Below, piece after piece: positions 1 to 55,624 of a DNA stretch of 55,624 bases. A program made the position numbers and the translations under genes. Under the pieces are notes generated by a model. That model made no database searches. It was not told the origin of the DNA and saw only the letters and a program-made list of their open reading frames with translations. How positions within the stretch are numbered: the stretch's first letter is position 1; the number at the start of each line of letters is the position of its first letter. Source of the DNA: a virus; the IMG/VR virus record IMGVR_UViG_3300049456_000112, positions 1 through 55,624 of that record; one strand, given 5' to 3'.

Positions 1-1
1 C

Positions 2-1255
2 GGCACAATCGGCGAGGCGCTCGGCAATCCCGCGAGCTACTTCGGTCCCGGCGGCCTTCCGGCGAAGGCCGTTATGGCGGCAGCCTCTGGCGCCGGCAGC
101 GAGGCCGCCGGGCAGGCCACGGAAGGCACAGGACTTGAGCCGTGGGCGCGCATTGCCGGCGGGTTGGCCGCCGGTCCACTCGCCGCGCGCGCCATGAAGC
201 CGCAGCTCGCGGCTCCGCAGCAGATGCTGGCCGATCGCGGCGTCACCCAGATGACACCGGGCCAGCTCACGGGCGGGCTCCTGAAGGATGCGGAGGACAA
301 ACTAAGTTCGCTGCCGATCCTTGGGCATTTCATCCAGAACGCGCGCGGGCGCTCGATCGAAAGCTTCAATCGGGCCGTTGCCGATCAGGCGCTGGAGCCG
401 ATCGGCCAGACGCTACCGCGTCGCACGGCAGCCGGTCATGATACGATCACAGAGGTGCATGACAGGCTGAGCGATGCCTATGATCATGTCGTCCCGTATC
501 TGCAGCTCACTCCCGATCGGCAGTGGTTTAATGATCTGCGGGATGTCTATAACCGCAATGTTCAGATGCTGCCGCAGGATCACCAGCAGCAGTTTCAGCG
601 CATCATCACCCAGGAGTTCGGCCGTCCTGGACCTCTGACCGGCGAGCAGGTCAAGGTCATCGAGAGCAATCTCAATCGTCTTGCCGGCAGATACGGCGGG
701 TCCACGGATGCCAACCAGCAGCTCCTCGGCGAGGCATTGGGGAGCACAGTGGCCGCGCTCCGCACCAACATGGAGCGGATGAACCCGGCCTTCGCGCAGG
801 AGCTGCAGCGGATTAATCAGGGCTATGCGATCTATGCCCGCATGCGCACCGCCGCAGCCAACCGAAGGGGAAGCGAAGGCGTCTTCACGCCCGGCGATTT
901 GCTGACGGCGATTAAGCGCGGCGACAAATCGGTGCAGAAGGGATCGTTCGCGCGCGGCGATGCACTGATGCAGGATTTCGCCGAGGCCGGGCAGCGCGTT
1001 CTGCCGAGCAAGGTGCCGGACTCCGGCACGGCCGGCCGATCATTGTTCAGCGCCGCCGGCCTTGGCTACCTCTCGCCGAAGACGCTCGCCGGGGTTGGCT
1101 TGGCGAGCGCGCCCTATCTCCGTCCGAGCATGGCGCTCCTCAACCGATACGTGCGGCCCACGACCGGAGTTCGCGCGGGCTATTCAAATGTGGGGCGCGG
1201 GATGGGCACGTTGCGCCCATTTCTTTCGGCGCTTCCGAATCCATATGCGCCATAG
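2..1255 (+). CDS. C-terminal part of a large virion/DNA-ejection-type protein (partial)
   Basis: The reading frame is open from the window edge, so the start lies upstream; at least 417 residues are visible. The visible part is rich in Ala/Gly at first (two hydrophobic stretches in the first 70 residues), then helical and Gln/Arg-rich, and ends with another hydrophobic segment. Long Ala/Gly-rich proteins with hydrophobic patches just before the lysis genes are typical of internal virion (ejection) proteins of podovirus-like phages, but no catalytic motif is visible here. The next gene, 52 bases downstream, is the endolysin, which fits the end of a late structural operon. The function is inferred from position and composition only. 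Confidence 0.5.
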   Translation, partial: GTIGEALGNPASYFGPGGLPAKAVMAAASGAGSEAAGQATEGTGLEPWARIAGGLAAGPLAARAMKPQLAAPQQMLADRGVTQMTPGQLTGGLLKDAEDKLSSLPILGHFIQNARGRSIESFNRAVADQALEPIGQTLPRRTAAGHDTITEVHDRLSDAYDHVVPYLQLTPDRQWFNDLRDVYNRNVQMLPQDHQQQFQRIITQEFGRPGPLTGEQVKVIESNLNRLAGRYGGSTDANQQLLGEALGSTVAALRTNMERMNPAFAQELQRINQGYAIYARMRTAAANRRGSEGVFTPGDLLTAIKRGDKSVQKGSFARGDALMQDFAEAGQRVLPSKVPDSGTAGRSLFSAAGLGYLSPKTLAGVGLASAPYLRPSMALLNRYVRPTTGVRAGYSNVGRGMGTLRPFLSALPNPYAP

Positions 1256-1307
1256 CGTGACAGCGGCGAAGATTTGAACTATTGGTCATCTCATGATGAG
1301 GTGACCG

Positions 1308-2006
1308 ATGTCCGATCTCGCTGCGCTCAAGATTGCGAATGCGGCGCGGTATAGCAGGGCGAAGCTGCTGCGCAACTTCACTTCGATCGCTCGCCATCTG
1401 GTGGAGCCCGGAGCGAAGGCTCGATATCAAACTGTCTCGGCGAGAACCTCGGTTCCATGGTGGTTCATCGCCGTGGTCCACGAGCGCGAAAGCTCGCAGA
1501 GCTGGAAGGGCTCGCTCGCGCAGGGCGATCCTTGGGACAAGGTCTCGATCCACGTCCCTGCCAATCGCGGCCCGTTCAAATCGTGGGAAGACGCCGCCGT
1601 CGACGCGCTCATGTCCTGCCCGCCGTTCGCCGGACGCAATCGTGACTGGTCGATCGGCGGCGCGCTCACGATGCTCGAACAATACAACGGCCTCGGCTAC
1701 TTCGCGCGCGGCATCCCGTCGCCGTATATCTGGGCCGGCACCGATCAATACAGCAAGGGCAAGTTCGTCCGCGACGGCGTCTTCGATGCGAACGCCGTTG
1801 ACAATCAGCTCGGCTGCGCCGGCCTCCTCTCCGCGATGCAGACGCTCGATGCGGGCATCTTGCTCTCGTCCGAGGCGGCCGTCCCGCCGCCGGCCCCGGC
1901 GAAGCCCGCATCGCCCTCGATCACGCAGCCGGCCCCGGGCTCGATCGGTGCAGCCATCGCCGCCAGCATTGCGGCCATCCTCTCCATCTTTAGGAGGAAG
2001 TCATGA
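1308..2006 (+). CDS. Endolysin (phage lysozyme-like) with C-terminal hydrophobic tail
   Basis: 232 residues. The core (about 35-185) resembles phage muralytic proteins: a HERES segment near residue 57 that could hold a catalytic Glu, and a LEQYNGLGY...SPYIWAGT block near 125-150. A Pro/Ala linker (about 190-215) leads to a hydrophobic C-terminal helix ending in RRKS. It would cleave cell-wall peptidoglycan at the end of infection; the tail could tether or delay it at the membrane. Its stop overlaps the next (membrane) gene by 4 bases, as in a lysis cassette. The exact glycosidase family cannot be fixed by eye. Confidence 0.75.
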   Translation: MSDLAALKIANAARYSRAKLLRNFTSIARHLVEPGAKARYQTVSARTSVPWWFIAVVHERESSQSWKGSLAQGDPWDKVSIHVPANRGPFKSWEDAAVDALMSCPPFAGRNRDWSIGGALTMLEQYNGLGYFARGIPSPYIWAGTDQYSKGKFVRDGVFDANAVDNQLGCAGLLSAMQTLDAGILLSSEAAVPPPAPAKPASPSITQPAPGSIGAAIAASIAAILSIFRRKS

Positions 2007-2359
2007 AATTCGTTTTCCTTATTTTGCCCGGCCTCGCCTGTCTCTATTTCTTCGTCATGAGACCGGCGCTCGCGGCGATGCCGCAGTTCAAGAAGTTCTA
2101 CAGCGAAGCGGACGGCTTCTGGATGAAGGTATGGGCCGTCTGCGGCAAGTCCGCGACCATGGCATGGTCCTACATCCTGGCCGGCATCGGGATGGCGGTG
2201 CAGCTCATCGATCCCGTGGCATCCGCGCTCGGCGATCCCGACCTGCATAATCAGGTCACCAACGCGCTCGCCTCCGATCCGAAGATTCTCGGCTATTTCG
2301 CGATCTTCGTCTCCGTGGTGACCATCGCCTCGCGGCTGCGCACGATCACTAAGGCCTAA
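2003..2359 (+). CDS. Small membrane protein of the lysis cassette (holin-like)
   Basis: 118 residues. An N-terminal hydrophobic segment (about 3-26) is followed by a soluble stretch and two further hydrophobic helices (about 50-68 and 92-108), ending in basic residues. An AGGAGG ribosome site lies 5 bases before the ATG, and the gene overlaps the endolysin stop by 4 bases. Size, three membrane segments and place suggest a holin or accessory lysis protein; no specific family was recognised. Confidence 0.6.
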   Translation: MKFVFLILPGLACLYFFVMRPALAAMPQFKKFYSEADGFWMKVWAVCGKSATMAWSYILAGIGMAVQLIDPVASALGDPDLHNQVTNALASDPKILGYFAIFVSVVTIASRLRTITKA

Positions 2360-2362
2360 CCG

Positions 2363-2761
2363 ATGTGGATGACGATCATCAGCTTCCTCGGCGGCCCCGT
2401 GATCAAGGGGCTCATCGACGCCTATCAGGCCAAGCTCGCCGCCGGCAATACGTCGGAGAAGATCGCATCCGATTTGGCAAGCTCGGAGATCGCGGCGCAG
2501 ACCGCCGAGACACAGGCGATCACGCAATATCGCATCGCTGAAATCGGCCACCCATGGGAACCAGATAAGCTGATGGGCTATTGCGTTGTTGCCTACCTCG
2601 CAAAGCTCCTGGTCTGGGACAAGGTTCTCGGGCTCGGAACCACGGACGGTCTCTGCAGAGTCGGCGACAACTGCTGGGCTGGATGGGTCGCTAACACCAT
2701 TGTCACGGCCTACTTCGTGAAACGTGGGTTTGAAAACGTGGCGCGGATAATTAAGCGGTGA
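2363..2761 (+). CDS. Holin-like protein (3TM/GTA-holin type)
   Basis: 132 residues. An N-terminal hydrophobic helix precedes an Ala/Gln-rich amphipathic stretch (about 20-60), then an HPWEPDKLMGY motif and two hydrophobic segments (about 72-85 and 105-120). This order resembles the holin family found in alphaproteobacterial phages and gene-transfer agents, which opens the inner membrane for the endolysin. It ends by overlapping the GTG of the next gene (GTGA). The family name is from memory. Confidence 0.55.
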   Translation: MWMTIISFLGGPVIKGLIDAYQAKLAAGNTSEKIASDLASSEIAAQTAETQAITQYRIAEIGHPWEPDKLMGYCVVAYLAKLLVWDKVLGLGTTDGLCRVGDNCWAGWVANTIVTAYFVKRGFENVARIIKR

Positions 2762-2997
2762 GTATTGGGGATGTCGCCAATCTCCTTACCGCCATCGGAA
2801 CCCTGATTGCGGCGGGAGCATCAATCATCGGGGTTCTGATGGCATTCCGCAATTCGCAAAAGATTGAAGAGGTTCATGTCGCCACCAATGGCATGAAGGC
2901 CGAGCTGGTCAGGGTGACCGGCGATGCCAAATACGCGGAAGGGCGCGAGCAAGGCGAGAATTACCCGCGCGTGCGCGATCGGAGCCAAGATGAATGA
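2758..2997 (+). CDS. Small single-pass membrane protein, lysis region
   Basis: 79 residues from a GTG overlapping the previous stop. One transmembrane helix (about 6-28), then a charged, soluble tail. Size, an N-terminal anchor and a charged tail between holin-like genes would fit an i-spanin-like (Rz) role, but no spanin signature is visible and no embedded o-spanin was seen. Its end overlaps the start of the next gene by 8 bases. Confidence 0.5.
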   Translation: MSIGDVANLLTAIGTLIAAGASIIGVLMAFRNSQKIEEVHVATNGMKAELVRVTGDAKYAEGREQGENYPRVRDRSQDE

Positions 2998-3364
2998 GGA
3001 TTCCGTCTCGCGCGCACTCGGCGAGTTGCAGGGCACGGTGCGCAGCATGGCGGACCAATGGCGGCGTCAGGACGAGATCGCCAATGCCGGGCGCCTCGCC
3101 CTCTATGAGCGCTTCGAAAGCCTTTCCATGCAGATGTTGCGGATGTCGGGCGCGCTCGACGCGGTGACCCAGGACGTCGCGGAGCTGCGCAACGATGTTA
3201 ACAACGAAATTAAGCCGGCGATCGATTCCTATCGGCTAGAAGCCGCGCGCCGGCTCGGTGTGCTCTGGGCCGGCCGCACCATGTGGACCTTCATGGTTGG
3301 GATTGCCGGCGCGGTTGGCTTCGCGGCGCACGAGATGGTGCAGTTCTTCACCAGGAAGCCATGA
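2990..3364 (+). CDS. DUF1515-like phage protein with C-terminal membrane anchor
   Basis: The start is placed at ATG 2990 (MNEDSVSRALGELQ), which overlaps the upstream gene, rather than at a longer upstream ATG. 124 residues: a helical, coiled-coil-like N-terminal two thirds (about 1-90) and one transmembrane segment (about 98-116) before FTRKP. The N-terminus matches DUF1515 proteins of Rhizobiales phages, which often sit beside lysis genes. Role unknown. A strong terminator begins at its stop codon. Confidence 0.7.
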   Translation: MNEDSVSRALGELQGTVRSMADQWRRQDEIANAGRLALYERFESLSMQMLRMSGALDAVTQDVAELRNDVNNEIKPAIDSYRLEAARRLGVLWAGRTMWTFMVGIAGAVGFAAHEMVQFFTRKP

Positions 3365-3397
3365 AGACCCCCGCGCCGAAGCGCGGGGGTCTTTGTT
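3365..3397. terminator. Intrinsic terminator between converging transcription units
   Basis: A 12-bp perfect stem (3365-3376 with 3381-3392) closes a CGAA tetraloop and is followed by TTTGTT. It lies between the + strand lysis operon and the - strand gene ending at 3396, so it may stop transcription from both sides. Confidence 0.9.
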
Positions 3398-3668
3398 ATC
3401 GCCCGGGTTTGCCGATCTTCTTGTTGAACCTCCGGCGATACGCCTCCGGGTCTTCCTGGCCATCGCGATCAACGAAACGTTCGTAGTTGGGGCAATCCAG
3501 GATGTCCGAATATTCCGCGACGTCGGAACGGAACCTGACGACGTAATATTCATCCGCCATGGACTTCGCGATAATGGTCGCCGGTCCTTCGATCATCAAG
3601 CCCTTGGCCGGGGACATCTGAAAGATCGTTACGATGTCGCCAAGGTCAAAGCTATGCACGATGGGCAT
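3396..3668 (-). CDS. Conserved small phage protein, function unknown
   Basis: 90 residues from ATG 3668, chosen because GGAG sits 6 bases upstream; a longer frame upstream has no good ribosome site. The N-terminal half reads like a small beta-rich domain (FDLGDIVTIF...GPATIIAKS...YYVVRF), the C-terminal half is charged. No motif identifies a function. It is the last gene of the leftward block and ends at the shared terminator. Confidence 0.6.
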   Translation of the reverse strand: MPIVHSFDLGDIVTIFQMSPAKGLMIEGPATIIAKSMADEYYVVRFRSDVAEYSDILDCPNYERFVDRDGQEDPEAYRRRFNKKIGKPGR

Positions 3669-3903
3669 TGTCATCTCCACATTGTCAAAGAGCCCGCGCT
3701 TCCTGAGCGCGTGGGTGGAGTATAGCAAATCGACTTTCGCCAAATTCGCGATTTGATCCGTTCTCGCTGTGTGATGTTGCTGCGGCGCAGGGTTAACTTT
3801 GATTTTTAAAAACCGCTTGACGCGGGAAACATCGCGCTGCCGCGTGCAGATCAGCCACGTCACATTCGAGAAGCGACTGCGGCTCTAGGGTAATATTTCG
3901 TGA

Positions 3904-4248
3904 TCAGTGCTGCGTTGGCGGCTTCGGCTTATCGCCGCCGATTTCGATCTTGGCAACGTGGATCGCAACCTTCTCATGAAGAAGCGCGGAATTGAACTCC
4001 AGCGCCTTACGATAGGCATCGTGCAGTTCATCCCATGCGGCATAGGACCGCTTGAGCGCCCTAATGTGAATGAGCGTGGCCAGGGATGAACCGAAGACGA
4101 CGGCAGGAATGACGAACGTCGGCTTCTCTGTGCTGATGAAAATCGTGGCGCCACTCCAGATCAGGAGAAGCAGGTGTCCCCAATGCAGGGACCGCCATGA
4201 CGGAGGCCGAACCAATCTTGCCAGCAGGCTGCGCAGGGTCATAGCCAC
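3904..4248 (-). CDS. Small membrane protein with helical tail
   Basis: 114 residues. Two hydrophobic segments (about 22-38 and 44-62) follow an Arg-rich N-terminus; the C-terminal half is a charged helix ending in a Pro/Lys-rich tail. It overlaps the upstream gene by 10 bases, showing co-transcription. Topology suggests a membrane-anchored cytoplasmic helix; no family recognised. Confidence 0.55.
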   Translation of the reverse strand: MAMTLRSLLARLVRPPSWRSLHWGHLLLLIWSGATIFISTEKPTFVIPAVVFGSSLATLIHIRALKRSYAAWDELHDAYRKALEFNSALLHEKVAIHVAKIEIGGDKPKPPTQH

Positions 4249-4448
4249 GTCTCCATGATCACGGGATCGTCGCTCGGGTGCCGATGGAGCTTCGTGAGGC
4301 CGCGCGCCATGAGGACCGCGCGCAGGCTCCCGATGTCCTCGGAATAGAGGTAATCTTCGGTCGGCTGATCGAGCACGAACCGCCGTGCCACGAAGCGATC
4401 CGGGAAATCGCTCGGGTGATCATAGACGGTCCAGATCGAGAGCGTCAT
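4239..4448 (-). CDS. Small hypothetical phage protein
   Basis: 69 residues, no membrane segment, mixed charge (MTLSIWTVYDHPSDFPDRF start). It is sandwiched by overlaps (4 bases upstream, 10 bases downstream) in the leftward operon, which supports it as a real gene. Function unknown. Confidence 0.6.
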   Translation of the reverse strand: MTLSIWTVYDHPSDFPDRFVARRFVLDQPTEDYLYSEDIGSLRAVLMARGLTKLHRHPSDDPVIMETWL

Positions 4449-5116
4449 GCAAGCTGCCTATTGGCGATGCTCAGAAGATGCTCTTCATCGTATTGGAGGC
4501 AGAGCTTCTGCGCGAGGTGGTGATCAAAGAGCGGGATATCGCTGCGGCAATGCACGCAGAGCCGGTGCGATACCTTGCTACCGTTGAGCACATCGATGTT
4601 GCCGGCGTAGGTATTGGTCCTGATGCGATAGGACTGCTTAGTCTTGCCGCCGACGACCACAAACCATCCATTCTTTTCGAAGGTCGCGCGCTGCGCCGCC
4701 GTGAGGTGTTCAAGGAGCAGCTCTTTTGATCTGGCGAGCGCTGCCACTTGGATCGCATGGCGCCGCCGGCTCTCCTCCGCGCGCTGATTCTCTGCCGCCG
4801 CCTGCGCGGCGCGCTCTTGCTCGGTGCGCTCTCGATAGTAAGCGACCCGGTTATGTGCGAGCGCGAGATATTGTTGATGATCCACCCAAACCCCCTGCTG
4901 AAAATATGCCGTCTGCGCGGCGTTTGTCGCTATCTGAATCGTTGTGCATGTCTGTGTCTGGCAGGTGACCCATGCTTGGGCCTGTGCACTTGCCGTCGTC
5001 GCCGACGTCGATCCCAATCCCGTTGCCCCGATCCATGTCAGGATCGGGGCCGGGCCCATGGTTTGGGTTTGGCTGGTCCAGCCGGCTTGTGTGATCGAAC
5101 TGCCGAAGAGCGGCAT
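4445..5116 (-). CDS. Conserved phage protein with C-terminal LLLEHLT...CVHC domain
   Basis: 223 residues. A Thr/Gln/Ala-rich N-terminus (about 1-75) and an Arg/Glu-rich helical stretch (about 85-125) lead to a compact C-terminal domain (about 130-223) containing LLLEHLTAAQRATFEKNGWF and a CVHCRSD motif. I have seen this C-terminal domain in many phage proteins of unknown role; CVHC alone would not make a full zinc site. It lies in a chain of overlapping small genes. Confidence 0.65.
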   Translation of the reverse strand: MPLFGSSITQAGWTSQTQTMGPAPILTWIGATGLGSTSATTASAQAQAWVTCQTQTCTTIQIATNAAQTAYFQQGVWVDHQQYLALAHNRVAYYRERTEQERAAQAAAENQRAEESRRRHAIQVAALARSKELLLEHLTAAQRATFEKNGWFVVVGGKTKQSYRIRTNTYAGNIDVLNGSKVSHRLCVHCRSDIPLFDHHLAQKLCLQYDEEHLLSIANRQLA

Positions 5117-5367
5117 CAGCCACCTTGTCGATGCGGGACCATCATCAGCTTGCCGGCGGCGGGATTGAACTCACGGACGAGATCGCCCTTCTCCTCGACG
5201 ACTATGCCGTTTTCAGAAACGACGTCCATTTGGAATGCCGCGAAGCCCGAGCTGCGCAGCCGGTTAAACTCGCGGCGCGCGTCCGCAACCGATTCCGCGT
5301 TTGTCGGGTCCCAGGTCACCGTGGTGTGCCCGCTGCTATCCATAATATCCATCACATGCTGGTTCAT
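5116..5367 (-). CDS. Small conserved phage protein, function unknown
   Basis: 83 residues with a middle segment TTVTWDPTNAESVADARREF followed by RLRSSGFAAF, a pattern seen in small phage proteins next to the domain protein downstream. No catalytic motif. Its stop overlaps the downstream start by one base and its start overlaps the upstream gene by 4 bases. Confidence 0.6.
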   Translation of the reverse strand: MNQHVMDIMDSSGHTTVTWDPTNAESVADARREFNRLRSSGFAAFQMDVVSENGIVVEEKGDLVREFNPAAGKLMMVPHRQGG

Positions 5368-5606
5368 CGCTCTTGCTCCTCCTTCTTGCGTGGTACTCTT
5401 GTAAATCCGACCGTCAACGCCGGCACCGCCGGATTGCTGGTCTTGCCATCATCAAGATCGTGGCTTGCGATATGCTCACTTACGATCCTGATGCCGTTAC
5501 TTGTTTCATCCGGATAGATGCCGGCGACGAACCGGCCGCTATTGTCGTACACGGAAACGATGCGACGGCCGCTCGCCGAATGGAATGCCATCTTCAGAAC
5601 GGTCAC
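5364..5606 (-). CDS. Small phage protein preceded by a self-complementary leader
   Basis: 80 residues from GTG 5606, with an AGGAG ribosome site 7 bases upstream. The N-terminal half looks like a small beta-rich fold; the C-terminus is Lys/Glu-rich. Function unknown. The ribosome site lies inside a 12-base sequence that is perfectly complementary to a stretch 59 bases upstream, so its translation could be controlled by RNA folding (see the element at 5610-5680). Confidence 0.6.
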   Translation of the reverse strand: MTVLKMAFHSASGRRIVSVYDNSGRFVAGIYPDETSNGIRIVSEHIASHDLDDGKTSNPAVPALTVGFTRVPRKKEEQER

Positions 5607-5609
5607 GGT

Positions 5610-5680
5610 CTTGCTCCTGGCGTTGAGGCGTTGACAGGCGTCTAAATTCCTAAGGCCGCAACCTCGCGGCCAGGAGCAAG
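5610..5680 (-). promoter_or_regulatory. Candidate riboregulatory leader: anti-Shine-Dalgarno repeat with competing hairpin
   Basis: On the - strand transcript, 5680-5669 (CTTGCTCCTGGC) is the exact reverse complement of 5621-5610 (GCCAGGAGCAAG), which contains the ribosome site of the gene starting at 5606. Between them is a 6-bp GGCCGC/GCGGCC hairpin (5654-5671) whose first arm overlaps the anti-ribosome-site arm by 3 bases, so the two folds compete. This could be a translational switch or a terminator-like hairpin after the Xre gene. Confidence 0.5.
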
Positions 5681-5684
5681 CTGT

Positions 5685-6113
5685 TTAGGCATTGCTCGCG
5701 GCGGCGACGCCTTCGATCAGGCTAACGAACAGCCGCCGCACGTTGAGGTCATTCACTGACGTGTAAGCCTTCAGCAGGCGCATGCTGAAATGGGCGTCCA
5801 TGGCGAGCAGGGTCTCGACCTCGCGCGACTTGCCATTGCTCTTGTAAAAGAACGTCTCATCGACGCCGAGCGCGGCGGCGATCTGTTGCAGCCGCGCCGC
5901 ACCGACGCGGTTGGTGCCTTTCTCATATTTCTGCACCTGTTGGAACGAGACGCCGAGCTTCTTGCCGAGGTCCTCTTGCGATACCCCAGTTTCGATGCGG
6001 CGAAGCTTGATGCGGTTTCCAAGCTCGGTATCAAACTGCGTGACCCTGCGCGGGTGCGCAGTCGGGACTGCTGTCGGCGGCAGTGTCCGCTTTAGTGCAC
6101 TCTTTCGTGGCAT
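5685..6113 (-). CDS. Xre-family transcriptional regulator (repressor-like)
   Basis: 142 residues. A helix-turn-helix domain at about 28-85 contains GNRIKLRRIETGVSQEDLG and SFQQVQKYEKGTNRV, the classic Xre pattern; the tail (about 90-142) is helical and could be for dimerisation. This FQQVQKYEKG type is common in alphaproteobacteria. It sits in the leftward block beside two further regulatory-type genes, so it may be part of the lysogeny control circuit. Its target is not known. Confidence 0.85.
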   Translation of the reverse strand: MPRKSALKRTLPPTAVPTAHPRRVTQFDTELGNRIKLRRIETGVSQEDLGKKLGVSFQQVQKYEKGTNRVGAARLQQIAAALGVDETFFYKSNGKSREVETLLAMDAHFSMRLLKAYTSVNDLNVRRLFVSLIEGVAAASNA

Positions 6114-6116
6114 ATG

Positions 6117-6515
6117 TTATCCTCTATGAGATTTTGATGATGATTTACGCTCGCGCTTCTTTGCGAGCATTGTGTAATACGCCCGGCGCTGCTCGCGAGC
6201 CCTCGGGATTTCCTTGTCAAAATTAACATCGTGGTCAGGAACCAAATCGTATTTGTAGCCCAATGCGCCGGCCATCTTGCCGAAGGTGGTGTGCTGCGGG
6301 CGACGCGTCTTGCCCCCGAACATGTTTTTAACGGTCGAGCCGGCAAGCCCGGCCAGAACGGCGAGATCGGCCTCCTTGATTCGGCTGCCTTGGAAGATGG
6401 TACGGAAACGGTCGACCTCCGGGTCCTTTTCGACATTGTTGTAACTTCGATGTAACCAGAGCGAGCCGCCTGAGTTATGTCCCACGCGACCGTGCCCGTT
6501 TGCCTTCCTAGCCAT
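6117..6515 (-). CDS. Helix-turn-helix phage regulator
   Basis: 132 residues. A Gly/Arg-rich N-terminus is followed by a predicted HTH (about 45-90: EADLAVLAGLAGSTVKNMFG, then RPQHTTFGKMAGALGY), resembling the lambda-repressor-like fold, and a strongly basic tail. It overlaps the upstream gene by 8 bases and is followed within 3 bases by the Xre gene, so the three are one operon. Likely DNA-binding; role in control inferred. Confidence 0.7.
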   Translation of the reverse strand: MARKANGHGRVGHNSGGSLWLHRSYNNVEKDPEVDRFRTIFQGSRIKEADLAVLAGLAGSTVKNMFGGKTRRPQHTTFGKMAGALGYKYDLVPDHDVNFDKEIPRAREQRRAYYTMLAKKRERKSSSKSHRG

Positions 6516-7218
6516 CGTCCGTTTCCTTGTTCTCTGCCTGTTGCTCTATAAGTTTCGCCGCTTCCTTCTTTGCCTTGATGAGCACGCGGTGCCGGCCTTC
6601 GCCGAGCGGGCTGACCAATTTTTCATGGGCAAACTTGGTCAGCAGGGCGCTGACCGAATTTCTCGGGCGCCCATGCTGCTCAAACAGTTCCGTCAGCGCG
6701 TTGACGCTGAACTCATCCTCCGTGCCGATCCTTCTCAGGATGAGATCGCGGTTCGATATGTCGTATCGTGGCGTTTTGCCCTTCTTCCGCGTCTTCGGGG
6801 GTTTGGCGGCCGGCGCCGGCAATGGCGCCTTGGCCGGCGCCGGGAGAGCCTTGATGCCGCCGAGCTGGTAGCTCTTGGGCCCGAGCTTGCTTAGCGTCCC
6901 GTTCTCGGTGAGCGCCTTCGCGGTCGTGTATGCCGTGGTATTGCTGCGGCCGTTCGCCTCGAAATGCTTTGCCAACTCCAGGATTTCAAATTTTGGATGA
7001 TCCTTGATCCAGGTCATCGCGAAATCGAGGCCGCTCACTTCATGCTTTTTGCCGTTGTTTTGCTTATAGACCGGGATGTTGGTAATCAGCTCATAGCCGA
7101 CATTTTCCGCACCCATGAGAATTAGCGCCTTGAGGAGATGCCCGACGCCGTCGATGTTCGTGTCTCCATGGATGCGGAACGTGTCCCATGTCTGCGATGC
7201 CTTTGGAAGTTTTGCCAT
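6508..7218 (-). CDS. Hypothetical protein with two winged-helix-like halves
   Basis: 236 residues. Two helical, winged-helix-looking parts (about 65-115 and 165-220) flank a Pro/Ala/Lys-rich linker (about 120-150). No enzyme motif. As first gene of the leftward regulatory operon it is probably expressed with the two HTH regulators. DNA binding is an inference from the predicted fold only. Confidence 0.55.
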   Translation of the reverse strand: MAKLPKASQTWDTFRIHGDTNIDGVGHLLKALILMGAENVGYELITNIPVYKQNNGKKHEVSGLDFAMTWIKDHPKFEILELAKHFEANGRSNTTAYTTAKALTENGTLSKLGPKSYQLGGIKALPAPAKAPLPAPAAKPPKTRKKGKTPRYDISNRDLILRRIGTEDEFSVNALTELFEQHGRPRNSVSALLTKFAHEKLVSPLGEGRHRVLIKAKKEAAKLIEQQAENKETDDG

Positions 7219-7557
7219 AAACTTCGCTCCTGCTTTGCTTTGCGTTGATTGGTGACCGTACCTCCGGCACGTTCAGGCCGGGCTGGTCAATATGGCTTGT
7301 GCAAAATTTGACAGTTATTTTGTCATTGACATTAATGCCGAAGGGGTGCTCGCAAATGCGAACGCGGACCGTGGGGGCTCGGCGCAACTTAAGCATGATT
7401 ACAAACTAAGGGTGTGAGTGTCCAATACGAGACTCTAATAAGTGGTTCAAAAATCATACGTCTACTTCCGGATGTTTTCAAGCTCAGCTATCATATCCAG
7501 CGCGGGCCAAGGTGTAAAATGTTAATTTTGCACGCGCAAAGTGCCTTTAACCTTTGA
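7219..7557. promoter_or_regulatory. Divergent promoter/operator region
   Basis: This 339-base gap separates the leftward regulator operon from the rightward Crp-like gene. It is AT-richer than its surroundings. It holds a TTGACA at 7308-7313, a TGTCA-T-TGACA palindrome at 7320-7330, and TGTCCAATACGAGACT at 7419-7434, which is nearly identical to a sequence upstream of the tRNA-like gene (37751-37766). No open frame with coding character was seen. Confidence 0.55.
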
Positions 7558-8229
7558 GTGTCAAGCGCCGACATGCCACTTTTCGACGCCTCCCCATTTT
7601 TAGCAATGGTCTCCGAAGGCAAGGTCACCTCTGACTTTCGCGCCAGCGAGACCGTCTTCCGCCAGGGCGCTCGCGCCGACATGGTGCATTATCTCGTCTC
7701 TGGCAGCATTAAGGAGGTTGTGGCCTCCGGCGGCGCCAGACGCGAGGCCATCATCGGCCTGCTGGAGGCCGGTGATTTCTTCGGGACCGATGGGCTCTAT
7801 GGCGGCGACGTGCTGTCGTGCAGCGCGATAGCCCTGCGGCCGAGCCGGGTGGTCAGTCTTACTAATCACTCCATGGTGGTGGCGCTGCGCGATCCGGGGT
7901 TCTCCAGGCTCTTCGTCGGCTATCTGCTGGAGCGCAATAGCCGCATCGAGGCCGAGAAGATCGATCTCCTGTTCAACAGCACCGAGAAGCGTCTGGCCCA
8001 GCGACTGCTCTCCCTGGCCCATTTCGAAGCTGGCACCGGGGCGTCGCTCGTGATCGGGCCGGAGATCACCCAGGAGGTGCTTGCCAACATGGTCGGCACC
8101 ACGCGGCCGAGGGTCAATTACTTCATGACCAGATTTAGGGACCTTGGCCTGATCCGGTACAAGCCGAACGACTCGATCGAGATCACGGCGCGCCTGCAGC
8201 GCGTCGTCTTACGGGAGGACAAGGAATGA
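7558..8229 (+). CDS. Crp/Fnr-family transcriptional regulator
   Basis: 223 residues from GTG 7558 (an ATG at 7573 is an alternative). A cyclic-nucleotide-binding-type beta barrel spans about 15-120 (FRQGARADMVHYLVSGSIKE, LLEAGDFFGTDGLYGG), a long dimer helix follows (about 125-150), and the C-terminal winged helix (about 165-215) has TQEVLANMVGTTRPRVNYFM. No cysteines suited to an Fe-S cluster are seen, so it is not Fnr-like in sensing. Such regulators are common in rhizobial chromosomes and occur in their phages. Its stop overlaps the next gene by 4 bases. Confidence 0.85.
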   Translation: MSSADMPLFDASPFLAMVSEGKVTSDFRASETVFRQGARADMVHYLVSGSIKEVVASGGARREAIIGLLEAGDFFGTDGLYGGDVLSCSAIALRPSRVVSLTNHSMVVALRDPGFSRLFVGYLLERNSRIEAEKIDLLFNSTEKRLAQRLLSLAHFEAGTGASLVIGPEITQEVLANMVGTTRPRVNYFMTRFRDLGLIRYKPNDSIEITARLQRVVLREDKE

Positions 8230-8495
8230 CGCGTCAAAAACATGAAGATGCGATGGAGCTGATGAGACAGCTTTCAAAGCTTTTGCATGGGCGGGACACT
8301 GATCTCCAAGCCGTTGTGCTGGCCGATCTCGTCGCGCTGTGGCTGGTCGGGCACCATCCATCGCTGCGGGATGAATCGAAAGGACTTTGGCTCGATCTCT
8401 TGGACGACCTTGTTCCGATCGTTGAGGAAGCGGTCTTGGCGCAGGCTGGGGTCACGAGCTGGGATGACCTGCCGGACGGACCAAGCAGGCATTAA
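8226..8495 (+). CDS. Small helical protein coupled to the Crp-like regulator
   Basis: 89 residues, all-helical and acidic, starting within the stop of the regulator (ATGA). It resembles short proteins of unknown function found in rhizobial phages. A strong terminator follows two bases after the stop, closing a two-gene operon. Function unknown. Confidence 0.65.
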   Translation: MTRQKHEDAMELMRQLSKLLHGRDTDLQAVVLADLVALWLVGHHPSLRDESKGLWLDLLDDLVPIVEEAVLAQAGVTSWDDLPDGPSRH

Positions 8496-8496
8496 A

Positions 8497-8530
8497 AGGC
8501 CCCGCCGGGCGCGAGTCCGGCGGGGCCTCT
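8497..8530. terminator. Intrinsic terminator after the Crp operon
   Basis: A 12-bp GC-rich stem (8497-8508 with 8517-8528) with loop GCGCGAGT, between the end of the rightward operon and the 3' end of a leftward gene. There is no long T run on the + side, but A residues before the stem make it workable on the other strand as well. Confidence 0.8.
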
Positions 8531-8562
8531 GAGAGCATGCGCGGAGGATTTTGCTGGGGGTA

Positions 8563-8925
8563 TCAGCTCCTCGCGGCGATGCTCTCAATGCGGCCGGCCA
8601 TCTCGCTATTGGAGATCGCGCCGCCGCAATCGCAGGAAAACTCGTGCAGCTCATCCTTGCTCAGTTCGAAGAAGCGCTTGGCCTCCAAGGCCGAGACACA
8701 CCGGCCCTGGATATCCTGCCTAAGCCCGGCCTTCTGCAGCGCCGGGTCCATGCCGGCGAGATCAAATGCCGAGCGGGGATCGTAGGTGGCAGCGAGCTGT
8801 CCGTCCGTCATGTATTCGAGATTGTGGAAGATGACGAAATGGTTGGGCTTGCTAAATAAACCAAACCTCGGGATTTCCCGACGAATGATCGCCCCGAAGC
8901 GGACCAGCTTCTCATGCTTGGACAT
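8563..8925 (-). CDS. Hypothetical protein with a CxC motif
   Basis: 120 residues from ATG 8925. The N-terminal half is basic and aromatic, the C-terminal part is acidic-helical with SCDCGG near residue 104. No family recognised. Its start has no ribosome site of its own and overlaps the end of a 27-codon frame that does, so it is probably translated by coupling. Confidence 0.5.
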   Translation of the reverse strand: MSKHEKLVRFGAIIRREIPRFGLFSKPNHFVIFHNLEYMTDGQLAATYDPRSAFDLAGMDPALQKAGLRQDIQGRCVSALEAKRFFELSKDELHEFSCDCGGAISNSEMAGRIESIAARS

Positions 8926-8995
8926 GCGGGGCGGCGGCAGCGGGATCGGGGACGGCGATGGCTTCAACTTCGGCGGCATTCAACATCTGATTCAT
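8912..8995 (-). CDS. 27-codon leader frame with strong ribosome site
   Basis: ATG 8995 lies 7 bases after GGGAG, the best ribosome site in the area, and encodes 27 residues (MNQMLNAAEVEAIAV...) ending at a TGA that overlaps the start region of the next gene. It could be a leader peptide for coupled translation, or the true N-terminus joined to the downstream frame by a shift. Neither can be decided here. Confidence 0.35.
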   Translation of the reverse strand: MNQMLNAAEVEAIAVPDPAAAAPHVQA

Positions 8996-9078
8996 GCAGG
9001 TCTCCCGTTTGCAAAAGCAGTGCTTGCAACATCAGGCTGTTAAATTTTACTGTCAACCGGGGGTAGATGGATTATTGG

Positions 9079-9094
9079 TGTCTACTTTTAGACA
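9079..9094. promoter_or_regulatory. Operator-like 16-bp palindrome
   Basis: TGTCTA-CTTT-TAGACA, perfect 6-bp arms, overlapping the 3' end of the Xre gene. Degenerate relatives lie at 9141-9156 and 9521-9536, and near-identical palindromes at 34265, 34721 and 42344. Confidence 0.5.
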
Positions 9095-9390
9095 TGCCAT
9101 GCGCAGATGAGAGCCCATTCCGCAATGGCGGCCAGAGGCACGTCTAATTTTGGACATCGACAGATTTTTTTTAATCGCTGGCCGTTCAAGGCGATTAGCA
9201 CGCTGTGGGGGATATCGAGCGCCGAGGCCAGTGCGCGCAGGTTCTTCGGCAGAATGAACTGCTCCTTGTCCCATTGGTAGATGCGACTGCGCGAAACATT
9301 GCAGCGCTTCGCCACGCTTTCGGCGTTAAGTCCCAGTCGTTCCCGCTCAGCTTTAAGTGTCTTGCCGATATGCCGCTCTGGGTGTCGCAA
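9088..9390 (-). CDS. Xre-family helix-turn-helix regulator
   Basis: 100 residues. The HTH (about 8-60) has GKTLKAERERLGLNAESVAK and NVSRSRIYQWDKEQ, the Xre pattern; the tail is short and Cys-containing (KICRC). The gene is surrounded by TGTCYA-N4-TRGACA-like sequences at 9079, 9141 and 9521, so it may bind that palindrome and repress itself. The 146 bases upstream (9391-9536) hold no convincing gene. Confidence 0.75.
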   Translation of the reverse strand: MRHPERHIGKTLKAERERLGLNAESVAKRCNVSRSRIYQWDKEQFILPKNLRALASALDIPHSVLIALNGQRLKKICRCPKLDVPLAAIAEWALICAWHV

Positions 9391-9536
9391 TGTCCCTGCT
9401 CCCCGATAGGATTTGGTGCAGATGGTGCTATTGCACGGTCCCGAGCTTCTCCTCGGCCTTTATGCGGGACCCCTCCATCGCCATGACGACGATAGAGGGA
9501 TGCCAGCCGTGCAATCAAGATGTTTTGTTTTGGACA

Positions 9537-10385
9537 TTAGCCGGAGCGCCGGATCATCAACAGGACGCCGCCTACCTGTGGCAGGATGGAGAGCAGCAGC
9601 AGGCGCAGCATGGCGAAGTCGTCCCCGGTCGGCCGGATGGTACCGGCGCTGACCCATGCAACGATTCGGCGGGCCGCTTCGGTCTGGGGGTCCGCCGTCT
9701 GGCCGACCGCCGTTGTGATGGCATCCACGGCCTGCCGCCGCTCGTTTACCGCCGCCTCGCGCTCCCGGCAGAATTTGCCGACCCCGCCGCGACACTCCCG
9801 GTCACGTGACGCCATCGCATCGGCCAGGGCCGTTTGCGCCGAAGAAACGGCCGGCGTAACGCGTGATGCACGTGACGCCGTGACATCCGCGATGTTCAGG
9901 CTGGCGAATCCGACCCCGGCCATCACGGCGAAGGCGAAGGTCATGGCCCAGACCAGCCACGCGGCGAGCGCCGTGGCGCGCTGGCGCTTCTGCCAAGCGA
10001 GGGCGGCAACCGATGGCACGGCCAGGGCGACGCAATCGGCAGCCACGCCAACGGCGAGGAAGAGGTACCCTGCGATATCGGTGGACCCGAGCGAGCGGGC
10101 AAACCAGCCGTTCATGGTGATCCCGACCGCGCCGAGGCCGAGGGCCGACACGCCGAGCATGATGGATGCCGTCGATCGCCGTGACGCCGTGACGGGCACC
10201 GTGATAGACCGTGACGGTCGTGGCGTCACAGTCACGGTTGGAGACGCGAGTGTCGGCGGCGGCGGGACCAAGGTTCCGCCGTTTGCTTTCTTGCGCAGCC
10301 GGTACGCCCGGGCGCGCTCGGCCTGCGTCTTGGGCCGCTTGGGTTGAACGAGGGTGAGGATTGATGCAGAAGTGTCGTCAGCCAT
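9537..10385 (-). CDS. Multi-pass membrane protein of rhizobial phages
   Basis: 282 residues. A basic N-terminus with KRPKTQAERARAYRLRKKA (a motif also seen in small phage DNA-binding proteins) and a Pro/Thr/Val linker lead to four hydrophobic helices (about 75-95, 102-125, 138-160 and near the C-terminus 260-278). A soluble part with two cysteines (RECRGGVGKFCRERE) lies between them. Role unknown; membrane-linked sensing or exclusion is conceivable but unsupported. Confidence 0.6.
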   Translation of the reverse strand: MADDTSASILTLVQPKRPKTQAERARAYRLRKKANGGTLVPPPPTLASPTVTVTPRPSRSITVPVTASRRSTASIMLGVSALGLGAVGITMNGWFARSLGSTDIAGYLFLAVGVAADCVALAVPSVAALAWQKRQRATALAAWLVWAMTFAFAVMAGVGFASLNIADVTASRASRVTPAVSSAQTALADAMASRDRECRGGVGKFCREREAAVNERRQAVDAITTAVGQTADPQTEAARRIVAWVSAGTIRPTGDDFAMLRLLLLSILPQVGGVLLMIRRSG

Positions 10386-10469
10386 AGAACCGCTCCTTCG
10401 GTTTGGTGGTTAGGCCGGGCGGCGTGCTTGAGACATGCCGTTCGGCCGATCAGGTTTATCGTGGTATTC

Positions 10470-12194
10470 TTATGCCGCTTGCATCCATCGGCCGAGGCCG
10501 ATTATATTAAGCTTTTGGTAACTCAATGTTGTCTCCGTGGCCAAAAACTTATTAGCGAGTCCCTCCTTTCCAAGCACTTCTTCAGGCGTTCGCATCTTCG
10601 GGAAGAAGTCCACCCCCATAATCGCCGAAAGCCGCGCATAGGGCGTTACCTCGACCGGGCGCCGCTTGCCGGTCACATGGACCACAACCCGATCGAAAAC
10701 GTTGCCGAAGGCGATCCGGAATGGCGCCATGGCAGCATCATCGAGCTTTGTGTCGGTTAGTGCACCATGGAGGGTCTCAAGGTTCTTGCGGAACCTCGTG
10801 ATGGCCTCGGGGTGCAGGATGATCACGTTGCCGTCGCCCTCACTCTGGCGAAGCTTTTCGGCCAGCCCGGCCCGCTCCAGTTCCAGCTTCTTCAGTTTAT
10901 CCATCAGCGGTTTGATCGGCGCGTCGCTATCGCTGATGGCGCTGACGATCCGGTCGACCTGAGCCGTGGCGCGGGTCAGCGCACGCTCGATCTCATCGCG
11001 GTCCCTGCCGGCGGCCTTCCGTCGCGCTGCCCATTCCTCATGGGCGCCCTTCGTGAAGGACATCAATGCATCCACATCAAGGTTGAGCTTGATCCCTTGA
11101 AGAACCGTGGCCTCGATCTGGATCAGATCGTAGCTCTTCGAATTGCTGCAGATGGCCCGGTCTCTGGCATTGCCGCAGCCGACACGCGGATTCTGCCCGG
11201 CCTGTGACCAGACGACTTTCATCATGCCGCCGCATGCGCCGCAGCAAAGTCGTCCTGCCAACATGTGCCGGTCTTTGGTCTTCTGCGTGACGCGGGGTCC
11301 CGAGATTTGGCGGGACCGAGCGGTTCGGAGCCGTTGCGCGCGATCCCATAAATCCTGGCCGATGATGCGAAGGTGTGGGATTTGAACGGTCAGCAGGTCC
11401 TCTGGATTGCCCTTGCGCTTGACACGCTTCTTGGTGTCCGGGTGAATCGCGGTGCGGTGGCTATTCCAGATTAGTTCGCCGATATAGATGCGGTTGCCAA
11501 TGATGCCCTTACCATTGCCGCTACCGGCAATGAAGGTCTGGTGATTCCACGCCGCGCCGCCCATTGGAGGCGGGATGCCATCGCGGTTCAGATCAGCAGC
11601 GATCTGTCGCAGCGGACGCTCATCGGCATATTCGCTGAAAATCCGCCTGACGACTTCCGATGTCTCGGGATCAAGCTCGCGCTCGCACGGCTTATCCGGC
11701 ACGGTGCGGTAGCCATAGGCAGGGCTGCCCGGGGTCAGGCCCTGCTGCACGCGGCCATCCCAGCCACGACGGACCTTGTCGCCGAGGTTCTTGCGGAACA
11801 TGCTGTCAACGATGCCGCTAACCCCGACATGCACTTCGCTGTTGATGCCGTTGAGGGTGATGATCTTCGTGTCATAGAAGTTCATCCGCTTGAAGATGTA
11901 TTGAATGTCTTCCGGATCGCGCGCCAGCCGATCGAGGGCCTCGGCGAAAACAGCCTGATAGCTGCCCTTCTTCACGTCGTTGAGGAGGGTCAGGACACCG
12001 TGGCGCTCGTCCATGGTGGCGCCCCACTTGGCGCGGTCGCTGTAGAACTGGATGATCTCATATCCATGTTGCCGAGCGAGCTTTTCGCATAGCAACTTCT
12101 GGTCATCGATGGAGCGCTCATCGGAGAGGTCGCTTGAAAACCTCGCGTATGCCGCCGCTGGTTTCAATGCCGTCATTTGGTTCGGTACCCCCAT
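10470..12194 (-). CDS. Large serine recombinase (phage integrase)
   Basis: 574 residues from ATG 12194 (ATG 12176 is an alternative). The resolvase-type catalytic domain (about 12-160) has YARFS with the nucleophile Ser20 and the LDRLARD helix; a recombinase domain follows (about 170-290, with GYRTVPDKP and WNHQTF), then a zinc ribbon (LCCGACGG...VGCGN...ICSNS) and a coiled coil (about 400-460). This is the plan of large serine integrases, which join attP and attB without host factors. Its presence implies a temperate phage. No att core could be identified by eye, though the flanks 10386-10469 and 12349-12405 are the places to look. Confidence 0.93.
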   Translation of the reverse strand: MGVPNQMTALKPAAAYARFSSDLSDERSIDDQKLLCEKLARQHGYEIIQFYSDRAKWGATMDERHGVLTLLNDVKKGSYQAVFAEALDRLARDPEDIQYIFKRMNFYDTKIITLNGINSEVHVGVSGIVDSMFRKNLGDKVRRGWDGRVQQGLTPGSPAYGYRTVPDKPCERELDPETSEVVRRIFSEYADERPLRQIAADLNRDGIPPPMGGAAWNHQTFIAGSGNGKGIIGNRIYIGELIWNSHRTAIHPDTKKRVKRKGNPEDLLTVQIPHLRIIGQDLWDRAQRLRTARSRQISGPRVTQKTKDRHMLAGRLCCGACGGMMKVVWSQAGQNPRVGCGNARDRAICSNSKSYDLIQIEATVLQGIKLNLDVDALMSFTKGAHEEWAARRKAAGRDRDEIERALTRATAQVDRIVSAISDSDAPIKPLMDKLKKLELERAGLAEKLRQSEGDGNVIILHPEAITRFRKNLETLHGALTDTKLDDAAMAPFRIAFGNVFDRVVVHVTGKRRPVEVTPYARLSAIMGVDFFPKMRTPEEVLGKEGLANKFLATETTLSYQKLNIIGLGRWMQAA

Positions 12195-12348
12195 GCTGGC
12201 GTTCCCATTCCTGAGCCGCCATCAGCCGGCCCAGTTCCCGCATCAGCGCCAACCAGTTTGCCCTTTGGCTCGGGTGCTCTGGGTTACGAGGGTCACCTGC
12301 GCCAAGGGGGCGCAGAACCCCCGTGGCCTTCTTGATTCGGGGACGCAT
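12118..12348 (-). CDS. Small protein overlapping the integrase start
   Basis: 76 residues, basic, with a WLALMRELGRLMAAQEWERQ helix. Its end overlaps the start of the integrase by 77 bases in another frame, and a promoter-like sequence lies just upstream. It could be an excisionase-like or regulatory partner of the integrase, but no excisionase motif is visible. Confidence 0.45.
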   Translation of the reverse strand: MRPRIKKATGVLRPLGAGDPRNPEHPSQRANWLALMRELGRLMAAQEWERQHGGTEPNDGIETSGGIREVFKRPLR

Positions 12349-12360
12349 TACGGTAATCCC

Positions 12361-12389
12361 GACATAAGTACAATTTTGGACTGTGTCAA
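12361..12389 (-). promoter_or_regulatory. Candidate promoter for the integrase unit
   Basis: Reading leftward: TTGACA (12389-12384), a 17-base spacer, then TATGTC (12366-12361), just before the 76-residue gene and the integrase. A good -35 match and a weak -10. Confidence 0.45.
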
Positions 12390-12405
12390 CTTGTTATGAC
12401 GTGTA

Positions 12406-12864
12406 TTAACCAGTTGACGCTACCTGCGGCGCGATCTTCCCCTTGAGCGTGGTGCACGTCTTGCGCACCTCTTCCGTCATCAAGGTAACGTCCTCGATCT
12501 GGAGGAAGATGCGCTTGCCCTCCTCGCGATAGTCTGCAGCAAGGTCCTTCACCTCGGCGACCATCTGATGCACACGCGACGTCATCGCCTCGCACCTCCT
12601 GGCCGCGTCCTGCAGTTCGGCGCCCATCGCCTCGATCTCCTTGGCAGCGGCCTCATAATCGCGCACCACGGCCTCGGCCGAGAGCTTGCCGATCTCAGTG
12701 GCGCCCTCGCGGTGCTCGGCATAGCTTGGCAATGGCAGCATCCGTATGGCCGGAGGGGCATATGGCGCGAACTCGTCAGCAAGACGAGAGCCACGCCATG
12801 GCGGCGCGGTCCGAAGGATTTCAGCGTCGATACTCTCCAGATCGAGCATCTTCGGGGTATTCAT
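12406..12864 (-). CDS. Coiled-coil phage protein
   Basis: 152 residues from ATG 12864, chosen for a GGAGA ribosome site 7 bases upstream. The N-terminus has an APPWRGSRLADEFAPYAPP segment; residues about 65-145 form a long amphipathic, coiled-coil-like helix. Related short coiled-coil proteins occur in the early region of rhizobial phages. It is the last gene of the leftward early operon. Function unknown. Confidence 0.6.
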   Translation of the reverse strand: MNTPKMLDLESIDAEILRTAPPWRGSRLADEFAPYAPPAIRMLPLPSYAEHREGATEIGKLSAEAVVRDYEAAAKEIEAMGAELQDAARRCEAMTSRVHQMVAEVKDLAADYREEGKRIFLQIEDVTLMTEEVRKTCTTLKGKIAPQVASTG

Positions 12865-13102
12865 CGGCAATCTCCTTGTTACGCTCCAGCAACATGACGC
12901 CGATCGCGCGGCGTCCCTTGATCTCGGTTTCATAGACGACAGATTCGTCAATGATCATCTGTCGATCCGGCGTCATGCCGGCGATCGTCGTATATTTTTC
13001 GTGGCGGACGACGCCATCGACCATGATGTATTCGATGCGGATGAAGTCGCCGGCCGCGAGAATCAGAGGCGGATCGAATTTGCGGCCGAGCTTCATCTTC
13101 AT
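12821..13102 (-). CDS. Small protein, probably beta-rich
   Basis: 93 residues from ATG 13102, which overlaps the upstream stop (ATGA). The sequence alternates hydrophobic and charged residues (FIRIEYIMVDGVVRHEKYTT), suggesting beta strands. It runs 44 bases into the next gene. No family recognised. Confidence 0.55.
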   Translation of the reverse strand: MKMKLGRKFDPPLILAAGDFIRIEYIMVDGVVRHEKYTTIAGMTPDRQMIIDESVVYETEIKGRRAIGVMLLERNKEIADEYPEDARSGEYRR

Positions 13103-13608
13103 GCCAGCACCGGCCCGATGGCGATGGCGCGATGCCATTTCTTGGTCTGCCGTTTTTTTGGCCTCTTCCGTTGCAGCAGCACGAGGCCGTAATTCTGGGA
13201 GCAGCCGATCTCCCTGGCAAAATTTTTTGATCTGGCATAGCCGCCCTCGGCGGCGAGGCGCATCAATTCATCGCGTTGTGCAGGCGTCAACTTCATCTCA
13301 CTCCTCCGGGCCGGTAATGGCGGAACGGTCAATTGTGGATCGGTGGGGCGAAGCTTCAGCTTTCTTGTGCCCCGCTGCAGGTAATACAAAATCGTGGTGT
13401 GGTCCTTGCCGAGGATCGCAGCGATCCTCGGGGACGAATATTTGCGGTGAGCGAGCCGCCGGGTGACTTCGGCACGGGCAACAACGACCGCTCGCCAACG
13501 GCAATCGCCTACAATCATGTGCTGCGAAACGCCAAATTCCAACGCCACATCGGCGATGATCTGTTTGGCCTCCGGCGTCATCGCCGATGATGGTCCATAT
13601 GATCTCAT
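13099..13608 (-). CDS. DnaA domain IV-like DNA-binding protein with second HTH
   Basis: 169 residues from ATG 13608 (GGAG 8 bases upstream, ATGA overlap with the upstream gene). Residues about 35-80 match the DNA-binding domain of the initiator DnaA: RAVVVARAEVTRRLAHRKYS, then ILGKDHTTILYYL, close to the DnaA signature around DHTT. The ATPase domain is absent. Residues about 105-145 look like a separate HTH (LTPAQRDELMRLAAEGG...REIGCSQNYG). An internal ATG (13296) has a GGAGG site 6 bases before it and could give the C-terminal part alone. It may bind DnaA boxes or act as a regulator. Confidence 0.75.
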   Translation of the reverse strand: MRSYGPSSAMTPEAKQIIADVALEFGVSQHMIVGDCRWRAVVVARAEVTRRLAHRKYSSPRIAAILGKDHTTILYYLQRGTRKLKLRPTDPQLTVPPLPARRSEMKLTPAQRDELMRLAAEGGYARSKNFAREIGCSQNYGLVLLQRKRPKKRQTKKWHRAIAIGPVLA

Positions 13609-13787
13609 CCTTGTTGCTCCCACATCTTTCGCCGCGATCGGGGCAGGCCGAGCTTGATGGCGCGGCGCCGCAGCGTATACGGTCGGTGCCCCATCTTCGC
13701 AGCAATCTCGCGTTCGGTCATCTTGGTTGCCCAGAGTCGCCTGAGCATGCCATCGTCGATCGTCTTGCGCCGCCGCTTCGTCGTCAC
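13605..13787 (-). CDS. Small HTH protein (GcrA/homeodomain-like)
   Basis: 60 residues from GTG 13787, overlapping the upstream TGA (GTGA). Residues 8-50 form a helix-turn-helix (RLWATKMTEREIAAKMG, then YTLRRRAIKLGLP) like those in GcrA-type and other sigma-like small DNA-binding proteins. It is coupled on both sides by 4-base overlaps. Probably a DNA-binding regulator. Confidence 0.65.
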   Translation of the reverse strand: MTTKRRRKTIDDGMLRRLWATKMTEREIAAKMGHRPYTLRRRAIKLGLPRSRRKMWEQQG

Positions 13788-13945
13788 CTGCGCTCGCCCC
13801 TGCAATAGGCATCGATGTCCTTGTCGGAGAGCCCGTGATCGCGCATCTGCGCCCAGAACTCTTCCATCGTGATCTTGTCCTCACCGAACAGACGAAGCAG
13901 CTCGGACATGCGCTCGCGCCAGGAGAGCGCATCCTTCTTCGCCAT
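13784..13945 (-). CDS. 53-residue hypothetical protein
   Basis: A short frame reading MAKKDALSWRERMSELLRLF..., helical and charged. Its ATG shares a base with the stop of the vWA gene and its TGA overlaps the next GTG, so it fits exactly into the coupled operon. Function unknown. Confidence 0.6.
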   Translation of the reverse strand: MAKKDALSWRERMSELLRLFGEDKITMEEFWAQMRDHGLSDKDIDAYCRGERR

Positions 13946-14568
13946 CAAGTTCCGCCTTTCTTCTTCGCCAGCTCGGCCTTCTCCTCATCGGAGAAGTCCA
14001 TCGTTGCACCGGTCGCCGCATATTGGGCGCGCTTGCTTGCCGACATCCGCGTCGAGTTGACCATCTGGCCCTGCGCCACGCTTGCGGTTGATCCGGCCAG
14101 ATTGCCGAGGCCCTGCGCCTGATGCCAATTGTCGAAGTCGACGCCGAGCATGATCACCTGCCAGCCCTTTCTTCGGCATTCGCCGAGCATGTGCTTGGCG
14201 ATCTTGCCATCGTGATCTTCCTTGCTCTGGTTCTCCTCGCCATCTGTCATGATGGTGATTGCGACCCTGTCGTAATTGGCGGCGAGCGCCATCGATGCGA
14301 TCTTGACCACCGCGTCGTTGAGCGGGGTGCCGCCGCGTGGCCTGCAATCCTTGTCGGTCACCGGATGCCACGTCGACGGGATGATGCGGTCGCGGATGAT
14401 CTCGAACTTGAAGACGCCAATATCGAAATCAAAGGTCGCCAGCGTGACGCCGGTGTCGACCTTGTCCTCCGCGAGCTTCGCGACGTAGGAGTTCACCGAC
14501 GAGAGCGCCTCGGCCCAGCGCTTGATCATGGAGCCGGAGCGGTCGAGCAGGATGTAATCATGTTGCAT
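13945..14568 (-). CDS. von Willebrand factor A domain protein
   Basis: 207 residues from ATG 14568 (AAGGAAG ribosome site). A nearly stand-alone vWA domain: DRSGS at 9-13 gives the metal-binding MIDAS triad start, followed by RGGTPLND and IMTDGEEN for the remaining ligands. vWA domains bind metal and protein partners. It sits between a DGQHR/ParB-like gene and small DNA-binding genes, so a role in early takeover or DNA transactions is possible but not shown. The C-terminal tail is Lys/Glu-rich. It is separate from the Ro60-type vWA gene at 35.3 kb. Confidence 0.8.
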   Translation of the reverse strand: MQHDYILLDRSGSMIKRWAEALSSVNSYVAKLAEDKVDTGVTLATFDFDIGVFKFEIIRDRIIPSTWHPVTDKDCRPRGGTPLNDAVVKIASMALAANYDRVAITIMTDGEENQSKEDHDGKIAKHMLGECRRKGWQVIMLGVDFDNWHQAQGLGNLAGSTASVAQGQMVNSTRMSASKRAQYAATGATMDFSDEEKAELAKKKGGT

Positions 14569-14582
14569 TTGGACTTCCTTTG

Positions 14583-15557
14583 TTAGCTGACGGCCCATGG
14601 CGGCGAGGGCAGGCGGGAATCAAGATTCTCGGCCTTAAGACGACCCGCAAAGATCGTCTTCAGGCGCCGGTAGCAGGGCGCGCGGTGAAAATCGGTAAGC
14701 ACCCGGCCGCCAAGCCAATCCAGGTATTCCGGTTCAACCGAAAGCGACATCAGGCATTTCTTGAATTGCTCGGTGTTGACCACGACATATCGCTTCGTCG
14801 TGTTGGCATCGCGGTCCTGGTCGAGCACCATCCGGCGATAGAGCCACATACAGATGCCGATGTTGAGGCTGTTCCAGAGGCGCGCATAGTTGGCATCGCG
14901 GCCCCAAGCGGCATGTGCGACGTGAAGAAACTTGCAGAGGTTGGCGACCTCGCTATCATCAATGTCCTTGGCGATATGGGTGGCATTGACGCTCTGCGCA
15001 TTGCGTGTCGGCGTATCGGCTCGCGATCCGTTCCAGAGCCGGAGGACCGCGCTCATCGAGACAATCGATGTGTATTCGTTGCCCTTCCTGATCTGGTCAT
15101 AGCCGACAAAGGGGCATGTCGCGCGGATCACCTGCAAGGCGTGGGTCGACGCCTCAAGTCCGCGTAGGACGTCGTCTGGGCGCATGCGGACAAGAGATTG
15201 CTGCAGCAGAACAAACTCGTCCGCCATATCGGCCATGCTCTCGAACGTGCAGGTGCGCACGTCGGCGATGCATTCCGGCAATTCGCTTATCTTGAACGCC
15301 TCCAGGCGGTGCTGCCCATCCACGATGTAGGTCGCATTGGCGCCCTTGAGCGTGCCGAGCGTGATCACACCGGAGACAAAGCCGCCATTGGTTTTCAGGT
15401 CCTCGGCGAGCGCGCGGACCTTATCATTAATGCGGAGCGGGCGCTGAAACGCCGGGACGACCCAGCCCAGAACGCTCTCGCGGGAGATCAGCATCGTCTC
15501 CATCAAGGAGATTGCCGACTTCGGAATCTTGCGCGATGCCAGTTTGACCACGGCCAT
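14583..15557 (-). CDS. DGQHR/ParB-like nuclease-fold protein
   Basis: 324 residues with GGGAAAG before ATG 15557. The motif YIVDGQHRLEAF at about 76-87 marks the DGQHR/ParB-Srx-type domain found in DndB-like and phage proteins; the conserved N-terminal part (PAFQRPLRIN, GVITLG) matches the ParB-like layout. The rest is helical. Possible roles in this family include DNA binding, nicking or NTP hydrolysis. Next to recombination genes, a DNA-related role is likely. Confidence 0.7.
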   Translation of the reverse strand: MAVVKLASRKIPKSAISLMETMLISRESVLGWVVPAFQRPLRINDKVRALAEDLKTNGGFVSGVITLGTLKGANATYIVDGQHRLEAFKISELPECIADVRTCTFESMADMADEFVLLQQSLVRMRPDDVLRGLEASTHALQVIRATCPFVGYDQIRKGNEYTSIVSMSAVLRLWNGSRADTPTRNAQSVNATHIAKDIDDSEVANLCKFLHVAHAAWGRDANYARLWNSLNIGICMWLYRRMVLDQDRDANTTKRYVVVNTEQFKKCLMSLSVEPEYLDWLGGRVLTDFHRAPCYRRLKTIFAGRLKAENLDSRLPSPPWAVS

Positions 15558-15569
15558 TGTCTTTCCCTG

Positions 15570-15812
15570 TTATGCGACGCGCCAGCAGCGATAGGTTTTC
15601 TTGATCGGATCGACGACACGGATCGTGAATTTGGCGGGCGGGTTGCGCTTTGCGAACTGGCATGCGGCAGAGCGGACTTTGTTCACGGTGCCGCTCTTCA
15701 CCCTGAAGCTGTTCCCGACTTCCATCTCGGCAAATTTGTAGCGCTCGATCAGCGTCTTCGGCGGCATCGGAATGCCGGTCTCAATGAGGGGATAGGCGCT
15801 TTCCTCTTTCAC
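15570..15812 (-). CDS. Small basic phage protein
   Basis: 80 residues, ending in RVVDPIKKTYRCWRVA, basic C-terminal half with alternating pattern suggestive of DNA or RNA binding. Its start overlaps the recT-like stop (ATGA). Similar short proteins neighbour recombination genes in phages. Function unknown. Confidence 0.6.
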   Translation of the reverse strand: MKEESAYPLIETGIPMPPKTLIERYKFAEMEVGNSFRVKSGTVNKVRSAACQFAKRNPPAKFTIRVVDPIKKTYRCWRVA

Positions 15813-16678
15813 GAGCTGCTCTCCATGACGGTGACCGCGCCGTCCGCCGGGGGCAGGGGAGCCATGACAGACGGCGCGGTCGACGTTCCGGACGCATCAC
15901 TAACCGGATCGTCACTGCCGGCAGTGACGCCGGCAGGATTGGAGAGATTGGCATCGACATGGCCGGCATCGAAGCCGCGCGACGATGCAATGCGGCGCTG
16001 GCCCTTCAGGCGTGCCGCGAGGCTTTCCTTCTGCGGCGTGACATCCTTCGGCTCGATAGGTTCGAACTCGTCCCTGTCGTAAACGCCAGCCAGGACCTCC
16101 GGGAAATGCCGGCGGCAAAAGCCGCGTGCGCCATAGTACCAAAGTTGCTGTTTCGGATCGTTGTCATAGAGCGGCGAGCCCTTGACCTTGCCGTAATCAT
16201 TGCGGCCCTTGATCGCGATCAGCTCCTTCAAGGTCGGCGTCTCGTAATCGAGTTCCTCGGTTTGCCCCTTCGGCAGGCCGAGGATCGTCGCCATCATCTG
16301 ATCGCCTTCGCCCGAGTAGACTGCGCGCAGTTTCTTCTGCAGCGGCGCGCGCGCGTTGATCACGGCAACGATGAGCTGCGCCATGAAGGCGATCTTCTCG
16401 GCGCCGGTCCTCGGGTCCTTAACGAGATAGCTCTGCTCGGCGACGAAGAACGGGTCCATGCCCCAGCGCACGGCGCGCACAACGCAGGCATAGCAAATGC
16501 CCGGCATTCCCTGCATGAACTGCGGCACTGCCGGCCCGGAGATCGCCATCAGCTTGGCCACCTCCATGGCGTCCACGAGCCGCTTGATCTCGATGCCGAA
16601 GCCCGCGTCATCAAGTTCGATGCCGCCGGTAACGACCTTGTCGATTTTTTCTTCGATTTTGTTGAGATCAAACGCCAC
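15809..16678 (-). CDS. recT: RecT-family single-strand annealing protein
   Basis: 289 residues, from GTG 16678. Residues about 20-210 match the RecT/Bet-like family: MQGMPGICYACVVRAVRWGM, then DPFFVAEQSYLV and PLQKKLRAVYSGEGDQ. The C-terminal 70 residues are a disordered Ser/Asp/Pro-rich tail. It anneals single DNA strands exposed by an exonuclease and lies directly after its partner nuclease gene, with one base between genes. Works in phage recombination or end repair. Confidence 0.88.
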   Translation of the reverse strand: MAFDLNKIEEKIDKVVTGGIELDDAGFGIEIKRLVDAMEVAKLMAISGPAVPQFMQGMPGICYACVVRAVRWGMDPFFVAEQSYLVKDPRTGAEKIAFMAQLIVAVINARAPLQKKLRAVYSGEGDQMMATILGLPKGQTEELDYETPTLKELIAIKGRNDYGKVKGSPLYDNDPKQQLWYYGARGFCRRHFPEVLAGVYDRDEFEPIEPKDVTPQKESLAARLKGQRRIASSRGFDAGHVDANLSNPAGVTAGSDDPVSDASGTSTAPSVMAPLPPADGAVTVMESSS

Positions 16679-17620
16679 TTATGCTGCCTCCGCGATCTTC
16701 AATTGCTCATCGAGCACCTTGAGCCGGGTCTCGATGTACTCGGTCTCGGCCTTCGAAATGCCGAAGTACTCACCGGGCTCGCGCCCTGGCCCGGGCCATT
16801 GGCCCGCCTTCATGCACACGCTCATCAAGCGGAGCATGGCGCGGTTCTGCATGCGGCCGAGGGCGAGGTCCTCATCGGGAACCTCGATCACGCGCACGCA
16901 ATACGGCGACGTCTTCTCGACAAAGACCAATGCAAAGCCATCAAAGGGAAGGCCGAGCATCTCACACACTTCCCAGATCAGCGCGCCCTGCTGGTGATAG
17001 GCGTAGCTGCGAAGGCTGCCCTTCAGATCGAGATCGGCGGTGCTGACGGTGGTCTTCAGATCGGCATAGATGCCGTCCGCGCTCGGGATCACGTCAGGCC
17101 GGGCCTTAAGCCAGATGCCGGTATCGGGATCGCGGGCGATGAGCGTTTGCTCAACCGCTCCCTGGAGCAGATCGATCGCCTCCGGCTCGGCGGCGAGGCT
17201 CTTCGCCATGCCTCTGATGGCCTTTACATCGGCGGGCTTAAGCACTGTCCGGCCGGCAAGGGCCATCTGTTTTAGGAAGGCGCGGCATTCGAGCCGATTG
17301 CCTTGCCATGCCACGCCCGCGATCTTCTCGGGCCTCTCTATGAACGAAAGCGAAAAATCATCCTCGCCGAGATAGAGATGATGCGCGGCACGGCCGAGGG
17401 TGAACGCGTCGCTTTCATCCTCATCGTCAATATCGCGCAGCGGATTGTACGGCCACTTTGCATAGAAGTGCTTGGGCGATTTCCGCCAGAGCATGCGGAG
17501 TCCGCTTGAGGACACCGATGGCTCTTTGGTGATGTCCGCCGAGTGGTAAATCGGAAGCGGAATCGCATCGTACCACCCGGCCGCCGTCACCGGCAGCCTG
17601 TTCCATTTAAGACTCTGCAT
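16679..17620 (-). CDS. RecE-like exonuclease (PD-(D/E)XK fold)
   Basis: 313 residues from ATG 17620; in-frame starts further upstream exist but lack ribosome sites. Early residues (YHSADITKEPSVSSSGLRML, then AFTLGRAAHHLYLG) and the catalytic KARPDVI...YADLKTT pair match the RecE/YqaJ-type nucleases. It would degrade one strand at double-strand ends and feed the RecT partner encoded next. First gene of the leftward recombination operon; its promoter should be in 17621-17780. Confidence 0.85.
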   Translation of the reverse strand: MQSLKWNRLPVTAAGWYDAIPLPIYHSADITKEPSVSSSGLRMLWRKSPKHFYAKWPYNPLRDIDDEDESDAFTLGRAAHHLYLGEDDFSLSFIERPEKIAGVAWQGNRLECRAFLKQMALAGRTVLKPADVKAIRGMAKSLAAEPEAIDLLQGAVEQTLIARDPDTGIWLKARPDVIPSADGIYADLKTTVSTADLDLKGSLRSYAYHQQGALIWEVCEMLGLPFDGFALVFVEKTSPYCVRVIEVPDEDLALGRMQNRAMLRLMSVCMKAGQWPGPGREPGEYFGISKAETEYIETRLKVLDEQLKIAEAA

Positions 17621-17741
17621 CCGAATACTCACAACAAAAAACGGCGCGGCCTTTCTTTTGAGGCTCATTGCATTGCTGTGATAGTCCCAAATTTTACATC
17701 GGCCAAAATAATTTAAGTCAATCACCTAGCAGCATTAACTA

Positions 17742-17793
17742 TAACTAATTGACGTAGTGACGCGGCGTTCGCGAATTTTCCTTCGATTAGTTA
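17742..17793. promoter_or_regulatory. Divergent control region with inverted repeat
   Basis: TAACTAAT (17742-17749) and ATTAGTTA (17786-17793) form an 8-bp inverted repeat in an AT-rich gap between the leftward exonuclease/recT unit and the rightward Cro-like gene. A TTGACG (17749-17754) lies between the arms. Likely an operator region of the early switch. Confidence 0.5.
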
Positions 17794-17887
17794 CATCTCT
17801 TTGATGCGTCTCGTTTAACAAGCAGCTTTGTACCAAATGCACACTATAGGACGCTTGACCCGATTTGCGGTGCGCAGATAGCTATGC

Positions 17888-18190
17888 ATGCGCATCGCGA
17901 TTTCCGAGGTTGTTGAGTTTGAGATGGGCGTCCCTGCTGCTCTGAAGCCGCCGCGCGATGCGACGCTTAATTACATCGCCGAAAAGAAACTCTGGGGCGC
18001 CGTGGCAGATGCCTGCGGAATCCAGGAGGGCGCCGTCCGTCTGTGGCGGCAGGTACCGGCCAAACGCGTGCTCCATGTCGAGCGCGCGCTCGGACGACCG
18101 CGCCATCTCATTCGACCCGACCTCTACGGCAAGCTGCCACCCAGGAAGAGAGTCAATCATGGCGAAGAAAGCAAACGACAACCCGAATGA
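17888..18190 (+). CDS. Cro/YdaS-like helix-turn-helix regulator
   Basis: 100 residues from ATG 17888; ATG 17924 is an alternative start. The core (about 30-80) reads LWGAVADACGIQEGAVRLWRQVPAKRVLHVERALG followed by PRHLIRPDLYG when split into its two parts; this is the YdaS/Cro-type HTH with the typical ending at a DLYG-like motif. As first gene of the rightward early unit it is probably the lytic-side repressor. Confidence 0.75.
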   Translation: MRIAISEVVEFEMGVPAALKPPRDATLNYIAEKKLWGAVADACGIQEGAVRLWRQVPAKRVLHVERALGRPRHLIRPDLYGKLPPRKRVNHGEESKRQPE

Positions 18191-18548
18191 GCCCGATGCC
18201 GATGATGTGCGCGGCGCCGTCATCAACATCGAGCAAAGATACACCGAGCTTGCGAGCGAGCGCGGCAGCTACATGCTCAAGTGCCGCAGGATCAGGGAGG
18301 CGATGGCCGGCGATTATGAACACGCCGTCAATCGCGGGATTAGCAAGAAGCTCCTTAAGACCATCATCAAGGAACGTGAGCTGGAGCGCCGGATCGAGAA
18401 CCTCGCGGTTGATCTGGAGCCGGATGAGCGGAGCGAATTGGAGATGCTCGTGGAAAAATTGGGAGATTTTGGCAGCTTGCCATTGGGGCAGGCGGCAATC
18501 TCCCGCGCCGAGGGCGGTACCGATGCGCTGAAGCGAATGGGGGCTTGA
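18159..18548 (+). CDS. GapR/DUF2312-like helical phage protein
   Basis: 129 residues from ATG 18159 (GGAAGAGA ahead). The segment IEQRYTELASERGSYMLKCR, then GISKKLLKTIIKERELERRI, and an ending GDFGSLPLGQAAI, matches a family of rhizobial phage proteins that resemble the nucleoid-binding GapR layout of two helices and a charged coil. It overlaps the upstream HTH gene by 32 bases. DNA binding is inferred. Confidence 0.6.
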   Translation: MAKKANDNPNEPDADDVRGAVINIEQRYTELASERGSYMLKCRRIREAMAGDYEHAVNRGISKKLLKTIIKERELERRIENLAVDLEPDERSELEMLVEKLGDFGSLPLGQAAISRAEGGTDALKRMGA

Positions 18549-18740
18549 AGTTGACCAGCGCGCCGCGCCTCATCGCTACTCTCTGCCCCGCGCCACCTCG
18601 CAACGCGACGCTCCGCAGCGCGCCGCAACGCTCCGCAACGCAAGTTCAACGCCCTGACATCTAATTCCCTCTCACCGCGCACTGCGGCGCTCCGCGCCGC
18701 GACGCAGCGCAACGCAGCGCGACGTAAATTTCACCGAACA
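18549..18740. repeat. Degenerate pentanucleotide CGCNN tract (first copy)
   Basis: No gene. The + strand carries many CGC triplets spaced 5 bases apart (for example cgctccgcagcgcgccgcaa within 18608-18640), giving a 5-base period with variable last two bases. The second half is interrupted by non-repeat sequence. The remaining gap to 18846 is plain AT-richer sequence. Confidence 0.7.
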
Positions 18741-18846
18741 ATAGGAGGCCATCGCCAGAAAAATCTGACTCCCTCTTTTTAAGGCCGCTTCGCACCGCCA
18801 ATCAATGGCATCCGCGAATAAACCCTTAGCAGAAAGAAAAATCTCG

Positions 18847-19404
18847 ATGAGAAACTGTAAAATCAGCATGCAATCAATCACGCCCTATTCACAGAGCCGG
18901 CAGCACGAAACGCCAAAACTCAATGGCGAGACGAACGATGGCCATGAGCTGCGGACATGGCGGGAGAAGTGCAACTACAACAAAGAGGGCTTCCTCTACA
19001 TCCCGGCCATGGCCCTGAAGCAATGCATGGACTCGGCATCCAAGAAGAGCGGCCTGCAAATACCGGGCAAAGGCAAATCGACCTACGCGAAGTATTTCCT
19101 GGCCGACGTGATCTGCGATGCCGACGTGGTGCTGCAGACCAAAAAGGATCAGGTCGACTCTGTGCGGATCAGCGCCAATGTCGATGGCGTGCGCGGGAGT
19201 GGCAAGCGCGTCTGGCGAACCTTCCCGGTGGTACCGAGCTGGTCGGCGGTCGCGCACTTTACGATCCTCGATGATACCGTCAGCAAGGATATCTTTGAGA
19301 CCGTATTCAAGCTCGGCGGCGCCAGCATCGGCATCGGCCGGTTCCGGCCCGAGAAGGGCGGTCTCAATGGTCGATTCCGGCCGACCAAGTTTGAATGGAG
19401 CTGA
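18847..19404 (+). CDS. Conserved phage protein with glycine-rich GRFRP motif
   Basis: 185 residues from ATG 18847 (AGAAAG upstream). The start KISMQSITPYSQSR and the middle NKEGFLYIPAMALKQCMDSA, then IPGKGKSTYAKYF, belong to a family I recognise from many phages, with no assigned function. The C-terminus GGASIGIGRFRPEKGG is a glycine-rich loop that recalls RAMP-type RNA-binding folds, but that likeness is weak. It sits between two CGCNN repeat tracts in the early replication region. Confidence 0.65.
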   Translation: MRNCKISMQSITPYSQSRQHETPKLNGETNDGHELRTWREKCNYNKEGFLYIPAMALKQCMDSASKKSGLQIPGKGKSTYAKYFLADVICDADVVLQTKKDQVDSVRISANVDGVRGSGKRVWRTFPVVPSWSAVAHFTILDDTVSKDIFETVFKLGGASIGIGRFRPEKGGLNGRFRPTKFEWS

Positions 19405-19406
19405 TA

Positions 19407-19883
19407 ATGAGCTTCATCCAACGCTCGGACATCGCCGATCTCAGCCGCAGGATCGTCGCCGCATTGGTCGGTACCAATGATGAAGTCTCCGACACCGCGC
19501 TTTCGCAGGTCGTCGGAGAAACCATTGCGCCCAACTCCTACGCGCTGAAGGCCGCATTCCGCGACCTGCAGCGCGCCGACCCGCCCATCCATTTCCGGCG
19601 CATCAGGCGGGTCGGTTGGAAACGGATGCATGACCCCGATTTGGTCGTACATTCGGAGGCCGACCTGAAGAAGATTGCACGCGGTGCGCGCCGTGGTCGC
19701 AAACGGTTGGGTGATGTTCGGTTCTCCGCGCTCAACAACCAAGATCAGCTCCACGCGGCGCGCAACAACACGCGGTTTGCCGCGATCGAGGATGCGGCGA
19801 CAACGGTCAAGAGCCGGATGCCGTCCAGACTTCCTGATCTCTCCGACGTCATCGCAAGGATCAAGGGTGAACAGGTCACGTAA
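19407..19883 (+). CDS. Hypothetical early protein
   Basis: 158 residues from ATG 19407, with GGAG 9 bases upstream, two bases after the previous stop. The N-terminal part is a helical winged-helix-like region; residues about 85-100 are Arg-rich (ARGARRGRKRLGDVRF). Coupled to the GRFRP protein, so the two may work together. No family recognised. Confidence 0.55.
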   Translation: MSFIQRSDIADLSRRIVAALVGTNDEVSDTALSQVVGETIAPNSYALKAAFRDLQRADPPIHFRRIRRVGWKRMHDPDLVVHSEADLKKIARGARRGRKRLGDVRFSALNNQDQLHAARNNTRFAAIEDAATTVKSRMPSRLPDLSDVIARIKGEQVT

Positions 19884-20283
19884 ATCCGGCGCCCCGCCGC
19901 GCCCCGCAGCACGTCGCTACGCGTCGCGCCACCCCGCAACGCACTGCTTCTCGACGCATCGCATCGCGCCACTGCGCACCACTGCGCATCTCAACGCAAC
20001 GTCCACCGAGATCACCGCCGCAGCGCTGCGCTTCGCCCTGCTTCTCACCACCTCGCGACACAGCTCTCCGCAACGCGTCGCAATGCACCGCAACGTCTGC
20101 CACAAATTGCCGCCGCATCGCCTCGCATCGCTCTGCCTCACCTCGCCTCGCCACGCTCTGCCCCGCAATGCAACGTTTTGCCCCGGATCGCTTTCCCTTC
20201 GCCGCGCCACGCGCCGCCTCTCCACGCCCCGCCCCGCATCGCCCCGCGTGGCAGCTCGCCGCAGCTCATCGCATCGGTTTTGA
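19884..20283. repeat. Degenerate pentanucleotide CGCNN tract (second copy, about 400 bp)
   Basis: No gene. Nearly the whole stretch can be read as 5-base units of the type NCGCN on the + strand (acgca, tcgca, tcgcc, ccgca, acgct and so on), strongly pyrimidine-biased, with few breaks in phase. It runs up to the start of the RuvC-like gene. Long antisense frames here are an effect of the repeat. Confidence 0.8.
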
Positions 20284-20285
20284 AA

Positions 20286-20777
20286 ATGACAGTCGTTTTG
20301 GCATTGGATTTGGCATCAATCAGCGGCTGGGCTCTCGGCGAGCCCGGCGGCACGCCGACGCACGGCTACATCCGATTCGCCGCGCCCGGCTCTTCGCACG
20401 AGGCGATCTTTGCCGCCGCGTGCAGGTGGATGATCGACATGATGGAAAGACGGCCAACGGTTGTTGTCTTTGAGTCGCCGCTCGCGACATCGTTCAAGCG
20501 CGGCAAGACCAACGCGAGCACCACCGGATTGCTCTGGGGACTCCCTGCCGTGATCGGTGCCGTCGCCTACATGTCCGGGTGTTACAACATCAGGAAGGCC
20601 GACACGCGCGATGTCCGCATCCATTTCATCGGAAGCAACCCGCCGCGCGCCAAGGCGAAGGCCATGACGGTGCTGAACTGTCAGCGCCTCGGCTGGAACG
20701 TCACCGACGACAATGAGGCCGACGCGCTCGCGATCTGGCATTTCATGTGCACCATCATCGCGCGGAGCAAATCATGA
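20286..20777 (+). CDS. RuvC-like Holliday junction resolvase
   Basis: 163 residues from ATG 20286. An RNase H-type fold is indicated by LALDLASISGWALG (first catalytic Asp8), VVFESPLA (Glu about 62) and the terminal DDNEADALAIWH acidic cluster. This is the RuvC family plan, slightly shorter than the cellular enzyme. It would cut four-way or branched junctions before packaging. It overlaps the next gene by 4 bases. Confidence 0.82.
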   Translation: MTVVLALDLASISGWALGEPGGTPTHGYIRFAAPGSSHEAIFAAACRWMIDMMERRPTVVVFESPLATSFKRGKTNASTTGLLWGLPAVIGAVAYMSGCYNIRKADTRDVRIHFIGSNPPRAKAKAMTVLNCQRLGWNVTDDNEADALAIWHFMCTIIARSKS

Positions 20778-21052
20778 TCGATTGCCCGTATTGCGCCGGC
20801 AGCGGCAAGGTGAAGTCACGGCCCATTCCGGTGGCGCTCACGCCATTGCAACGGCGCATCTATGAGCTGCTCGCCGCCGTTCCGATCGGTGTCTCAATTG
20901 ATGCTGTTGTTAACCGTGTCTATGTCGATGGCGCACCGCCCAATGCGAGAAACTCGGTATGGGTAACGATCATCAACGCCAACAAACGGCTAGAGCCGTT
21001 CCAGCAAAGAATAATCGCAAAACGCGGCTGGTGCAGTCTGAAGACGATCTGA
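20774..21052 (+). CDS. Small CxxC plus winged-helix protein
   Basis: 92 residues from ATG 20774 (ATGA overlap). It begins CPYCAGSGKV, a half zinc-finger/DnaJ-type knuckle, and continues with a winged-helix-like region (TPLQRRIYELLAAVPIGVSI, then NSVWVTIINANKRL). Probably binds DNA. Gene order suggests a helper in replication control. Confidence 0.6.
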   Translation: MIDCPYCAGSGKVKSRPIPVALTPLQRRIYELLAAVPIGVSIDAVVNRVYVDGAPPNARNSVWVTIINANKRLEPFQQRIIAKRGWCSLKTI

Positions 21053-21074
21053 TGGCGAGCTGGGGGGCCGGCAG

Positions 21075-21785
21075 GTGCTTTTCTATCAACATAACATCGC
21101 GGACTGGATGGACGGGACGGAAAGTCTCGATGCCGAGCCGTACCGCACCTATCACGTCATCTGTCAACTCATCTATCAGAACGAAGAGCCGATCTGCAAC
21201 AATGAACACGGAATCGCAGGACGTTGTAAGCAATCTCTCAAGACGTATCGAACCGCGCTCGCCATGTTGATCAAGCTTGGAAAGTTGACGCTTCAGGACG
21301 GCCGCATCGCCAATGTTCGCGCCGAAAAAGAGCTGAAGAAAGTCGATGTGCGTCGCATCAATAGCGCGCGCGGCGGCAAGAACAGTGCAGGCGTGCCCAA
21401 GATGCGCGGTAAGCCATTGAAAGGTAACGGGCAGGCAACAGTGACACTGTCCGCTGTGAACAGTCTAAAAGACAATACAAGACAAGAAGATACAATAAAG
21501 GATTCAGACGCTCACGCGTCTGACGATGGCTGGCCGGCCGATTATGGCGATGTCTTCTGGAAACTATACCCGAACAAGGTCGGCAAGCCGAAGGCGCTCA
21601 TCAAGCTCGCCGCCTGTCGCAAGCGCGGCATCACTTGGTCTGAAGTTATCGAAGGACTGCGCCGCTATGTTCGCGACAAACCGCCGGACAGGCCATGGCT
21701 CAATCCCGAAACATTCATCAATCAGGAGCGATGGGGGGATCAACCCGCGCTTCCGTTGGGCCGTAACCCGACGAGCATCCTATGA
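21075..21785 (+). CDS. DUF1376-like replication protein
   Basis: 236 residues from GTG 21075 (GGGGGG upstream). The N-terminus (FYQHNIADWMDGTESLDAEP, then YRTYHVICQLIYQNEEP) matches DUF1376 of phage replication proteins related to the YdaU type; the middle is Lys/Gly-rich, and the C-terminal part (about 150-225) resembles a DnaT/helicase-loader-like region with FWKLYPNKVGKPKA. It precedes the primase-helicase genes, so a loader or initiator role is likely. Confidence 0.7.
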   Translation: MLFYQHNIADWMDGTESLDAEPYRTYHVICQLIYQNEEPICNNEHGIAGRCKQSLKTYRTALAMLIKLGKLTLQDGRIANVRAEKELKKVDVRRINSARGGKNSAGVPKMRGKPLKGNGQATVTLSAVNSLKDNTRQEDTIKDSDAHASDDGWPADYGDVFWKLYPNKVGKPKALIKLAACRKRGITWSEVIEGLRRYVRDKPPDRPWLNPETFINQERWGDQPALPLGRNPTSIL

Positions 21786-22081
21786 CGGCAGATCAGGCCA
21801 TCGATCTCCTCGCGCGTGTTGGTGCTGATCCGCACGGATTTAGCGGCACCAAATTCTTTCGCTGTCCGATGTGCTCACATCTGCGGCGAAAAAAAACAAA
21901 CCGCTGCCTGTCGATCCGATCCGAAGCCTCCGAATTTTTCTTCCGTTGTTTTCACTGCGACTTCAAAGGGAGCTATCGCTATGACGCTGTCCGTCGCAAC
22001 GATCGAGTTTTTCGAGCGCCGAGGCATCTCGCCGGATTTGATCAGTCGATTCGAGATATATACGGGCGCCCGCGACGCTAA
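21782..22081 (+). CDS. Stand-alone primase zinc-binding domain
   Basis: 99 residues starting in the stop of the previous gene (ATGA). Cys28/Cys31 (CPMC) and Cys56/Cys59 (CFHC) give the zinc ribbon found at the N-terminus of CHC2/T7 gp4-type primases. The toprim-helicase that normally follows in the same chain starts separately at 21981 in another frame, overlapping by about 100 bases. An A8 run (21889-21896) lies inside the domain, but both Cys pairs are in this frame, so it is not the joining point. Confidence 0.7.
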   Translation: MTADQAIDLLARVGADPHGFSGTKFFRCPMCSHLRRKKTNRCLSIRSEASEFFFRCFHCDFKGSYRYDAVRRNDRVFRAPRHLAGFDQSIRDIYGRPRR

Positions 22082-23456
22082 CGGAACCGTGGTCGCGAAC
22101 GCGCGCGGCCGGGTGATCGTGTTTCCGTTTGTCGAGCATGGCAATATCGTGAACGAAAAATATCGCGGCCCACAGAAATCGTTCTGGCATCGCAAGGGCG
22201 GCAAGCGAACATTCTGGAATGTTGATGCTCTCGACGATCCGGCGCTCGAAACCGGACTTCAGCCCTTGGTGATCACCGAGGGCATTGAGGATGCGCTCTC
22301 GGCGATCGAATGCGGATATCCATTGACTGTGTCGGTCCCTGACGGGGCGCCGCCGGAAAGCGCGGAGCCATTGCCAGTGCTAAACCCGGAAGCCGAGAAG
22401 AGCGGCAAGTTTGAGTTCATGTGGCACAACCGCGATCGACTCCGGCGCGTGCGACGCTTCATCATTGCAACCGATAGCGACGGTCCGGGACAACGGCTCG
22501 CGGCCGAGATGGTGCGCCGGCTTGCCGCCGGCCGATGCCAGTTTGTGACTTATCCGGACGGCTGCAAGGATTTGAATGATGTCCTCGTACAATACGGACG
22601 CGATGCCGTCATCGCCGTGCTCCGCGATGCCAAGCCCTACCCCGTGCGGGGGCTGTACCGGCTCTCGGAATATCCCTCGCTTGCGCCAATCGAGCCGGTG
22701 TCGGTTGGTTGGTCACTCTTTGACGGCGAATGCGATGGCAACGGTTGGATGAAGTTGTTTGCGGGTGAGTTTGTGGTCGTCACCGGCGTTCCGAGTCACG
22801 GCAAATCCACCTGGACGCTCAATCTGCTTTACAACCTCGCGCGAGATCATGGCTGGCGATCGGCGATCTTTTCGCCGGAGATGCCGACCGTACCGTTCCT
22901 GCGTGACAAGCTGCGCCGGATCATCGGGGTGGTCGAAGATGAGCCCGACGAATTTATCGAGAGGCATTTCGTCTTCATCGATCATGATCCGACCGACAAT
23001 GACGACGACGATGTGACGCTCGAATGGATCATCGACAAGGCACGCGACGCGGTGCTGCGCGACGGCATCAGGGTGCTCGTCATCGATCCCTGGAACGAGG
23101 TCGAGCACGCGCGCCAGCGCGATGAGAGCATGGCCGAATATATCGGCCGCGCCATCCGCATGCTTAAGCGTTTTGCCCGGCAATATGAGGTCGTGGTGAT
23201 TGTGCTCGCGCACCCGACGAAGGATGTATTCGATCGGGGCAACCTGCGAAAGCCGACGCTCTATGACATCGATGGATCGGCGCACTGGTTTAACAAGCCA
23301 GACCACGGCATCGTCATCTGGCGTGATCCGGTCGCGAGCGAGGCCATCATTTCGATTTCGAAAGTGAGGTTTGAGCAGACAGGTTATCGCGGCGATATCA
23401 GGATGCGCTTCAGCGCGATGTCACAACGATTCATGTCGCTTGATCCGGGGCCGTAA
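21981..23456 (+). CDS. Primase (toprim)-helicase, T7 gp4/DnaB-like
   Basis: 491 residues from ATG 21981 (GGGAG 7 bases upstream). A toprim-type part (about 30-200: VITEGIEDALSAIECG, IIATDSDGPGQR, DLNDVL) is followed by a RecA-fold helicase (about 225-480) with Walker A GVPSHGKST, Walker B VLVIDPWNE and the later motif VVVIVLAHPTKD. Makes primers and unwinds DNA at the fork. It lacks its own zinc ribbon, which is encoded by the preceding overlapping gene. Confidence 0.9.
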   Translation: MTLSVATIEFFERRGISPDLISRFEIYTGARDANGTVVANARGRVIVFPFVEHGNIVNEKYRGPQKSFWHRKGGKRTFWNVDALDDPALETGLQPLVITEGIEDALSAIECGYPLTVSVPDGAPPESAEPLPVLNPEAEKSGKFEFMWHNRDRLRRVRRFIIATDSDGPGQRLAAEMVRRLAAGRCQFVTYPDGCKDLNDVLVQYGRDAVIAVLRDAKPYPVRGLYRLSEYPSLAPIEPVSVGWSLFDGECDGNGWMKLFAGEFVVVTGVPSHGKSTWTLNLLYNLARDHGWRSAIFSPEMPTVPFLRDKLRRIIGVVEDEPDEFIERHFVFIDHDPTDNDDDDVTLEWIIDKARDAVLRDGIRVLVIDPWNEVEHARQRDESMAEYIGRAIRMLKRFARQYEVVVIVLAHPTKDVFDRGNLRKPTLYDIDGSAHWFNKPDHGIVIWRDPVASEAIISISKVRFEQTGYRGDIRMRFSAMSQRFMSLDPGP

Positions 23457-23461
23457 CCAAC

Positions 23462-23731
23462 ATGCTGAAGCCGCAAAACATCGTCCAGGCCGCCGAGGCC
23501 GATCTTGCGCGCCGCAATCACAACGCGCGCGAGGCCGAGCTTGCCGATCCGAGCTATGAGCCATACGCATTTCACCGATTGCATGTCCGAAGGGCAGGCG
23601 ACGCGCGCGAGCTGCTCATCCTTGCGCTCATGGACTCCGGGATGGCCGCGAAGACCGCGAAGAGCAATACGAGGCTGATCTATGGCGACGCCGGATTGCT
23701 TCTTTCCGCCATACGCGAGTCGGCGCCATGA
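23462..23731 (+). CDS. Small helical protein after the helicase
   Basis: 89 residues, helical, charged; ARELLILALMDSGMAAKTAK is the longest conserved-looking stretch. Its end overlaps the next start by 4 bases. No family recognised; probably an early or replication accessory protein. Confidence 0.55.
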   Translation: MLKPQNIVQAAEADLARRNHNAREAELADPSYEPYAFHRLHVRRAGDARELLILALMDSGMAAKTAKSNTRLIYGDAGLLLSAIRESAP

Positions 23732-23904
23732 AACCGGCCGAATTGCGCATATCGCGCGAACTTGCATTGCGCCTTGGTGCCATCGATCCGGAAACGATGG
23801 CGCACTATCGCGAGATGCGCGATGCGGGCCAGATGCTCTTGCGCGAGCCGGAAACGGGGAGGCCGATGTTCTGGCCAAAGGTCCTCCCGACATCGTCGTC
23901 TTAG
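23728..23904 (+). CDS. 58-residue hypothetical protein
   Basis: Reads MKPAELRISRELALRLGAID... and ends LPTSSS. Starts in the previous stop (ATGA) and ends overlapping, tail to tail, the stop of the TetR gene on the other strand. Helical; function unknown. Confidence 0.55.
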   Translation: MKPAELRISRELALRLGAIDPETMAHYREMRDAGQMLLREPETGRPMFWPKVLPTSSS

Positions 23905-24467
23905 GCCGCCATCAACCGGGCTTTGGCCTCCGAGACGCCAACGGCTCTCAGAACGAATAGGATGGCCGCCGATGCGTCAAAATTTGACCCGTCGGATAGC
24001 GCGTGGATGCCGTAAATCGCGCCCAGCGCCGCGCTGGCGGCCTGCAGACGTGCCTTTGGCGCGAGAGGCGCCGCCGCGTTGATCATGGCGCCCATTTCCT
24101 TGCGCATTGGCGCGAAGTGTCCGGGCGAGGCAAACCGGAATTGCGCCAAGTTGGCAGAGCCAAGACGGCCATAGAATACCACGATAGCGGCGGTTAGCCT
24201 TTCGAGCGGGTCGCCATCTTCGGCCACGGCGCGAACGGCCGCGAGGTCGCCGGCCAAAAGATCGGCGACAACCGCCGCGCGCAGCTCGGCCATGTCCGGG
24301 AAATATTGGTAGAGCAATCCCTTCGATACATCGGCCCGCGCGGCAATCGTATTGACGGAGAGCGCCTCAATGCCGTCGCGCGAGATGACATCGATCGACG
24401 ACGCAATGAAGAGCGCGCGCCGGGCAGAGAGCCCCGCGACGACCTTGGCAGTTTTGCGATAGACCAT
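23901..24467 (-). CDS. TetR-family transcriptional regulator
   Basis: 188 residues from ATG 24467 (GGGGGA upstream). The HTH (about 8-55) has ARRALFIASSIDVISRDGIE, then NTIAARADVSKGLLYQYFPD, the TetR signature; the C-terminal ligand-type domain is Ala-rich and shorter than average. Last gene of the leftward small-gene block, so it may respond to or feed back on that block. The ligand is unknown. Confidence 0.85.
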   Translation of the reverse strand: MVYRKTAKVVAGLSARRALFIASSIDVISRDGIEALSVNTIAARADVSKGLLYQYFPDMAELRAAVVADLLAGDLAAVRAVAEDGDPLERLTAAIVVFYGRLGSANLAQFRFASPGHFAPMRKEMGAMINAAAPLAPKARLQAASAALGAIYGIHALSDGSNFDASAAILFVLRAVGVSEAKARLMAA

Positions 24468-24469
24468 GA

Positions 24470-24658
24470 TCAATCCCCCAGGTTCCGATACGGATAGCCG
24501 CACCGATCATAATATTGCTGCGCGAGGTCGCGTTCATCTGACCCGCGCGAGCCGGGCAGGGCGCACAGGTCGCGGATGAAAGACGAGAGCACCTCGCGCG
24601 GCGAGATGCCGTCATCCTCGCATTTGGCCAAAAATTCGGGCGGAAGCTGAATATTCAT
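24470..24658 (-). CDS. Small hypothetical protein
   Basis: 62 residues (MNIQLPPEFLAKCEDDGISP start), with a short helical, antitoxin-like look. It starts in the stop of the upstream gene (4-base overlap) and ends 2 bases before the TetR start. Function unknown. Confidence 0.5.
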   Translation of the reverse strand: MNIQLPPEFLAKCEDDGISPREVLSSFIRDLCALPGSRGSDERDLAQQYYDRCGYPYRNLGD

Positions 24659-24957
24659 TGCAATGTCTCCACGCGCGACGGCGCAATATTGCGTTCGATC
24701 ATCAAGAGCAGCAATTTCGCAACCGGCCCCGGGATGGAGCCGGAGGCGGCATAACGTTGCGAGGTCGCCTTTGAGATGCCGAGGACCAACGGCGCCGATC
24801 CCGCGATATTGAGGCCTAGCAATTTAAGCGCGGCCCGGTATTGTTGATTCGTCATTGCGATGGCCTCTTGCGTGGTAAAACCCTTTCCCGCGTGAGCGGG
24901 CGCGTGGTGATAGGCCGGGAGGTCGCCAAACTTCCCGGCCGCCTTGTTTTCAGTCAT
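24655..24957 (-). CDS. Small HTH-like protein
   Basis: 100 residues; an inner start at ATG 24855 is possible. NQQYRAALKLLGLNIAGSAP, then LGISKATSQRYAASGSIPGP is a helix-turn-helix with the turn at SKATSQRYAA, typical of small phage repressors. Overlaps both neighbours. Probably DNA-binding. Confidence 0.6.
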   Translation of the reverse strand: MTENKAAGKFGDLPAYHHAPAHAGKGFTTQEAIAMTNQQYRAALKLLGLNIAGSAPLVLGISKATSQRYAASGSIPGPVAKLLLLMIERNIAPSRVETLQ

Positions 24958-25153
24958 TCGATAGCCAATGCTGAACCCGACAACCCGGATTCATGTTGCG
25001 CATTGCGGCGATCACGAGCGGCAACGGCGCGGCCGTTGCGAACGCGGTCGGAACAGTGGCGGTATTAAACGCGTCGATAATTTCCGTGACGTGCGGGCCC
25101 TGATAGGTGGCAAGCCAACAATCCCGGCCCAGGTGTATCAAAATACGGTTCAT
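24950..25153 (-). CDS. Small early-type protein behind a hairpin leader
   Basis: 67 residues, mixed alpha/beta look (MNRILIHLGRDCWLATY start), no motif. Preceded by leader element L1 and an AGAGGGAC ribosome site, like the other genes of this block. Function unknown. Confidence 0.5.
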   Translation of the reverse strand: MNRILIHLGRDCWLATYQGPHVTEIIDAFNTATVPTAFATAAPLPLVIAAMRNMNPGCRVQHWLSND

Positions 25154-25169
25154 GGTCCCTCTCTATCTC

Positions 25170-25233
25170 GCGCGATGGGCCATCCATCGCGCCGGCAATG
25201 TCGCCGTTCATGTCCCGCGCGAGTCGGGACATG
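25170..25233 (-). promoter_or_regulatory. Repeated leader RNA, copy L1
   Basis: On the leftward transcript: a 9-bp hairpin with heptaloop (25233-25209), then the signature 9-bp hairpin with pentaloop AUGGC (25192-25170), then AGAGGGAC and the ATG at 25153. The first hairpin is a variant without the internal loop seen in L2 and L4-L7. Confidence 0.75.
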
Positions 25234-25245
25234 CGCCGCGACATG

Positions 25246-25584
25246 TCATCGAATCTTTTCGATCTTGCGGATTGAAGTATAGCGCTTTGCGGCCGGGTCG
25301 CCTCCGCGCGAACGGCGATTGTGCAATTCCAAATGACAGGGTCGCCAGCCGGTTGACTTACCGACAATGAAGCGGCGCGCGGCTGATTGCCCTTCCTCAT
25401 CGGAGTAGCAATCGATAACCTCAACGCGCCAGCCTTCAAGCCCCGTCAACATCGGGCATAGGCCGCTATTATCCCGCAATTTGTCCTTTATCGTCGCGGG
25501 AAGATACATCCATGTTTCCCATGTCATGCCGTCAAGCGTTTCCGGCGGAACAACCGGTGCAACCGGTGGATTGTGCCAAGCCAT
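25246..25584 (-). CDS. Early-type hypothetical protein
   Basis: 112 residues from ATG 25584, chosen because the leader element and a GAGAGGG site lie just before it. Contains WETWMYLPATIKDKLRDNSG and a C-terminal basic part with CHLELHNRRSRGGDPAAKRY. No family recognised. Confidence 0.55.
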   Translation of the reverse strand: MAWHNPPVAPVVPPETLDGMTWETWMYLPATIKDKLRDNSGLCPMLTGLEGWRVEVIDCYSDEEGQSAARRFIVGKSTGWRPCHLELHNRRSRGGDPAAKRYTSIRKIEKIR

Positions 25585-25602
25585 TGTGAACCCTCTCAAT
25601 CG

Positions 25603-25661
25603 AGGCCCCGCCATGGGGCCTTCTGACGCCTTAAGGCGGGTAAGGGTTGCCCCTGCCCGCC
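25603..25661 (-). promoter_or_regulatory. Repeated leader RNA, copy L2
   Basis: Hairpin A (25661-25635): 6-bp outer stem, C opposite UA, 4-bp inner stem, GCAA loop. Spacer beginning UUAAGGCG. Hairpin B (25621-25603): 7-bp stem with AUGGC loop. Then GAGAGGG and ATG 25584. Confidence 0.85.
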
Positions 25662-25685
25662 ATAAAGCCCGAATGATGCCCGATC

Positions 25686-26021
25686 CTATCGGATCACGCC
25701 AAAGAGCCTGCAAACCCGCGCGCGGGACGCTCCGGAAAGCGTCTTTGGGAAGTGCAAAGAGCGCGACTCGGTAATGCCCGTCTGCAGGTTCTCGCGCGTG
25801 CAATCGTTCCACTTGTCGAAAGTGAGCGACGACGCGTCGCGCGCCCTGCAATCTGCCTCGCAGAACCCGCCCCATTCGGGCCGGCTGTATTCGAGGCCAA
25901 GGCGCATTGCATCGCGCAAGCTGGCGTTCTCGATAACGAAACCGCGCTCGTCTGCCTCGCAAACTTCGTCGCCTTCGTCATGCGGAAAATATCGTTCGAA
26001 CGTGACGGAAAAGCCTTTCAT
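25686..26021 (-). CDS. Early-type hypothetical protein
   Basis: 111 residues from ATG 26021 (AAAGGGA ahead). Acidic N-terminal half (YFPHDEGDEVCEADERGF), then helical; LRDAMRLGLEYSRPEWGGFC has the look of an antirestriction or small enzyme-like motif but cannot be assigned. Third gene from the end in the hairpin-leader series. Confidence 0.55.
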   Translation of the reverse strand: MKGFSVTFERYFPHDEGDEVCEADERGFVIENASLRDAMRLGLEYSRPEWGGFCEADCRARDASSLTFDKWNDCTRENLQTGITESRSLHFPKTLSGASRARVCRLFGVIR

Positions 26022-26042
26022 CGCCGTATCCCTTTCGTGTTG

Positions 26043-26095
26043 CTGATGGCCATCATCAGGCACCGCCCTACGGTGCGACCGGGGCTTGCCCCGGT
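26043..26095 (-). promoter_or_regulatory. Repeated leader RNA, copy L3 (variant)
   Basis: Three hairpins in the leftward transcript: 7-bp ACCGGGG/CCCCGGT (26095-26078), 6-bp GCACCG/CGGTGC (26076-26060), and the signature hairpin CUGAUG-AUGGC-CAUCAG (26059-26043). Then CGAAAGGGA and ATG 26021. The first two replace the standard hairpin A. Confidence 0.75.
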
Positions 26096-26104
26096 TTCGG
26101 CCTC

Positions 26105-26767
26105 TCAATCCTCCCGAACAAGCGAAGGGGTATCGGTCGCGAATTGAAGGAAATAATCGCCCCAATCAACATCGCACAGCTTGCCATCTCCGAACACCCG
26201 CACGACAACGCCACGGCGACGGGCGCAATCGGCGCGACCGGCTTCTGTCGTGCTGGTAAAGTCGCAAAAGGACTCGGTGTATCGAACGCGATTACCGAGA
26301 CTTAGGCCCGACTCGGGCTTGGCAGTGACGGCATCAACGAACGCCTTGCGGGCTTCCGGGAGGCCGATAGCGAGCGGGTCGCCTTTCGTGCGGTTGCCGT
26401 CATAGGCAAGCTTTGCGGCGACCCACGCCTTGAGCACTTTTTGGCCGGCTTCCGGGACGCCTTCGCCGTATGTGTCCAGAAAGGCCTGAGCCTCTTGCCC
26501 ATCGCAATATTCGGACAGGCCCGTCCAATTGACATGTCCGTTATCGTCAAGGAACATTGCGCCACCGAAACGGGCATATGTTGACGCCTTGGGCTTGTTC
26601 CAGACATGGCCGCGCTTTGGGTTGGTCGTCTGACTCACAAACCGGAAGCCGCGCTTGGGCGAGTATTCGAGCCAATATCGAATCTTGCACCGCAAGGTGT
26701 ATCCATAGGGATAATCGTCAATGAGGTAGGCCGACTCTGGCGAGATATGCCCTTTCAGGATTTGCAT
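26105..26767 (-). CDS. Conserved phage/plasmid protein (KGHISPESAY family)
   Basis: 220 residues from ATG 26767. The opening MQILKGHISPESAYLIDDYP and YGYTLRCKIRYWLEY...GFRFVSQTTNPKRG belong to a widespread phage and plasmid family without assigned function. A C-terminal stretch GVVVRVFGDGKLCDVDWGDY looks like a small beta barrel. Located mid-way in the hairpin-leader gene block. Confidence 0.65.
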   Translation of the reverse strand: MQILKGHISPESAYLIDDYPYGYTLRCKIRYWLEYSPKRGFRFVSQTTNPKRGHVWNKPKASTYARFGGAMFLDDNGHVNWTGLSEYCDGQEAQAFLDTYGEGVPEAGQKVLKAWVAAKLAYDGNRTKGDPLAIGLPEARKAFVDAVTAKPESGLSLGNRVRYTESFCDFTSTTEAGRADCARRRGVVVRVFGDGKLCDVDWGDYFLQFATDTPSLVRED

Positions 26768-26785
26768 GTTCTGGTCCCTTTCCGC

Positions 26786-26840
26786 GAGGCACGCCATGTG
26801 CCTCTACTGCCTTAAGGCGCGTAGGGTTTCCCCGCGCGCC
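26786..26840 (-). promoter_or_regulatory. Repeated leader RNA, copy L4
   Basis: Hairpin A (26840-26816): GGCGCG, C, GGG, GAAA, CCC, UA, CGCGCC. Spacer UUAAGGCAGUA. Hairpin B (26804-26786): GAGGCAC-AUGGC-GUGCCUC. Then GAAAGGGAC and ATG 26767. Confidence 0.88.
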
Positions 26841-26863
26841 GTAAAGCCCCGATGTGAGTCGTC

Positions 26864-27277
26864 CTATGCGGCCTTGCACCATGCCACGTTTTCGAGCGCG
26901 CCGCGCTTGGCGACCATAAGCGCCGCATAGGTCTTGTCCGCGCGCTCCTGATCGGCTCCCGTCCAGTCTCCCGGAGCTGTTGCCATGGCGCGATTGGCCG
27001 CAGCAACGGCCTTCAAAATGGCCGCGCCGGTTTGGTGAAACGTGCCACTGGCGCAATTGGGCTTGCCGACAGGGACCGCCGCGCGCCGCAATTCGCCCTT
27101 CTGCTTTTCGCGGATTGCCGCGAGTACGGCATTTCCATATCCACGGCGCGTCATGAGCGAAAACTCGGCAAACCCGGTCTTGTCCGCAAGCTTGCGGAAA
27201 TTGAGGACGTCTTTGCCAAGTGTCACGGGATATTCCGGGCCGAATGCTTCCGGCGCTTCTTTTGGTTCATGTGTCAT
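26864..27277 (-). CDS. Early-type hypothetical protein
   Basis: 137 residues from ATG 27277 (AAAGGGAC ahead). Mostly helical, basic in the middle (MTRRGYGNAVLAAIREKQKG), no motif. Between leader copies L4 and L5. Confidence 0.55.
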   Translation of the reverse strand: MTHEPKEAPEAFGPEYPVTLGKDVLNFRKLADKTGFAEFSLMTRRGYGNAVLAAIREKQKGELRRAAVPVGKPNCASGTFHQTGAAILKAVAAANRAMATAPGDWTGADQERADKTYAALMVAKRGALENVAWCKAA

Positions 27278-27296
27278 GTGTCGGTCCCTTTCTGCA

Positions 27297-27350
27297 AAGC
27301 CCGCCATAGGCTTCTAACGGCTCAAACCGGGTAACCTTTCGGTGCCCGGT
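27297..27350 (-). promoter_or_regulatory. Repeated leader RNA, copy L5
   Basis: Hairpin A (27350-27326): ACCGGG, C, ACC, GAAA, GGU, UA, CCCGGU. Spacer UUGAGCCGUUAG. Hairpin B (27313-27297): AAGCCU-AUGGC-GGGCUU, with one U-G pair. Then GAAAGGGAC and ATG 27277. Confidence 0.85.
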
Positions 27351-27371
27351 AAAAGCCGCATATTGGCGCGG

Positions 27372-27590
27372 TCAGATGTGAACGAACACGCAATCGGGAT
27401 GGACGGAGCGCAGTTCTTGGGCGTGGCGCTGCACGTCACTGATATCGACGCTTTCGCCGTGCACTTCGTATGTTGCCACGTGCAGACGCTGCAAATCGTG
27501 GTCCGGCAATTGAAACCAGCGCAACGGCCCGGTGGGCGCGACTCGGTCCCACACCGAGTCATTTCTGTAAACTTGGATAAAGCTTTTCAT
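27372..27590 (-). CDS. Small early-type protein
   Basis: 72 residues from ATG 27590 (AGGGAG upstream). Reads MKSFIQVYRNDSVWDRVAP...; His/Asp-rich C-terminal half (HPDCVFVHI end). Unlike its neighbours it lacks a leader element and follows the upstream gene after 16 bases, so those two form a pair. Confidence 0.5.
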   Translation of the reverse strand: MKSFIQVYRNDSVWDRVAPTGPLRWFQLPDHDLQRLHVATYEVHGESVDISDVQRHAQELRSVHPDCVFVHI

Positions 27591-27606
27591 GTTCCCGTTC
27601 TCCCTG

Positions 27607-27843
27607 TTAGGCAATGCGCGGCATGTCGCCATATTTGCGGTCCGGCCCGCCCTTGATCGTGCGGGACACGTTGCCGTACCGGTCCAGCTCCTGAACGTCG
27701 CAACCCATGGCGAGAACGTTCAAGAGAACCCATCGGGGCAAGGTCTTGGTGTTCGCAATGTTGGCAATGCCCTTCGCGGCCTCGTTTGCGGGATAGGCCT
27801 TGTCCTCTCCGAACACGCTCCGGATTTGGATTTGGATAATCAT
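27607..27843 (-). CDS. Small early-type protein
   Basis: 78 residues from ATG 27843 (GAGAGGG upstream). Begins with a beta-like MIIQIQIRSVFGEDKAYPAN, later WVLLNVLAMGCDVQEL. No family recognised. Preceded by leader L6. Confidence 0.55.
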   Translation of the reverse strand: MIIQIQIRSVFGEDKAYPANEAAKGIANIANTKTLPRWVLLNVLAMGCDVQELDRYGNVSRTIKGGPDRKYGDMPRIA

Positions 27844-27858
27844 GTTGCCCTCTCATCC

Positions 27859-27911
27859 GGCCCGCCATGGGCCTCCACGCCCTTAAGCCGGGTAACCTTT
27901 CGGTGCCCGGC
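27859..27911 (-). promoter_or_regulatory. Repeated leader RNA, copy L6
   Basis: Hairpin A (27911-27887): GCCGGG, C, ACC, GAAA, GGU, UA, CCCGGC. Spacer UUAAGGGCGUGGA. Hairpin B (27873-27859): GGCCC-AUGGC-GGGCC. Then GAGAGGGC and ATG 27843. Confidence 0.88.
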
Positions 27912-27931
27912 CCAAGTGCGATGTTGATGGT

Positions 27932-28804
27932 CTATGCGGCCTTGATCTGGGCCATACGTTCGGCGAGAACCCACAGGGCCTTATTCAATTTGACATCCTG
28001 ATCAATCCCGTTGACGGCGCGGGTCGTAACCCGGCGCGGGCGGTTTCCCGGGATGCGATTAATGCCCGTCAACCCGCCGCGAATGACGTTTTCCTGCACG
28101 ACGTTAAACGTGGTCCAAAGGTCGTTTGCGGTATCGTCATGGCGACGGGGCGAGAGCAACTGCCGTGGCGTAATCGGAGTCGCCACGTCCCCCGCCGCAT
28201 CGCCGAAACGAAGCACATGTGCGGCCTCTGCGAAAATTTCGCGTTCCTCCCGGGCAAGCTGTTTCTGTGCCCAATCCTGTGGCGCGGCCAAGGTCTTTTG
28301 GGCCTCGCCGAGAACGCGGTATGTCCCCTCGATAACCTTGTGCGTCACCTCGCCGCTGTGCCGCACCTTGACGCTGTCCAAGGTGCTGGTCTGGGAAACG
28401 AGCGAATTCATGCAGGCAATGCGAAAGAGCCCGGCCATAAGATCGTATGCGGAGGTTCCGTCATTTGCATTCTTGAGGAGCATTTCGCAGACGGTATCAC
28501 CAACGCGGTAGGATTCGACGTTATCGAGGCGACGAAGGCGAATCAGATGCTTCGTGAAATCGCCGCGCCCTTCGGCCCTTGCAACGCTCTGCTTAACACC
28601 AACCGGATGAAAGCCCTCTTTTGCGAGCGCGCGGAGGACCTCTATCGTCGGGATGGCGCGGAAGCGCTCCGACCGGGATTCGTGCGGCACCATGGCGAAG
28701 ATTGACGGCGCCTCACGGCGCATTTCGTCTTCGGTCAATGCCCGGGCAACATCGAAGCGAGCGGACTTGGCGTAAACGGTGCCGTTGCGGAAGTGAGCGT
28801 TCAT
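27932..28804 (-). CDS. DUF932-family phage/plasmid protein
   Basis: 290 residues from ATG 28804. The pattern VPHESRSERFRAIPTIEVLR, LRALAKEGFHPVGVKQSVAR, and the central FRIACMNSLV...VRHSGEV is that of DUF932 proteins, found in phages and plasmids beside early genes and of unknown biochemical role. Largest gene of the hairpin-leader block. An N-terminal extension upstream is open but covers the leader element and is unlikely to be translated. Confidence 0.8.
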   Translation of the reverse strand: MNAHFRNGTVYAKSARFDVARALTEDEMRREAPSIFAMVPHESRSERFRAIPTIEVLRALAKEGFHPVGVKQSVARAEGRGDFTKHLIRLRRLDNVESYRVGDTVCEMLLKNANDGTSAYDLMAGLFRIACMNSLVSQTSTLDSVKVRHSGEVTHKVIEGTYRVLGEAQKTLAAPQDWAQKQLAREEREIFAEAAHVLRFGDAAGDVATPITPRQLLSPRRHDDTANDLWTTFNVVQENVIRGGLTGINRIPGNRPRRVTTRAVNGIDQDVKLNKALWVLAERMAQIKAA

Positions 28805-28823
28805 TTGTGTTTCCCTTTCGATT

Positions 28824-28875
28824 GCGGGGCCATCCCGCACGCCCTTAAGCCCGGTAGCGGTTTCCCGCGCCGGGC
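28824..28875 (-). promoter_or_regulatory. Repeated leader RNA, copy L7
   Basis: Hairpin A (28875-28849): GCCCGG, C, GCGG, GAAA, CCGC, UA, CCGGGC. Spacer UUAAGGGCG. Hairpin B (28839-28823): UGCGGG-AUGGC-CCCGCA. Then CGAAAGGGA and ATG 28804. Confidence 0.88.
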
Positions 28876-28895
28876 GTAATGGCATGTCGAGAGGG

Positions 28896-29201
28896 CTATC
28901 CGACAGGGCGGGATTGATCGCCCGACATTTCGCACGAGACAATGCGGAACACGGCAATGCCCTTGTGGTTCAATTCGGCGACCTTGGCCCGGGTTAGCTT
29001 TTCCGCCATGCGAGCGCGTTCCATGGCGCGGCGGCATGCAATCTCGGTATCCATGGCGAAAAGCCGCGTGTGAAAATCGCAACCGTTGGCGATACGTCGC
29101 ACGGTTACCTCAAAGGCAATCGGCCTTGTTCGCCGCGCTGGCATCAGGCTTGCGCCGTTGCGGTAAGCTTCGACGGTGGCGAAGTGCAATCGGTTGGTCA
29201 T
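28896..29201 (-). CDS. Small early-type protein, first gene of the block
   Basis: 101 residues from ATG 29201. Starts MTNRLHFATVEAYRNGASLM; middle ARRTRPIAFEVTVRRIANGC suggests beta strands; then a helical part rich in Arg/Ala. Preceded by hairpin B only (L8). The promoter for the whole leftward block should lie in 29233-29390. Confidence 0.55.
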   Translation of the reverse strand: MTNRLHFATVEAYRNGASLMPARRTRPIAFEVTVRRIANGCDFHTRLFAMDTEIACRRAMERARMAEKLTRAKVAELNHKGIAVFRIVSCEMSGDQSRPVG

Positions 29202-29215
29202 GTCTTGTCCCTTTC

Positions 29216-29232
29216 GGCGAGGCCATCTCGCC
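29216..29232 (-). promoter_or_regulatory. Repeated leader RNA, copy L8 (hairpin B only)
   Basis: GGCGAG-AUGGC-CUCGCC (29232-29216) followed by GAAAGGGAC and ATG 29201. No hairpin A is seen upstream, fitting the first gene of the transcript. Confidence 0.8.
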
Positions 29233-29420
29233 TTCAATACTGGTACATCAATTTGAGGCAGAAGAAAAGAGAAATCGTCAACACGAGATGGGATTTTGTG
29301 CTGAAAGATTAATCAAAGCTTGCCCCCGATATCGTCGGAAAGGCCATGTCATGGCCGAAAGAGGCCTGAAACATCGTTCAACTCTTGAGAATGACAGAGG
29401 GGGCTGATATCCAGGAGGAC

Positions 29421-29930
29421 ATGCCAGCGCTCGACAATCCCCGCCACGAACGCTTTGCCCGGGCATTCATGAAATGCGGCCGCGCAAGCGAGGCCTTCCG
29501 TAAGGCAGGGTACAAGAGCGACAAGCCGCGATGCGTCTGGACCGCGTCGTCAAGGCTGTTGAGGCATGTTCGCGTCAAAGCCCGGATCGGGGAGCTAAAG
29601 CGGCAAATGGCCAGTAGAAACCGCATTACGGTGGATAGTCTGCTGGACGATCTGCAGGCTGACAGGGCGCTCGCAAGGGAGCTTGGACAGACTGCAGCGG
29701 CCATTCAGGCCACGCAGCTATCGGCCAAGCTGGTAGGCCTTTTGGTCGACCGGAAGGAAACGGGCAACCCGGGAGACTTCGCAAGCCTGCAGACGCGCGA
29801 CGAGGTTCTGCAGGTGCTCATGACGGAGCTAGGCGAGGATGCCGCGCGGCTGCTCTCTGCGGCACTGTCGGGCGCTCTGCCCGGGCCAATCATCGACGCG
29901 ACGCGCAACCCGGACGACACGCTTAACTGA
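29421..29930 (+). CDS. Terminase small subunit
   Basis: 169 residues from ATG 29421 (AGGAGG just before, rather close; ATG 29391 is an alternative). An N-terminal HTH-like region (PRHERFARAFMKCGRASEAF, then RKAGYKSDK) and the helical SSRLLRHVRVKARIGELKRQ segment match the Terminase_2/small-subunit family that recognises the packaging site. Unusually, the large subunit gene is 19 kb away. Confidence 0.82.
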   Translation: MPALDNPRHERFARAFMKCGRASEAFRKAGYKSDKPRCVWTASSRLLRHVRVKARIGELKRQMASRNRITVDSLLDDLQADRALARELGQTAAAIQATQLSAKLVGLLVDRKETGNPGDFASLQTRDEVLQVLMTELGEDAARLLSAALSGALPGPIIDATRNPDDTLN

Positions 29931-30159
29931 CGCTACCAGGGCGCGATTGCAGTGCACAATAGCTGATCTGTCCCGGTATCTTGAGAAAGCGGAACAGCGC
30001 GCCGCTTCCGCCTGTGACATCAATGGCTTAGGCGCCGCGCCGCCGCACTGGAAGGGGAGCCGTCCCCCGGGGTAGGGGCCGCTAATGGCCGGCGCGCGGA
30101 CATAATTGGGAATCCCCCACTCCCCCCTCTCTTTCCCATTTTCTATAATTTTCATTTCG

Positions 30160-30601
30160 GATGGGACCCGTTTCCAGTTTTGGGTCCCATCATCTTACCC
30201 GCTTCTTCCGCCTTTTCCTTTTTTTGGCCTTGCGCAGCCGCCTGCAGCAATCGGCACATTTGAGCCCGTCCTTTGTCCAGGTACCAGCCGGTGTCATGGG
30301 CTTGCCACAGGAGGGGCAGTTTGGGTTAAGCCAGGGCATTTTCTTCCCCATATTTTTCATAATTTTCCACGGGCGCATCTACCCTTCGGGTCCCATCCGC
30401 GCCTATGCTTCCTCTTGCGGTACCCTCCGCATCCAGCCCCGGCGCCGCTTCTGCCTCTCATCTTTACGTGCCGGTGAGGGTGAGCCGGCGGTGACGTCGG
30501 TTTGCCGCCGGGGCTGTTTCCGCATCTTTCCGCCATTTTCCCTTTTGGGGTCCCATCTGTGGCGGTATATGGTTCCGATTCTGGCACAGAAGGGACCCAT
30601 C
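30160..30601. repeat. Five copies of a GGGTCCCATC decamer
   Basis: GATGGGACCC (30160-30169) and GGGTCCCATC (30182-30191) form a perfect 10-bp inverted repeat; direct copies follow at 30388-30397 and 30548-30557, and a one-mismatch copy (GGGACCCATC) at 30592-30601 just before the next start codon. They surround the small leftward zinc-ribbon gene. Apart from that gene, 29931-30602 shows no convincing coding sequence. Confidence 0.7.
30190..30339 (-). CDS. Small zinc-ribbon protein
   Basis: 49 residues from ATG 30339 (GGGG 6 bases upstream; ATG 30351 also possible). CPSCGKPM and CADCCRR give four zinc-ligand cysteines 20 residues apart, and the last 15 residues are almost all Lys/Arg. Likely a nucleic-acid-binding zinc ribbon. 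It is the only leftward gene in this stretch, flanked by GGGTCCCATC repeats. Confidence 0.6.
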   Translation of the reverse strand: MPWLNPNCPSCGKPMTPAGTWTKDGLKCADCCRRLRKAKKRKRRKKRVR

Positions 30602-30602
30602 C

Positions 30603-30752
30603 ATGATCTCGATCGAAATGCCCCGCGCCATCGGCGCCGACGTCCGCCGGTTCGGGCGGCGGATCAGGGCGGCGCTCGTTTCCATCATCATCGCCACGGC
30701 GGTCACCATTCTTGTCTTCGTCGCGCTCGTCATCGGCTTCGCTTTCCCATGA
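30603..30752 (+). CDS. Single-pass membrane microprotein
   Basis: 49 residues: basic N-terminus (about 1-22) and one transmembrane helix (ALVSIIIATAVTILVFVALV). The stop overlaps the next start (ATGA). First member of a chain of tiny overlapping genes. Function unknown. Confidence 0.55.
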   Translation: MISIEMPRAIGADVRRFGRRIRAALVSIIIATAVTILVFVALVIGFAFP

Positions 30753-30946
30753 GAAGCGGCCTGTCCGACAATCCCAGATACTTCATCTGCACCAAGGAGA
30801 CGCCCTGGCCCAAGGGCGGGCCGGTGCCGGTCATCCATCCCGATGCGATCGAGGGCGAGCAGCATGACGGTTGGCCCTCCGGGGACTATGTCGACATGCG
30901 ATGCCCGCACTGCCTCCATAGTTGGGAGAAGGAGCTGCCGCAGTGA
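30749..30946 (+). CDS. Small CxxC protein
   Basis: 65 residues with CPHC near residue 51 and an earlier Cys (FICTKE), possibly a zinc knuckle. Starts in the previous stop. Pro/Gly-rich N-terminal half. Similar small proteins with one CPxC pair occur in phages; function unknown. Confidence 0.6.
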   Translation: MRSGLSDNPRYFICTKETPWPKGGPVPVIHPDAIEGEQHDGWPSGDYVDMRCPHCLHSWEKELPQ

Positions 30947-31069
30947 TCAAGATGGCGCAGCCCCCGGTTGATACCAGAAAATAAACACCGTCCCGACTTC
31001 CCATTGCGGTAAAAATCGGCTTAAATCCCGCCGTTTTCTTGAGTCTAATATTTGGATGGGGGATCACCC

Positions 31070-31246
31070 ATGCTGCTTTCGGCCATTGCCATCGCCTGCA
31101 TTTTCTTTTTCTTTTGGCTCCGTGCCATGCTCATCGCGCTGCGCGCGAGCGAGATCATCGACGCGCAGCGCCGCCTCCTGGAGGAGCAGCTTGCCGTCCT
31201 TTCCCGCGATCAGGATTTGCGCAACGCCATGATCAGGCGCCGGTGA
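31070..31246 (+). CDS. Membrane microprotein with helical tail
   Basis: 58 residues: N-terminal transmembrane helix (LLSAIAIACIFFFFWLRAML) and a charged amphipathic tail (DAQRRLLEEQLAVLSRDQDL). Layout is like a small spanin or membrane-anchored coil. Function unknown. Confidence 0.55.
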   Translation: MLLSAIAIACIFFFFWLRAMLIALRASEIIDAQRRLLEEQLAVLSRDQDLRNAMIRRR

Positions 31247-31273
31247 TGCGCATCGCCATTTGTCCTCGCCGCC

Positions 31274-31330
31274 ATGGCGCTCTTCTTCTCGCTCTTCATT
31301 TTGGCGCCCTCGATCATGATCCCGACATGA
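31274..31330 (+). CDS. 18-residue hydrophobic frame
   Basis: MALFFSLFILAPSIMIPT, ending in an ATGA overlap with the next gene. Its position in the overlapping chain is the only support; it may be a leader peptide or chance. Confidence 0.3.
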   Translation: MALFFSLFILAPSIMIPT

Positions 31331-31557
31331 CAAACCGCATCAAAATCTTCACCGTCGCGAACGTCCCGGAAGAGCTGCAGCAGGAGTGGCTGCAACATCT
31401 CCGAAATTTCGACACGGCCCATCCCAACTGCCATTTTGAGGTCGGCATCGACGGCCCCGACATCCCGATGCGGGAGATGATCGATCGCATCCGGCTTTCT
31501 CCCGGGCTTACCTTCGAACAGATTTGGGAGCGGACGAAATGGGAGAGGCCGCAATGA
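31327..31557 (+). CDS. Small hypothetical protein
   Basis: 76 residues from ATG 31327 (MTNRIKIFTVANVPEELQQE). Alpha/beta mix, no motif: a beta-like start, an amphipathic helix, then acidic and helical. Ends by overlapping the next ATG. Function unknown. Confidence 0.55.
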   Translation: MTNRIKIFTVANVPEELQQEWLQHLRNFDTAHPNCHFEVGIDGPDIPMREMIDRIRLSPGLTFEQIWERTKWERPQ

Positions 31558-31658
31558 CCCCGCGCTTTCTGTTTCGCGCCGGTCTCGTCCTCTTGGCGCT
31601 CAACCTGCTCGGCATTGTCTTTGTGCTTTGCCTTGCGCTTTGGGAGCTGCCGCGATGA
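31554..31658 (+). CDS. 34-residue membrane microprotein
   Basis: Nearly all one transmembrane helix (VLLALNLLGIVFVLCLALW) between basic ends. Overlaps the upstream stop by 4 bases. Function unknown. Confidence 0.5.
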   Translation: MTPRFLFRAGLVLLALNLLGIVFVLCLALWELPR

Positions 31659-31681
31659 GGCGCGCGGTGGGGAGCCAATCC

Positions 31682-31855
31682 ATGAGCCTATTTTCCATCC
31701 TGCTGGCCCCGATCCACCTCCGGGCTTGGACGTGGCGTTCTATTTCGATCCCGATCCATTGCGTTGGATTTGCCTTCCTGTTGGTCAGCCTCGCGTTTGT
31801 TACGCTTGCTTCGTGGATCGATGGGCGGGCGCCGGCCCCCGTTGACGACGATTGA
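31682..31855 (+). CDS. 57-residue membrane microprotein
   Basis: ATG 31682 has GGGGAG 8 bases upstream; an in-frame ATG at 31655 overlaps the previous stop. One transmembrane helix (CVGFAFLLVSLAFVTLASWI) and an acidic Pro tail. Function unknown. Confidence 0.5.
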   Translation: MSLFSILLAPIHLRAWTWRSISIPIHCVGFAFLLVSLAFVTLASWIDGRAPAPVDDD

Positions 31856-31864
31856 GGTTTGGGC

Positions 31865-32236
31865 ATGAGCGATCTCTGGCTTATCTACTCCAACGAACAC
31901 CGCGCGTGGTGGGGACCCGGCCGCCATGGCTACACGATAGAGACCGAGCGCGCCGGCAGGTATTCTTTCGCCGAGGCCATGGGCATCTGTCTGCAGGCCA
32001 ATGTCGTGCCGCGCGATCCGCCGAACGAGGTCATGGTCCTGGCGCCAATGCCGACCATTGGGCTGACCGACGAGGAGATCATGGCGGCCCTCCGCGCCGC
32101 CGGTGCCCTGGAGCCGCCGAAATCGTTCCGTGACATGACCGAAGAGGAGATCATGGCCGCCGCGCTCTCCGATCCGGACAACTTGCCGCTCACCGAGGAG
32201 GAGCTGCGCCGTTTGAGGCCGAGGAAGCCGCGATGA
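31865..32236 (+). CDS. Conserved small phage protein (YSNEHRAWWGPGRHGYT type)
   Basis: 123 residues from ATG 31865. The N-terminal YSNEHRAWWGPGRHGYT followed by RYSFAEAMGIC is a motif recurrent in small phage proteins; the rest is helical and acidic with repeated EEIMAA. No function is known to me. It overlaps the next gene by 4 bases. Confidence 0.6.
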   Translation: MSDLWLIYSNEHRAWWGPGRHGYTIETERAGRYSFAEAMGICLQANVVPRDPPNEVMVLAPMPTIGLTDEEIMAALRAAGALEPPKSFRDMTEEEIMAAALSDPDNLPLTEEELRRLRPRKPR

Positions 32237-32334
32237 GCAATGACATGATCGACGCGCTCATGCTCGCCAATCGGGTTTTGCTCGTCTGCGTCATTGCCCT
32301 TCTTATCGTTGTCGCCATCAGGAGGTTGTCATGA
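32233..32334 (+). CDS. 33-residue membrane microprotein
   Basis: One transmembrane helix (VLLVCVIALLIVVAIRR) after a short acidic start. Coupled by ATGA overlaps on both sides. Function unknown. Confidence 0.5.
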   Translation: MSNDMIDALMLANRVLLVCVIALLIVVAIRRLS

Positions 32335-32396
32335 CCCATCTCGATTGGGCGCTCGTCGGGGTCCTTCTCTTCCTCGCGCTCGAATTGCTGACATGA
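32331..32396 (+). CDS. 21-residue membrane microprotein
   Basis: MTHLDWALVGVLLFLALELL plus one residue; ATGA overlaps on both sides, and AGGAGG precedes its ATG by 4 bases. Very short, but the ribosome site is good. Confidence 0.4.
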   Translation: MTHLDWALVGVLLFLALELLT

Positions 32397-32626
32397 CCGA
32401 GGTCCAAAAGCTCAAAGCGGAGATTGTGGTCCTGCGCGATCTTCTTGAAACCGCCTATCGAGAGGTCGACAAGGCGCGGGCCGAAAGCGAGAAGGCCGAT
32501 GACGAGTGCATAGAATTAAAGCATGAAATGCTGCGACTGCGCGCGCTGGGGACGCGCGACGGAGAGGATTTGGTTTGGCATTGGAAGCGCAAATACGAAG
32601 CTCTCGCGAATGCCGTCAGCAACTGA
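32393..32626 (+). CDS. Small coiled-coil protein
   Basis: 77 residues; residues 3-55 form a heptad-like charged helix (KLKAEIVVLRDLLETAYREV). Starts in the previous stop and overlaps the next start by 17 bases. Function unknown. Confidence 0.55.
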   Translation: MTEVQKLKAEIVVLRDLLETAYREVDKARAESEKADDECIELKHEMLRLRALGTRDGEDLVWHWKRKYEALANAVSN

Positions 32627-33023
32627 CGAACTCAGATCGCAAATGGCCAGTTACTTCGGCGGCTCCGGCATCGACGATGGGCCGCCCTATCGTTACCTGA
32701 CCCATCTTGGCTGGACGGAGCGGGCGGGAATGCTGATCGCCCCGAAGCGGGAGATCGCGCAAAAGGAATGGGATTGCGTCGGCTTCCTTTGCGACGAATG
32801 GGACTACGGTTACGATCCGGCCCTTTCCCAGATGCAGACAATGCTGGCCCAGATCACAGCGCCTCACTTCGTTGCCGGGATCGTTCTCGATGATGGCACT
32901 GTGACCACGGCGGCACCGATCGTCAAATACATGATCGGCTGGAATCGAGACCGCGTAAGAGATTATTGCCATCAAAAGGCGTGGCACATTAGAATTATTC
33001 AGCAGGTAAAGCAGGAGGGTTGA
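32610..33023 (+). CDS. Hypothetical protein
   Basis: 137 residues from ATG 32610 (ATG 32643 is an alternative). Trp/Asp/Tyr-rich (WDCVGFLCDEWDYGYDPALS), no motif. Located at the end of the microprotein chain. Function unknown. Confidence 0.5.
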   Translation: MPSATDELRSQMASYFGGSGIDDGPPYRYLTHLGWTERAGMLIAPKREIAQKEWDCVGFLCDEWDYGYDPALSQMQTMLAQITAPHFVAGIVLDDGTVTTAAPIVKYMIGWNRDRVRDYCHQKAWHIRIIQQVKQEG

Positions 33024-33200
33024 ATGGATACTTTCAACAAGTTTGGGGTTTGCGTTACCGGCGGCGGCATCGCGATTTTGATGCCTCCAAAAAACGAGAT
33101 TTCCAAAGAAGATGCCTTGATGTTTGCAGCATGGCTGGTCGCCCTTGCTGGCGGGGAAATGGAGTTTAGAAAGGCTCTGAACGCCGTTGAGGCAACCTAG
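33024..33200 (+). CDS. 58-residue hypothetical protein
   Basis: Begins directly after the previous stop with AGGAGG upstream (MDTFNKFGVCVTGGGIAILM). A short beta-like start then a helix (ALMFAAWLVALAGGEMEFRK). The strong ribosome site supports it. Function unknown. Confidence 0.6.
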   Translation: MDTFNKFGVCVTGGGIAILMPPKNEISKEDALMFAAWLVALAGGEMEFRKALNAVEAT

Positions 33201-33238
33201 TTTCTTTTATCATCACACTCGGATCAGCAGAGAAAGTC

Positions 33239-33352
33239 ATGCAGCACGATAGTCACGTGTGGGCATGGCTAGCGGTGAAGTATTTTTACACCGGGTATTG
33301 GCCTTGGCATCACAAAACCGTTGAACCTTCCCGACCCGACGCGTACCAATAA
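33239..33352 (+). CDS. 37-residue aromatic-rich frame
   Basis: Trp/Tyr/His-rich (HVWAWLAVKYFYTGYWPWHH), with AGAGAAAG before the ATG. Could be a real microprotein; no other support. Confidence 0.4.
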   Translation: MQHDSHVWAWLAVKYFYTGYWPWHHKTVEPSRPDAYQ

Positions 33353-33381
33353 ACATTGGATATCGGAACGGGAGATTCGGG

Positions 33382-33603
33382 ATGCAGAACGAGCCACAGA
33401 GGATTCAGGCGCTCGCCGACAAGATACGGGCGCTCCTTAACGCCGAGGAACGGCCGATCGCCATAAGCGCGCTCGCCGTCCTGAGCGGCGAAGTTCTCGG
33501 CAGCATCAGCATCGCGCCGCCCTATACGCGCGCCGCCTCGCTGCAGCTCTTCTGCCAGCAGGTTTCCGACATCACGGCAGCGGTTGAGGATCGGTCCCGA
33601 TGA
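33382..33603 (+). CDS. Small helical protein coupled to the resolvase
   Basis: 73 residues (GGGAGA upstream), all helical. Its stop overlaps the resolvase start by 4 bases, so it is made with the recombinase and may assist or regulate it. No family recognised. Confidence 0.55.
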   Translation: MQNEPQRIQALADKIRALLNAEERPIAISALAVLSGEVLGSISIAPPYTRAASLQLFCQQVSDITAAVEDRSR

Positions 33604-34262
33604 TCAAAGCGGTCGCATACATGAGGACGTCGTCCGGCGCCAACGTCGGCGAGGGGAAAGATAGCGAGCCGAGGCAGCGCGCCGCGATCGTTGGCTTCGC
33701 CGATGAGGCCGGATACGAGATCGATGAGAGCGATTTCTATTACGACAAGGTCGTTCGCGGCGCGGATGCGATCACGGATCGGCCGGGCTTCGCCGAAATG
33801 TTGGCCCGGATCGCGGCCAATGGCGTCCGCGTCATCATTGTTGAGAGCCCCGATCGCTTCGCGCGCGATCTCCTGATCCAGCTAACTGGCCACGATCATC
33901 TCAAAAAGCTCGGGATCACGCTGATCCCTGCATCGGCACCGGATTTCTTCACCGAGGAGACACCAACCGCCGTCCTGGTCCGGCAGGTGCTCGGCGCGAT
34001 TGCGCAGTTTGAGAAGGCAACCCTCGTTGCGAAGCTCCGCGCCGCCAGGGAACGCAAGAAGCAGGGTGGGGCGAAGTGCGAGGGGCGGAAGAGCATCGCA
34101 GAGAAGAGGCCGGAGGTGGTTCGGGATGCCATAGCGGTAGCAGATGGCGGGGCGAGCCTTCGGCATGTCTCAGCAGTCCTCGCGACGTTGGGCCATCTGA
34201 CCCCGAACGGGAAGCCCTATTCACCATCCGCAGTCCGGCGTATGCTTTCATCCGGAGATTAA
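33600..34262 (+). CDS. Small serine recombinase (resolvase/invertase type)
   Basis: 220 residues. Catalytic domain (about 1-150) with YMRTS (nucleophile Ser11), VVRGADAITDRPGFAEML, and SPDRFARD; a short C-terminal HTH region (about 165-218: RHVSAVLATLG...PYSPSAVRRML). It lacks the recombinase and zinc domains of the large integrase at 10.5 kb. It could resolve multimers or move a small segment: two near-identical 19-bp sequences lie directly downstream at 34264 and 34720, flanking two small genes. Confidence 0.88.
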   Translation: MIKAVAYMRTSSGANVGEGKDSEPRQRAAIVGFADEAGYEIDESDFYYDKVVRGADAITDRPGFAEMLARIAANGVRVIIVESPDRFARDLLIQLTGHDHLKKLGITLIPASAPDFFTEETPTAVLVRQVLGAIAQFEKATLVAKLRAARERKKQGGAKCEGRKSIAEKRPEVVRDAIAVADGGASLRHVSAVLATLGHLTPNGKPYSPSAVRRMLSSGD

Positions 34263-34264
34263 GC

Positions 34265-34280
34265 TGTCCAAAAATGGACA
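34265..34280. promoter_or_regulatory. 16-bp palindrome TGTCCA-N4-TGGACA (copy 1)
   Basis: TGTCCA-AAAA-TGGACA, 2 bases after the resolvase stop. With flanks (CTGTCCAAAAATGGACACC) it is identical at 18 of 19 bases to the copy at 34720-34738, 456 bp away in the same orientation. Operator or recombinase site. Confidence 0.65.
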
Positions 34281-34296
34281 CCCCTCTGTCGCCAGA

Positions 34297-34446
34297 TTAG
34301 ACAAGCCACCAGACGAGCGCCGCGATGCCCGCAACAATAAGGGCGATCGGCGATAAGAGCGCGGCGTATATGACCCATCGCACCATCGGCACTTGCACCG
34401 GCGTCACGAATGGAAAATTGGTGCCGCCGTAGATTTGATGTTTCAT
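34297..34446 (-). CDS. 49-residue membrane protein
   Basis: ATG 34446 has GGAGG 6 bases upstream. A short N-terminal part (MKHQIYGGTNFPFVTPVQVP) precedes one long hydrophobic stretch (VIYAALLSPIALIVAGIAAL) ending WWLV. It is the only leftward gene between the two TGTCCA palindromes. Function unknown. Confidence 0.6.
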   Translation of the reverse strand: MKHQIYGGTNFPFVTPVQVPMVRWVIYAALLSPIALIVAGIAALVWWLV

Positions 34447-34501
34447 TTGATTCCTCCGTTTCATAAGCTTGGCGACCCAAGCATAGGCGGGAGAAAAAGT
34501 G

Positions 34502-34714
34502 ATGGCTACCGTGAAGATGGGCATTCTGACGCGCGCCGGAGAATGGTGGGTGCACTTGCGGCCCTACGGCAAGCGCGACTTCTGGCACCGCGAGCGCAGG
34601 GCGGCCGAGCGCGATGCCGCCGCGCGGGTCGACGAAGTCGCCGGCATCAATGCGATTGACCGCGAGATTGATTGGATGCTCGATCGATATGACAATCGGC
34701 TGCCGCCGGCATGA
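34502..34714 (+). CDS. Small basic protein
   Basis: 70 residues (ATG 34502). Beta-like start (MATVKMGILTRAGEWWVHLR) and an Arg/Asp-rich helix. Lies between the two palindromes, divergent from the membrane gene. Possible small DNA-interacting protein; not assigned. Confidence 0.5.
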   Translation: MATVKMGILTRAGEWWVHLRPYGKRDFWHRERRAAERDAAARVDEVAGINAIDREIDWMLDRYDNRLPPA

Positions 34715-34720
34715 CGCTGC

Positions 34721-34736
34721 TGTCCAAAACTGGACA
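34721..34736. promoter_or_regulatory. 16-bp palindrome TGTCCA-N4-TGGACA (copy 2)
   Basis: TGTCCA-AAAC-TGGACA, 56 bases upstream of the first Y-RNA-like unit. Perfect arms. Well placed to be an operator for the Y RNA/Ro60 unit. Confidence 0.6.
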
Positions 34737-34791
34737 CCAAAAAATTCCAAGCACCGCTTGTTTAACAAAATCGCGCATGGCATCACACCGC

Positions 34792-34868
34792 TGCCCGTGC
34801 TGAAGGGATCGGTTACTTCTTCATATCGAAACTGAAGTCCAAAAACCGATTTCGTTGCTTGCCGGGCA
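34792..34868 (+). ncRNA. Y-RNA-like unit 1 (minimal hairpin)
   Basis: Outer stem TGCCCG/CGGGCA (34792-34797 with 34863-34868), then TGCTGAAG (34798-34805), inner stem ATCGGTT/AACCGAT (34808-34814 with 34844-34850) continued by ACTTC/GAAGT and TTC/GAA to a short ATATC-type loop, then TTCGTTGCTTGC on the 3' side. The same 5' TGCTGNAG, apical TACTTC and 3' Y-CG-N3-CTTGC signals recur in the next three units. It lacks a tRNA-like domain. Predicted to bind the Ro60 protein encoded downstream. Confidence 0.75.
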
Positions 34869-35013
34869 CCCACGGAGACCATGCTGCAGTTACCGGTTAC
34901 TTCGCCTTGTAAGCAAGAGGTCATTGGTTCGAGTCCAATCGAGGGGAAACCTTCGTAGCTCAGTTGGTAGAGCGCTTACGTCTCCGGTTTCGTCACTTGC
35001 TGGTTTCCGTGGG
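34869..35013 (+). ncRNA. Y-RNA-like unit 2 with tRNA-like domain permuted at the anticodon arm
   Basis: A 13-bp outer stem (34869-34881 with 35001-35013), TGCTGCAG, inner stem ACCGG/CCGGT, TTACTTC on the 5' side and TTCGTCACTTGC on the 3' side. Inside is a complete tRNA fold in permuted order: anticodon-stem strand GTAAGC (34909-34914), T arm ATTGG-TTCGAGT-CCAAT (34923-34939), acceptor-like stem CGAGGG-GAAA-CCTTCG closed by a tetraloop (34940-34955), D arm GCTC-AGTTGGTA-GAGC (34958-34973), and GCTTAC (34974-34979). CTTGTAA before the T arm equals a Thr(UGU) anticodon loop, hinting at origin from tRNA-Thr. Bacterial YrlA-type Y RNAs are known to carry tRNA-mimic modules. Confidence 0.88.
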
Positions 35014-35017
35014 GTCT

Positions 35018-35119
35018 GTGCGGGGTTGATGCTGTAGGCTGCCGTTACTTCGGTAAAGTGCCCTCGGGCGCAGCCGTTCAAATCGGCAAGCACGGCATCC
35101 GTTTCTTGCTCTACCCCGC
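35018..35119 (+). ncRNA. Y-RNA-like unit 3 with isolated T-arm-like hairpin
   Basis: Outer stem GCGGGGT/ACCCCGC (35020-35026 with 35113-35119) plus GA/TC, then TGCTGTAG (35030-35037), inner stem GCCGT/ACGGC (35041-35045 with 35092-35096), TTACTTC, and 3' CCGTTTCTTGC. The top holds a hairpin GTGCC-CTCG-GGCGC and a T-arm-like hairpin GCCG-TTCAAAT-CGGC (35073-35087). A reduced tRNA mimic. Confidence 0.8.
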
Positions 35120-35126
35120 TCAGGCC

Positions 35127-35285
35127 GATCTCTATGGGGCCGATGCTGCAGAAGACAGATACTTCTCCCCGCCAATGGGGAGGTAGCTCAACGGGTAGAG
35201 CGCCGGATTTCCAAATCCGGAGATGAGGGTTCGAATCCCTTCTCAAAGCTTCTGTCTCCGACACTTGCTCGGCCCCATAGAGATC
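35127..35285 (+). ncRNA. Y-RNA-like unit 4 carrying a circularly permuted tRNA with CCA in the loop
   Basis: A perfect 17-bp outer stem (35127-35143 with 35269-35285), TGCTGCAG, inner stem AGACAG/CTGTCT, TACTTC and 3' CCGACACTTGC. Inside, the acceptor 3' strand CTCCCC plus GCCA (35165-35174) comes first, two bases follow, then the acceptor 5' strand GGGGAG (35177), D arm GCTC/GAGC (35186-35201), anticodon arm CCGGA-N8-TCCGG (35203-35220) and T arm GAGGG-TTCGAAT-CCCTT (35225-35241). That is a tRNA opened between T arm and acceptor stem, with its 3' CCA joined to its 5' end. The anticodon loop has 8 bases (TTTCCAAA), so decoding is doubtful. Confidence 0.88.
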
Positions 35286-35325
35286 ACGGCAGGCGACATC
35301 GCGGCAGAAACAACGGAGATGCCCG

Positions 35326-36642
35326 ATGGCCCAGATCAACGTCGCCAACAAAAATAACGAAAAGACCCACGAGGGCGCGCCCGCGTTCGGGCATCTGACG
35401 CCGATGCAGTCCCTGCGCCGATCGGTCATGTCCTGCCTCCTATGGGAGGACGAGTTCTACGAAGATGGGAAGACGATCGCCGATCGCATTGTCGAGACGG
35501 CGAAGGTCTGCCCGTCCGCCGATGTCGCCGCGCTCGCGATAGAGGCGCGCAAGGTCATGCACCTGCGCCATGTCCCGCTTCTTCTCCTGCGCGCCCTGGT
35601 GCGCACCGCGCCGCACCTTGTTGCGGAGACGATGCCGCGCGTGATCTCCCGCGCCGATGAGATGGGCGAGTTTCTCTCGCTCTACCTTGCGACCAACGAT
35701 GGCCGCCGGACCTTCCCGCGCCAGATGCGTCTTGGTCTCGGCCGCGCCATGGCCGGCTTCGACGAATATGCGCTCGCGAAGTACGATCGCGATGGCAAGG
35801 TGAAGCTGCGCGACGTCCTGCGCATTGCCCGGCCGAAGCCGTTTGGCCCGGAGCAGTCCGCGCTGTGGAAGCGCGCCGTCACGCGGACGCTCGCGACTCC
35901 CGACACGTGGGAGGTCGCGCTCTCTGGCGGCAAGGACAAGAAGGAGACGTTTGAGCGGCTGCTCAAGGGGCGGAAGCTCGGCTATCTCGCGCTGCTGCGC
36001 AATCTGCGCAACATGGCAGAGGCCAATGTTGACGTCGACCTGATCCGCGAGGCCATCCTGGCCCGCCGTGGCGGCGCACAGATGGTCTTCCCGTTCCGCT
36101 ATGTCGCCGCCGCGCGTGTTGCGCCGATGCACGAGCCGCAGCTCGATATCGCATTGCAGGCGGCGATTGCCGAGCTGCCGGTCCTCCCGGGCAAGACGAT
36201 TGTCCTGATCGACGTCTCCGGCTCCATGGACCATGCGATGTCCAGGAAATCGGACATGAAGCGGATCGATGCGGCGGCGGCGCTCGGGGCGATCGTCCAT
36301 GGCGACATCCGACTCTTCACGTTCTCTGATCTCCTTCGCGAGATTCCGCCACGTCACGGCATGGCCGGCGTCGATGCGATCGTGCGCTCGCAGCCGCACG
36401 GCGGCACCAACCTCGGCGCCGCCATCGCGCAAATTAACGCCAATGTGCCGGCGGATAGGCTCATCGTTGTGACCGATGAGCAGAGCCACGATGCGGTGCC
36501 GAACGCCTTCGCGAAAGGCTACATGATCAATGTTGCCAGCAACAAAAACGGTGTCGGGTACGGGAAGTGGACCCACATCGACGGCTTTTCGGAAAATGTG
36601 CTGCGCTACATCAACGAGATCGAGCGCAGCGAGGCGGCATGA
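35326..36642 (+). CDS. rsr: Ro60-family RNA-binding protein (TROVE + vWA)
   Basis: 438 residues, GGAG 7 bases before ATG 35326. The TROVE part (about 20-275) is a helical HEAT-like ring (VMHLRHVPLLLLRALVRTAP, KFGPEQ-like segments, RLLKGRKLGYLALLRNLRNM). The vWA domain (about 285-430) has the full metal site: DVSGS at 296-300, Thr361 in GGTNLGAA and Asp384 in VVTDEQ. Ro60/Rsr proteins form rings that bind Y RNAs on the outside and misfolded RNAs in the hole; in bacteria they can be tethered by Y RNA to an exoribonuclease. Four Y-RNA-like units lie directly upstream. Its stop overlaps the phosphoesterase start (ATGA), so the two proteins are made together. Length is slightly below the animal protein. 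Confidence 0.93.
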   Translation: MAQINVANKNNEKTHEGAPAFGHLTPMQSLRRSVMSCLLWEDEFYEDGKTIADRIVETAKVCPSADVAALAIEARKVMHLRHVPLLLLRALVRTAPHLVAETMPRVISRADEMGEFLSLYLATNDGRRTFPRQMRLGLGRAMAGFDEYALAKYDRDGKVKLRDVLRIARPKPFGPEQSALWKRAVTRTLATPDTWEVALSGGKDKKETFERLLKGRKLGYLALLRNLRNMAEANVDVDLIREAILARRGGAQMVFPFRYVAAARVAPMHEPQLDIALQAAIAELPVLPGKTIVLIDVSGSMDHAMSRKSDMKRIDAAAALGAIVHGDIRLFTFSDLLREIPPRHGMAGVDAIVRSQPHGGTNLGAAIAQINANVPADRLIVVTDEQSHDAVPNAFAKGYMINVASNKNGVGYGKWTHIDGFSENVLRYINEIERSEAA

Positions 36643-37301
36643 TCCGCTTCATCGGCGATGTGCATGGGAAGTTCGGCAGGTACAAAACGTTGCTTGCCGA
36701 CTCTCCCTTCCCGACCATCCAGGTCGGCGATATGGGCGTTGGCTTCCGGAAATGGCCGCACGGCGAGTGGAGCGCCAACCCGCCCTATGACCAGATGAAG
36801 GCCGGCGGCCACCGCTTCATTCGTGGCAACCACGACAATCCCGAGGTCTGCGCGATGCACTCGCAATGGATACCGGATGGCACCGTCGAGGGCGACATGA
36901 TGTTCATCGGCGGCGCGCTCTCGATCGACCGCGCCTATCGATACGAGGACTTCTCCTGGTGGCCGGATGAGGAACTGTCGCAGCAGCGCCTCGATGCGCT
37001 CGTCCATGAGTTTGCGATCGTAAGGCCCAAGATCATGGTGACTCACGAATGTCCGGAGAGCATCGCGGAGATGATCGTTGGTGACATCACCGATCTACGC
37101 GATGGCAAGAAGATGAAGATGGACCCGCGCCATGCTTCACGGACCCGGGTTGCGTTCCAGACGATGTTCGAGGCGCATCAGCCCAAGCTCTGGATATTCG
37201 GGCATTGGCATGTGCCGTTCGGCAGTGTCATAAATGGGACACGCTTCATCTGCCTGCCGGAACTCGCCCATATGGACATCGATCCGGAGCATTTGCCTTG
37301 A
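36639..37301 (+). CDS. Calcineurin-like metallophosphoesterase
   Basis: 220 residues. All metal-site motifs are present: D7-x-H9 (DVHG), D31 (VGDMG), N64-H65-D66 (GNHD), H136 (VTHE) and H189-x-H191 (GHWH). Fold and length are like phage Ser/Thr phosphatases and small phosphodiesterases; the GNHDNPEVC and WWPDEEL segments mark a distinct phage/bacterial group. Coupled to the Ro60 gene by a 4-base overlap. It may remove phosphates or open 2',3'-cyclic phosphates on RNA ends, but a protein or nucleotide substrate is equally possible. Confidence 0.9.
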   Translation: MIRFIGDVHGKFGRYKTLLADSPFPTIQVGDMGVGFRKWPHGEWSANPPYDQMKAGGHRFIRGNHDNPEVCAMHSQWIPDGTVEGDMMFIGGALSIDRAYRYEDFSWWPDEELSQQRLDALVHEFAIVRPKIMVTHECPESIAEMIVGDITDLRDGKKMKMDPRHASRTRVAFQTMFEAHQPKLWIFGHWHVPFGSVINGTRFICLPELAHMDIDPEHLP

Positions 37302-37303
37302 CA

Positions 37304-37325
37304 TTTCCCGTGTTAATACGGGAAA
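37304..37325. promoter_or_regulatory. Inverted repeat after the Ro60/phosphoesterase pair
   Basis: TTTCCCGT-GTTAAT-ACGGGAAA, 8-bp perfect arms, directly after TTGACA (37298-37303) that overlaps the phosphoesterase stop. Could be an operator over a promoter for the next small gene, or a weak hairpin terminator. Confidence 0.5.
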
Positions 37326-37351
37326 TACAACCTCCCGCTGCCGAAAGAGAG

Positions 37352-37480
37352 GTGATTCGATTGCTTTGGCAAGAGCATTTACGAATGGTAGGCGTGGCGT
37401 TTTGTAAGGGGCTCGTAATTCTAAGCGTTGATCTTGTGGTGTTTGCGTTAATCCTTTTTATCCTACTGCTGCTCGCCTGA
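37352..37480 (+). CDS. Membrane microprotein
   Basis: 42 residues from GTG 37352 (TTG 37361, 10 bases after AGAGAGG, is an alternative). A short amphipathic start (LWQEHLRMVGVAFCKG) and one strongly hydrophobic helix (FALILFILLLLA end). Function unknown. Confidence 0.45.
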   Translation: MIRLLWQEHLRMVGVAFCKGLVILSVDLVVFALILFILLLLA

Positions 37481-37481
37481 A

Positions 37482-37511
37482 GGTTCCCGAGGGGCCACCC
37501 TCTCGGGGACC
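37482..37511 (+). terminator. Stable hairpin after the microprotein gene
   Basis: GGTTCCCGAG pairs with CTCGGGGACC (10 pairs, one G-T), extended inward by GGG/CCC, without a T run. May act as a processing or stability hairpin rather than a true terminator. Confidence 0.4.
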
Positions 37512-37514
37512 ATC

Positions 37515-37784
37515 ATGCGAATTGACGAAGCCGAAAGACTGGAATTTACTGCAAATGGCCTGCAGGAAAGGGAAAACCTGATGCAATATAAATATCGTAA
37601 GAGATCGGCCTACGAGAGCATAGAGATCAAGCGAGATGCCGATGCATCAAGAAGGCGCCGCGAGGCCGCAGCGGCCCGGCCCGGCTGCAAGACGGTCAGC
37701 CCGGTCTGTAATGGGCAGGGCCACGCAGGGACCGGCTTCGTCGAAGGACGTGTCCAAAACGAGACAGCTATCGGTGTAAGATAA
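37515..37784 (+). CDS. Doubtful small basic protein overlapping the tRNA-like gene
   Basis: Up to 89 residues; the first 55 (MRIDEAERLEFTANGLQERE...) look coding, helical and charged. The last 35 run into non-coding-looking sequence and 15 bases of the tRNA-like gene. Real extent uncertain. Confidence 0.35.
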   Translation: MRIDEAERLEFTANGLQERENLMQYKYRKRSAYESIEIKRDADASRRRREAAAARPGCKTVSPVCNGQGHAGTGFVEGRVQNETAIGVR

Positions 37785-37844
37785 CGGTAGTCGGCCGGTC
37801 TCCAAAACCGTGCAGTGCAGGTTCGAATCCTGCCACCCTTGCCA
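37770..37844 (+). tRNA. tRNA-Trp-like gene (CCA anticodon) with imperfect acceptor stem
   Basis: T arm GCAGG-TTCGAAT-CCTGC (37817-37833), anticodon loop CTCCAAA with CCA in a CGGT/ACCG stem, a short D arm GAT-AACGGTA-type, and a genome-encoded GCCA end (37841-37844). The 7-base acceptor pairs at positions 1 and 4-7 but mismatches at 2 and 3. Sequence TGTCCAAAACGAGACA lies just upstream at 37751-37766. It could be a decayed or specialised tRNA. Confidence 0.65.
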
Positions 37845-37909
37845 ACGAGGTAGGACCGGCGGCCTGCGCGCCGTGCGAGGTCCGCAGCCGGGGCAGCATA
37901 CCGGCGCCT

Positions 37910-38248
37910 CTACATCAACTCGATCAGCTTGCGCGCCCGCCCACGGTGTACCTCGCGCTGCTCCTCGGTATAGAACCGCTCATCGTCCCAGGCGCCGCCA
38001 TTGTAGGTCTCGGCCATGAACTTGGCGACGCGCTCAACATCGGCGGTCTCGCGCCCCTCCCAAAGCTTACTGAGCGCATCCGCAAGCAGGTTGCAGCGCT
38101 CGTTCGCGTCCCGATTGCGGGGCTCGCTCAGGCAGAGGAGCGCAAACTGCATGCCGCCAGGGCCGCTGAGGGTGACCCGATTGGTGTCCGGGTTGGGATG
38201 ATAGCTCAGTAATGTTTTCGTGCAGTAAAATGCTGGCAGTTTGCTCAT
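37910..38248 (-). CDS. Last gene of the sugar operon, function unknown
   Basis: 112 residues, with ATGA overlap to the synthase upstream. Soluble, alp/beta look: MSKLPAFYCTKTLLSYHPNP, GPGGMQFALLCLSEPRNRDA, then helical. No sugar-enzyme motif; the NRDANERCNLLADAL stretch resembles small phage proteins. Its co-translation with the operon is clear, its role not. Confidence 0.55.
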   Translation of the reverse strand: MSKLPAFYCTKTLLSYHPNPDTNRVTLSGPGGMQFALLCLSEPRNRDANERCNLLADALSKLWEGRETADVERVAKFMAETYNGGAWDDERFYTEEQREVHRGRARKLIELM

Positions 38249-39276
38249 GATGCGATCATCTCAAATGTCATTGGTTCGCCACGCGCGATATCGCGAGCCG
38301 CGCTCTTGCCAAGGAACATGTCAATCGCCGATGGGCGGGCGCCGTGTCCTGGCCGAATAGAGCGCACGGTCTCTTTCGTAAATACCTCGCCGGCCGCTAT
38401 GTCGGCAACGGCAAAAAGGCTCCGTCGCAGGGCTCTGTGGACATCTTCCGCAACGTGCTCTGGCGGCGGCTGCATCGCGGCCCAGGTGTCGTAAACACTC
38501 TCGGCCATGTTGGGAAATGACGTGTCATCGAGCGAGAATGCCGAGTCCTCGGTTTCCGGATGATGAAACGCGCGGAAATGCTTCTCTATAATGCAGGCAC
38601 CGAGCGCCGTGGCTGCGATCGGGATCAACGTGCCGCTGCTGTGATCGGAGAGGCCATCGATGAAGCCATACTTCACGCCGAACTTCAATCGCAAAAGGTT
38701 GGCCTCGTTGAACGGTGTCGGATAGGCCGAAACGCAGTGGAGCATGGCGTGCTGATTGAACCGGTGCGGCTCCAACGCCCGCGCGGCCTCGTTGATCTCG
38801 GCCCCGCTTGCCATGCCGGTGCTTAAAATGACCGGCACGCCGAGGCCGGCGGCATAGGCGATGAGCGGCGTATCGGTGATCTCAAAGGATGCGATCTTGA
38901 CGGCCGGCGCAGAAAGCTCGCGCATCAGATCGACCGAGGTCTCGTCGAAGACCGAGGCAAACCATGTGATGCCGACCTCTTCGGCCTTCTCCTTGATCTT
39001 CGGAAACCAGTCGAACGGCGTTTGCGTCAGGGAATAGAGTTCAAACAGGTTGCGGCCCTTCCACGGCCCCTCCCAAATGAAGAACTCGTCCCTGTCGCAA
39101 TTCAGGGTAATCGTCTCCGGCGTCACTGCCTGAAATTTAACCGCCTCGGCACCGCAGAGCTTCGCAAGCTCGATCAACTCCAATGCGCGATCGAGACTTC
39201 CGCCATGGTTACACGAGATTTCCGCGATGATGTAGGGCGGATGACGGTACCCGATCTCTCGTCCGGCGATGTTCAT
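38245..39276 (-). CDS. pseI: Nonulosonic acid synthase (PseI/NeuB family)
   Basis: 343 residues from ATG 39276, sharing a base with the upstream stop. The TIM-barrel (about 1-275) has IIAEISCNHGGSLDRALELI, AVKFQAVTPET, ILSTGMAS and IEKHF, the metal and phosphoenolpyruvate-binding motifs of NeuB-type enzymes; the C-terminal SAF antifreeze-like domain (about 285-343) has RRSLFAVADIAAGEVFTKET. Condenses a 6-carbon amino sugar with phosphoenolpyruvate to a 9-carbon acid. Residues favour the pseudaminic-acid (PseI) branch, but legionaminic acid is possible. Confidence 0.9.
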   Translation of the reverse strand: MNIAGREIGYRHPPYIIAEISCNHGGSLDRALELIELAKLCGAEAVKFQAVTPETITLNCDRDEFFIWEGPWKGRNLFELYSLTQTPFDWFPKIKEKAEEVGITWFASVFDETSVDLMRELSAPAVKIASFEITDTPLIAYAAGLGVPVILSTGMASGAEINEAARALEPHRFNQHAMLHCVSAYPTPFNEANLLRLKFGVKYGFIDGLSDHSSGTLIPIAATALGACIIEKHFRAFHHPETEDSAFSLDDTSFPNMAESVYDTWAAMQPPPEHVAEDVHRALRRSLFAVADIAAGEVFTKETVRSIRPGHGARPSAIDMFLGKSAARDIARGEPMTFEMIAS

Positions 39277-39449
39277 CAAAGCTGCTCCAGAAGAAGTTCG
39301 GCCAGACGCTTGGCCAGATGGTAGATATCGATGCTCTTGAGATCGTCCGGGACAGAGAGCATGGCCACCTTATGACCGAACGTCTTTTCCGCCTCCGGCG
39401 ACATGATGATGTTGTCCCGAGGGTCGTAAATCACATGGATTTTCGGCAT
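39276..39449 (-). CDS. 57-residue protein in the sugar operon
   Basis: Short frame MPKIHVIYDPRDNIIMSPEA... ending LAKRLAELLLEQL. It starts right after the aminotransferase stop and shares a base with the synthase start. Alpha/beta look; function unknown. Its tight fit in the operon supports it. Confidence 0.6.
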   Translation of the reverse strand: MPKIHVIYDPRDNIIMSPEAEKTFGHKVAMLSVPDDLKSIDIYHLAKRLAELLLEQL

Positions 39450-40571
39450 TCATAGCACCTCCTCCGCAGCCTTCTTGAACGCATCCCCGATCATTTTGAT
39501 CTGCGCGTCGGTCGGGCTCCAGGCGCAGTTTTCGAAATAGAAGAGCCGGTTATCATGCAGGTCCTCGGCCACAGGGCAGGCCCGCGCGTGCTTCTTGAAC
39601 GGCGCATTGCGATAGAGCGGCGCCTGATATCCTTCGACAATCGGCACGCCGGCCGCGCGCAGGTTCGCGCAGAAGAATCGGCGTCGCTTCTCAATCAGGA
39701 ACGGGATGGTGTAATACACGTGCGTGCAGCCCCGTTTGACAATCGGCGGGCGGATGCCGGGGATGTCGCCGATCGCCGAGATGATGGCCTCGGCCTGCGC
39801 AATGCGCCCGTTGATGATCTCCCGGCCGCGAGAAAGCTGAACCAGAGCAATCGCCGCGCAGACCTCTGGCATGCGCAGGTTCAATCCAAGCTCGCCGCCG
39901 ATCTCGCCGTGGTTGATGAAGTCTCGCATGGCCATGGCGAGATGCTCATCGTCCGTCGTTATCATCCCGCCTTCGCCGCACTGGATCGGCTTGTGCACAT
40001 TGAGCGACCAGACGCCGATCGTGCCCATGGTACCGACATGGCGGCCATGGGCCATGGCAAACGGCGACTGCGCATTGTCCTCGATCAGATAGACCGGGTT
40101 GCGGCGGCCCAAGCTCCATTCATTTCTGCCGAGATCGCAGGGATGGCCGAACAGGTTGGTGCTAAAAATCGCCCGCGTGCTCTCCGGCATTGGCGGGCAG
40201 ACGAGGCCGAACGTCTCATCTTCGACATCGACGAAGAATGGCGTCGCCTTCGTAAACATCGGCGCGGCAGCCGTGGCGCTCATGGTCATCGCGGAGACGG
40301 CAAATCTGTCGCCGAATCCGAGATCGATGGCAAAGGCGGCGGCCAGGAGGCCCGAGGTTGCGCTATTGCAGGCGATGGCGTGCGCCACATCGAAGGTTTC
40401 GCACCAAGCAGATTCGAGCGCGCGTACATATGTGCCGCCATCGAATTTGCCGGCGAGATAGCCGGAGAGCGGGGCATGGCCGCTGGTACACATCGCCAAG
40501 GCGGTAAGGTTGCCGACCATATTCCGCTCTTCAAGGCCGATTCCATTGAACGGCAGGATTGGCCCCATCAT
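39450..40571 (-). CDS. DegT/DnrJ/EryC1-type sugar aminotransferase (PseC-like)
   Basis: 373 residues from ATG 40571 (or the next codon). Fold-type I PLP enzyme: substrate part with CNSATSGLLAAAFAIDLGFG, the ligand VYLIEDNAQS, and Lys194 in NVHKPIQCGEGGMI, the usual PLP-lysine position of the DegT family. It would add an amino group to a 4-keto sugar made by the dehydratase. Tail half resembles the family. It abuts the small gene downstream. Confidence 0.88.
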   Translation of the reverse strand: MMGPILPFNGIGLEERNMVGNLTALAMCTSGHAPLSGYLAGKFDGGTYVRALESAWCETFDVAHAIACNSATSGLLAAAFAIDLGFGDRFAVSAMTMSATAAAPMFTKATPFFVDVEDETFGLVCPPMPESTRAIFSTNLFGHPCDLGRNEWSLGRRNPVYLIEDNAQSPFAMAHGRHVGTMGTIGVWSLNVHKPIQCGEGGMITTDDEHLAMAMRDFINHGEIGGELGLNLRMPEVCAAIALVQLSRGREIINGRIAQAEAIISAIGDIPGIRPPIVKRGCTHVYYTIPFLIEKRRRFFCANLRAAGVPIVEGYQAPLYRNAPFKKHARACPVAEDLHDNRLFYFENCAWSPTDAQIKMIGDAFKKAAEEVL

Positions 40572-40747
40572 TTCAGCACACAGAAAGCACGTATTTTGCT
40601 GTCTGAGATTTCCCATGCCCTTGCCTGCGCACGCATGACATCCGCCGCCTTCTCGCAGCGATCGACGCTTGTAAATTCCGTCACCGAGATGATGGGGCCG
40701 GACACGTACCCGCCCATCCAGGTCATCACGAATAGGACCGCAATCAT
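40568..40747 (-). CDS. Small exported or membrane-anchored protein
   Basis: 59 residues; N-terminal hydrophobic stretch MIAVLFVMTWMGGYVSGPII could be a signal anchor, followed by a soluble part with two Cys (VDRCEKAAD and FCVLK). Overlaps by 4 bases with the acetyltransferase and by 1-4 bases with the aminotransferase. Function unknown. Confidence 0.55.
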   Translation of the reverse strand: MIAVLFVMTWMGGYVSGPIISVTEFTSVDRCEKAADVMRAQARAWEISDSKIRAFCVLK

Positions 40748-41199
40748 GGTGCTGCTTCCTTGCGATAGTAGACAAACTGGTCGTCGCCGCCGGGCATCCT
40801 ACGGAAGCCGCAGCGCTCAAACACTCGGCGCGAGGGATCGTTGTGCGTTCTAATGGTCGCCTTCAGGGTAAACTCCGACATCAGCGCGCAGGCATCGTCC
40901 AAAATGGTCGCCGCGAGTCCCTTGCCGCGCCATCGCGGCGCGAGCGTTATGGAGACCTCGTAAACCATGACATCATCCCGCGCCGCGTCGAAGCGGACGA
41001 CGCCATAATTGCCGTAATCGCTCTCGGCAATGAGGACCCGGTGCTGCGGGTAGCCGTTCTGGACGTTGAACTGCATCCAATGGTCATGGTTTTCGCGCAG
41101 GACAGGAAGCGTGCTTCTAAACGCCGCCCGTGTCACCGGATCGTTGCGCCAGGAGAAAAGCTCGTCGGAATCGCGCATGGTGGCAGGACGGAGCTGCAT
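40744..41199 (-). CDS. GNAT acetyltransferase (PseH/RimJ-like)
   Basis: 151 residues. GNAT fold: MQLRPATMRDSDELFSWRND start (the PseH/RimJ type), coenzyme-A loop APRWRGKGLAATIL, and a later NDPSRRVFERCGFRRM. In a nonulosonate pathway it would N-acetylate the amino sugar. The start shares a base with the upstream stop. Confidence 0.85.
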   Translation of the reverse strand: MQLRPATMRDSDELFSWRNDPVTRAAFRSTLPVLRENHDHWMQFNVQNGYPQHRVLIAESDYGNYGVVRFDAARDDVMVYEVSITLAPRWRGKGLAATILDDACALMSEFTLKATIRTHNDPSRRVFERCGFRRMPGGDDQFVYYRKEAAP

Positions 41200-41870
41200 C
41201 AGCGGACAATGCTCCGCATGGTCATGAAGGCCTCGGCGGCATGGACGCCGCAGGCAAAACCGCGCGATTCCATGAGTGCGGTGACCGCATCATAGCATCG
41301 GGCGTGCGGCCGACGGCGCATCTCGGTATCGTAGCATTGCAGGGCCTCGAATTTCTTTCCGCGCGCCGTCTTTTCACCGGCCATAACATCGATGTCCACG
41401 AAGTGGTTCGGCACAAAGCCGCAGCCCCATTCGGTCGAGGACAGAACCTCAAAGGCATAGATCGCCTTGACGGCGCTCCCTGGCAGCGGCCGGAACGCGG
41501 TCATCACGGCGCGGTTGACGATCTGGTGATCGAGATTGAGATCGCCGGCATGGTGGGTATAGACGATTGTCGGGATGACCGAGAGGGCATGCAGCTCGAT
41601 CAGTTTGGTGATGTCCAAGAGTGCGAGCTGGTCCAACCTTTGGTCACTAAAATCGAGAAAGACCGGCGGCTTGGCGCCGAGCAGCTTAGCCGCCTCGTAT
41701 GCCATGAAATTCCGGTTCGGCCGCGCCTTCATGCCGCGCGCGGTCTCGCCATCGGCGACGAAGAGCAGATGCACGTCATCACCCTCGGCGACATGCCGGG
41801 CGATGGTGCCGCCGCAGCCGAGAACCTCGTCATCTGGGTGGGCGGCAACGATAAGGACGCGCTCGGTCAT
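41199..41870 (-). CDS. PIG-L-family deacetylase
   Basis: 223 residues from ATG 41870. HPDDE at 11-15 (zinc ligands) and YTHHAGDLNLDHQ later are the PIG-L signature. Such enzymes remove acetyl groups from sugar amines. In a pathway with two acetyltransferases this suggests a re-tailored N-acyl group, for example acetyl exchanged for another group. Coupled to its neighbours by short overlaps. Confidence 0.88.
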   Translation of the reverse strand: MTERVLIVAAHPDDEVLGCGGTIARHVAEGDDVHLLFVADGETARGMKARPNRNFMAYEAAKLLGAKPPVFLDFSDQRLDQLALLDITKLIELHALSVIPTIVYTHHAGDLNLDHQIVNRAVMTAFRPLPGSAVKAIYAFEVLSSTEWGCGFVPNHFVDIDVMAGEKTARGKKFEALQCYDTEMRRRPHARCYDAVTALMESRGFACGVHAAEAFMTMRSIVR

Positions 41871-42064
41871 TGCCTCGGTCCCCCCAGGAAATGCCGCGAC
41901 AGCTTCCCTAGGTAATAGAGGGCGATCAGACCGATACCAAAGGCAAGCCAGCCATAAGGCGCCGTCCAGATGTAGCCGATCGCGAAAGATGCGATGACCA
42001 GACCGACGATGATGCCACATCCATCGGCGTCGACCTCGCTCCCTTCGTCTCTCTCATCGCTCAC
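41867..42064 (-). CDS. Small membrane protein in the sugar operon
   Basis: 65 residues: acidic N-terminus, then two close hydrophobic stretches (GIIVGLVIASFAIGYIW and WLAFGIGLIALYYL). Overlaps both neighbours by 4 bases. Topology only; function unknown. Confidence 0.6.
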   Translation of the reverse strand: MSDERDEGSEVDADGCGIIVGLVIASFAIGYIWTAPYGWLAFGIGLIALYYLGKLSRHFLGGPRQ

Positions 42065-42945
42065 ACCCGCTCCTCCACGTAATATCGTCGTACCATGATC
42101 TCCTCCACCCTTTCCGGTGCCACGAACGGCAGGCCCAAGGAGAGTCGGATCGTCGCATCCAGGATGTCGAACCCGGCCATTACCGTGAACATGCAGCTTC
42201 CGCTCAATCGGGGGTTTAGCTCGATGACGAAGAGATCGCCGGTCTCGCGCTCCCTGATGACCTGGATGTTGATCGGCCCCCGGAAAGCAAACAATTTAAC
42301 AATTTGTTTTGCAAGGTCGATGATTTCCTCGTCCATGGATACCTGTCCAATAATGGACACCCCCTTGGCCGCGATTCGCATGCGCGGCACCGCGAACAGG
42401 AAGCCGCCGCCCATGTCGGTAAGGACATCGACGGTGTATTCCATCCCGTCGATGAACTCCTGAACGAGGTAATTGCCGCTCTCGCGCAGCCGGATCGCGG
42501 TCATCGCGTCCCTGGTCCGGAAAATGCCTTTGCCGCCGCGCCCAAACTCCGGCTTCACGATCAGGTCGCCGTCGATGGTCGCGCGGGGCACGGTGATGTC
42601 ATGCTCGCGCAGGATACGATGCTGGACAATCTTGTTCGTGAAGTCGCTGAGCGCCCCTTGCCTTGAGCAGATGGTCTTGTCCGGGATGCCATAGCTTGGA
42701 TTTGCGAAAATCCGCAGCTCCTCGTCGAGAAACGGCAGGTAGAGATCATAATCGATCGTCTGAAGATAATTGGAGTAGCGCCAGGACTCTTCGACCGGCG
42801 GCGATTGATAGAACACGTTGCATATGCGCGCTCCCGCGCCGTGCTTCTGCCGATCATGCCCGATCACGTAATGCCCGAGCTTCTGCAAATGCCGGATGAT
42901 GCCCGGCGCCACGGCGCTGCCGGCCGCTGACATCATGATGCGCAT
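42061..42945 (-). CDS. ATP-grasp enzyme (carbamoyl-phosphate-synthase-like)
   Basis: 294 residues. A pre-ATP-grasp Rossmann part (MRIMMSAAGSAVAPGIIRHL) and the ATP-grasp core with DLIVKPEFGRGGKGIFR, LVQEFIDGMEYTVDVL and metal-binding VIELNPRLSGS. Joins a carboxylate to an amine or similar nucleophile. Such enzymes occur in surface-sugar clusters and could attach an amino-acid-like group to the sugar. A TGTCCA-N4-TGGACA palindrome (42344-42359) falls inside it. Confidence 0.85.
   Translation of the reverse strand: MRIMMSAAGSAVAPGIIRHLQKLGHYVIGHDRQKHGAGARICNVFYQSPPVEESWRYSNYLQTIDYDLYLPFLDEELRIFANPSYGIPDKTICSRQGALSDFTNKIVQHRILREHDITVPRATIDGDLIVKPEFGRGGKGIFRTRDAMTAIRLRESGNYLVQEFIDGMEYTVDVLTDMGGGFLFAVPRMRIAAKGVSIIGQVSMDEEIIDLAKQIVKLFAFRGPINIQVIRERETGDLFVIELNPRLSGSCMFTVMAGFDILDATIRLSLGLPFVAPERVEEIMVRRYYVEERV
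42344..42359. promoter_or_regulatory. 16-bp palindrome TGTCCA-N4-TGGACA (copy 3, inside a gene)
   Basis: TGTCCA-ATAA-TGGACA with perfect arms in the ATP-grasp coding region. The same palindrome at 34265 and 34721 makes chance less likely, although the coding frame may constrain it. Confidence 0.4.
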
Positions 42946-43792
42946 AGGATCGCCTTCAGCTCGTCAACCGACATGCGCCGAGCCTTGTCGCTGCTATTTC
43001 CCTCGGCCATGCTCTCGTGCAGCTTCTCCCACGCCGGGAGTCCGATGATCTTCATCTTGACCCCCATGGCATCGGCGAGATCGCCGAGACGATAGGCCGG
43101 GAGCGTCGGGATGATGGTCTCGCCGCCGAACATGCCATAGGTGGTCTCCGATACCAGGGAGACGGCCTCAGCCATCGTCATGTAGAAGCGCGTGCACTCC
43201 GGATCGGTTACCGGAACCATGGCGCCTCCGGCGAGCATCTTGCGCCACGTCGGGACCACCGAGCCGGTGCTATTCCAGACATTCCCATAGCGGACGACCG
43301 CAAAGATCGGACCGTTGTTGCCGCGCGTGTTGTTGGCGGCCAGGAAGAGCGACTCAGCAAACGCCTTGCTCGTCCCGTAGGGGCTGACCGGCTGGAACGC
43401 CTTGTCGGACGAGAGCGCGACGACCCTGCCGACGCCGGCATCGGTTGCGGCCTCGATCACGTTGGCGGCGCCGTCGATGTTGGTCTTCTTGACCTCAAGC
43501 GGGTTGTAGGCGCCGACCTCTATCCGCTTCAGCGCGGCGGCGTGAATGACAACGCCGATGCCCTCCATGGCCCGGCGCAGGCGATCCCGATCGCGGACGT
43601 CGCCGATAAAGAAGCGAAGCCGAGGATCATTGCCGAGTTCGCGCGCCATCTCGGCCTGCCTATGCTCGCCTCTGGAAAAGATAACGACTCGGGTGCCGAG
43701 GTTGCTCTGCAGCAGAAACTTGGCATATGCCGTACCGAACGCGCCAGAGCCACCCGTGATCAGGACCGAGCCGTAGGTCCCATCGCACTTGA

Positions 43793-43796
<4 letters not shown>
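42933..43796 (-). CDS. Sugar-nucleotide dehydratase/epimerase (PseB/CapD-like)
   Basis: 287 residues. Extended SDR: NAD-binding TGGSGAFG at about 14-21, ALKRIE, active-site region SSDKAFQPVSPYGTSKA with the Tyr and Lys of YxxxK. It resembles PseB-type UDP-GlcNAc 4,6-dehydratases (5-inverting) and CapD soluble domains. First step of the pathway: removes water and inverts the sugar. Overlaps the ATP-grasp gene by 13 bases. Confidence 0.87.
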
Positions 43797-45789
<1,993 letters not shown>

Positions 45790-45793
<4 letters not shown>

Positions 45794-46638
45794 AGACCGG
45801 CCTTCTTTCTGACATCGAGCAAAAGGGAGAGCGTTGCGAGGCCGTCCTGGCCGCTCGCGCCATGCGCCCCCTTGCCCTCGGTGCGATCGATGAATGCGCG
45901 CATCTCGGCGAAGTAGTCGTCGTCATAACTGCCGCCATATCGCCATGTGCTAACGGCACCTTCGCGGTAAAAACTGGTTATCAATCGACTCGGCAGATCG
46001 ACCAGAGTGTTGCCGCCATCCCGGCCAACCCAGAACTGACGAACCTCAACCGGTGTGATGAAGTCGAGATGGAATGATGAGCGCACGCCGCTCTCATGCT
46101 GCAGGACGAAGTCCGCGCTGGTGTCATAGGCGGTTGTCGCGGCCACAACGGACGCCGGCCCGAACAGATACAGGGCGAGATCAACCTCGTGTGAGCCCGT
46201 GTTCAGGATGACGCCATCGCCGAGAATGCCGGGCTTGGTTGTCGTCGTCGCGCATATGAAGTGAGCCCACAGCGTTGTTGATACCGATCTTTTCACTTCC
46301 GCGATGCAGGGATGAAAGCGCAGGTTGTTGCCCATCATGATGACGAGCTTCTTCTCCTCGGCCGCCTTGAGCAGGGCAGGAAGCATGCCGATCGAGGTCG
46401 AGATCGGCTTTTCAATCAGGGCATGTTTGCCGCGCTCTATGCAGGCGCGCAGCGGCCCCTCGTGATACGGCGACGGCGTCGCGATCACCACGGCATCGCA
46501 CATGTCATAGATCAGGCGCTCCAAACCGACATCGCGGCGCAGCAACGGGTCATAAACCAGCACATCATGGCTGAGCTTCAGCGCATTCGCCGCGTGGCGC
46601 TGCCCGATCGAGCCGTATCCGACGACGCCGATCTTCAT
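45790..46638 (-). CDS. Gfo/Idh/MocA-family oxidoreductase
   Basis: 282 residues from ATG 46638. NAD(P)-binding MKIGVVGYGSIGQRHAANAL, then ALIEKPISTS with the catalytic-type EKP lysine, and a later NTGSHEVDLALYLFG, are family signatures. Acts on a sugar keto or hydroxyl group. It lies upstream of the fusion, joined by 4-base overlap. Confidence 0.88.
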
Positions 46639-47243
46639 GGGACAAGCTCTATCGCGTGCGCAGGCCGGCTCTTCTTCAGCACCGTCACCATGGCATCCCC
46701 TGCGATGACGCGGGTCACGACAAAGTAAAGCGGGTTGCCGAGCCATAGCTTGCTGAAGTCGACGTGGTAGGACAGCACCCCGTCGCAGTGCTCATAGCGC
46801 CGGGCAAACGGCTTCCCGCTCTCGCCGAAGTCATGGATGATGAGATATCCGCCCGGCTTCAGCACGCGGTCGCCCTCGGCGGCGATCTGGAGCCAGTCTT
46901 CGGGGTCGGTCAAATAGAGGCAAAAGCCATAGATGACGAGGTCGAATGCTGCTTTGAGCAGCGGGAGAACTGCCGCTGTGGCATTGATGGTCCGGATGCC
47001 ATCACAGGACGCCGCCGTGCGAGCCTCAAGGCTCGGCTCTATGCCGGTAACCTCGCAGCCATATTTCTCGCGCAGCCGCCCCAATCGCCAGCCATTGGCG
47101 CAGCCGATTTCGAGCACGTTCTTCGGCGTGATCTTGGCATTCTCGATGACTCCGGAGACCAGATCGCGCTCGCCGAGCCGATCGCAGTTCCTGGCAAACC
47201 AAGCGTCGCCCTCGGAAGCAAGGAAGATATGCTTCTGCATCAT
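46635..47243 (-). CDS. SAM-dependent methyltransferase
   Basis: 202 residues from ATG 47243. Class I motifs: motif I VLEIGCANGWRLGRL (about 45-59), GIEPS acidic loop, VIYGFCLYL motif IV, and LKPGGYLIIHDF. Likely O- or N-methylates the sugar. Part of the coupled operon. Confidence 0.87.
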   Translation of the reverse strand: MMQKHIFLASEGDAWFARNCDRLGERDLVSGVIENAKITPKNVLEIGCANGWRLGRLREKYGCEVTGIEPSLEARTAASCDGIRTINATAAVLPLLKAAFDLVIYGFCLYLTDPEDWLQIAAEGDRVLKPGGYLIIHDFGESGKPFARRYEHCDGVLSYHVDFSKLWLGNPLYFVVTRVIAGDAMVTVLKKSRPAHAIELVP

Positions 47244-47422
47244 CGCCTCGCCAGAATGTCCATCCAATCGGAAACATCACGATCGTTCTGCGTGATCTGC
47301 GCCAGAACCTGCCTTGTTTCGCTCGGGGCGTGGAGGAGCGCGATCTCCATCAGCCGCTTCCACGGGCTATTGTTCGCGACGCGGATTTTGAAGATTTCGT
47401 TAACAATGTCCTGGTCCGTCAT
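47240..47422 (-). CDS. Small helical protein in the sugar operon
   Basis: 60 residues (MTDQDIVNEIFKIRVANNSP, then helices with Trp). No motif recalls an enzyme. Overlaps on both sides (4 bases). Could be an acyl-carrier-like or structural helper, but it has no carrier-type Ser motif. Function unknown. Confidence 0.55.
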   Translation of the reverse strand: MTDQDIVNEIFKIRVANNSPWKRLMEIALLHAPSETRQVLAQITQNDRDVSDWMDILARR

Positions 47423-47928
47423 CGCGTCCTCCCGAAGAGCAGCGCCGACACCGGCCCGCCCTTGCCCATGAAATGATTCAGAAGCTCGCCCTCCTGCTTA
47501 AATCCCGAGCCATGGATGATCTTGATCATCGCGAGATTGGTGCGCATGGCGCCGGCCTCCAGCTTCCTGACGCCGCCGGCATGGAGCATGTGCTCGCACG
47601 CCGCCTTCCATGCCTCGGAAGCGAGGCCTTTGCCCCAGTATCGCGTCTCGCCGATCATGATGCCCATGTTGGCGACGCCATTTGGCTCGTCGACCGTGGC
47701 GCTGACGTTGCCGATATAGTCGTTGTCATTGATGTGCCAGATCGCCCAGATATGCGACCGGCCCTTAAAACTATCGACATAACGCAATTGCGTGGAGAGC
47801 GTGTGCTCCCGATGCCGCTGCTCCGAGAATTGCACCACATCGGGATCGCGCAGCCAGGACAGGTTGCGCGGCGATGGCTTGCGCAGCGGCCGGAGGGTAA
47901 GCCGCGCGGTCGGGATCGTCGGGGTCAT
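47419..47928 (-). CDS. GNAT acetyltransferase (second)
   Basis: 169 residues from ATG 47928. RimJ/RimL-type GNAT: TARLTLRPLRKPSPRNLSWL, GIMIGETRYWGKGLASEAW coenzyme-A loop, and AMRTNLAMIKIIHGSGFKQE. Two GNATs in one operon suit a di-N-acylated sugar. Coupled to its neighbours. Confidence 0.87.
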   Translation of the reverse strand: MTPTIPTARLTLRPLRKPSPRNLSWLRDPDVVQFSEQRHREHTLSTQLRYVDSFKGRSHIWAIWHINDNDYIGNVSATVDEPNGVANMGIMIGETRYWGKGLASEAWKAACEHMLHAGGVRKLEAGAMRTNLAMIKIIHGSGFKQEGELLNHFMGKGGPVSALLFGRTR

Positions 47929-48119
47929 TTGGTCGCCTTCACAAACCGGTCGCACCAGAATGCCGGGTCGATCGCACCCATCACCACCTCGCAGGTGCCG
48001 TAATGGCCAGTCCCCGGTATGAAATGCCGGCAGTATGACTTGTCATCGTGGAAGATTGGGCCGCAATGCGAGTGCAGCATGCCCTTCGAATAGGTGACGT
48101 CCTCCTTGCTGTCCTTCAC
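47925..48119 (-). CDS. Small Cys-rich protein
   Basis: 64 residues from GTG 48119 (GAGGA upstream). Cysteines in HSHCGPIF, SYCRHFIPG, GTCEVV and WCDRFV form the four-Cys pattern of small phage proteins that resemble high-potential iron-sulfur or zinc domains. It may bind a metal. Function in the sugar operon unclear. Confidence 0.6.
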   Translation of the reverse strand: MKDSKEDVTYSKGMLHSHCGPIFHDDKSYCRHFIPGTGHYGTCEVVMGAIDPAFWCDRFVKATK

Positions 48120-48283
48120 GGCTTCCTCATCCGCTCCAGCAGGTGATCGATGAGCTGCAGGACCGCCTCCGACGTTGCCCGATTCCATGAGGCGCCGCCG
48201 CCGAAGTCGCCGGCACGCCGCATCGGCTCCATGGTCTCGGCGATGAAGGCTTTGCGCAGCTCGACCAGTTCGTCCCGGTTCAT
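48116..48283 (-). CDS. 55-residue helical protein
   Basis: MNRDELVELRKAFIAETMEP... ; two charged helices with a Gly-rich turn (GDFGGGASW). ATGA/GTGA overlaps on both sides. Function unknown. Confidence 0.55.
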   Translation of the reverse strand: MNRDELVELRKAFIAETMEPMRRAGDFGGGASWNRATSEAVLQLIDHLLERMRKP

Positions 48284-48432
48284 GTGCTCCTCGCGGTTAC
48301 ATACTCATCGAGCGCCGAGCCGATGATGGTAGCGATCGAGATGCGATCGACGCGGGCGATCTGATTGATCGCGGCCCTGGTGCTCGGCCTGAGATTGATG
48401 CGGGTGGTCCAGGTAATGCGCGGCTCGCTCAT
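48280..48432 (-). CDS. Ribbon-helix-helix regulator, first gene of the sugar operon
   Basis: 50 residues: a beta-strand-like RITWTTRINLRPSTRAAI followed by two helices, the MetJ/Arc-type plan. As the first gene of the 18-gene operon it is probably its own regulator. Promoters should lie in the 88-base gap 48433-48520 before the divergent + strand gene. Confidence 0.7.
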   Translation of the reverse strand: MSEPRITWTTRINLRPSTRAAINQIARVDRISIATIIGSALDEYVTARST

Positions 48433-48520
48433 GGCCCGTCGCAGTAGCACGATGCGAGCGCACTGTCAGCAAGAAATGACCGACTGTTCAAAAGCGGATA
48501 GGCGGGGCTATATAGGATGC

Positions 48521-48844
48521 ATGTCCGAAGTCAGGCACATCGTCCCGCGCCAGGGTGGCGAACTCAGGCCCTACAAGACGCCTGATGAGCATTGGCGGGA
48601 GGTGACCGAAGAAATCTATGGCAGCGCCGAACTGCCGGAGACGACCCAGCACATGCACGATCCGGAATGGGATCGCCGGCTCCTGAGCATCCAGAACGCC
48701 AACGATCAGACCAACGCGATCTTCGCGGCATTCGGGATGGTGCCGAGGAGCACTCGGCCGATGCGGGTTGGTTTCTGGTCGGTCATCGCCGTGCTGTTCG
48801 TCGCATCCGAAGCGATGTGGTTCGGGTTCCGGGTGCCGCGATGA
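48521..48844 (+). CDS. Small protein before the terminase, one C-terminal membrane segment
   Basis: 107 residues from ATG 48521. Soluble and charged start (MSEVRHIVPRQGGELRPYKT), then one hydrophobic C-terminal helix (VGFWSVIAVLFVASEAMWFG). Stop overlaps the terminase start. Possibly a head-region accessory protein. Function unknown. Confidence 0.55.
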   Translation: MSEVRHIVPRQGGELRPYKTPDEHWREVTEEIYGSAELPETTQHMHDPEWDRRLLSIQNANDQTNAIFAAFGMVPRSTRPMRVGFWSVIAVLFVASEAMWFGFRVPR

Positions 48845-50559
48845 CCCATCAGGCCCTCATCCGCGTTCTCGGCGCCGCGCGGCGGATCAAGGAGATTCAG
48901 GACGCCGAACGGCTTGAGGCCAGTTTTTACGAATTTTTCAGAGATGCGTGGCCGCAGTTCGATCCGGCCGACTTCGTCGACAACTGGCACCTGGAGGACA
49001 TCTGCAATCACATGGAGGCGGTGGCGCGCGGCTACATCCCGCGCCTCCTCCTGAACGAGCCGCCACGGACCGGCAAGACCGCGATCATCTCGATCTGCTT
49101 CTGCGCGTGGGTCTGGGCGCAACGGGAGCGCGGGCCATTGATGGGGCCCCAGGTCGCGTTCTTCTATGCCAGCTACGCGGAGGCGCTCTCGCTGGAGCAC
49201 TCGGTCAAATGCGCGCGGCTCATTCAGTCGCAATGGTACCAGCGCCGCTGGGGCCACAGGTTTAAGCTCCTCCGCGTCACGCAGGGCCAGATCGAGAACG
49301 ATCGCGGCGGTTATCGCATGTGCTCCTCGGTCGACGCCAAGGCGGCCGGCTTCGGTGCCGACATCCTGATCGCCGACGACCCGCATCTCGTCAAGGAGGC
49401 GGAATCGGAGGATGTCCGCGAGGGGACCGTGCGTTGGTGGTCGGAAACCATGCCGAGCCGACTCAACAACCGCAAAACTGGCGCCATGATCGTCGTCATG
49501 CAGCGGGTGCACGAAGGCGATCTGGCCGGCGATATCCTTCGCCGCGATGCCCTGGCGCGGAAGGCGGGCAAGCCGGCGAACTATGTCCACTTCTGCGTGC
49601 CCATGTCCTACGTGCCGTGTCAGCACGTCAATGCGTGGGTCGGCGATCATATTGAGACATTCATCGGCGATGATATCGAAACCATCGATGAGGGCGATGT
49701 TTTCTGGGCCGATGGCAGGAGCGAGGACGGCGATCTGCTATGGCCCGATCGTTTCCCGGCGAGCGAAGTTGTGAAGCTGGAGCAGGAGCTGGGTCCCTAC
49801 GCCTATGCCGGCCAATACCAGCAGGAGCCGGCCCCGCGCGGCGGCGGCGTCATCCGAAGAGAGTGGTGGCGCACATGGGACGAGAAGACGGCCGAAGAGC
49901 ACGACACCATATTCGAGGAGGTGAAGGACGAGTTCACCGGCAAGGTGCGGAAGAAGGAGACCTATCCCGGATTCGAATACATCATCGCCGCGTTCGACGG
50001 CGCGTTCACCGAGGATGAAGAGAACGATCCATCCGCGCTCTCGATCTGGGGCATCTTCCGGGATCGGAAGGGCAACCCCAAGATTTTTCTGATCTATTGC
50101 TGGGCCGAGTGGATGCGGATCAACGATGTTGTGACCCGCGTCGGTGCCGACTGCAAGAAGTTCAAGGTCGACAGGCTGATCATCGAAGACAAGGCGTCGG
50201 GTCACTCGGTCGGCCAGGAGCTGGCCCGGCTCTTTGGCATGTTCGACTTCGGCATAGAGCTGATCAACCCGAGGACCGGATTTATTAAGTCACCCGACAA
50301 GGTGGCCCGGCTTCTGACCGTGGTTCACCTGTTCGCCGAGGGTCTCGTCTATGCCCCGGACAAGGAATGGGCCGACGACATGATCACCCAGTGCGCCACG
50401 GTGCCGCGCGCCGTTCATGACGATCTGGCCGACACCTGTAGCATGGCGCTCATCTATCTGCGGCGTGCCGGCTGGGCCGTCCGGAAGGAGGAGCGGGCGC
50501 TCGAAATCGCCGATGAGACCAAATATCGGCCTCGGCGGGGTGCATTGTATCCGGTTTAG
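48841..50559 (+). CDS. Terminase large subunit
   Basis: 572 residues from ATG 48841. ATPase: Walker A NEPPRTGKT (residues 72-80), Walker B DILIADD (174-180). RNase H-like nuclease: IAAFDGAF with Asp386 as first ligand, then LIIEDKASG and a late DDLADT. It drives DNA packaging into the head and cuts the DNA. The small subunit gene lies 19 kb upstream. Confidence 0.94.
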   Translation: MTHQALIRVLGAARRIKEIQDAERLEASFYEFFRDAWPQFDPADFVDNWHLEDICNHMEAVARGYIPRLLLNEPPRTGKTAIISICFCAWVWAQRERGPLMGPQVAFFYASYAEALSLEHSVKCARLIQSQWYQRRWGHRFKLLRVTQGQIENDRGGYRMCSSVDAKAAGFGADILIADDPHLVKEAESEDVREGTVRWWSETMPSRLNNRKTGAMIVVMQRVHEGDLAGDILRRDALARKAGKPANYVHFCVPMSYVPCQHVNAWVGDHIETFIGDDIETIDEGDVFWADGRSEDGDLLWPDRFPASEVVKLEQELGPYAYAGQYQQEPAPRGGGVIRREWWRTWDEKTAEEHDTIFEEVKDEFTGKVRKKETYPGFEYIIAAFDGAFTEDEENDPSALSIWGIFRDRKGNPKIFLIYCWAEWMRINDVVTRVGADCKKFKVDRLIIEDKASGHSVGQELARLFGMFDFGIELINPRTGFIKSPDKVARLLTVVHLFAEGLVYAPDKEWADDMITQCATVPRAVHDDLADTCSMALIYLRRAGWAVRKEERALEIADETKYRPRRGALYPV

Positions 50560-50599
50560 GGCCATGATATGACCGATCGTTCAATATTTGGAAGGCCGC

Positions 50600-53245
50600 A
50601 TGGCCGCGCCCCTCTCCCTTCGCCTGATTGACCCGTCCGAAACCCAGGACGAGCTTAAGCCTGCGGAGATCAATCTCGACGAAGGAAGCAGCAGCTCCGT
50701 CACCATCGATGATGACGGCACGGCTCGGATTGAGCATGCCGATGGCAGCGTTTCCTTCCGCGATGGCGCAGAGGCCGGCGATCCGGATGAGGACGATTTC
50801 TATCACAACATCGCCGATCAGGTCGGCGACGAAGAGCTTGGCCGCATCGCCTCCGATCTGCTGACCGGGATTGAGCTGGACCAGCAATCACGCAAGGATT
50901 GGATGGAGGCGAGGGCAACCGGCATCCGTCTCTTGGGCCTTAAGCTTGAGGAGCCGCGCGGCGATCTCGGCACATCATCGGCGCCATTGGAGGGCATGTC
51001 GACGGTGCGCCATCCGCTTCTCCTGGAGGCGACGATCCACTTTCAGGCCAACGCGCTCGGCGAGCTTTTGCCCGCGTCCGGCCCGGTCAAGGTCCGCAAC
51101 GATCTGCCGATGCGGCCCGACATGCCGCAGCAGCCGCCTTCGCCGCCAGTTCCTGGCGCCCCGCCGGAGGGGCAGGCGATGGATGATCTCGGCTCGGCGC
51201 TCGAAAAGGACATGAACCATTATCTGACGGTGACCGCCACGGAGTTCGTGCCGGATACCGACCGTATGATGTTCTACATCGGCTTCGGCGGCGATGGATT
51301 TAAGAAGGTCTACAACTGCCCACTGCGGCGTCGCCCGGTCTCCGAGTCCGTGGATGCCGAGGACATCATCGTCAGCAATTCTGCGACCGACATCAGAAAC
51401 TGCGGCCGGGTGACCCATCGCATCAAGATGCGGCCGTCCGTGATCAAGCGGATGCAGATCGACGGCTACTATCGCGACGTCAAGCTGGGGCAACCCAATC
51501 CTGCGATGCATGTCACCGCGCCCGAGCAGGAGAAGGCCGAGATCGGCGGCTACAAGCCACGACCGCAACAGCCCAAGGATGCCGAGTACGAAGTCTTTGA
51601 GGTCTATTGCGAGCTTGATCTCGACAAATTCGCGCCAGAGAAGTTCAAGGGCAAGGAGTTGCCGCTTCCCTTTGTTGTCACCCTTGAAAAGGAGAGCCGA
51701 CAGGTCCTTTCGATCCGTCGCAACTGGGATGAAGACGACGAGCAGGCGCTCGCGAAGCATTTCTTCGTCCAGTTTCCGTTCATCCGTGGCCTCGGCTTCT
51801 ATGGCATCGGCCTCCTGCACATCCTCGGCAACATCACGATGGCGCTGACCGCGATCGTGCGCATCATGATCGACAACGGGATGTTTGCGAACTTCCCGGG
51901 CTTCCTGTTCGCCAAGGGCGCGGGCCGGCAGAACACCAACCAGTTCCGCATCCCCCCCGGCGGCGGCATGCCGGTCGATGTGCCGCCGAGCATGCGCATC
52001 CAGGATGCGTTCATGCCGCTTCCGTACAAGGAAACCGGTGCCGCCTTCATTAACATGTTCACGCACCTGGAGGAGGGCGGCCAACGCCTCGGGCAAACGG
52101 CAGAGCTGAACATCGGCGAGGGCAAGCAGGACGTCCCGGTCGGGACGACGATGGCGCTGATCGAGCAGGCCACCAAGATCATGGATTCCGTGCACAAAAG
52201 ATTGCACGCCGCGCAGGCGCAGGAGTTCGGCCTTCTGAAGGAGCGATTTAAGGAGGACCCGGAGGCGTTCTGGCGCCACAACAAGAAGGGGCATCGCCCG
52301 GCACGGCAATGGACCGTCGATCAATTTAAGCAGGCATTGGAGGAGCGCGATCTGGTCCCGGTGGCCGATCCGAACAATCCGACGAGCCTGCACCGGATCG
52401 CGAAGGCGACCATTGTTGACACGCTCGTGCAGAAATATCCGCTCGACATCGACAAGCGCGCCGCCCTGAAGCGAATCATGCGGATCGCCGACATCGACTC
52501 CGATGGCCTGATGACGCCGCAGACCGGGCAGCCGCCGCCTGACCCGCGCATGGAGGCGATCAAGGCCAAGGCCGCCGCCGAGCAGATGAAGGCGCAGATC
52601 GATCAGGCCAAGGTTCAAATTCAGGCGCAGACCGCGCAGATGAATTTCCAGGACAAGGAAAAGGAGCGCCAGTTCAAGCATGCGATGCAGCAATACGAGC
52701 TGCAGCTTGAGCAGATGCGGGTGCAGGCCGAGATGATCATCCACGCGCACGATCTGAAGCGCGACGATACGCAGGCGCAGCACGAGATGGGCATGAAGCA
52801 GGCCGAAACCGCGCATGGCATCATGTCCGATCAGGCAAGCAATCAAATGGGCATTCAGCATGATGCACAGAAGCATCAGCTCGAAATCGTCGCCAGCGCC
52901 CATAAGAACCAGCAGGAGATCGCCGCGCAGCGTCAGAAGCACGAGCAGACCCTGCAGGCGCAAAGAGAACAGCATGCCCAGCAGATCGAGCTGGAGCGCG
53001 AGAAGCATCAGGCCGCGCTGGAAAACCAGAAGCAGATCGCGGAGGCGAAGGCCAAGGCGATCGGCCCGGCCGAAGAGAAGCGCGTGGGTATGGAAGCCGA
53101 AAAGCATAAGCAACAGATGCAGCTCGACGCCGAGACGCATAAGCGCGAAGGCGAGACGCACAAGGCCGAGCTGCAGAACAGCAAGGTTCTGACACAGGCG
53201 AAGGCCAAGGCGATGAACAAGCCGAAGCCGGCAGGAGACAAGTGA
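50600..53245 (+). CDS. Portal protein with long coiled-coil tail
   Basis: 881 residues (GGAAGG before ATG 50600). The middle (about 130-560) has portal features: TSSAPLEGMSTVRHPLLLEA, FGGDGFKKVYNCPLRRRPVS, and a membrane-like but portal-typical VRIMIDNGMFANFPGFLFAK; it is of the podovirus/P22-like type. The last ~220 residues (about 655-875) are a Gln/Glu/Lys/Ala/His-rich coiled coil with repeated QHAQQ- and KHQ-like units, much longer than in common portals. The portal is the DNA gate at one vertex of the head. Confidence 0.85.
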   Translation: MAAPLSLRLIDPSETQDELKPAEINLDEGSSSSVTIDDDGTARIEHADGSVSFRDGAEAGDPDEDDFYHNIADQVGDEELGRIASDLLTGIELDQQSRKDWMEARATGIRLLGLKLEEPRGDLGTSSAPLEGMSTVRHPLLLEATIHFQANALGELLPASGPVKVRNDLPMRPDMPQQPPSPPVPGAPPEGQAMDDLGSALEKDMNHYLTVTATEFVPDTDRMMFYIGFGGDGFKKVYNCPLRRRPVSESVDAEDIIVSNSATDIRNCGRVTHRIKMRPSVIKRMQIDGYYRDVKLGQPNPAMHVTAPEQEKAEIGGYKPRPQQPKDAEYEVFEVYCELDLDKFAPEKFKGKELPLPFVVTLEKESRQVLSIRRNWDEDDEQALAKHFFVQFPFIRGLGFYGIGLLHILGNITMALTAIVRIMIDNGMFANFPGFLFAKGAGRQNTNQFRIPPGGGMPVDVPPSMRIQDAFMPLPYKETGAAFINMFTHLEEGGQRLGQTAELNIGEGKQDVPVGTTMALIEQATKIMDSVHKRLHAAQAQEFGLLKERFKEDPEAFWRHNKKGHRPARQWTVDQFKQALEERDLVPVADPNNPTSLHRIAKATIVDTLVQKYPLDIDKRAALKRIMRIADIDSDGLMTPQTGQPPPDPRMEAIKAKAAAEQMKAQIDQAKVQIQAQTAQMNFQDKEKERQFKHAMQQYELQLEQMRVQAEMIIHAHDLKRDDTQAQHEMGMKQAETAHGIMSDQASNQMGIQHDAQKHQLEIVASAHKNQQEIAAQRQKHEQTLQAQREQHAQQIELEREKHQAALENQKQIAEAKAKAIGPAEEKRVGMEAEKHKQQMQLDAETHKREGETHKAELQNSKVLTQAKAKAMNKPKPAGDK

Positions 53246-53469
53246 TGCCACATCCGAATGAAAACGATGCACGCCGCTCCCATGGTGACCGGCTCAACGC
53301 CATGACCGGCGAACGTGGCGAATATCCGGTCGATCGCGCCTCGCGCATTGCCGGCATTAAGGTGAGCGCCAGCGCGACGGGCGATTCCGGACACGCTCCG
53401 GAAGAGGTCTTCACGGCCGCGCCCGCGCGGCAAATAAGCAACTACGGCACCGTTAAGGGAGATGATTGA
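53245..53469 (+). CDS. Small head-region protein
   Basis: 74 residues, Gly/Ser/Ala-rich and polar (MPHPNENDARRSHGDRLNAM). Shares 1 base with the portal stop and ends overlapping nothing (next ATG at 53471). Unknown; likely virion or assembly related. Confidence 0.55.
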   Translation: MPHPNENDARRSHGDRLNAMTGERGEYPVDRASRIAGIKVSASATGDSGHAPEEVFTAAPARQISNYGTVKGDD

Positions 53470-53470
53470 G

Positions 53471-54019
53471 ATGGCCCATCCCTATCACGCGCACCGCGAG
53501 CACCAGGTATCGCACCGCCGCGTCCACCCGATCCTGAAGGACGAGCCGAGTGGCGCCAAGCAGCACAATGGCAGCCGCGCGTTCAGCAAGGTCACAAGCA
53601 AGAGCGCGGCCGAGAACCACGATGACGCCATCGGCGGCAAGAGTGCATCGAACCGATATGCGCGCGGCGGCAAGGTCGGCCACAAGGGCCACAGCACCAA
53701 CATCGCGATCGTCATGCCCCATCGCCCGGCGACTCCTCCCAACCTCCCCGCCGGGCCAACTGCCGGGCCGCCGATGGGTGCTCCCCCCATGGGCGGCCCG
53801 GGCCTTCCTCCCGGCGGCCCGCCGCCCGGTGGTCCTCCTGGCATGCCGCCGGGCATGCCGATGCACGCCAAGGGCGGCCGCGTGATCGATGGCGAGAGCA
53901 CCAAGGCCAACATCGGCAAATGGGCAGGCCGCGCGAGCAAGAACAGCTACTTCCGTGGCGGCGCCGCAAGCGGTGTTGGCCGCGAGGAGAAGGCCGAGCA
54001 TATGAAGAGGCGCAAGTGA
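53471..54019 (+). CDS. Pro/Gly-rich structural protein
   Basis: 182 residues. His/Lys-rich start (MAHPYHAHREHQVSHRRVHP), a Pro/Gly/Met-rich middle with repeats of PPG/PPM (about 90-135), and a basic, glycine-rich end. Low-complexity; similar proteins sit between portal and scaffold in alphaproteobacterial podovirus-like phages. Role unknown, possibly a decoration or head-tail protein. Confidence 0.5.
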   Translation: MAHPYHAHREHQVSHRRVHPILKDEPSGAKQHNGSRAFSKVTSKSAAENHDDAIGGKSASNRYARGGKVGHKGHSTNIAIVMPHRPATPPNLPAGPTAGPPMGAPPMGGPGLPPGGPPPGGPPGMPPGMPMHAKGGRVIDGESTKANIGKWAGRASKNSYFRGGAASGVGREEKAEHMKRRK

Positions 54020-54216
54020 TCCGAAGCCACCACGCCCGCGTCTTCCATGAGCTGATGATCGAGCATCGCAAACAGATGGTCGACGCCATCATCAACGGCG
54101 GCATCGATTATCCGATGTATCGCCAGATCGTCGGCTCGATTCAGGGCATCGATGATGCCCTGCGAATATCGGAGCAGGCCGACATCAACATTAGCGGCGG
54201 CCAGAACGCCGCCTGA
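54016..54216 (+). CDS. Small helical head-region protein
   Basis: 66 residues from GTG 54016 overlapping the previous TGA (GTGA). The sequence IIEHRKQMVDAIINGGIDYP, or closely so, is a helical pattern found in short proteins between portal and coat genes of such phages. Function unknown. Confidence 0.55.
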   Translation: MIRSHHARVFHELMIEHRKQMVDAIINGGIDYPMYRQIVGSIQGIDDALRISEQADINISGGQNAA

Positions 54217-54226
54217 CGGAGAACCA

Positions 54227-54652
54227 ATGTCACTGATCCAGCATGCCAAGAAGACCGTCCCGATCAGCGAGGCCGGCAGCACCAAAGAGGCGATTGCCAA
54301 GAACCTCGGCGATCTCAGCGGCGTGGAGGTCTTTTATAACCAGATTTTGGTCGCCACGCGCCCACGCCCACGCATCGGCACGCTTGGCGGCAAGCAGTGG
54401 TACCAGCCCGACGAAAAGATTCAGGAAGACGAATATCAGTCCAAGGTCGGTCTCGTCATGAAGATGGGGCCAACCGCGTTCGAAGACGACGCGGAGACCG
54501 AATATGACGGCCAGCGCGTCAATGTCGGCGATTGGGTCGTCTATGCGGTGAAGGATGGATCGCAGCTTCTCATTAACGAGGTCCATTGCCGCCTCTTGGG
54601 TCCGCAGCATATCCGCCTGCGCCTGAAGGACCCGGACGCAGTGAGCTTCTAA
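54227..54652 (+). CDS. GroES-like co-chaperonin-type phage protein
   Basis: 141 residues (CGGAGAACCA before ATG). GVEVFYNQILVATRPRPRIG at the start, KVGLVMKMGPTAF in the middle and VNVGDWVVYAV...LINEVHCRLLG resemble the beta-barrel of GroES-like phage co-chaperonins; the mobile loop is not obvious. It would cooperate with host GroEL to fold coat proteins. Next to scaffold and portal genes. Confidence 0.6.
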   Translation: MSLIQHAKKTVPISEAGSTKEAIAKNLGDLSGVEVFYNQILVATRPRPRIGTLGGKQWYQPDEKIQEDEYQSKVGLVMKMGPTAFEDDAETEYDGQRVNVGDWVVYAVKDGSQLLINEVHCRLLGPQHIRLRLKDPDAVSF

Positions 54653-54663
54653 GGAAAACGCCT

Positions 54664-55624
54664 ATGCCAAGGATCAAACCGCCACGCAATGCCGGCCCGG
54701 TGCCGGAGCGCCCCGATCGCGAAGACCCGACCGAGCCGATTGAGATTTTGCTCAACGATGATGAGCCCGGCGATGTCGATGTTAACCTCGCCGCGCCGCC
54801 CGTGGAGGCCGAGCCCGAACCTGCGCCGGTCGCGCGCAAGGCCGCGCCGGAGCCGGCCGATGATGACGCGCTCGCGAAAGCATTGGAGGCGCAGCGCAGG
54901 GCCGAAGAGCTGCAACGGACCGCGCAGCGCGAACGCGACGATGCCGTGCGCCGAGCGCGCGACAATGAACAGGAGCTAACCCGCGAGCGCGGCGATCGGG
55001 AGGAGGCGCAGTACAACTCGGTGCTTACCGCCATCGCCGCCGAGCAGGGCTCCGTTGCCCGGGCGAAGTCGGACTTCGCCACCGCGATGGGCGCGCAGGA
55101 TTATGCCGCTGCCGCCGAGGCGCAGGCCGCGATGGCATCCGCTGCCGCGCGGCTCGATCGATTGGAGGACGGCAAGCAGGCCTTCGAAACGCGGCGCGAA
55201 ACGGCAAAGACCGAGCCGAAGCCCGAGAAGGTTGAGCCCCGGCCAGCCCGGCCGGATTTTGAGCAGCAGATCGCATCGCTGCCGGAAACCGCCCGCGTCT
55301 GGCTCCGCAAACATCCGGAGTTCATCACCGACACCGCCAAGAACGATGAAATCGGCGCATCGCATGCCTATCTGGTCAACCGCAAGAAAGTTGCCGCGTT
55401 CTCGGATGCATATTTCGATGCGCTCGACGAGGAATTTGGTTTTAAGGCCACATCGACGGCGACGGCAGAGCCGGCCCCGTCGCAACGAAGGAGTCTACCC
55501 ATGTCTGCGCCTGTGTCCCGTCAGGCCCCGTCGCCATCGGGGCAGCGCCAGAACAATAACATGACGCTCTCGCCGGAAGAGCGCGCCATCGCAAGGAACA
55601 GCTTCACCGCCACCGACATGTCCA
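54664..55624 (+). CDS. Scaffold-like head assembly protein (partial, runs off the window)
   Basis: About 320 residues visible. Pro/Glu/Ala-rich acidic start, a long charged coiled coil (about 70-200: ALAKALEAQRRAEELQRTAQ...), then an AAAEAQAAM-rich middle and an FGFKAT segment before a low-complexity region. This mix of acidic helix and disorder is typical of scaffolding proteins that shape the head and then leave. The major coat gene should follow beyond the window. Confidence 0.65.
   Translation, partial: MPRIKPPRNAGPVPERPDREDPTEPIEILLNDDEPGDVDVNLAAPPVEAEPEPAPVARKAAPEPADDDALAKALEAQRRAEELQRTAQRERDDAVRRARDNEQELTRERGDREEAQYNSVLTAIAAEQGSVARAKSDFATAMGAQDYAAAAEAQAAMASAAARLDRLEDGKQAFETRRETAKTEPKPEKVEPRPARPDFEQQIASLPETARVWLRKHPEFITDTAKNDEIGASHAYLVNRKKVAAFSDAYFDALDEEFGFKATSTATAEPAPSQRRSLPMSAPVSRQAPSPSGQRQNNNMTLSPEERAIARNSFTATDMS

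Follow-up and report, generated by a model that had tools for sequence, protein, structure and literature searches.

YrlA, the bacterial Y RNA closest to the RNAs considered here, is treated in the ARTEMIS paper as a circular permutation of tRNA on the basis of its structure, PDB 6CU1 (PMC11472068). It is described elsewhere as being bound by Rsr via its stem and as being modified by the tRNA enzymes DusA and TruB (PMC8394870). For Salmonella, YrlA has been presented as an uncut tRNA mimic and proposed as a competitive inhibitor of an anticodon nuclease (PMC7790460). Carriage of YrlA by phages has already been published (PMC7765460), and TROVE proteins have been noted in jumbo phages (PMC7824862). 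Permuted tRNA genes have their reported junctions in the D loop, the anticodon loop, the T stem and the T loop (PMC3978253). A literature search by title and start of abstract, which left the main Y RNA papers uncovered, returned no report of a kept anticodon hairpin or of several opening points.

A row of Y-RNA-like units before a phage Ro60 gene

The DNA analysed, 55,624 bases of a virus record, is referred to below in its entirety as the window. Upstream of the open reading frame for a TROVE protein lies a row of four Y-RNA-like units (Table 1), each of which has TTACTTC or ATACTTC as its 5' motif and CTTGC as its 3' motif. Unit 2, the second in the row, is the main subject here. Unit 1 is weak, because its fold z is only -1.74.

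Similar arrays precede TROVE genes in Xanthomonas, Caulobacter, Brevundimonas and Rhizobium phages. Relatives of the Ro60 gene were gathered from 31 viral loci and 21 genome loci by protein-based scans, along with 89 phage records, and the UACUUC motif and base of unit 2 are common to the units upstream of Ro60 genes in the related loci. In a set of 74 loci, which leaves out the near-duplicates L020, L023, L173, L203-L205 and L207-L210, at least one tRNA-like match led by a Ro motif was found in 54, and no such match was found in the other 20. In crAss001 (L198), the 1000 nt upstream of the TROVE gene yielded no tRNA-like unit.

Just upstream of the array lies a resolvase-type gene, and the end of the Ro60 gene is overlapped by a metallophosphoesterase ORF. 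The latter was considered as a conserved partner and dropped, there being 0 tblastn matches to it in the related loci; since it is not conserved, no neighbour fixes the role of the array.

Table 1. Coordinates of the array, of the parts of unit 2 and of nearby genes in the window
Feature	Position	Strand	Description
Resolvase-type gene	33600..34262		Pfam Resolvase, E 9.7e-24
Unit 1	34773..34875 (ends approximate)	+	plain Y-RNA-like hairpin without tRNA part; motif GGTTACTTC and TTGCTTGC (Ro-type)
Unit 2	34870..35012	+	base stem with UACUUC motif and permuted tRNA-like module; fold z -3.0
Anticodon hairpin of unit 2	34904..34914	+	GC CTTGTAA GC, tRNA positions 30-40
Rest of the unit 2 module	34915..34979	+	tRNA 41-43 and variable loop, T arm, GAAA-capped acceptor stem, D arm, tRNA 26-29
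Unit 3	35018..35121	+	plain Y-RNA-like, without convincing tRNA part; CGTTACTTC motif; fold z -4.45
Unit 4	35134..35281	+	Y-RNA-like; tRNA opened between T arm and acceptor; fold z -5.33
Ro60/TROVE protein gene	35326..36642	+	438 aa; Pfam TROVE, E 8.8e-13
Metallophosphoesterase ORF	36567..37301		overlaps the end of the Ro60 gene
tRNA-Trp gene	37770..37844		D arm of odd form; lies some 1 kb past the Ro60 gene
NeuB-type and DegT/DnrJ-type sugar genes	38245..40820	-	

Anticodon hairpin and arm order of unit 2

The module of unit 2 (34904-34979) stands on a Ro60-type base and runs in the order T arm, tetraloop-capped acceptor stem, D arm, as the initial annotation had proposed. Its 5' part reads UACUUC and then GC CTTGTAA GC AAG AGGTC (34904-34922), with the T arm next; the capped acceptor hairpin follows as CGAGGG-GAAA-CCTTCG (34940-34955), then the D arm, TAGCTCAGTTGGTAGAGC (34956-34973), and last G CTT AC up to 34979. 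Besides the sequence itself, two models confirm this order. The Rfam YrlA model (RF02553) aligns 34915-34978 with 37.2 bits and an E-value of 1.6e-6. In the tandem-tRNA profile, made from 78 tRNAs in tandem, a permuted tRNA gives a single unbroken alignment, the ends of which mark its break; unit 2 begins at tRNA position 29 and comes full circle to it (hmm 29-105, 35.1 bits, E 1.7e-9). The reading of the unit as a permuted tRNA-like domain on a Ro60-type base is further supported by its fold z and by the motif and base common to the related loci. Because the acceptor ends are joined by the GAAA tetraloop, unit 2 cannot be charged or given CCA; capped and without CCA, it lacks the open, CCA-ended acceptor of a working tRNA.

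A break in the anticodon arm had also been claimed. The location stands, but the break is not a simple one: a hairpin with the pairs 30-31:39-40 can form, and the break falls between positions 29 and 30. This feature was followed in 59 units with T-acceptor-D order, collected from the loci of the protein-based scans and 12 added later, with the near-duplicates L020, L023 and L173 left out. In a set of 19 units with exactly 22 nt from the Ro motif to tRNA position 52, the Ro motif, T loop and D arm served to assign positions. Here, tRNA-like pairing is present in 19/19 units at 27:43, 28:42, 30:40 and 31:39 and in 12/19 at 29:41; U33 and R37 occur in all 19 and A38 in 16, while 34-36 are variable, and the closing pairs of the hairpin covary (GC/GC, GA/TC, AT/AT). 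The hairpin pairs 30-31:39-40 form in 38 of 38 cases against a mean of 30.1 with permuted partners (0 of 5000 permutations as high), and the stem pairs 27-29:41-43 in 50 of 57 against a mean of 43.3 (3 of 5000). When the 27-29 pairing is slid by -2, -1, +1 and +2, the 50 pairs found in register become 27, 26, 30 and 40, respectively.

A looser spacing of 20-22 nt takes in 39 of the 59 units. A closed hairpin with U33 and R37 is found in 31 of these and fails in 8, compared with a mean of 1.4 and a maximum of 6 in 300 shuffles of the leaders under the same scoring; the better of two registers was counted for real and shuffled leaders alike, and the shuffles ignore relatedness, although the genome loci are drawn from several phyla. 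Considering these pairing statistics, and that YrlA is without the hairpin, the Ro60 stem in this sub-type is inserted between tRNA positions 29 and 30.

In unit 2, GUAAGC can also pair with GCUUAC (6/6), consuming loop bases, and this competing 6-bp helix wins in the fold of the isolated module. At least 5 of the 6 pairs of such a helix are available in 4 of the 19 units; the helix is lacking in others, for example the L003 and L038 units. As modelled, the anticodon hairpin of unit 2 itself may not form, being melted by the competing helix. A unit of another locus (L007), about -278 from Ro60, has an anticodon arm with the loop CTCTAAA (CTA, which would read UAG) and then a T arm, without an acceptor or D arm.

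tRNA-Thr and the opening points of the units

The initial annotation had recognised CTTGTAA as the anticodon loop of tRNA-Thr(UGU) and had taken unit 2 to be derived from that tRNA. The loop assignment is correct: 3 of 258 tRNA sequences carry the loop, all of them Thr(tgt), although the loop list and isotype ranks from this set are rough, as it holds a few Y units that ARAGORN miscalled as tRNA (e.g. L052:2521). The comparisons did not support descent from tRNA-Thr. With the loop masked, Thr is fourth in rank in the same rough set, and the body of the unit is closest to tRNA-Ala. When un-permuted unit 2 was compared with 289 alphaproteobacterial genomes, the 12 matches listed (in 9 genomes, at E 1e-11) were to tRNA-Ala in nine cases and to Thr, Arg and Lys in one each, the best being Ala(UGC) at 87%. 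Nor was Thr singled out within one order, where 121 of 121 genomes match un-permuted unit 2 and the best match is 85% over 55 nt: Thr shares the first place with Lys and Ala.

A different ranking came from 87 bacterial tRNAs compared as self-tandems, many of them from 30 loci (L085-L114) picked for likeness to unit 2. The best tRNA there is tRNA-Thr(UGU), with 77% over 73 nt and 55.2 bits, but the best single match of all, at 58.3 bits, is another Y unit. The annotation had itself held that a closer match to an already permuted YrlA, with no tie to tRNA-Thr, would speak against its proposal; the YrlA order and the Y unit as best match go that way, whereas the Thr(UGU) tie among the tRNAs does not. 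Over four tests, in only one of which Thr came first among tRNAs, an origin of unit 2 from tRNA-Thr was rejected as unproven.

The anticodon letters themselves point in the same direction. CTTGTAA is also present in L011, L043, Xanthomonas phage 10KY502B and Microbacterium phage Big4, but the loop of 10KY502B is replaced in phage Olaya by CTGTTAA, a Thr-to-Asn-type switch, and the loop ATCTGGA of CcrColossus corresponds to ATTAGGA in CcrPW. Eight comparisons of corresponding hairpins were made between arrays 80-98% identical, in a set free of a repeated row and of a near-identical Rhizobium phage duplicate. The anticodon sites 34-36 changed in 7 of 24 cases, the flanks (30-33 and 37-43) in 0 of 88 and the following body in 31 of 494. 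The difference has a p-value of 1e-5 against the flanks and 9e-4 against the body if letters are independent; they are not fully so, as all seven changes fall in four comparisons. Because these letters drift between close relatives, the 7-mer does not name a donor and unit 2 is not traceable to tRNA-Thr. The changes could reflect relaxed constraint rather than selection.

The claim of two opening points in one array was upheld by the tandem-tRNA profile, with unit 2 opened at 29/30 and unit 4 between the T arm and the acceptor. Unit 4 consists of the acceptor 3' strand with GCCA (35164-35174), two letters, and then the acceptor 5' strand, the D arm and intact anticodon and T arms; in the profile, hmm 77-142 corresponds to tRNA 1 to 66, after the acceptor 3' strand, and the Rfam tRNA model covers 35183-35242 with 46.8 bits. 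The anticodon arm reads TTTCCAAA, with an 8-nt loop, or a 6-nt loop and an extra pair. Over 190 genomes, five of the six best matches to unit 4 are tRNA-Trp. The tRNA-Trp gene of the window was rejected as its source: it agrees in 44 of 74 letters, whereas chromosomal tRNA-Trp genes reach 84% over 64 nt.

By the profile, the 89 Ro-led matches are opened in the anticodon arm (64), between T arm and acceptor (3), between acceptor and D arm (2) or in the D loop (1), the remaining 19 being partial or other; two or more of these classes occur together in four loci, the window included. Inspection by eye adds more D-loop openings, in Acidobacteria and Caulobacter phages, and openings inside the anticodon loop that leave a 5-bp stem (e.g. 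L034 at -808 and L044 at -550). All three T/acceptor units (unit 4 and those of L011 and L199) keep a CCA-like end in the loop. The modules of CcrColossus, CcrPW and Kabachok have a long variable arm and a D arm that, judged by eye, we take to be of Leu type.

Repeated, independent grafting of tRNAs, as the initial annotation envisaged, draws support from the Trp-like unit 4 and from these Leu-like modules, but not from unit 2. Within the anticodon-stem class, common descent is simpler, because, for 46 of the 59 T-acceptor-D modules, none of the 87 tRNAs is a nearer match than the nearest other Y module. Some Y units stand in phage annotations as tRNAs: L191:2485-2552 (Xanthomonas phage 10KY502B) as tRNA-Thr, L192:2152-2219 (CcrColossus) as tRNA-Gln, and those of Gurke and Kikimora as tRNA-Ser.

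Possible role and relation to known Y RNAs

The best explanation, to which we assign a probability of roughly 0.6, is that unit 2 is a Y-type RNA in which the Ro60 stem is inserted into a permuted tRNA mimic with a kept anticodon arm, and that it engages a tRNA-binding factor. The base, with its UACUUC motif, would be bound by the phage Ro60 protein. The top is a circularly permuted tRNA mimic in the YrlA order, with its acceptor ends joined by GAAA. In this sub-type, with the Ro60 stem placed between positions 29 and 30, the anticodon stem retains 5 bp and is nicked once, and its 7-nt loop includes U33 and R37. To judge from YrlA, the mimic would then tether or divert a tRNA-binding factor at the Ro60 particle; as an anticodon loop is displayed, our preferred guess for the target is a reader of such loops, for instance a modifying enzyme or an anticodon nuclease. 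By analogy, the role of a tRNA mimic tethered to Ro60 is a likely one. Perhaps the unit is an anticodon decoy; a constant frame with changing letters would fit such a bait. A bolder and rather improbable extension is that the tRNA mimics in phage Ro60 particles form a whole panel, each opened wherever a Ro60 stem is best inserted and all with a constant U-turn frame and fast-changing anticodons, and that they serve as rotating baits or decoys for host anticodon nucleases.

Could unit 2 simply be an ordinary YrlA, a divergent family member whose 11-nt hairpin is a filler loop without meaning? The arm order and the neighbouring gene are shared, the Rfam E-value is low, and a plasmid unit of Deinococcus gobiensis (L201, about -135 from Ro60) has a TCGG-loop hairpin, CAT-TCGG-ATG, at the same place instead of the anticodon hairpin. 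However, the score of unit 2 lies below the family cut-off of 69 bits, a YrlA match above that cut-off was found in 0 of 13 related genomes, and the hairpin frame is unchanged in the eight close comparisons. U33 and R37 in all 19 units, together with this invariant frame, argue against a filler, which would not need them, and we consider the ordinary YrlA an unlikely answer, if by no means a negligible one. Far less probable still is that tRNA-Thr(UGU) was grafted recently and separately, with the opening in its anticodon arm. The exact loop, which recurs in other units, and the first place among the 87 self-tandem tRNAs speak for it, but the wider search favours tRNA-Ala, Thr falls back once the loop is masked, the letters shift between close relatives, and the opening region is shared by the many units of the anticodon-arm class.

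The question of where the module came from is in part separate. It may have arisen at the junction of two neighbouring tRNA genes in a phage tRNA array, an origin compatible with the Ro60-tethered mimic that we prefer. The T-acceptor-D order exists at such a junction, so the permuted order would arise without a circular step. For permuted tRNA genes it has been suggested in print that a tandem repeat lost its outer segments (PMC3978253). By blastn, unit 2 matches adjacent phage tRNA pairs (tRNA-Arg/tRNA-Asn and tRNA-Thr/tRNA-Ala), tRNA arrays lie within a few kb in many related loci, and the units opened between T arm and acceptor keep CCA and a short spacer. Against this, the two halves of unit 2 pair without a mismatch (CTT/AAG), as would be expected of a single tRNA, although selection could explain that, and the donor pair was not found. 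A junction origin is a serious possibility, at somewhat less than even odds.

If the preferred explanation is true, some Y RNAs are almost complete tRNAs in which the split falls on a single phosphodiester of the anticodon stem, rather than tRNAs that have lost their anticodon arm, and other split points are used within the same arrays. What tRNA mimicry does for Y RNAs could then be tested directly by swapping the displayed anticodon for any other, and the tRNA-Thr, tRNA-Gln and tRNA-Ser labels on such RNAs in phage annotations would be explained.

How, then, does unit 2 relate to the described systems? Algal and archaeal circularly permuted tRNA genes likewise have tRNA halves in swapped order, but they are spliced into working tRNAs, whereas unit 2 is tetraloop-capped and on a Ro60-type stem. 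The Deinococcus Y RNA (RF01053) is similar in its UUACUUC-type motif and base stem, yet its match to unit 4 is weak (24.6 bits, far under the 80-bit cut-off) and its tRNA content is different. The likeness to YrlA is closer, extending to the Ro60-type base, the order of T arm, capped acceptor and D arm, and the adjacent Ro60 gene; known YrlA already has this arm order, so there is no novelty in the permutation as such. Unit 2 differs in holding an anticodon hairpin where the Rfam YrlA consensus has no positions. A 12-nt insertion is needed to align the unit of L021 to that model, and an authentic Rhizobium etli YrlA, a plasmid RNA scoring 98.4 bits, is without the hairpin. Compared with the proposal for Salmonella YrlA, the units here still show an anticodon-like loop, with varied letters. 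Unit 2 adjoins a Ro60/Rsr gene and has a long base stem with the Ro motif, as do bacterial Y RNAs in the wide sense. It is a variant of this known type of bacterial RNA, with two departures from YrlA: the kept anticodon hairpin and the several opening points in related arrays.

What the first reader, a model, noticed from the sequence alone, without database searches (positions are those of the whole stretch)
37910..48432. A complete 18-gene, fully coupled nonulosonic-acid-type operon inside a phage
Every junction from the RHH regulator (48432) to the last gene (37910) overlaps or abuts (mostly ATGA/GTGA/TGATG). It encodes a dehydratase, aminotransferases, two acetyltransferases, a deacetylase, a synthase and a CMP-transferase-type domain, enough for a modified 9-carbon sugar. 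Phages with single sugar genes are common; a whole pathway between the terminase subunits is unusual. It could change the host surface (block superinfection or immunity) or decorate the virion.
Basis: partly seen in the sequence, partly recalled or inferred. Interest (0 to 1): 0.88.

Follow-up and report, generated by a model that had tools for sequence, protein, structure and literature searches.

The report
Phage sialic-acid-type sugar operon plus transferase
A little-known family of bacterial viruses keeps, as a fixed part of its genome, an operon that looks able to build a sialic-acid-like sugar, and beside its capsid gene it carries a protein folded like the enzymes that attach such sugars, so these viruses may coat their own particles (or their host) with it.

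Summary
Eighteen minus-strand genes run from 48432 to 37910, and all 17 junctions overlap or abut. Enzymes: two GNATs, methyltransferase, Gfo/Idh dehydrogenase, a fused SpsF-cytidylyltransferase/class-III aminotransferase, PseB-like dehydratase, ATP-grasp, PIG-L deacetylase, DegT aminotransferase, and a PseI synthase above its curated cut-off. PseG is absent, so "complete" is too strong.

It is not a stray host island. The same block lies divergent from TerL-portal in every close TerL relative with enough flank, and in 33 IMG/VR contigs with TerL down to about 37% identity. The 41 viral fusion enzymes form one clade (SH-aLRT 100) beside alphaproteobacterial enzymes.

It is in 18 of 21 operon-bearing records, the other three being short contigs, the window among them. 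A sister phage group with the same capsid lacks both. A second phage group pairs it with PseB, SpsF and PseI.

Best reading: a phage-resident CMP-nonulosonate pathway feeding a phage transferase that probably decorates the virion. Product, acceptor and catalysis are unproven.

The parts
48280..48432 (-). first gene, 50 aa, RHH-like by eye (possible regulator)
   Evidence: Sequence only; no Pfam hit. Conserved at 37-59% in several relatives.
48116..48283 (-). 55-aa small gene of unknown function
   Evidence: Found in most close relatives.
47925..48119 (-). 64-aa small gene of unknown function (GTG start)
   Evidence: 42-62% identity in close relatives.
47419..47928 (-). GNAT acetyltransferase 1 (core: 33/33 contigs)
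   Evidence: PF13302 3e-19.
47240..47422 (-). 60-aa small gene, conserved (20/33)
46635..47243 (-). class I methyltransferase (core: 31/33)
   Evidence: PF08241 6e-14.
45790..46638 (-). Gfo/Idh/MocA oxidoreductase (core: 33/33)
   Evidence: PF01408 2.5e-15; NCBIfam UDP-GlcNAc 3-dehydrogenase below cut-off.
43793..45793 (-). fused SpsF-type cytidylyltransferase + glutamate-1-semialdehyde-type class III aminotransferase (core)
   Evidence: PF02348 4.8e-25 and PF00202 2.9e-39; alignment A1; one viral clade SH-aLRT 100.
42933..43796 (-). PseB/FlaA1-like UDP-GlcNAc 4,6-dehydratase (core)
   Evidence: PF02719 2.8e-72; TIGR03589 PseB 306.5 bits, cut-off 407.75; nearest solved structure 2gn4 E 1.4e-72.
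42061..42945 (-). ATP-grasp ligase (accessory, 3/33)
   Evidence: PF15632 1.3e-20, PF02655 1.2e-15.
41867..42064 (-). 65-aa small gene, hydrophobic stretch by eye
   Evidence: ORF and coupling only.
41199..41870 (-). PIG-L/LmbE deacetylase (accessory, 3/33)
   Evidence: PF02585 9.6e-25.
40744..41199 (-). GNAT acetyltransferase 2, weakly PseH-like (accessory, 6/33)
   Evidence: PF13302 1e-15; TIGR03585 PseH 30.5 bits, cut-off 93.1.
40568..40747 (-). 59-aa small gene
   Evidence: ORF and coupling only.
39450..40571 (-). DegT/DnrJ sugar aminotransferase (core: 33/33)
   Evidence: PF01041 4.2e-53; PseC and LegC below cut-off.
39276..39449 (-). 57-aa small gene
   Evidence: Coupled; 67% identity in L116.
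38245..39279 (-). PseI/NeuB nonulosonate synthase with SAF domain (PseI-like in 29/33)
   Evidence: TIGR03586 PseI 357.8 bits, cut-off 340.25; nearest structure 8h2c PseI E 1.2e-67.
37910..38248 (-). last coupled gene, 112 aa, unknown
   Evidence: No Pfam hit; not seen in relatives.
48841..50559 (+). terminase large subunit, divergent flank of the operon in relatives
   Evidence: PF03237/PF17289.
50588..53245 (+). SU10-like portal, conserved flank
   Evidence: PF23899 3.6e-13.

Best explanation
The operon is a long-standing, vertically inherited module of one phage lineage. It makes a CMP-activated, modified nonulosonic (sialic-acid-type) sugar. Inferred chemistry: dehydratase, DegT aminotransferase and GNAT build a 2,4-diamino-trideoxyhexose; PseI condenses it with phosphoenolpyruvate; the SpsF domain adds CMP; the Gfo/Idh, class III aminotransferase, methyltransferase, deacetylase and ATP-grasp enzymes tailor it. 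The PseG step is missing and would be done by the host or an unrecognised enzyme. The activated sugar is then used by a phage-encoded protein with a GT42-sialyltransferase/Maf fold, whose gene lies in the capsid cluster next to a virion structural gene. The most likely acceptors are virion proteins made from that same cluster. Shown here: gene content, coupling, synteny, single viral clade, fold match and co-occurrence. Inferred: product, activity of the transferase, acceptor and benefit.
For: PseI above cut-off; PseB-like, cytidylyltransferase, DegT, GNAT domains. Same block from GNAT1 to PseI, divergent from TerL-portal, in 33 viral contigs with TerL down to about 37%. 41 viral fusion enzymes form one clade, SH-aLRT 100, beside alphaproteobacterial ones. 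A 282-357-aa protein conserved at 50-77% sits between the capsid gene and the head-tail adaptor; in G003 its ATG lies immediately after a virion structural gene (phrog_3758). Its AlphaFold core (pLDDT above 90) has GT42 sialyltransferases as Foldseek ranks 1-12 (best E 7e-6); CstII 1ro7 Z 11.0, rmsd 3.4 over 152; Maf 5mu5 Z 10.6. Present in 18 of 21 operon-bearing records; the other three are 46-61 kb contigs. Sister phages sharing the capsid at 60-63% lack both the operon's fusion enzyme and the transferase, including the complete 61-kb MW202675. A second phage group without this capsid has the transferase homologue within about 2-9 kb of PseB, SpsF and PseI (L255, L263; PseI alone in L266). 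Distant homologues in two Rhizobiales genomes lie beside capsid genes.
Against: No product, activity or glycosylated virion has been measured. The window itself lacks the transferase gene; it is inferred from relatives, because about 24 kb matching the capsid-tail part of G003 is missing. The fold match is shared with thiamin pyrophosphokinase and MptE/HPPK (Z 9-10), no Pfam GT42 family is hit, and the GT42 catalytic histidine was not mapped. PseG is absent, and in several relatives the synthase is a shortened form. A protein encoded near capsid genes need not act on capsids.
Confidence: 0.55

Rival explanations
1. Host-surface conversion: the CMP-nonulosonate is put on host lipopolysaccharide, capsule or flagellin during infection or lysogeny, blocking superinfection or changing recognition.
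For: The window phage looks temperate: large serine integrase and CI-like repressor. GT42 enzymes such as CstII act on lipooligosaccharide and Maf acts on flagellin (established knowledge). The operon runs opposite to the late genes.
Against: The transferase-like gene lies in the late capsid cluster in all members that reach it, which fits late expression; no GT2-family transferase was found in 21 records; resolvase-type recombinases are found in only 8 of 21 records, so serine-integrase lysogeny is not a constant trait while the operon is (tyrosine integrases were not searched).
Confidence: 0.25
2. The transferase-fold protein is not a glycosyltransferase: it is a structural or scaffold protein, or another nucleotide-dependent enzyme (pyrophosphokinase-like Rossmann fold), and its link to the operon is indirect.
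For: Thiamin pyrophosphokinase and archaeal HPPK/MptE score Z 8.9-10.1, close to GT42; long C-terminal helix; no curated family match.
Against: Foldseek ranks 1-12 are all GT42; the weak profile match to a solved sialyltransferase falls on its conserved motif; it tracks the NulO genes in two phage groups and is missing where they are missing.
Confidence: 0.15
3. The operon makes a different amino sugar or a nucleotide-type product (for example for DNA modification) rather than a nonulosonate.
For: Several enzymes fall below Pse/Leg cut-offs; PseG absent; compact synthase in some relatives.
Against: Full-length PseI above cut-off here; even the compact form matches PseI/NeuB best; the same fused enzyme occurs in bacterial clusters with PseB and PseI.
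Confidence: 0.1
4. A recent, chance host island in one phage, or a host contig misbinned as viral.
For: Bacterial clusters with the same enzyme types exist.
Against: Single viral clade, fixed position next to TerL-portal over a wide range of TerL divergence, same base composition.
Confidence: 0.02

Closest known systems
CMP-pseudaminic acid (Pse) pathway of Campylobacter/Helicobacter
   Same: PseI synthase above cut-off; PseB-like dehydratase; DegT aminotransferase; PseH-like GNAT; cytidylyltransferase domain
   Different: No PseG; cytidylyltransferase is SpsF-type and fused to a class III aminotransferase; extra Gfo/Idh, methyltransferase, PIG-L, ATP-grasp; encoded by a phage
Bacillus subtilis sps legionaminic acid pathway of the spore crust (PMC7439481)
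   Same: SpsE-type synthase, SpsF-type cytidylyltransferase, aminotransferase and acetyltransferase; a sugar made to coat a particle
   Different: sps also uses SpsG and SpsM; no class III aminotransferase fusion known to me; bacterial spore, not virion
Alphaproteobacterial NulO clusters with fused SpsF-aminotransferase (e.g. Magnetospirillum, loci L033, L035, L080)
   Same: Same fusion, 49-52% identity, with PseB-like, Gfo and PseI genes nearby
   Different: No phage flanks; the phage transferase is absent from 12 such bacterial genomes; three of those 12 have true Maf genes
GT42 sialyltransferases (CstII) and Maf flagellin transferase (5MU5)
   Same: Rossmann-type fold over residues 55-223
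   Different: No family-level sequence match; long C-terminal helix; found in phage capsid clusters
Mycobacteriophage virion glycosylation (Che8, Corndog, Myrna; described in PMC12363180, citing Freeman et al. 2023)
   Same: Phage-encoded transferase that modifies capsid or tail
   Different: There the glycosylation is observed; here the phage also carries a whole nonulosonate-type pathway and the transferase has a sialyltransferase fold, but activity is untested
Cyanophage lipopolysaccharide gene clusters (P-SSM2; from memory)
   Same: Many sugar genes in one phage
   Different: Not compared here; no pairing with a capsid-cluster transferase that I know of

Membership tests
CMP-pseudaminic acid pathway | PseI synthase | tested here: met
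   TIGR03586 357.8 bits, cut-off 340.25
CMP-pseudaminic acid pathway | PseB inverting 4,6-dehydratase (equivalog) | tested here: not met
   Best NCBIfam hit is PseB, 306.5 bits, cut-off 407.75; a PseB/FlaA1 relative, not an equivalog
CMP-pseudaminic acid pathway | PseC and PseH equivalogs | tested here: not met
   PseC 123 of 423.5 bits; PseH 30.5 of 93.1
CMP-pseudaminic acid pathway | PseG UDP-sugar hydrolase | tested here: not met
   0 of 24 records; control genomes rang. Some records are fragments.
CMP-pseudaminic acid pathway | CMP-Pse formed | not testable with these tools
   Needs LC-MS
Nonulosonate (NulO) biosynthesis, broad sense | NeuB-family synthase plus cytidylyltransferase domain in one operon | tested here: met
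   PF03102 1.7e-66, PF02348 4.8e-25
GT42 sialyltransferase (transferase-like protein in relatives) | GT42 fold | tested here: met
   Foldseek ranks 1-12, CstII Z 11.0; pyrophosphokinases follow at Z about 10
GT42 sialyltransferase (transferase-like protein in relatives) | Sequence-family membership | tested here: not met
   No GT42 Pfam match in 48 members at E<=0.1
GT42 sialyltransferase (transferase-like protein in relatives) | Catalytic His/Tyr residues | tested here: inconclusive
   A conserved S..., A.A, G...I.L.GID....Y motif aligns with a solved sialyltransferase (weak E); catalytic His not mapped
Phage virion glycosylation system | Glycan on virion proteins | not testable with these tools
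   Needs mass spectrometry of virions
Phage virion glycosylation system | Phage-encoded transferase-like gene with structural genes | tested here: met
   Between capsid and adaptor genes in operon-bearing phages; not in the window, which is cut there

The most novel reading that the evidence does not exclude
A whole phage family is self-sufficient in sialic-acid-type decoration of its own particles: it carries the sugar's biosynthetic operon opposite the terminase and a GT42-fold transferase in the capsid operon, acquired together or nearly so and kept since.
Probability: 0.45. Interest if true: 0.87.

Novelty: new variant of a known kind. Interest (0 to 1): 0.74.

Why it matters
Phages are known to glycosylate virions and to carry sugar genes, but I found no report of a phage lineage that keeps a nonulosonate pathway as core and pairs it with a sialyltransferase-fold protein in its capsid cluster. 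If true, it gives a defined, testable two-locus system for virion sialylation, and raises the question why a phage would spend about 11 kb on one sugar (adsorption, recognition, particle stability). It also suggests a function for an unannotated phage protein family found next to capsid genes. Library searches returned no such report, within open-access papers only.

Tried and rejected
GenBank phages: no close relative of PseI (3 weak hits) or of the fusion over 80% of its length; many hits there look like host sequence. GT2 transferases: none in 21 records. Maf/MptE Pfam: one sub-threshold hit, which led to the transferase-like protein. PseG: none. Host: 12 bacterial genomes with the fusion and 397 Rhizobiales genomes gave no prophage of this family, so the host is unknown; the alphaproteobacterial affinity of the enzyme is only a hint. 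Profile search of solved structures with the transferase alignment gave only weak hits (E 0.57 or above). PHROGs did not recognise it. The viral structure library matched mainly uncharacterised phage proteins. The idea that the operon is a recent host island was rejected. DNA modification was considered but not directly tested. The first PHROG call on neighbours and the first capsid alignment failed on coordinates and were redone.
Full report
Observation. The window is an IMG/VR virus record of 55,624 bases. Eighteen minus-strand ORFs run from 48432 to 37910. Every one of the 17 junctions is coupled: fourteen overlap by 4 bases, one by 13, one by 1, and one abuts. Family searches give, in order: a small RHH-like gene by eye, two small genes, a GNAT, a small gene, a methyltransferase, a Gfo/Idh oxidoreductase, a 666-aa fusion of an SpsF-type cytidylyltransferase with a class III (glutamate-1-semialdehyde-type) aminotransferase, a PseB/FlaA1-like dehydratase, an ATP-grasp ligase, a small gene, a PIG-L deacetylase, a second GNAT, a small gene, a DegT aminotransferase, a small gene, a PseI synthase with SAF domain, and a 112-aa gene. 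PseI passes its curated cut-off; PseB, PseC and PseH models are the best hits for their proteins but stay below their cut-offs. PseG is not found in any of 24 records, while control genomes rang.

The phage. Large serine integrase (10470-12176, phrog_95), RecT-like protein, TerS at 29391, CI-like and Crp-like regulators and a DnaB/Toprim replication gene, TerL at 48841 and an SU10-like portal. Close relatives are not in GenBank: TerL's best GenBank hits are about 35%.

A core block, not an island. TerL relatives at 59-78% were fetched. In all of them with enough upstream sequence, operon genes lie divergent from TerL. A scan with an alignment of the fusion enzyme brought many more viral contigs. 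In 33 contigs where TerL, fusion, PseB-like and DegT all fall in the fetched stretch, GNAT1 and Gfo occur in 33, the methyltransferase in 31, a PseI-like gene in 29, the 60-aa gene in 20, GNAT2 in 6, ATP-grasp and PIG-L in 3 (a few contigs are near-duplicates, and TerL identity to the window falls to about 37%). So the window holds a rich version of a leaner core. In bacteria the fusion at 34-52% sits in nonulosonate-type clusters with PseB, DegT and PseI, without phage flanks. In a tree of 86 fusion enzymes the 41 viral ones are one side of a branch with SH-aLRT 100, beside alphaproteobacterial sequences (quick search, midpoint root): most simply one acquisition followed by descent within phages.

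Compact synthase. In several close relatives (L008, L009, L015, L016; L025 partial) the synthase is only 214-226 aa, without the SAF domain. By alignment it keeps the two histidines that bind the metal in NeuB (residue roles from general knowledge), and its AlphaFold model (pLDDT 76, residues 140-172 poor) matches C. jejuni PseI best (E 6e-13). Whether it is active is unknown.

The transferase-like protein. No GT2 transferase is present in 21 records. One sub-threshold Maf/MptE hit pointed to a 282-357-aa protein conserved at 50-77%. It lies between the major capsid gene (phrog_371) and the head-tail adaptor region; in G003 its ATG follows immediately after a virion structural gene (phrog_3758). 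AlphaFold with 48 sequences gives a core of pLDDT above 90. Foldseek against PDB: ranks 1-12 are GT42 sialyltransferases, mostly CstII, best E 7e-6. VIA-align: CstII Z 11.0 (rmsd 3.4 over 152 residues), Cst-I 10.6, Maf 10.6; thiamin pyrophosphokinase and archaeal HPPK reach 9-10, so fold alone does not settle function. No curated family matches it.

Linkage. The protein is present in 18 of 21 operon-bearing records; the three without are the window (55.6 kb), a 46-kb and a 61-kb contig. Phages that share the capsid protein at 60-63% show no copy between capsid and adaptor in about 20 contigs that span the interval, and 12 such viral records plus the complete circular 61-kb MW202675 lack both it and the fusion enzyme, with G003 as positive control; one further record in that search (G461, capsid 66%) has a partial copy at its end. 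Many of those records are fragments, so the absence of the operon rests mainly on MW202675 and three records of 57-62 kb. The phages are related, so these counts are not independent events. A second phage group, with no detectable relative of this capsid in the fetched stretches, has the transferase homologue at about 41% within roughly 2-9 kb of PseB-like, SpsF-like and PseI-like genes (L255, L263; PseI only in L266). Twelve bacterial genomes with the fusion lack it. In 397 Rhizobiales genomes only three had a match; two loci were read and lie beside capsid genes.

The window's missing piece. Window genes 1308-2761 match G003 at 39.5-40.9 kb and the right end matches G003 at about 65.8-66.2 kb; the 24 kb between in G003 holds capsid, transferase-like and tail genes. 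G003 appears complete, because its methyltransferase gene runs across the record ends. So the window most likely lost this stretch in assembly; the transferase-like gene is predicted, not seen, for this phage.

Mechanism. Shown: genes, coupling, synteny, single viral clade, fold match, co-occurrence. Inferred: that the operon yields a CMP-nonulosonate (the Gfo/Idh and class III aminotransferase pair may add a further amino group, and the GNAT and methyltransferase may then cap it), that a host or unknown enzyme replaces PseG, that the capsid-cluster protein transfers it, and that virion proteins are the acceptors; neighbours p118 and p330 are rich in Ser+Thr (31% and 27%). Flagellin and spore systems show such pathways feeding the decoration of surface proteins or particles (PMC13317340, PMC7439481), and mycobacteriophages are reported to glycosylate capsid and tail proteins with their own transferases (PMC12363180).

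Verdict. Observation confirmed; interpretation partly supported and extended. It works like a nonulosonate pathway with a dedicated transferase; it is not filed as a Pse pathway (PseG and several equivalogs not met), nor as a GT42 member by sequence. New variant of a known kind; interest 0.74.

Noticed in passing
L008:1597-2241, L009:1266-1913, L015:1587-2249, L016:208-888: Compact 214-226-aa NeuB/PseI homologue without SAF domain replacing the full synthase at the end of the operon in close relatives.
   Followed up: partly
35326-36642: TROVE/Ro60-like protein with a vWA domain, next to a metallophosphoesterase-like gene (36639-37301), just beyond the operon's end; a Ro60-like gene is also beside the operon in L026.
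   Followed up: no
37770-37844: tRNA-Trp (CCA) gene 65 bases beyond the last operon gene; no tRNA in five relatives scanned.
   Followed up: partly
L273:1474-2343 and L274:1321-2091: Distant homologues of the transferase-like protein beside capsid genes in Rhizobiales genomes; the protein family may be a recurrent capsid-cluster gene in unrelated prophages.
   Followed up: partly
L009:9005-9502, L022:7746-8258, L025:8089-8580: An extra 163-170-aa gene of unknown function at the start of the operon in some relatives.
   Followed up: no
L002:7768-8640 and L015:3516-4331: Operon variants carry other tailoring genes (an RmlD-like reductase by eye; a second methyltransferase), suggesting that the sugar differs between phages.
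   Followed up: no
33600-34262: A second serine resolvase-type gene in addition to the large serine integrase.
   Followed up: no
27932-28804: DUF932 protein (PF06067, 1.8e-37) of unknown role in the early region.
   Followed up: no
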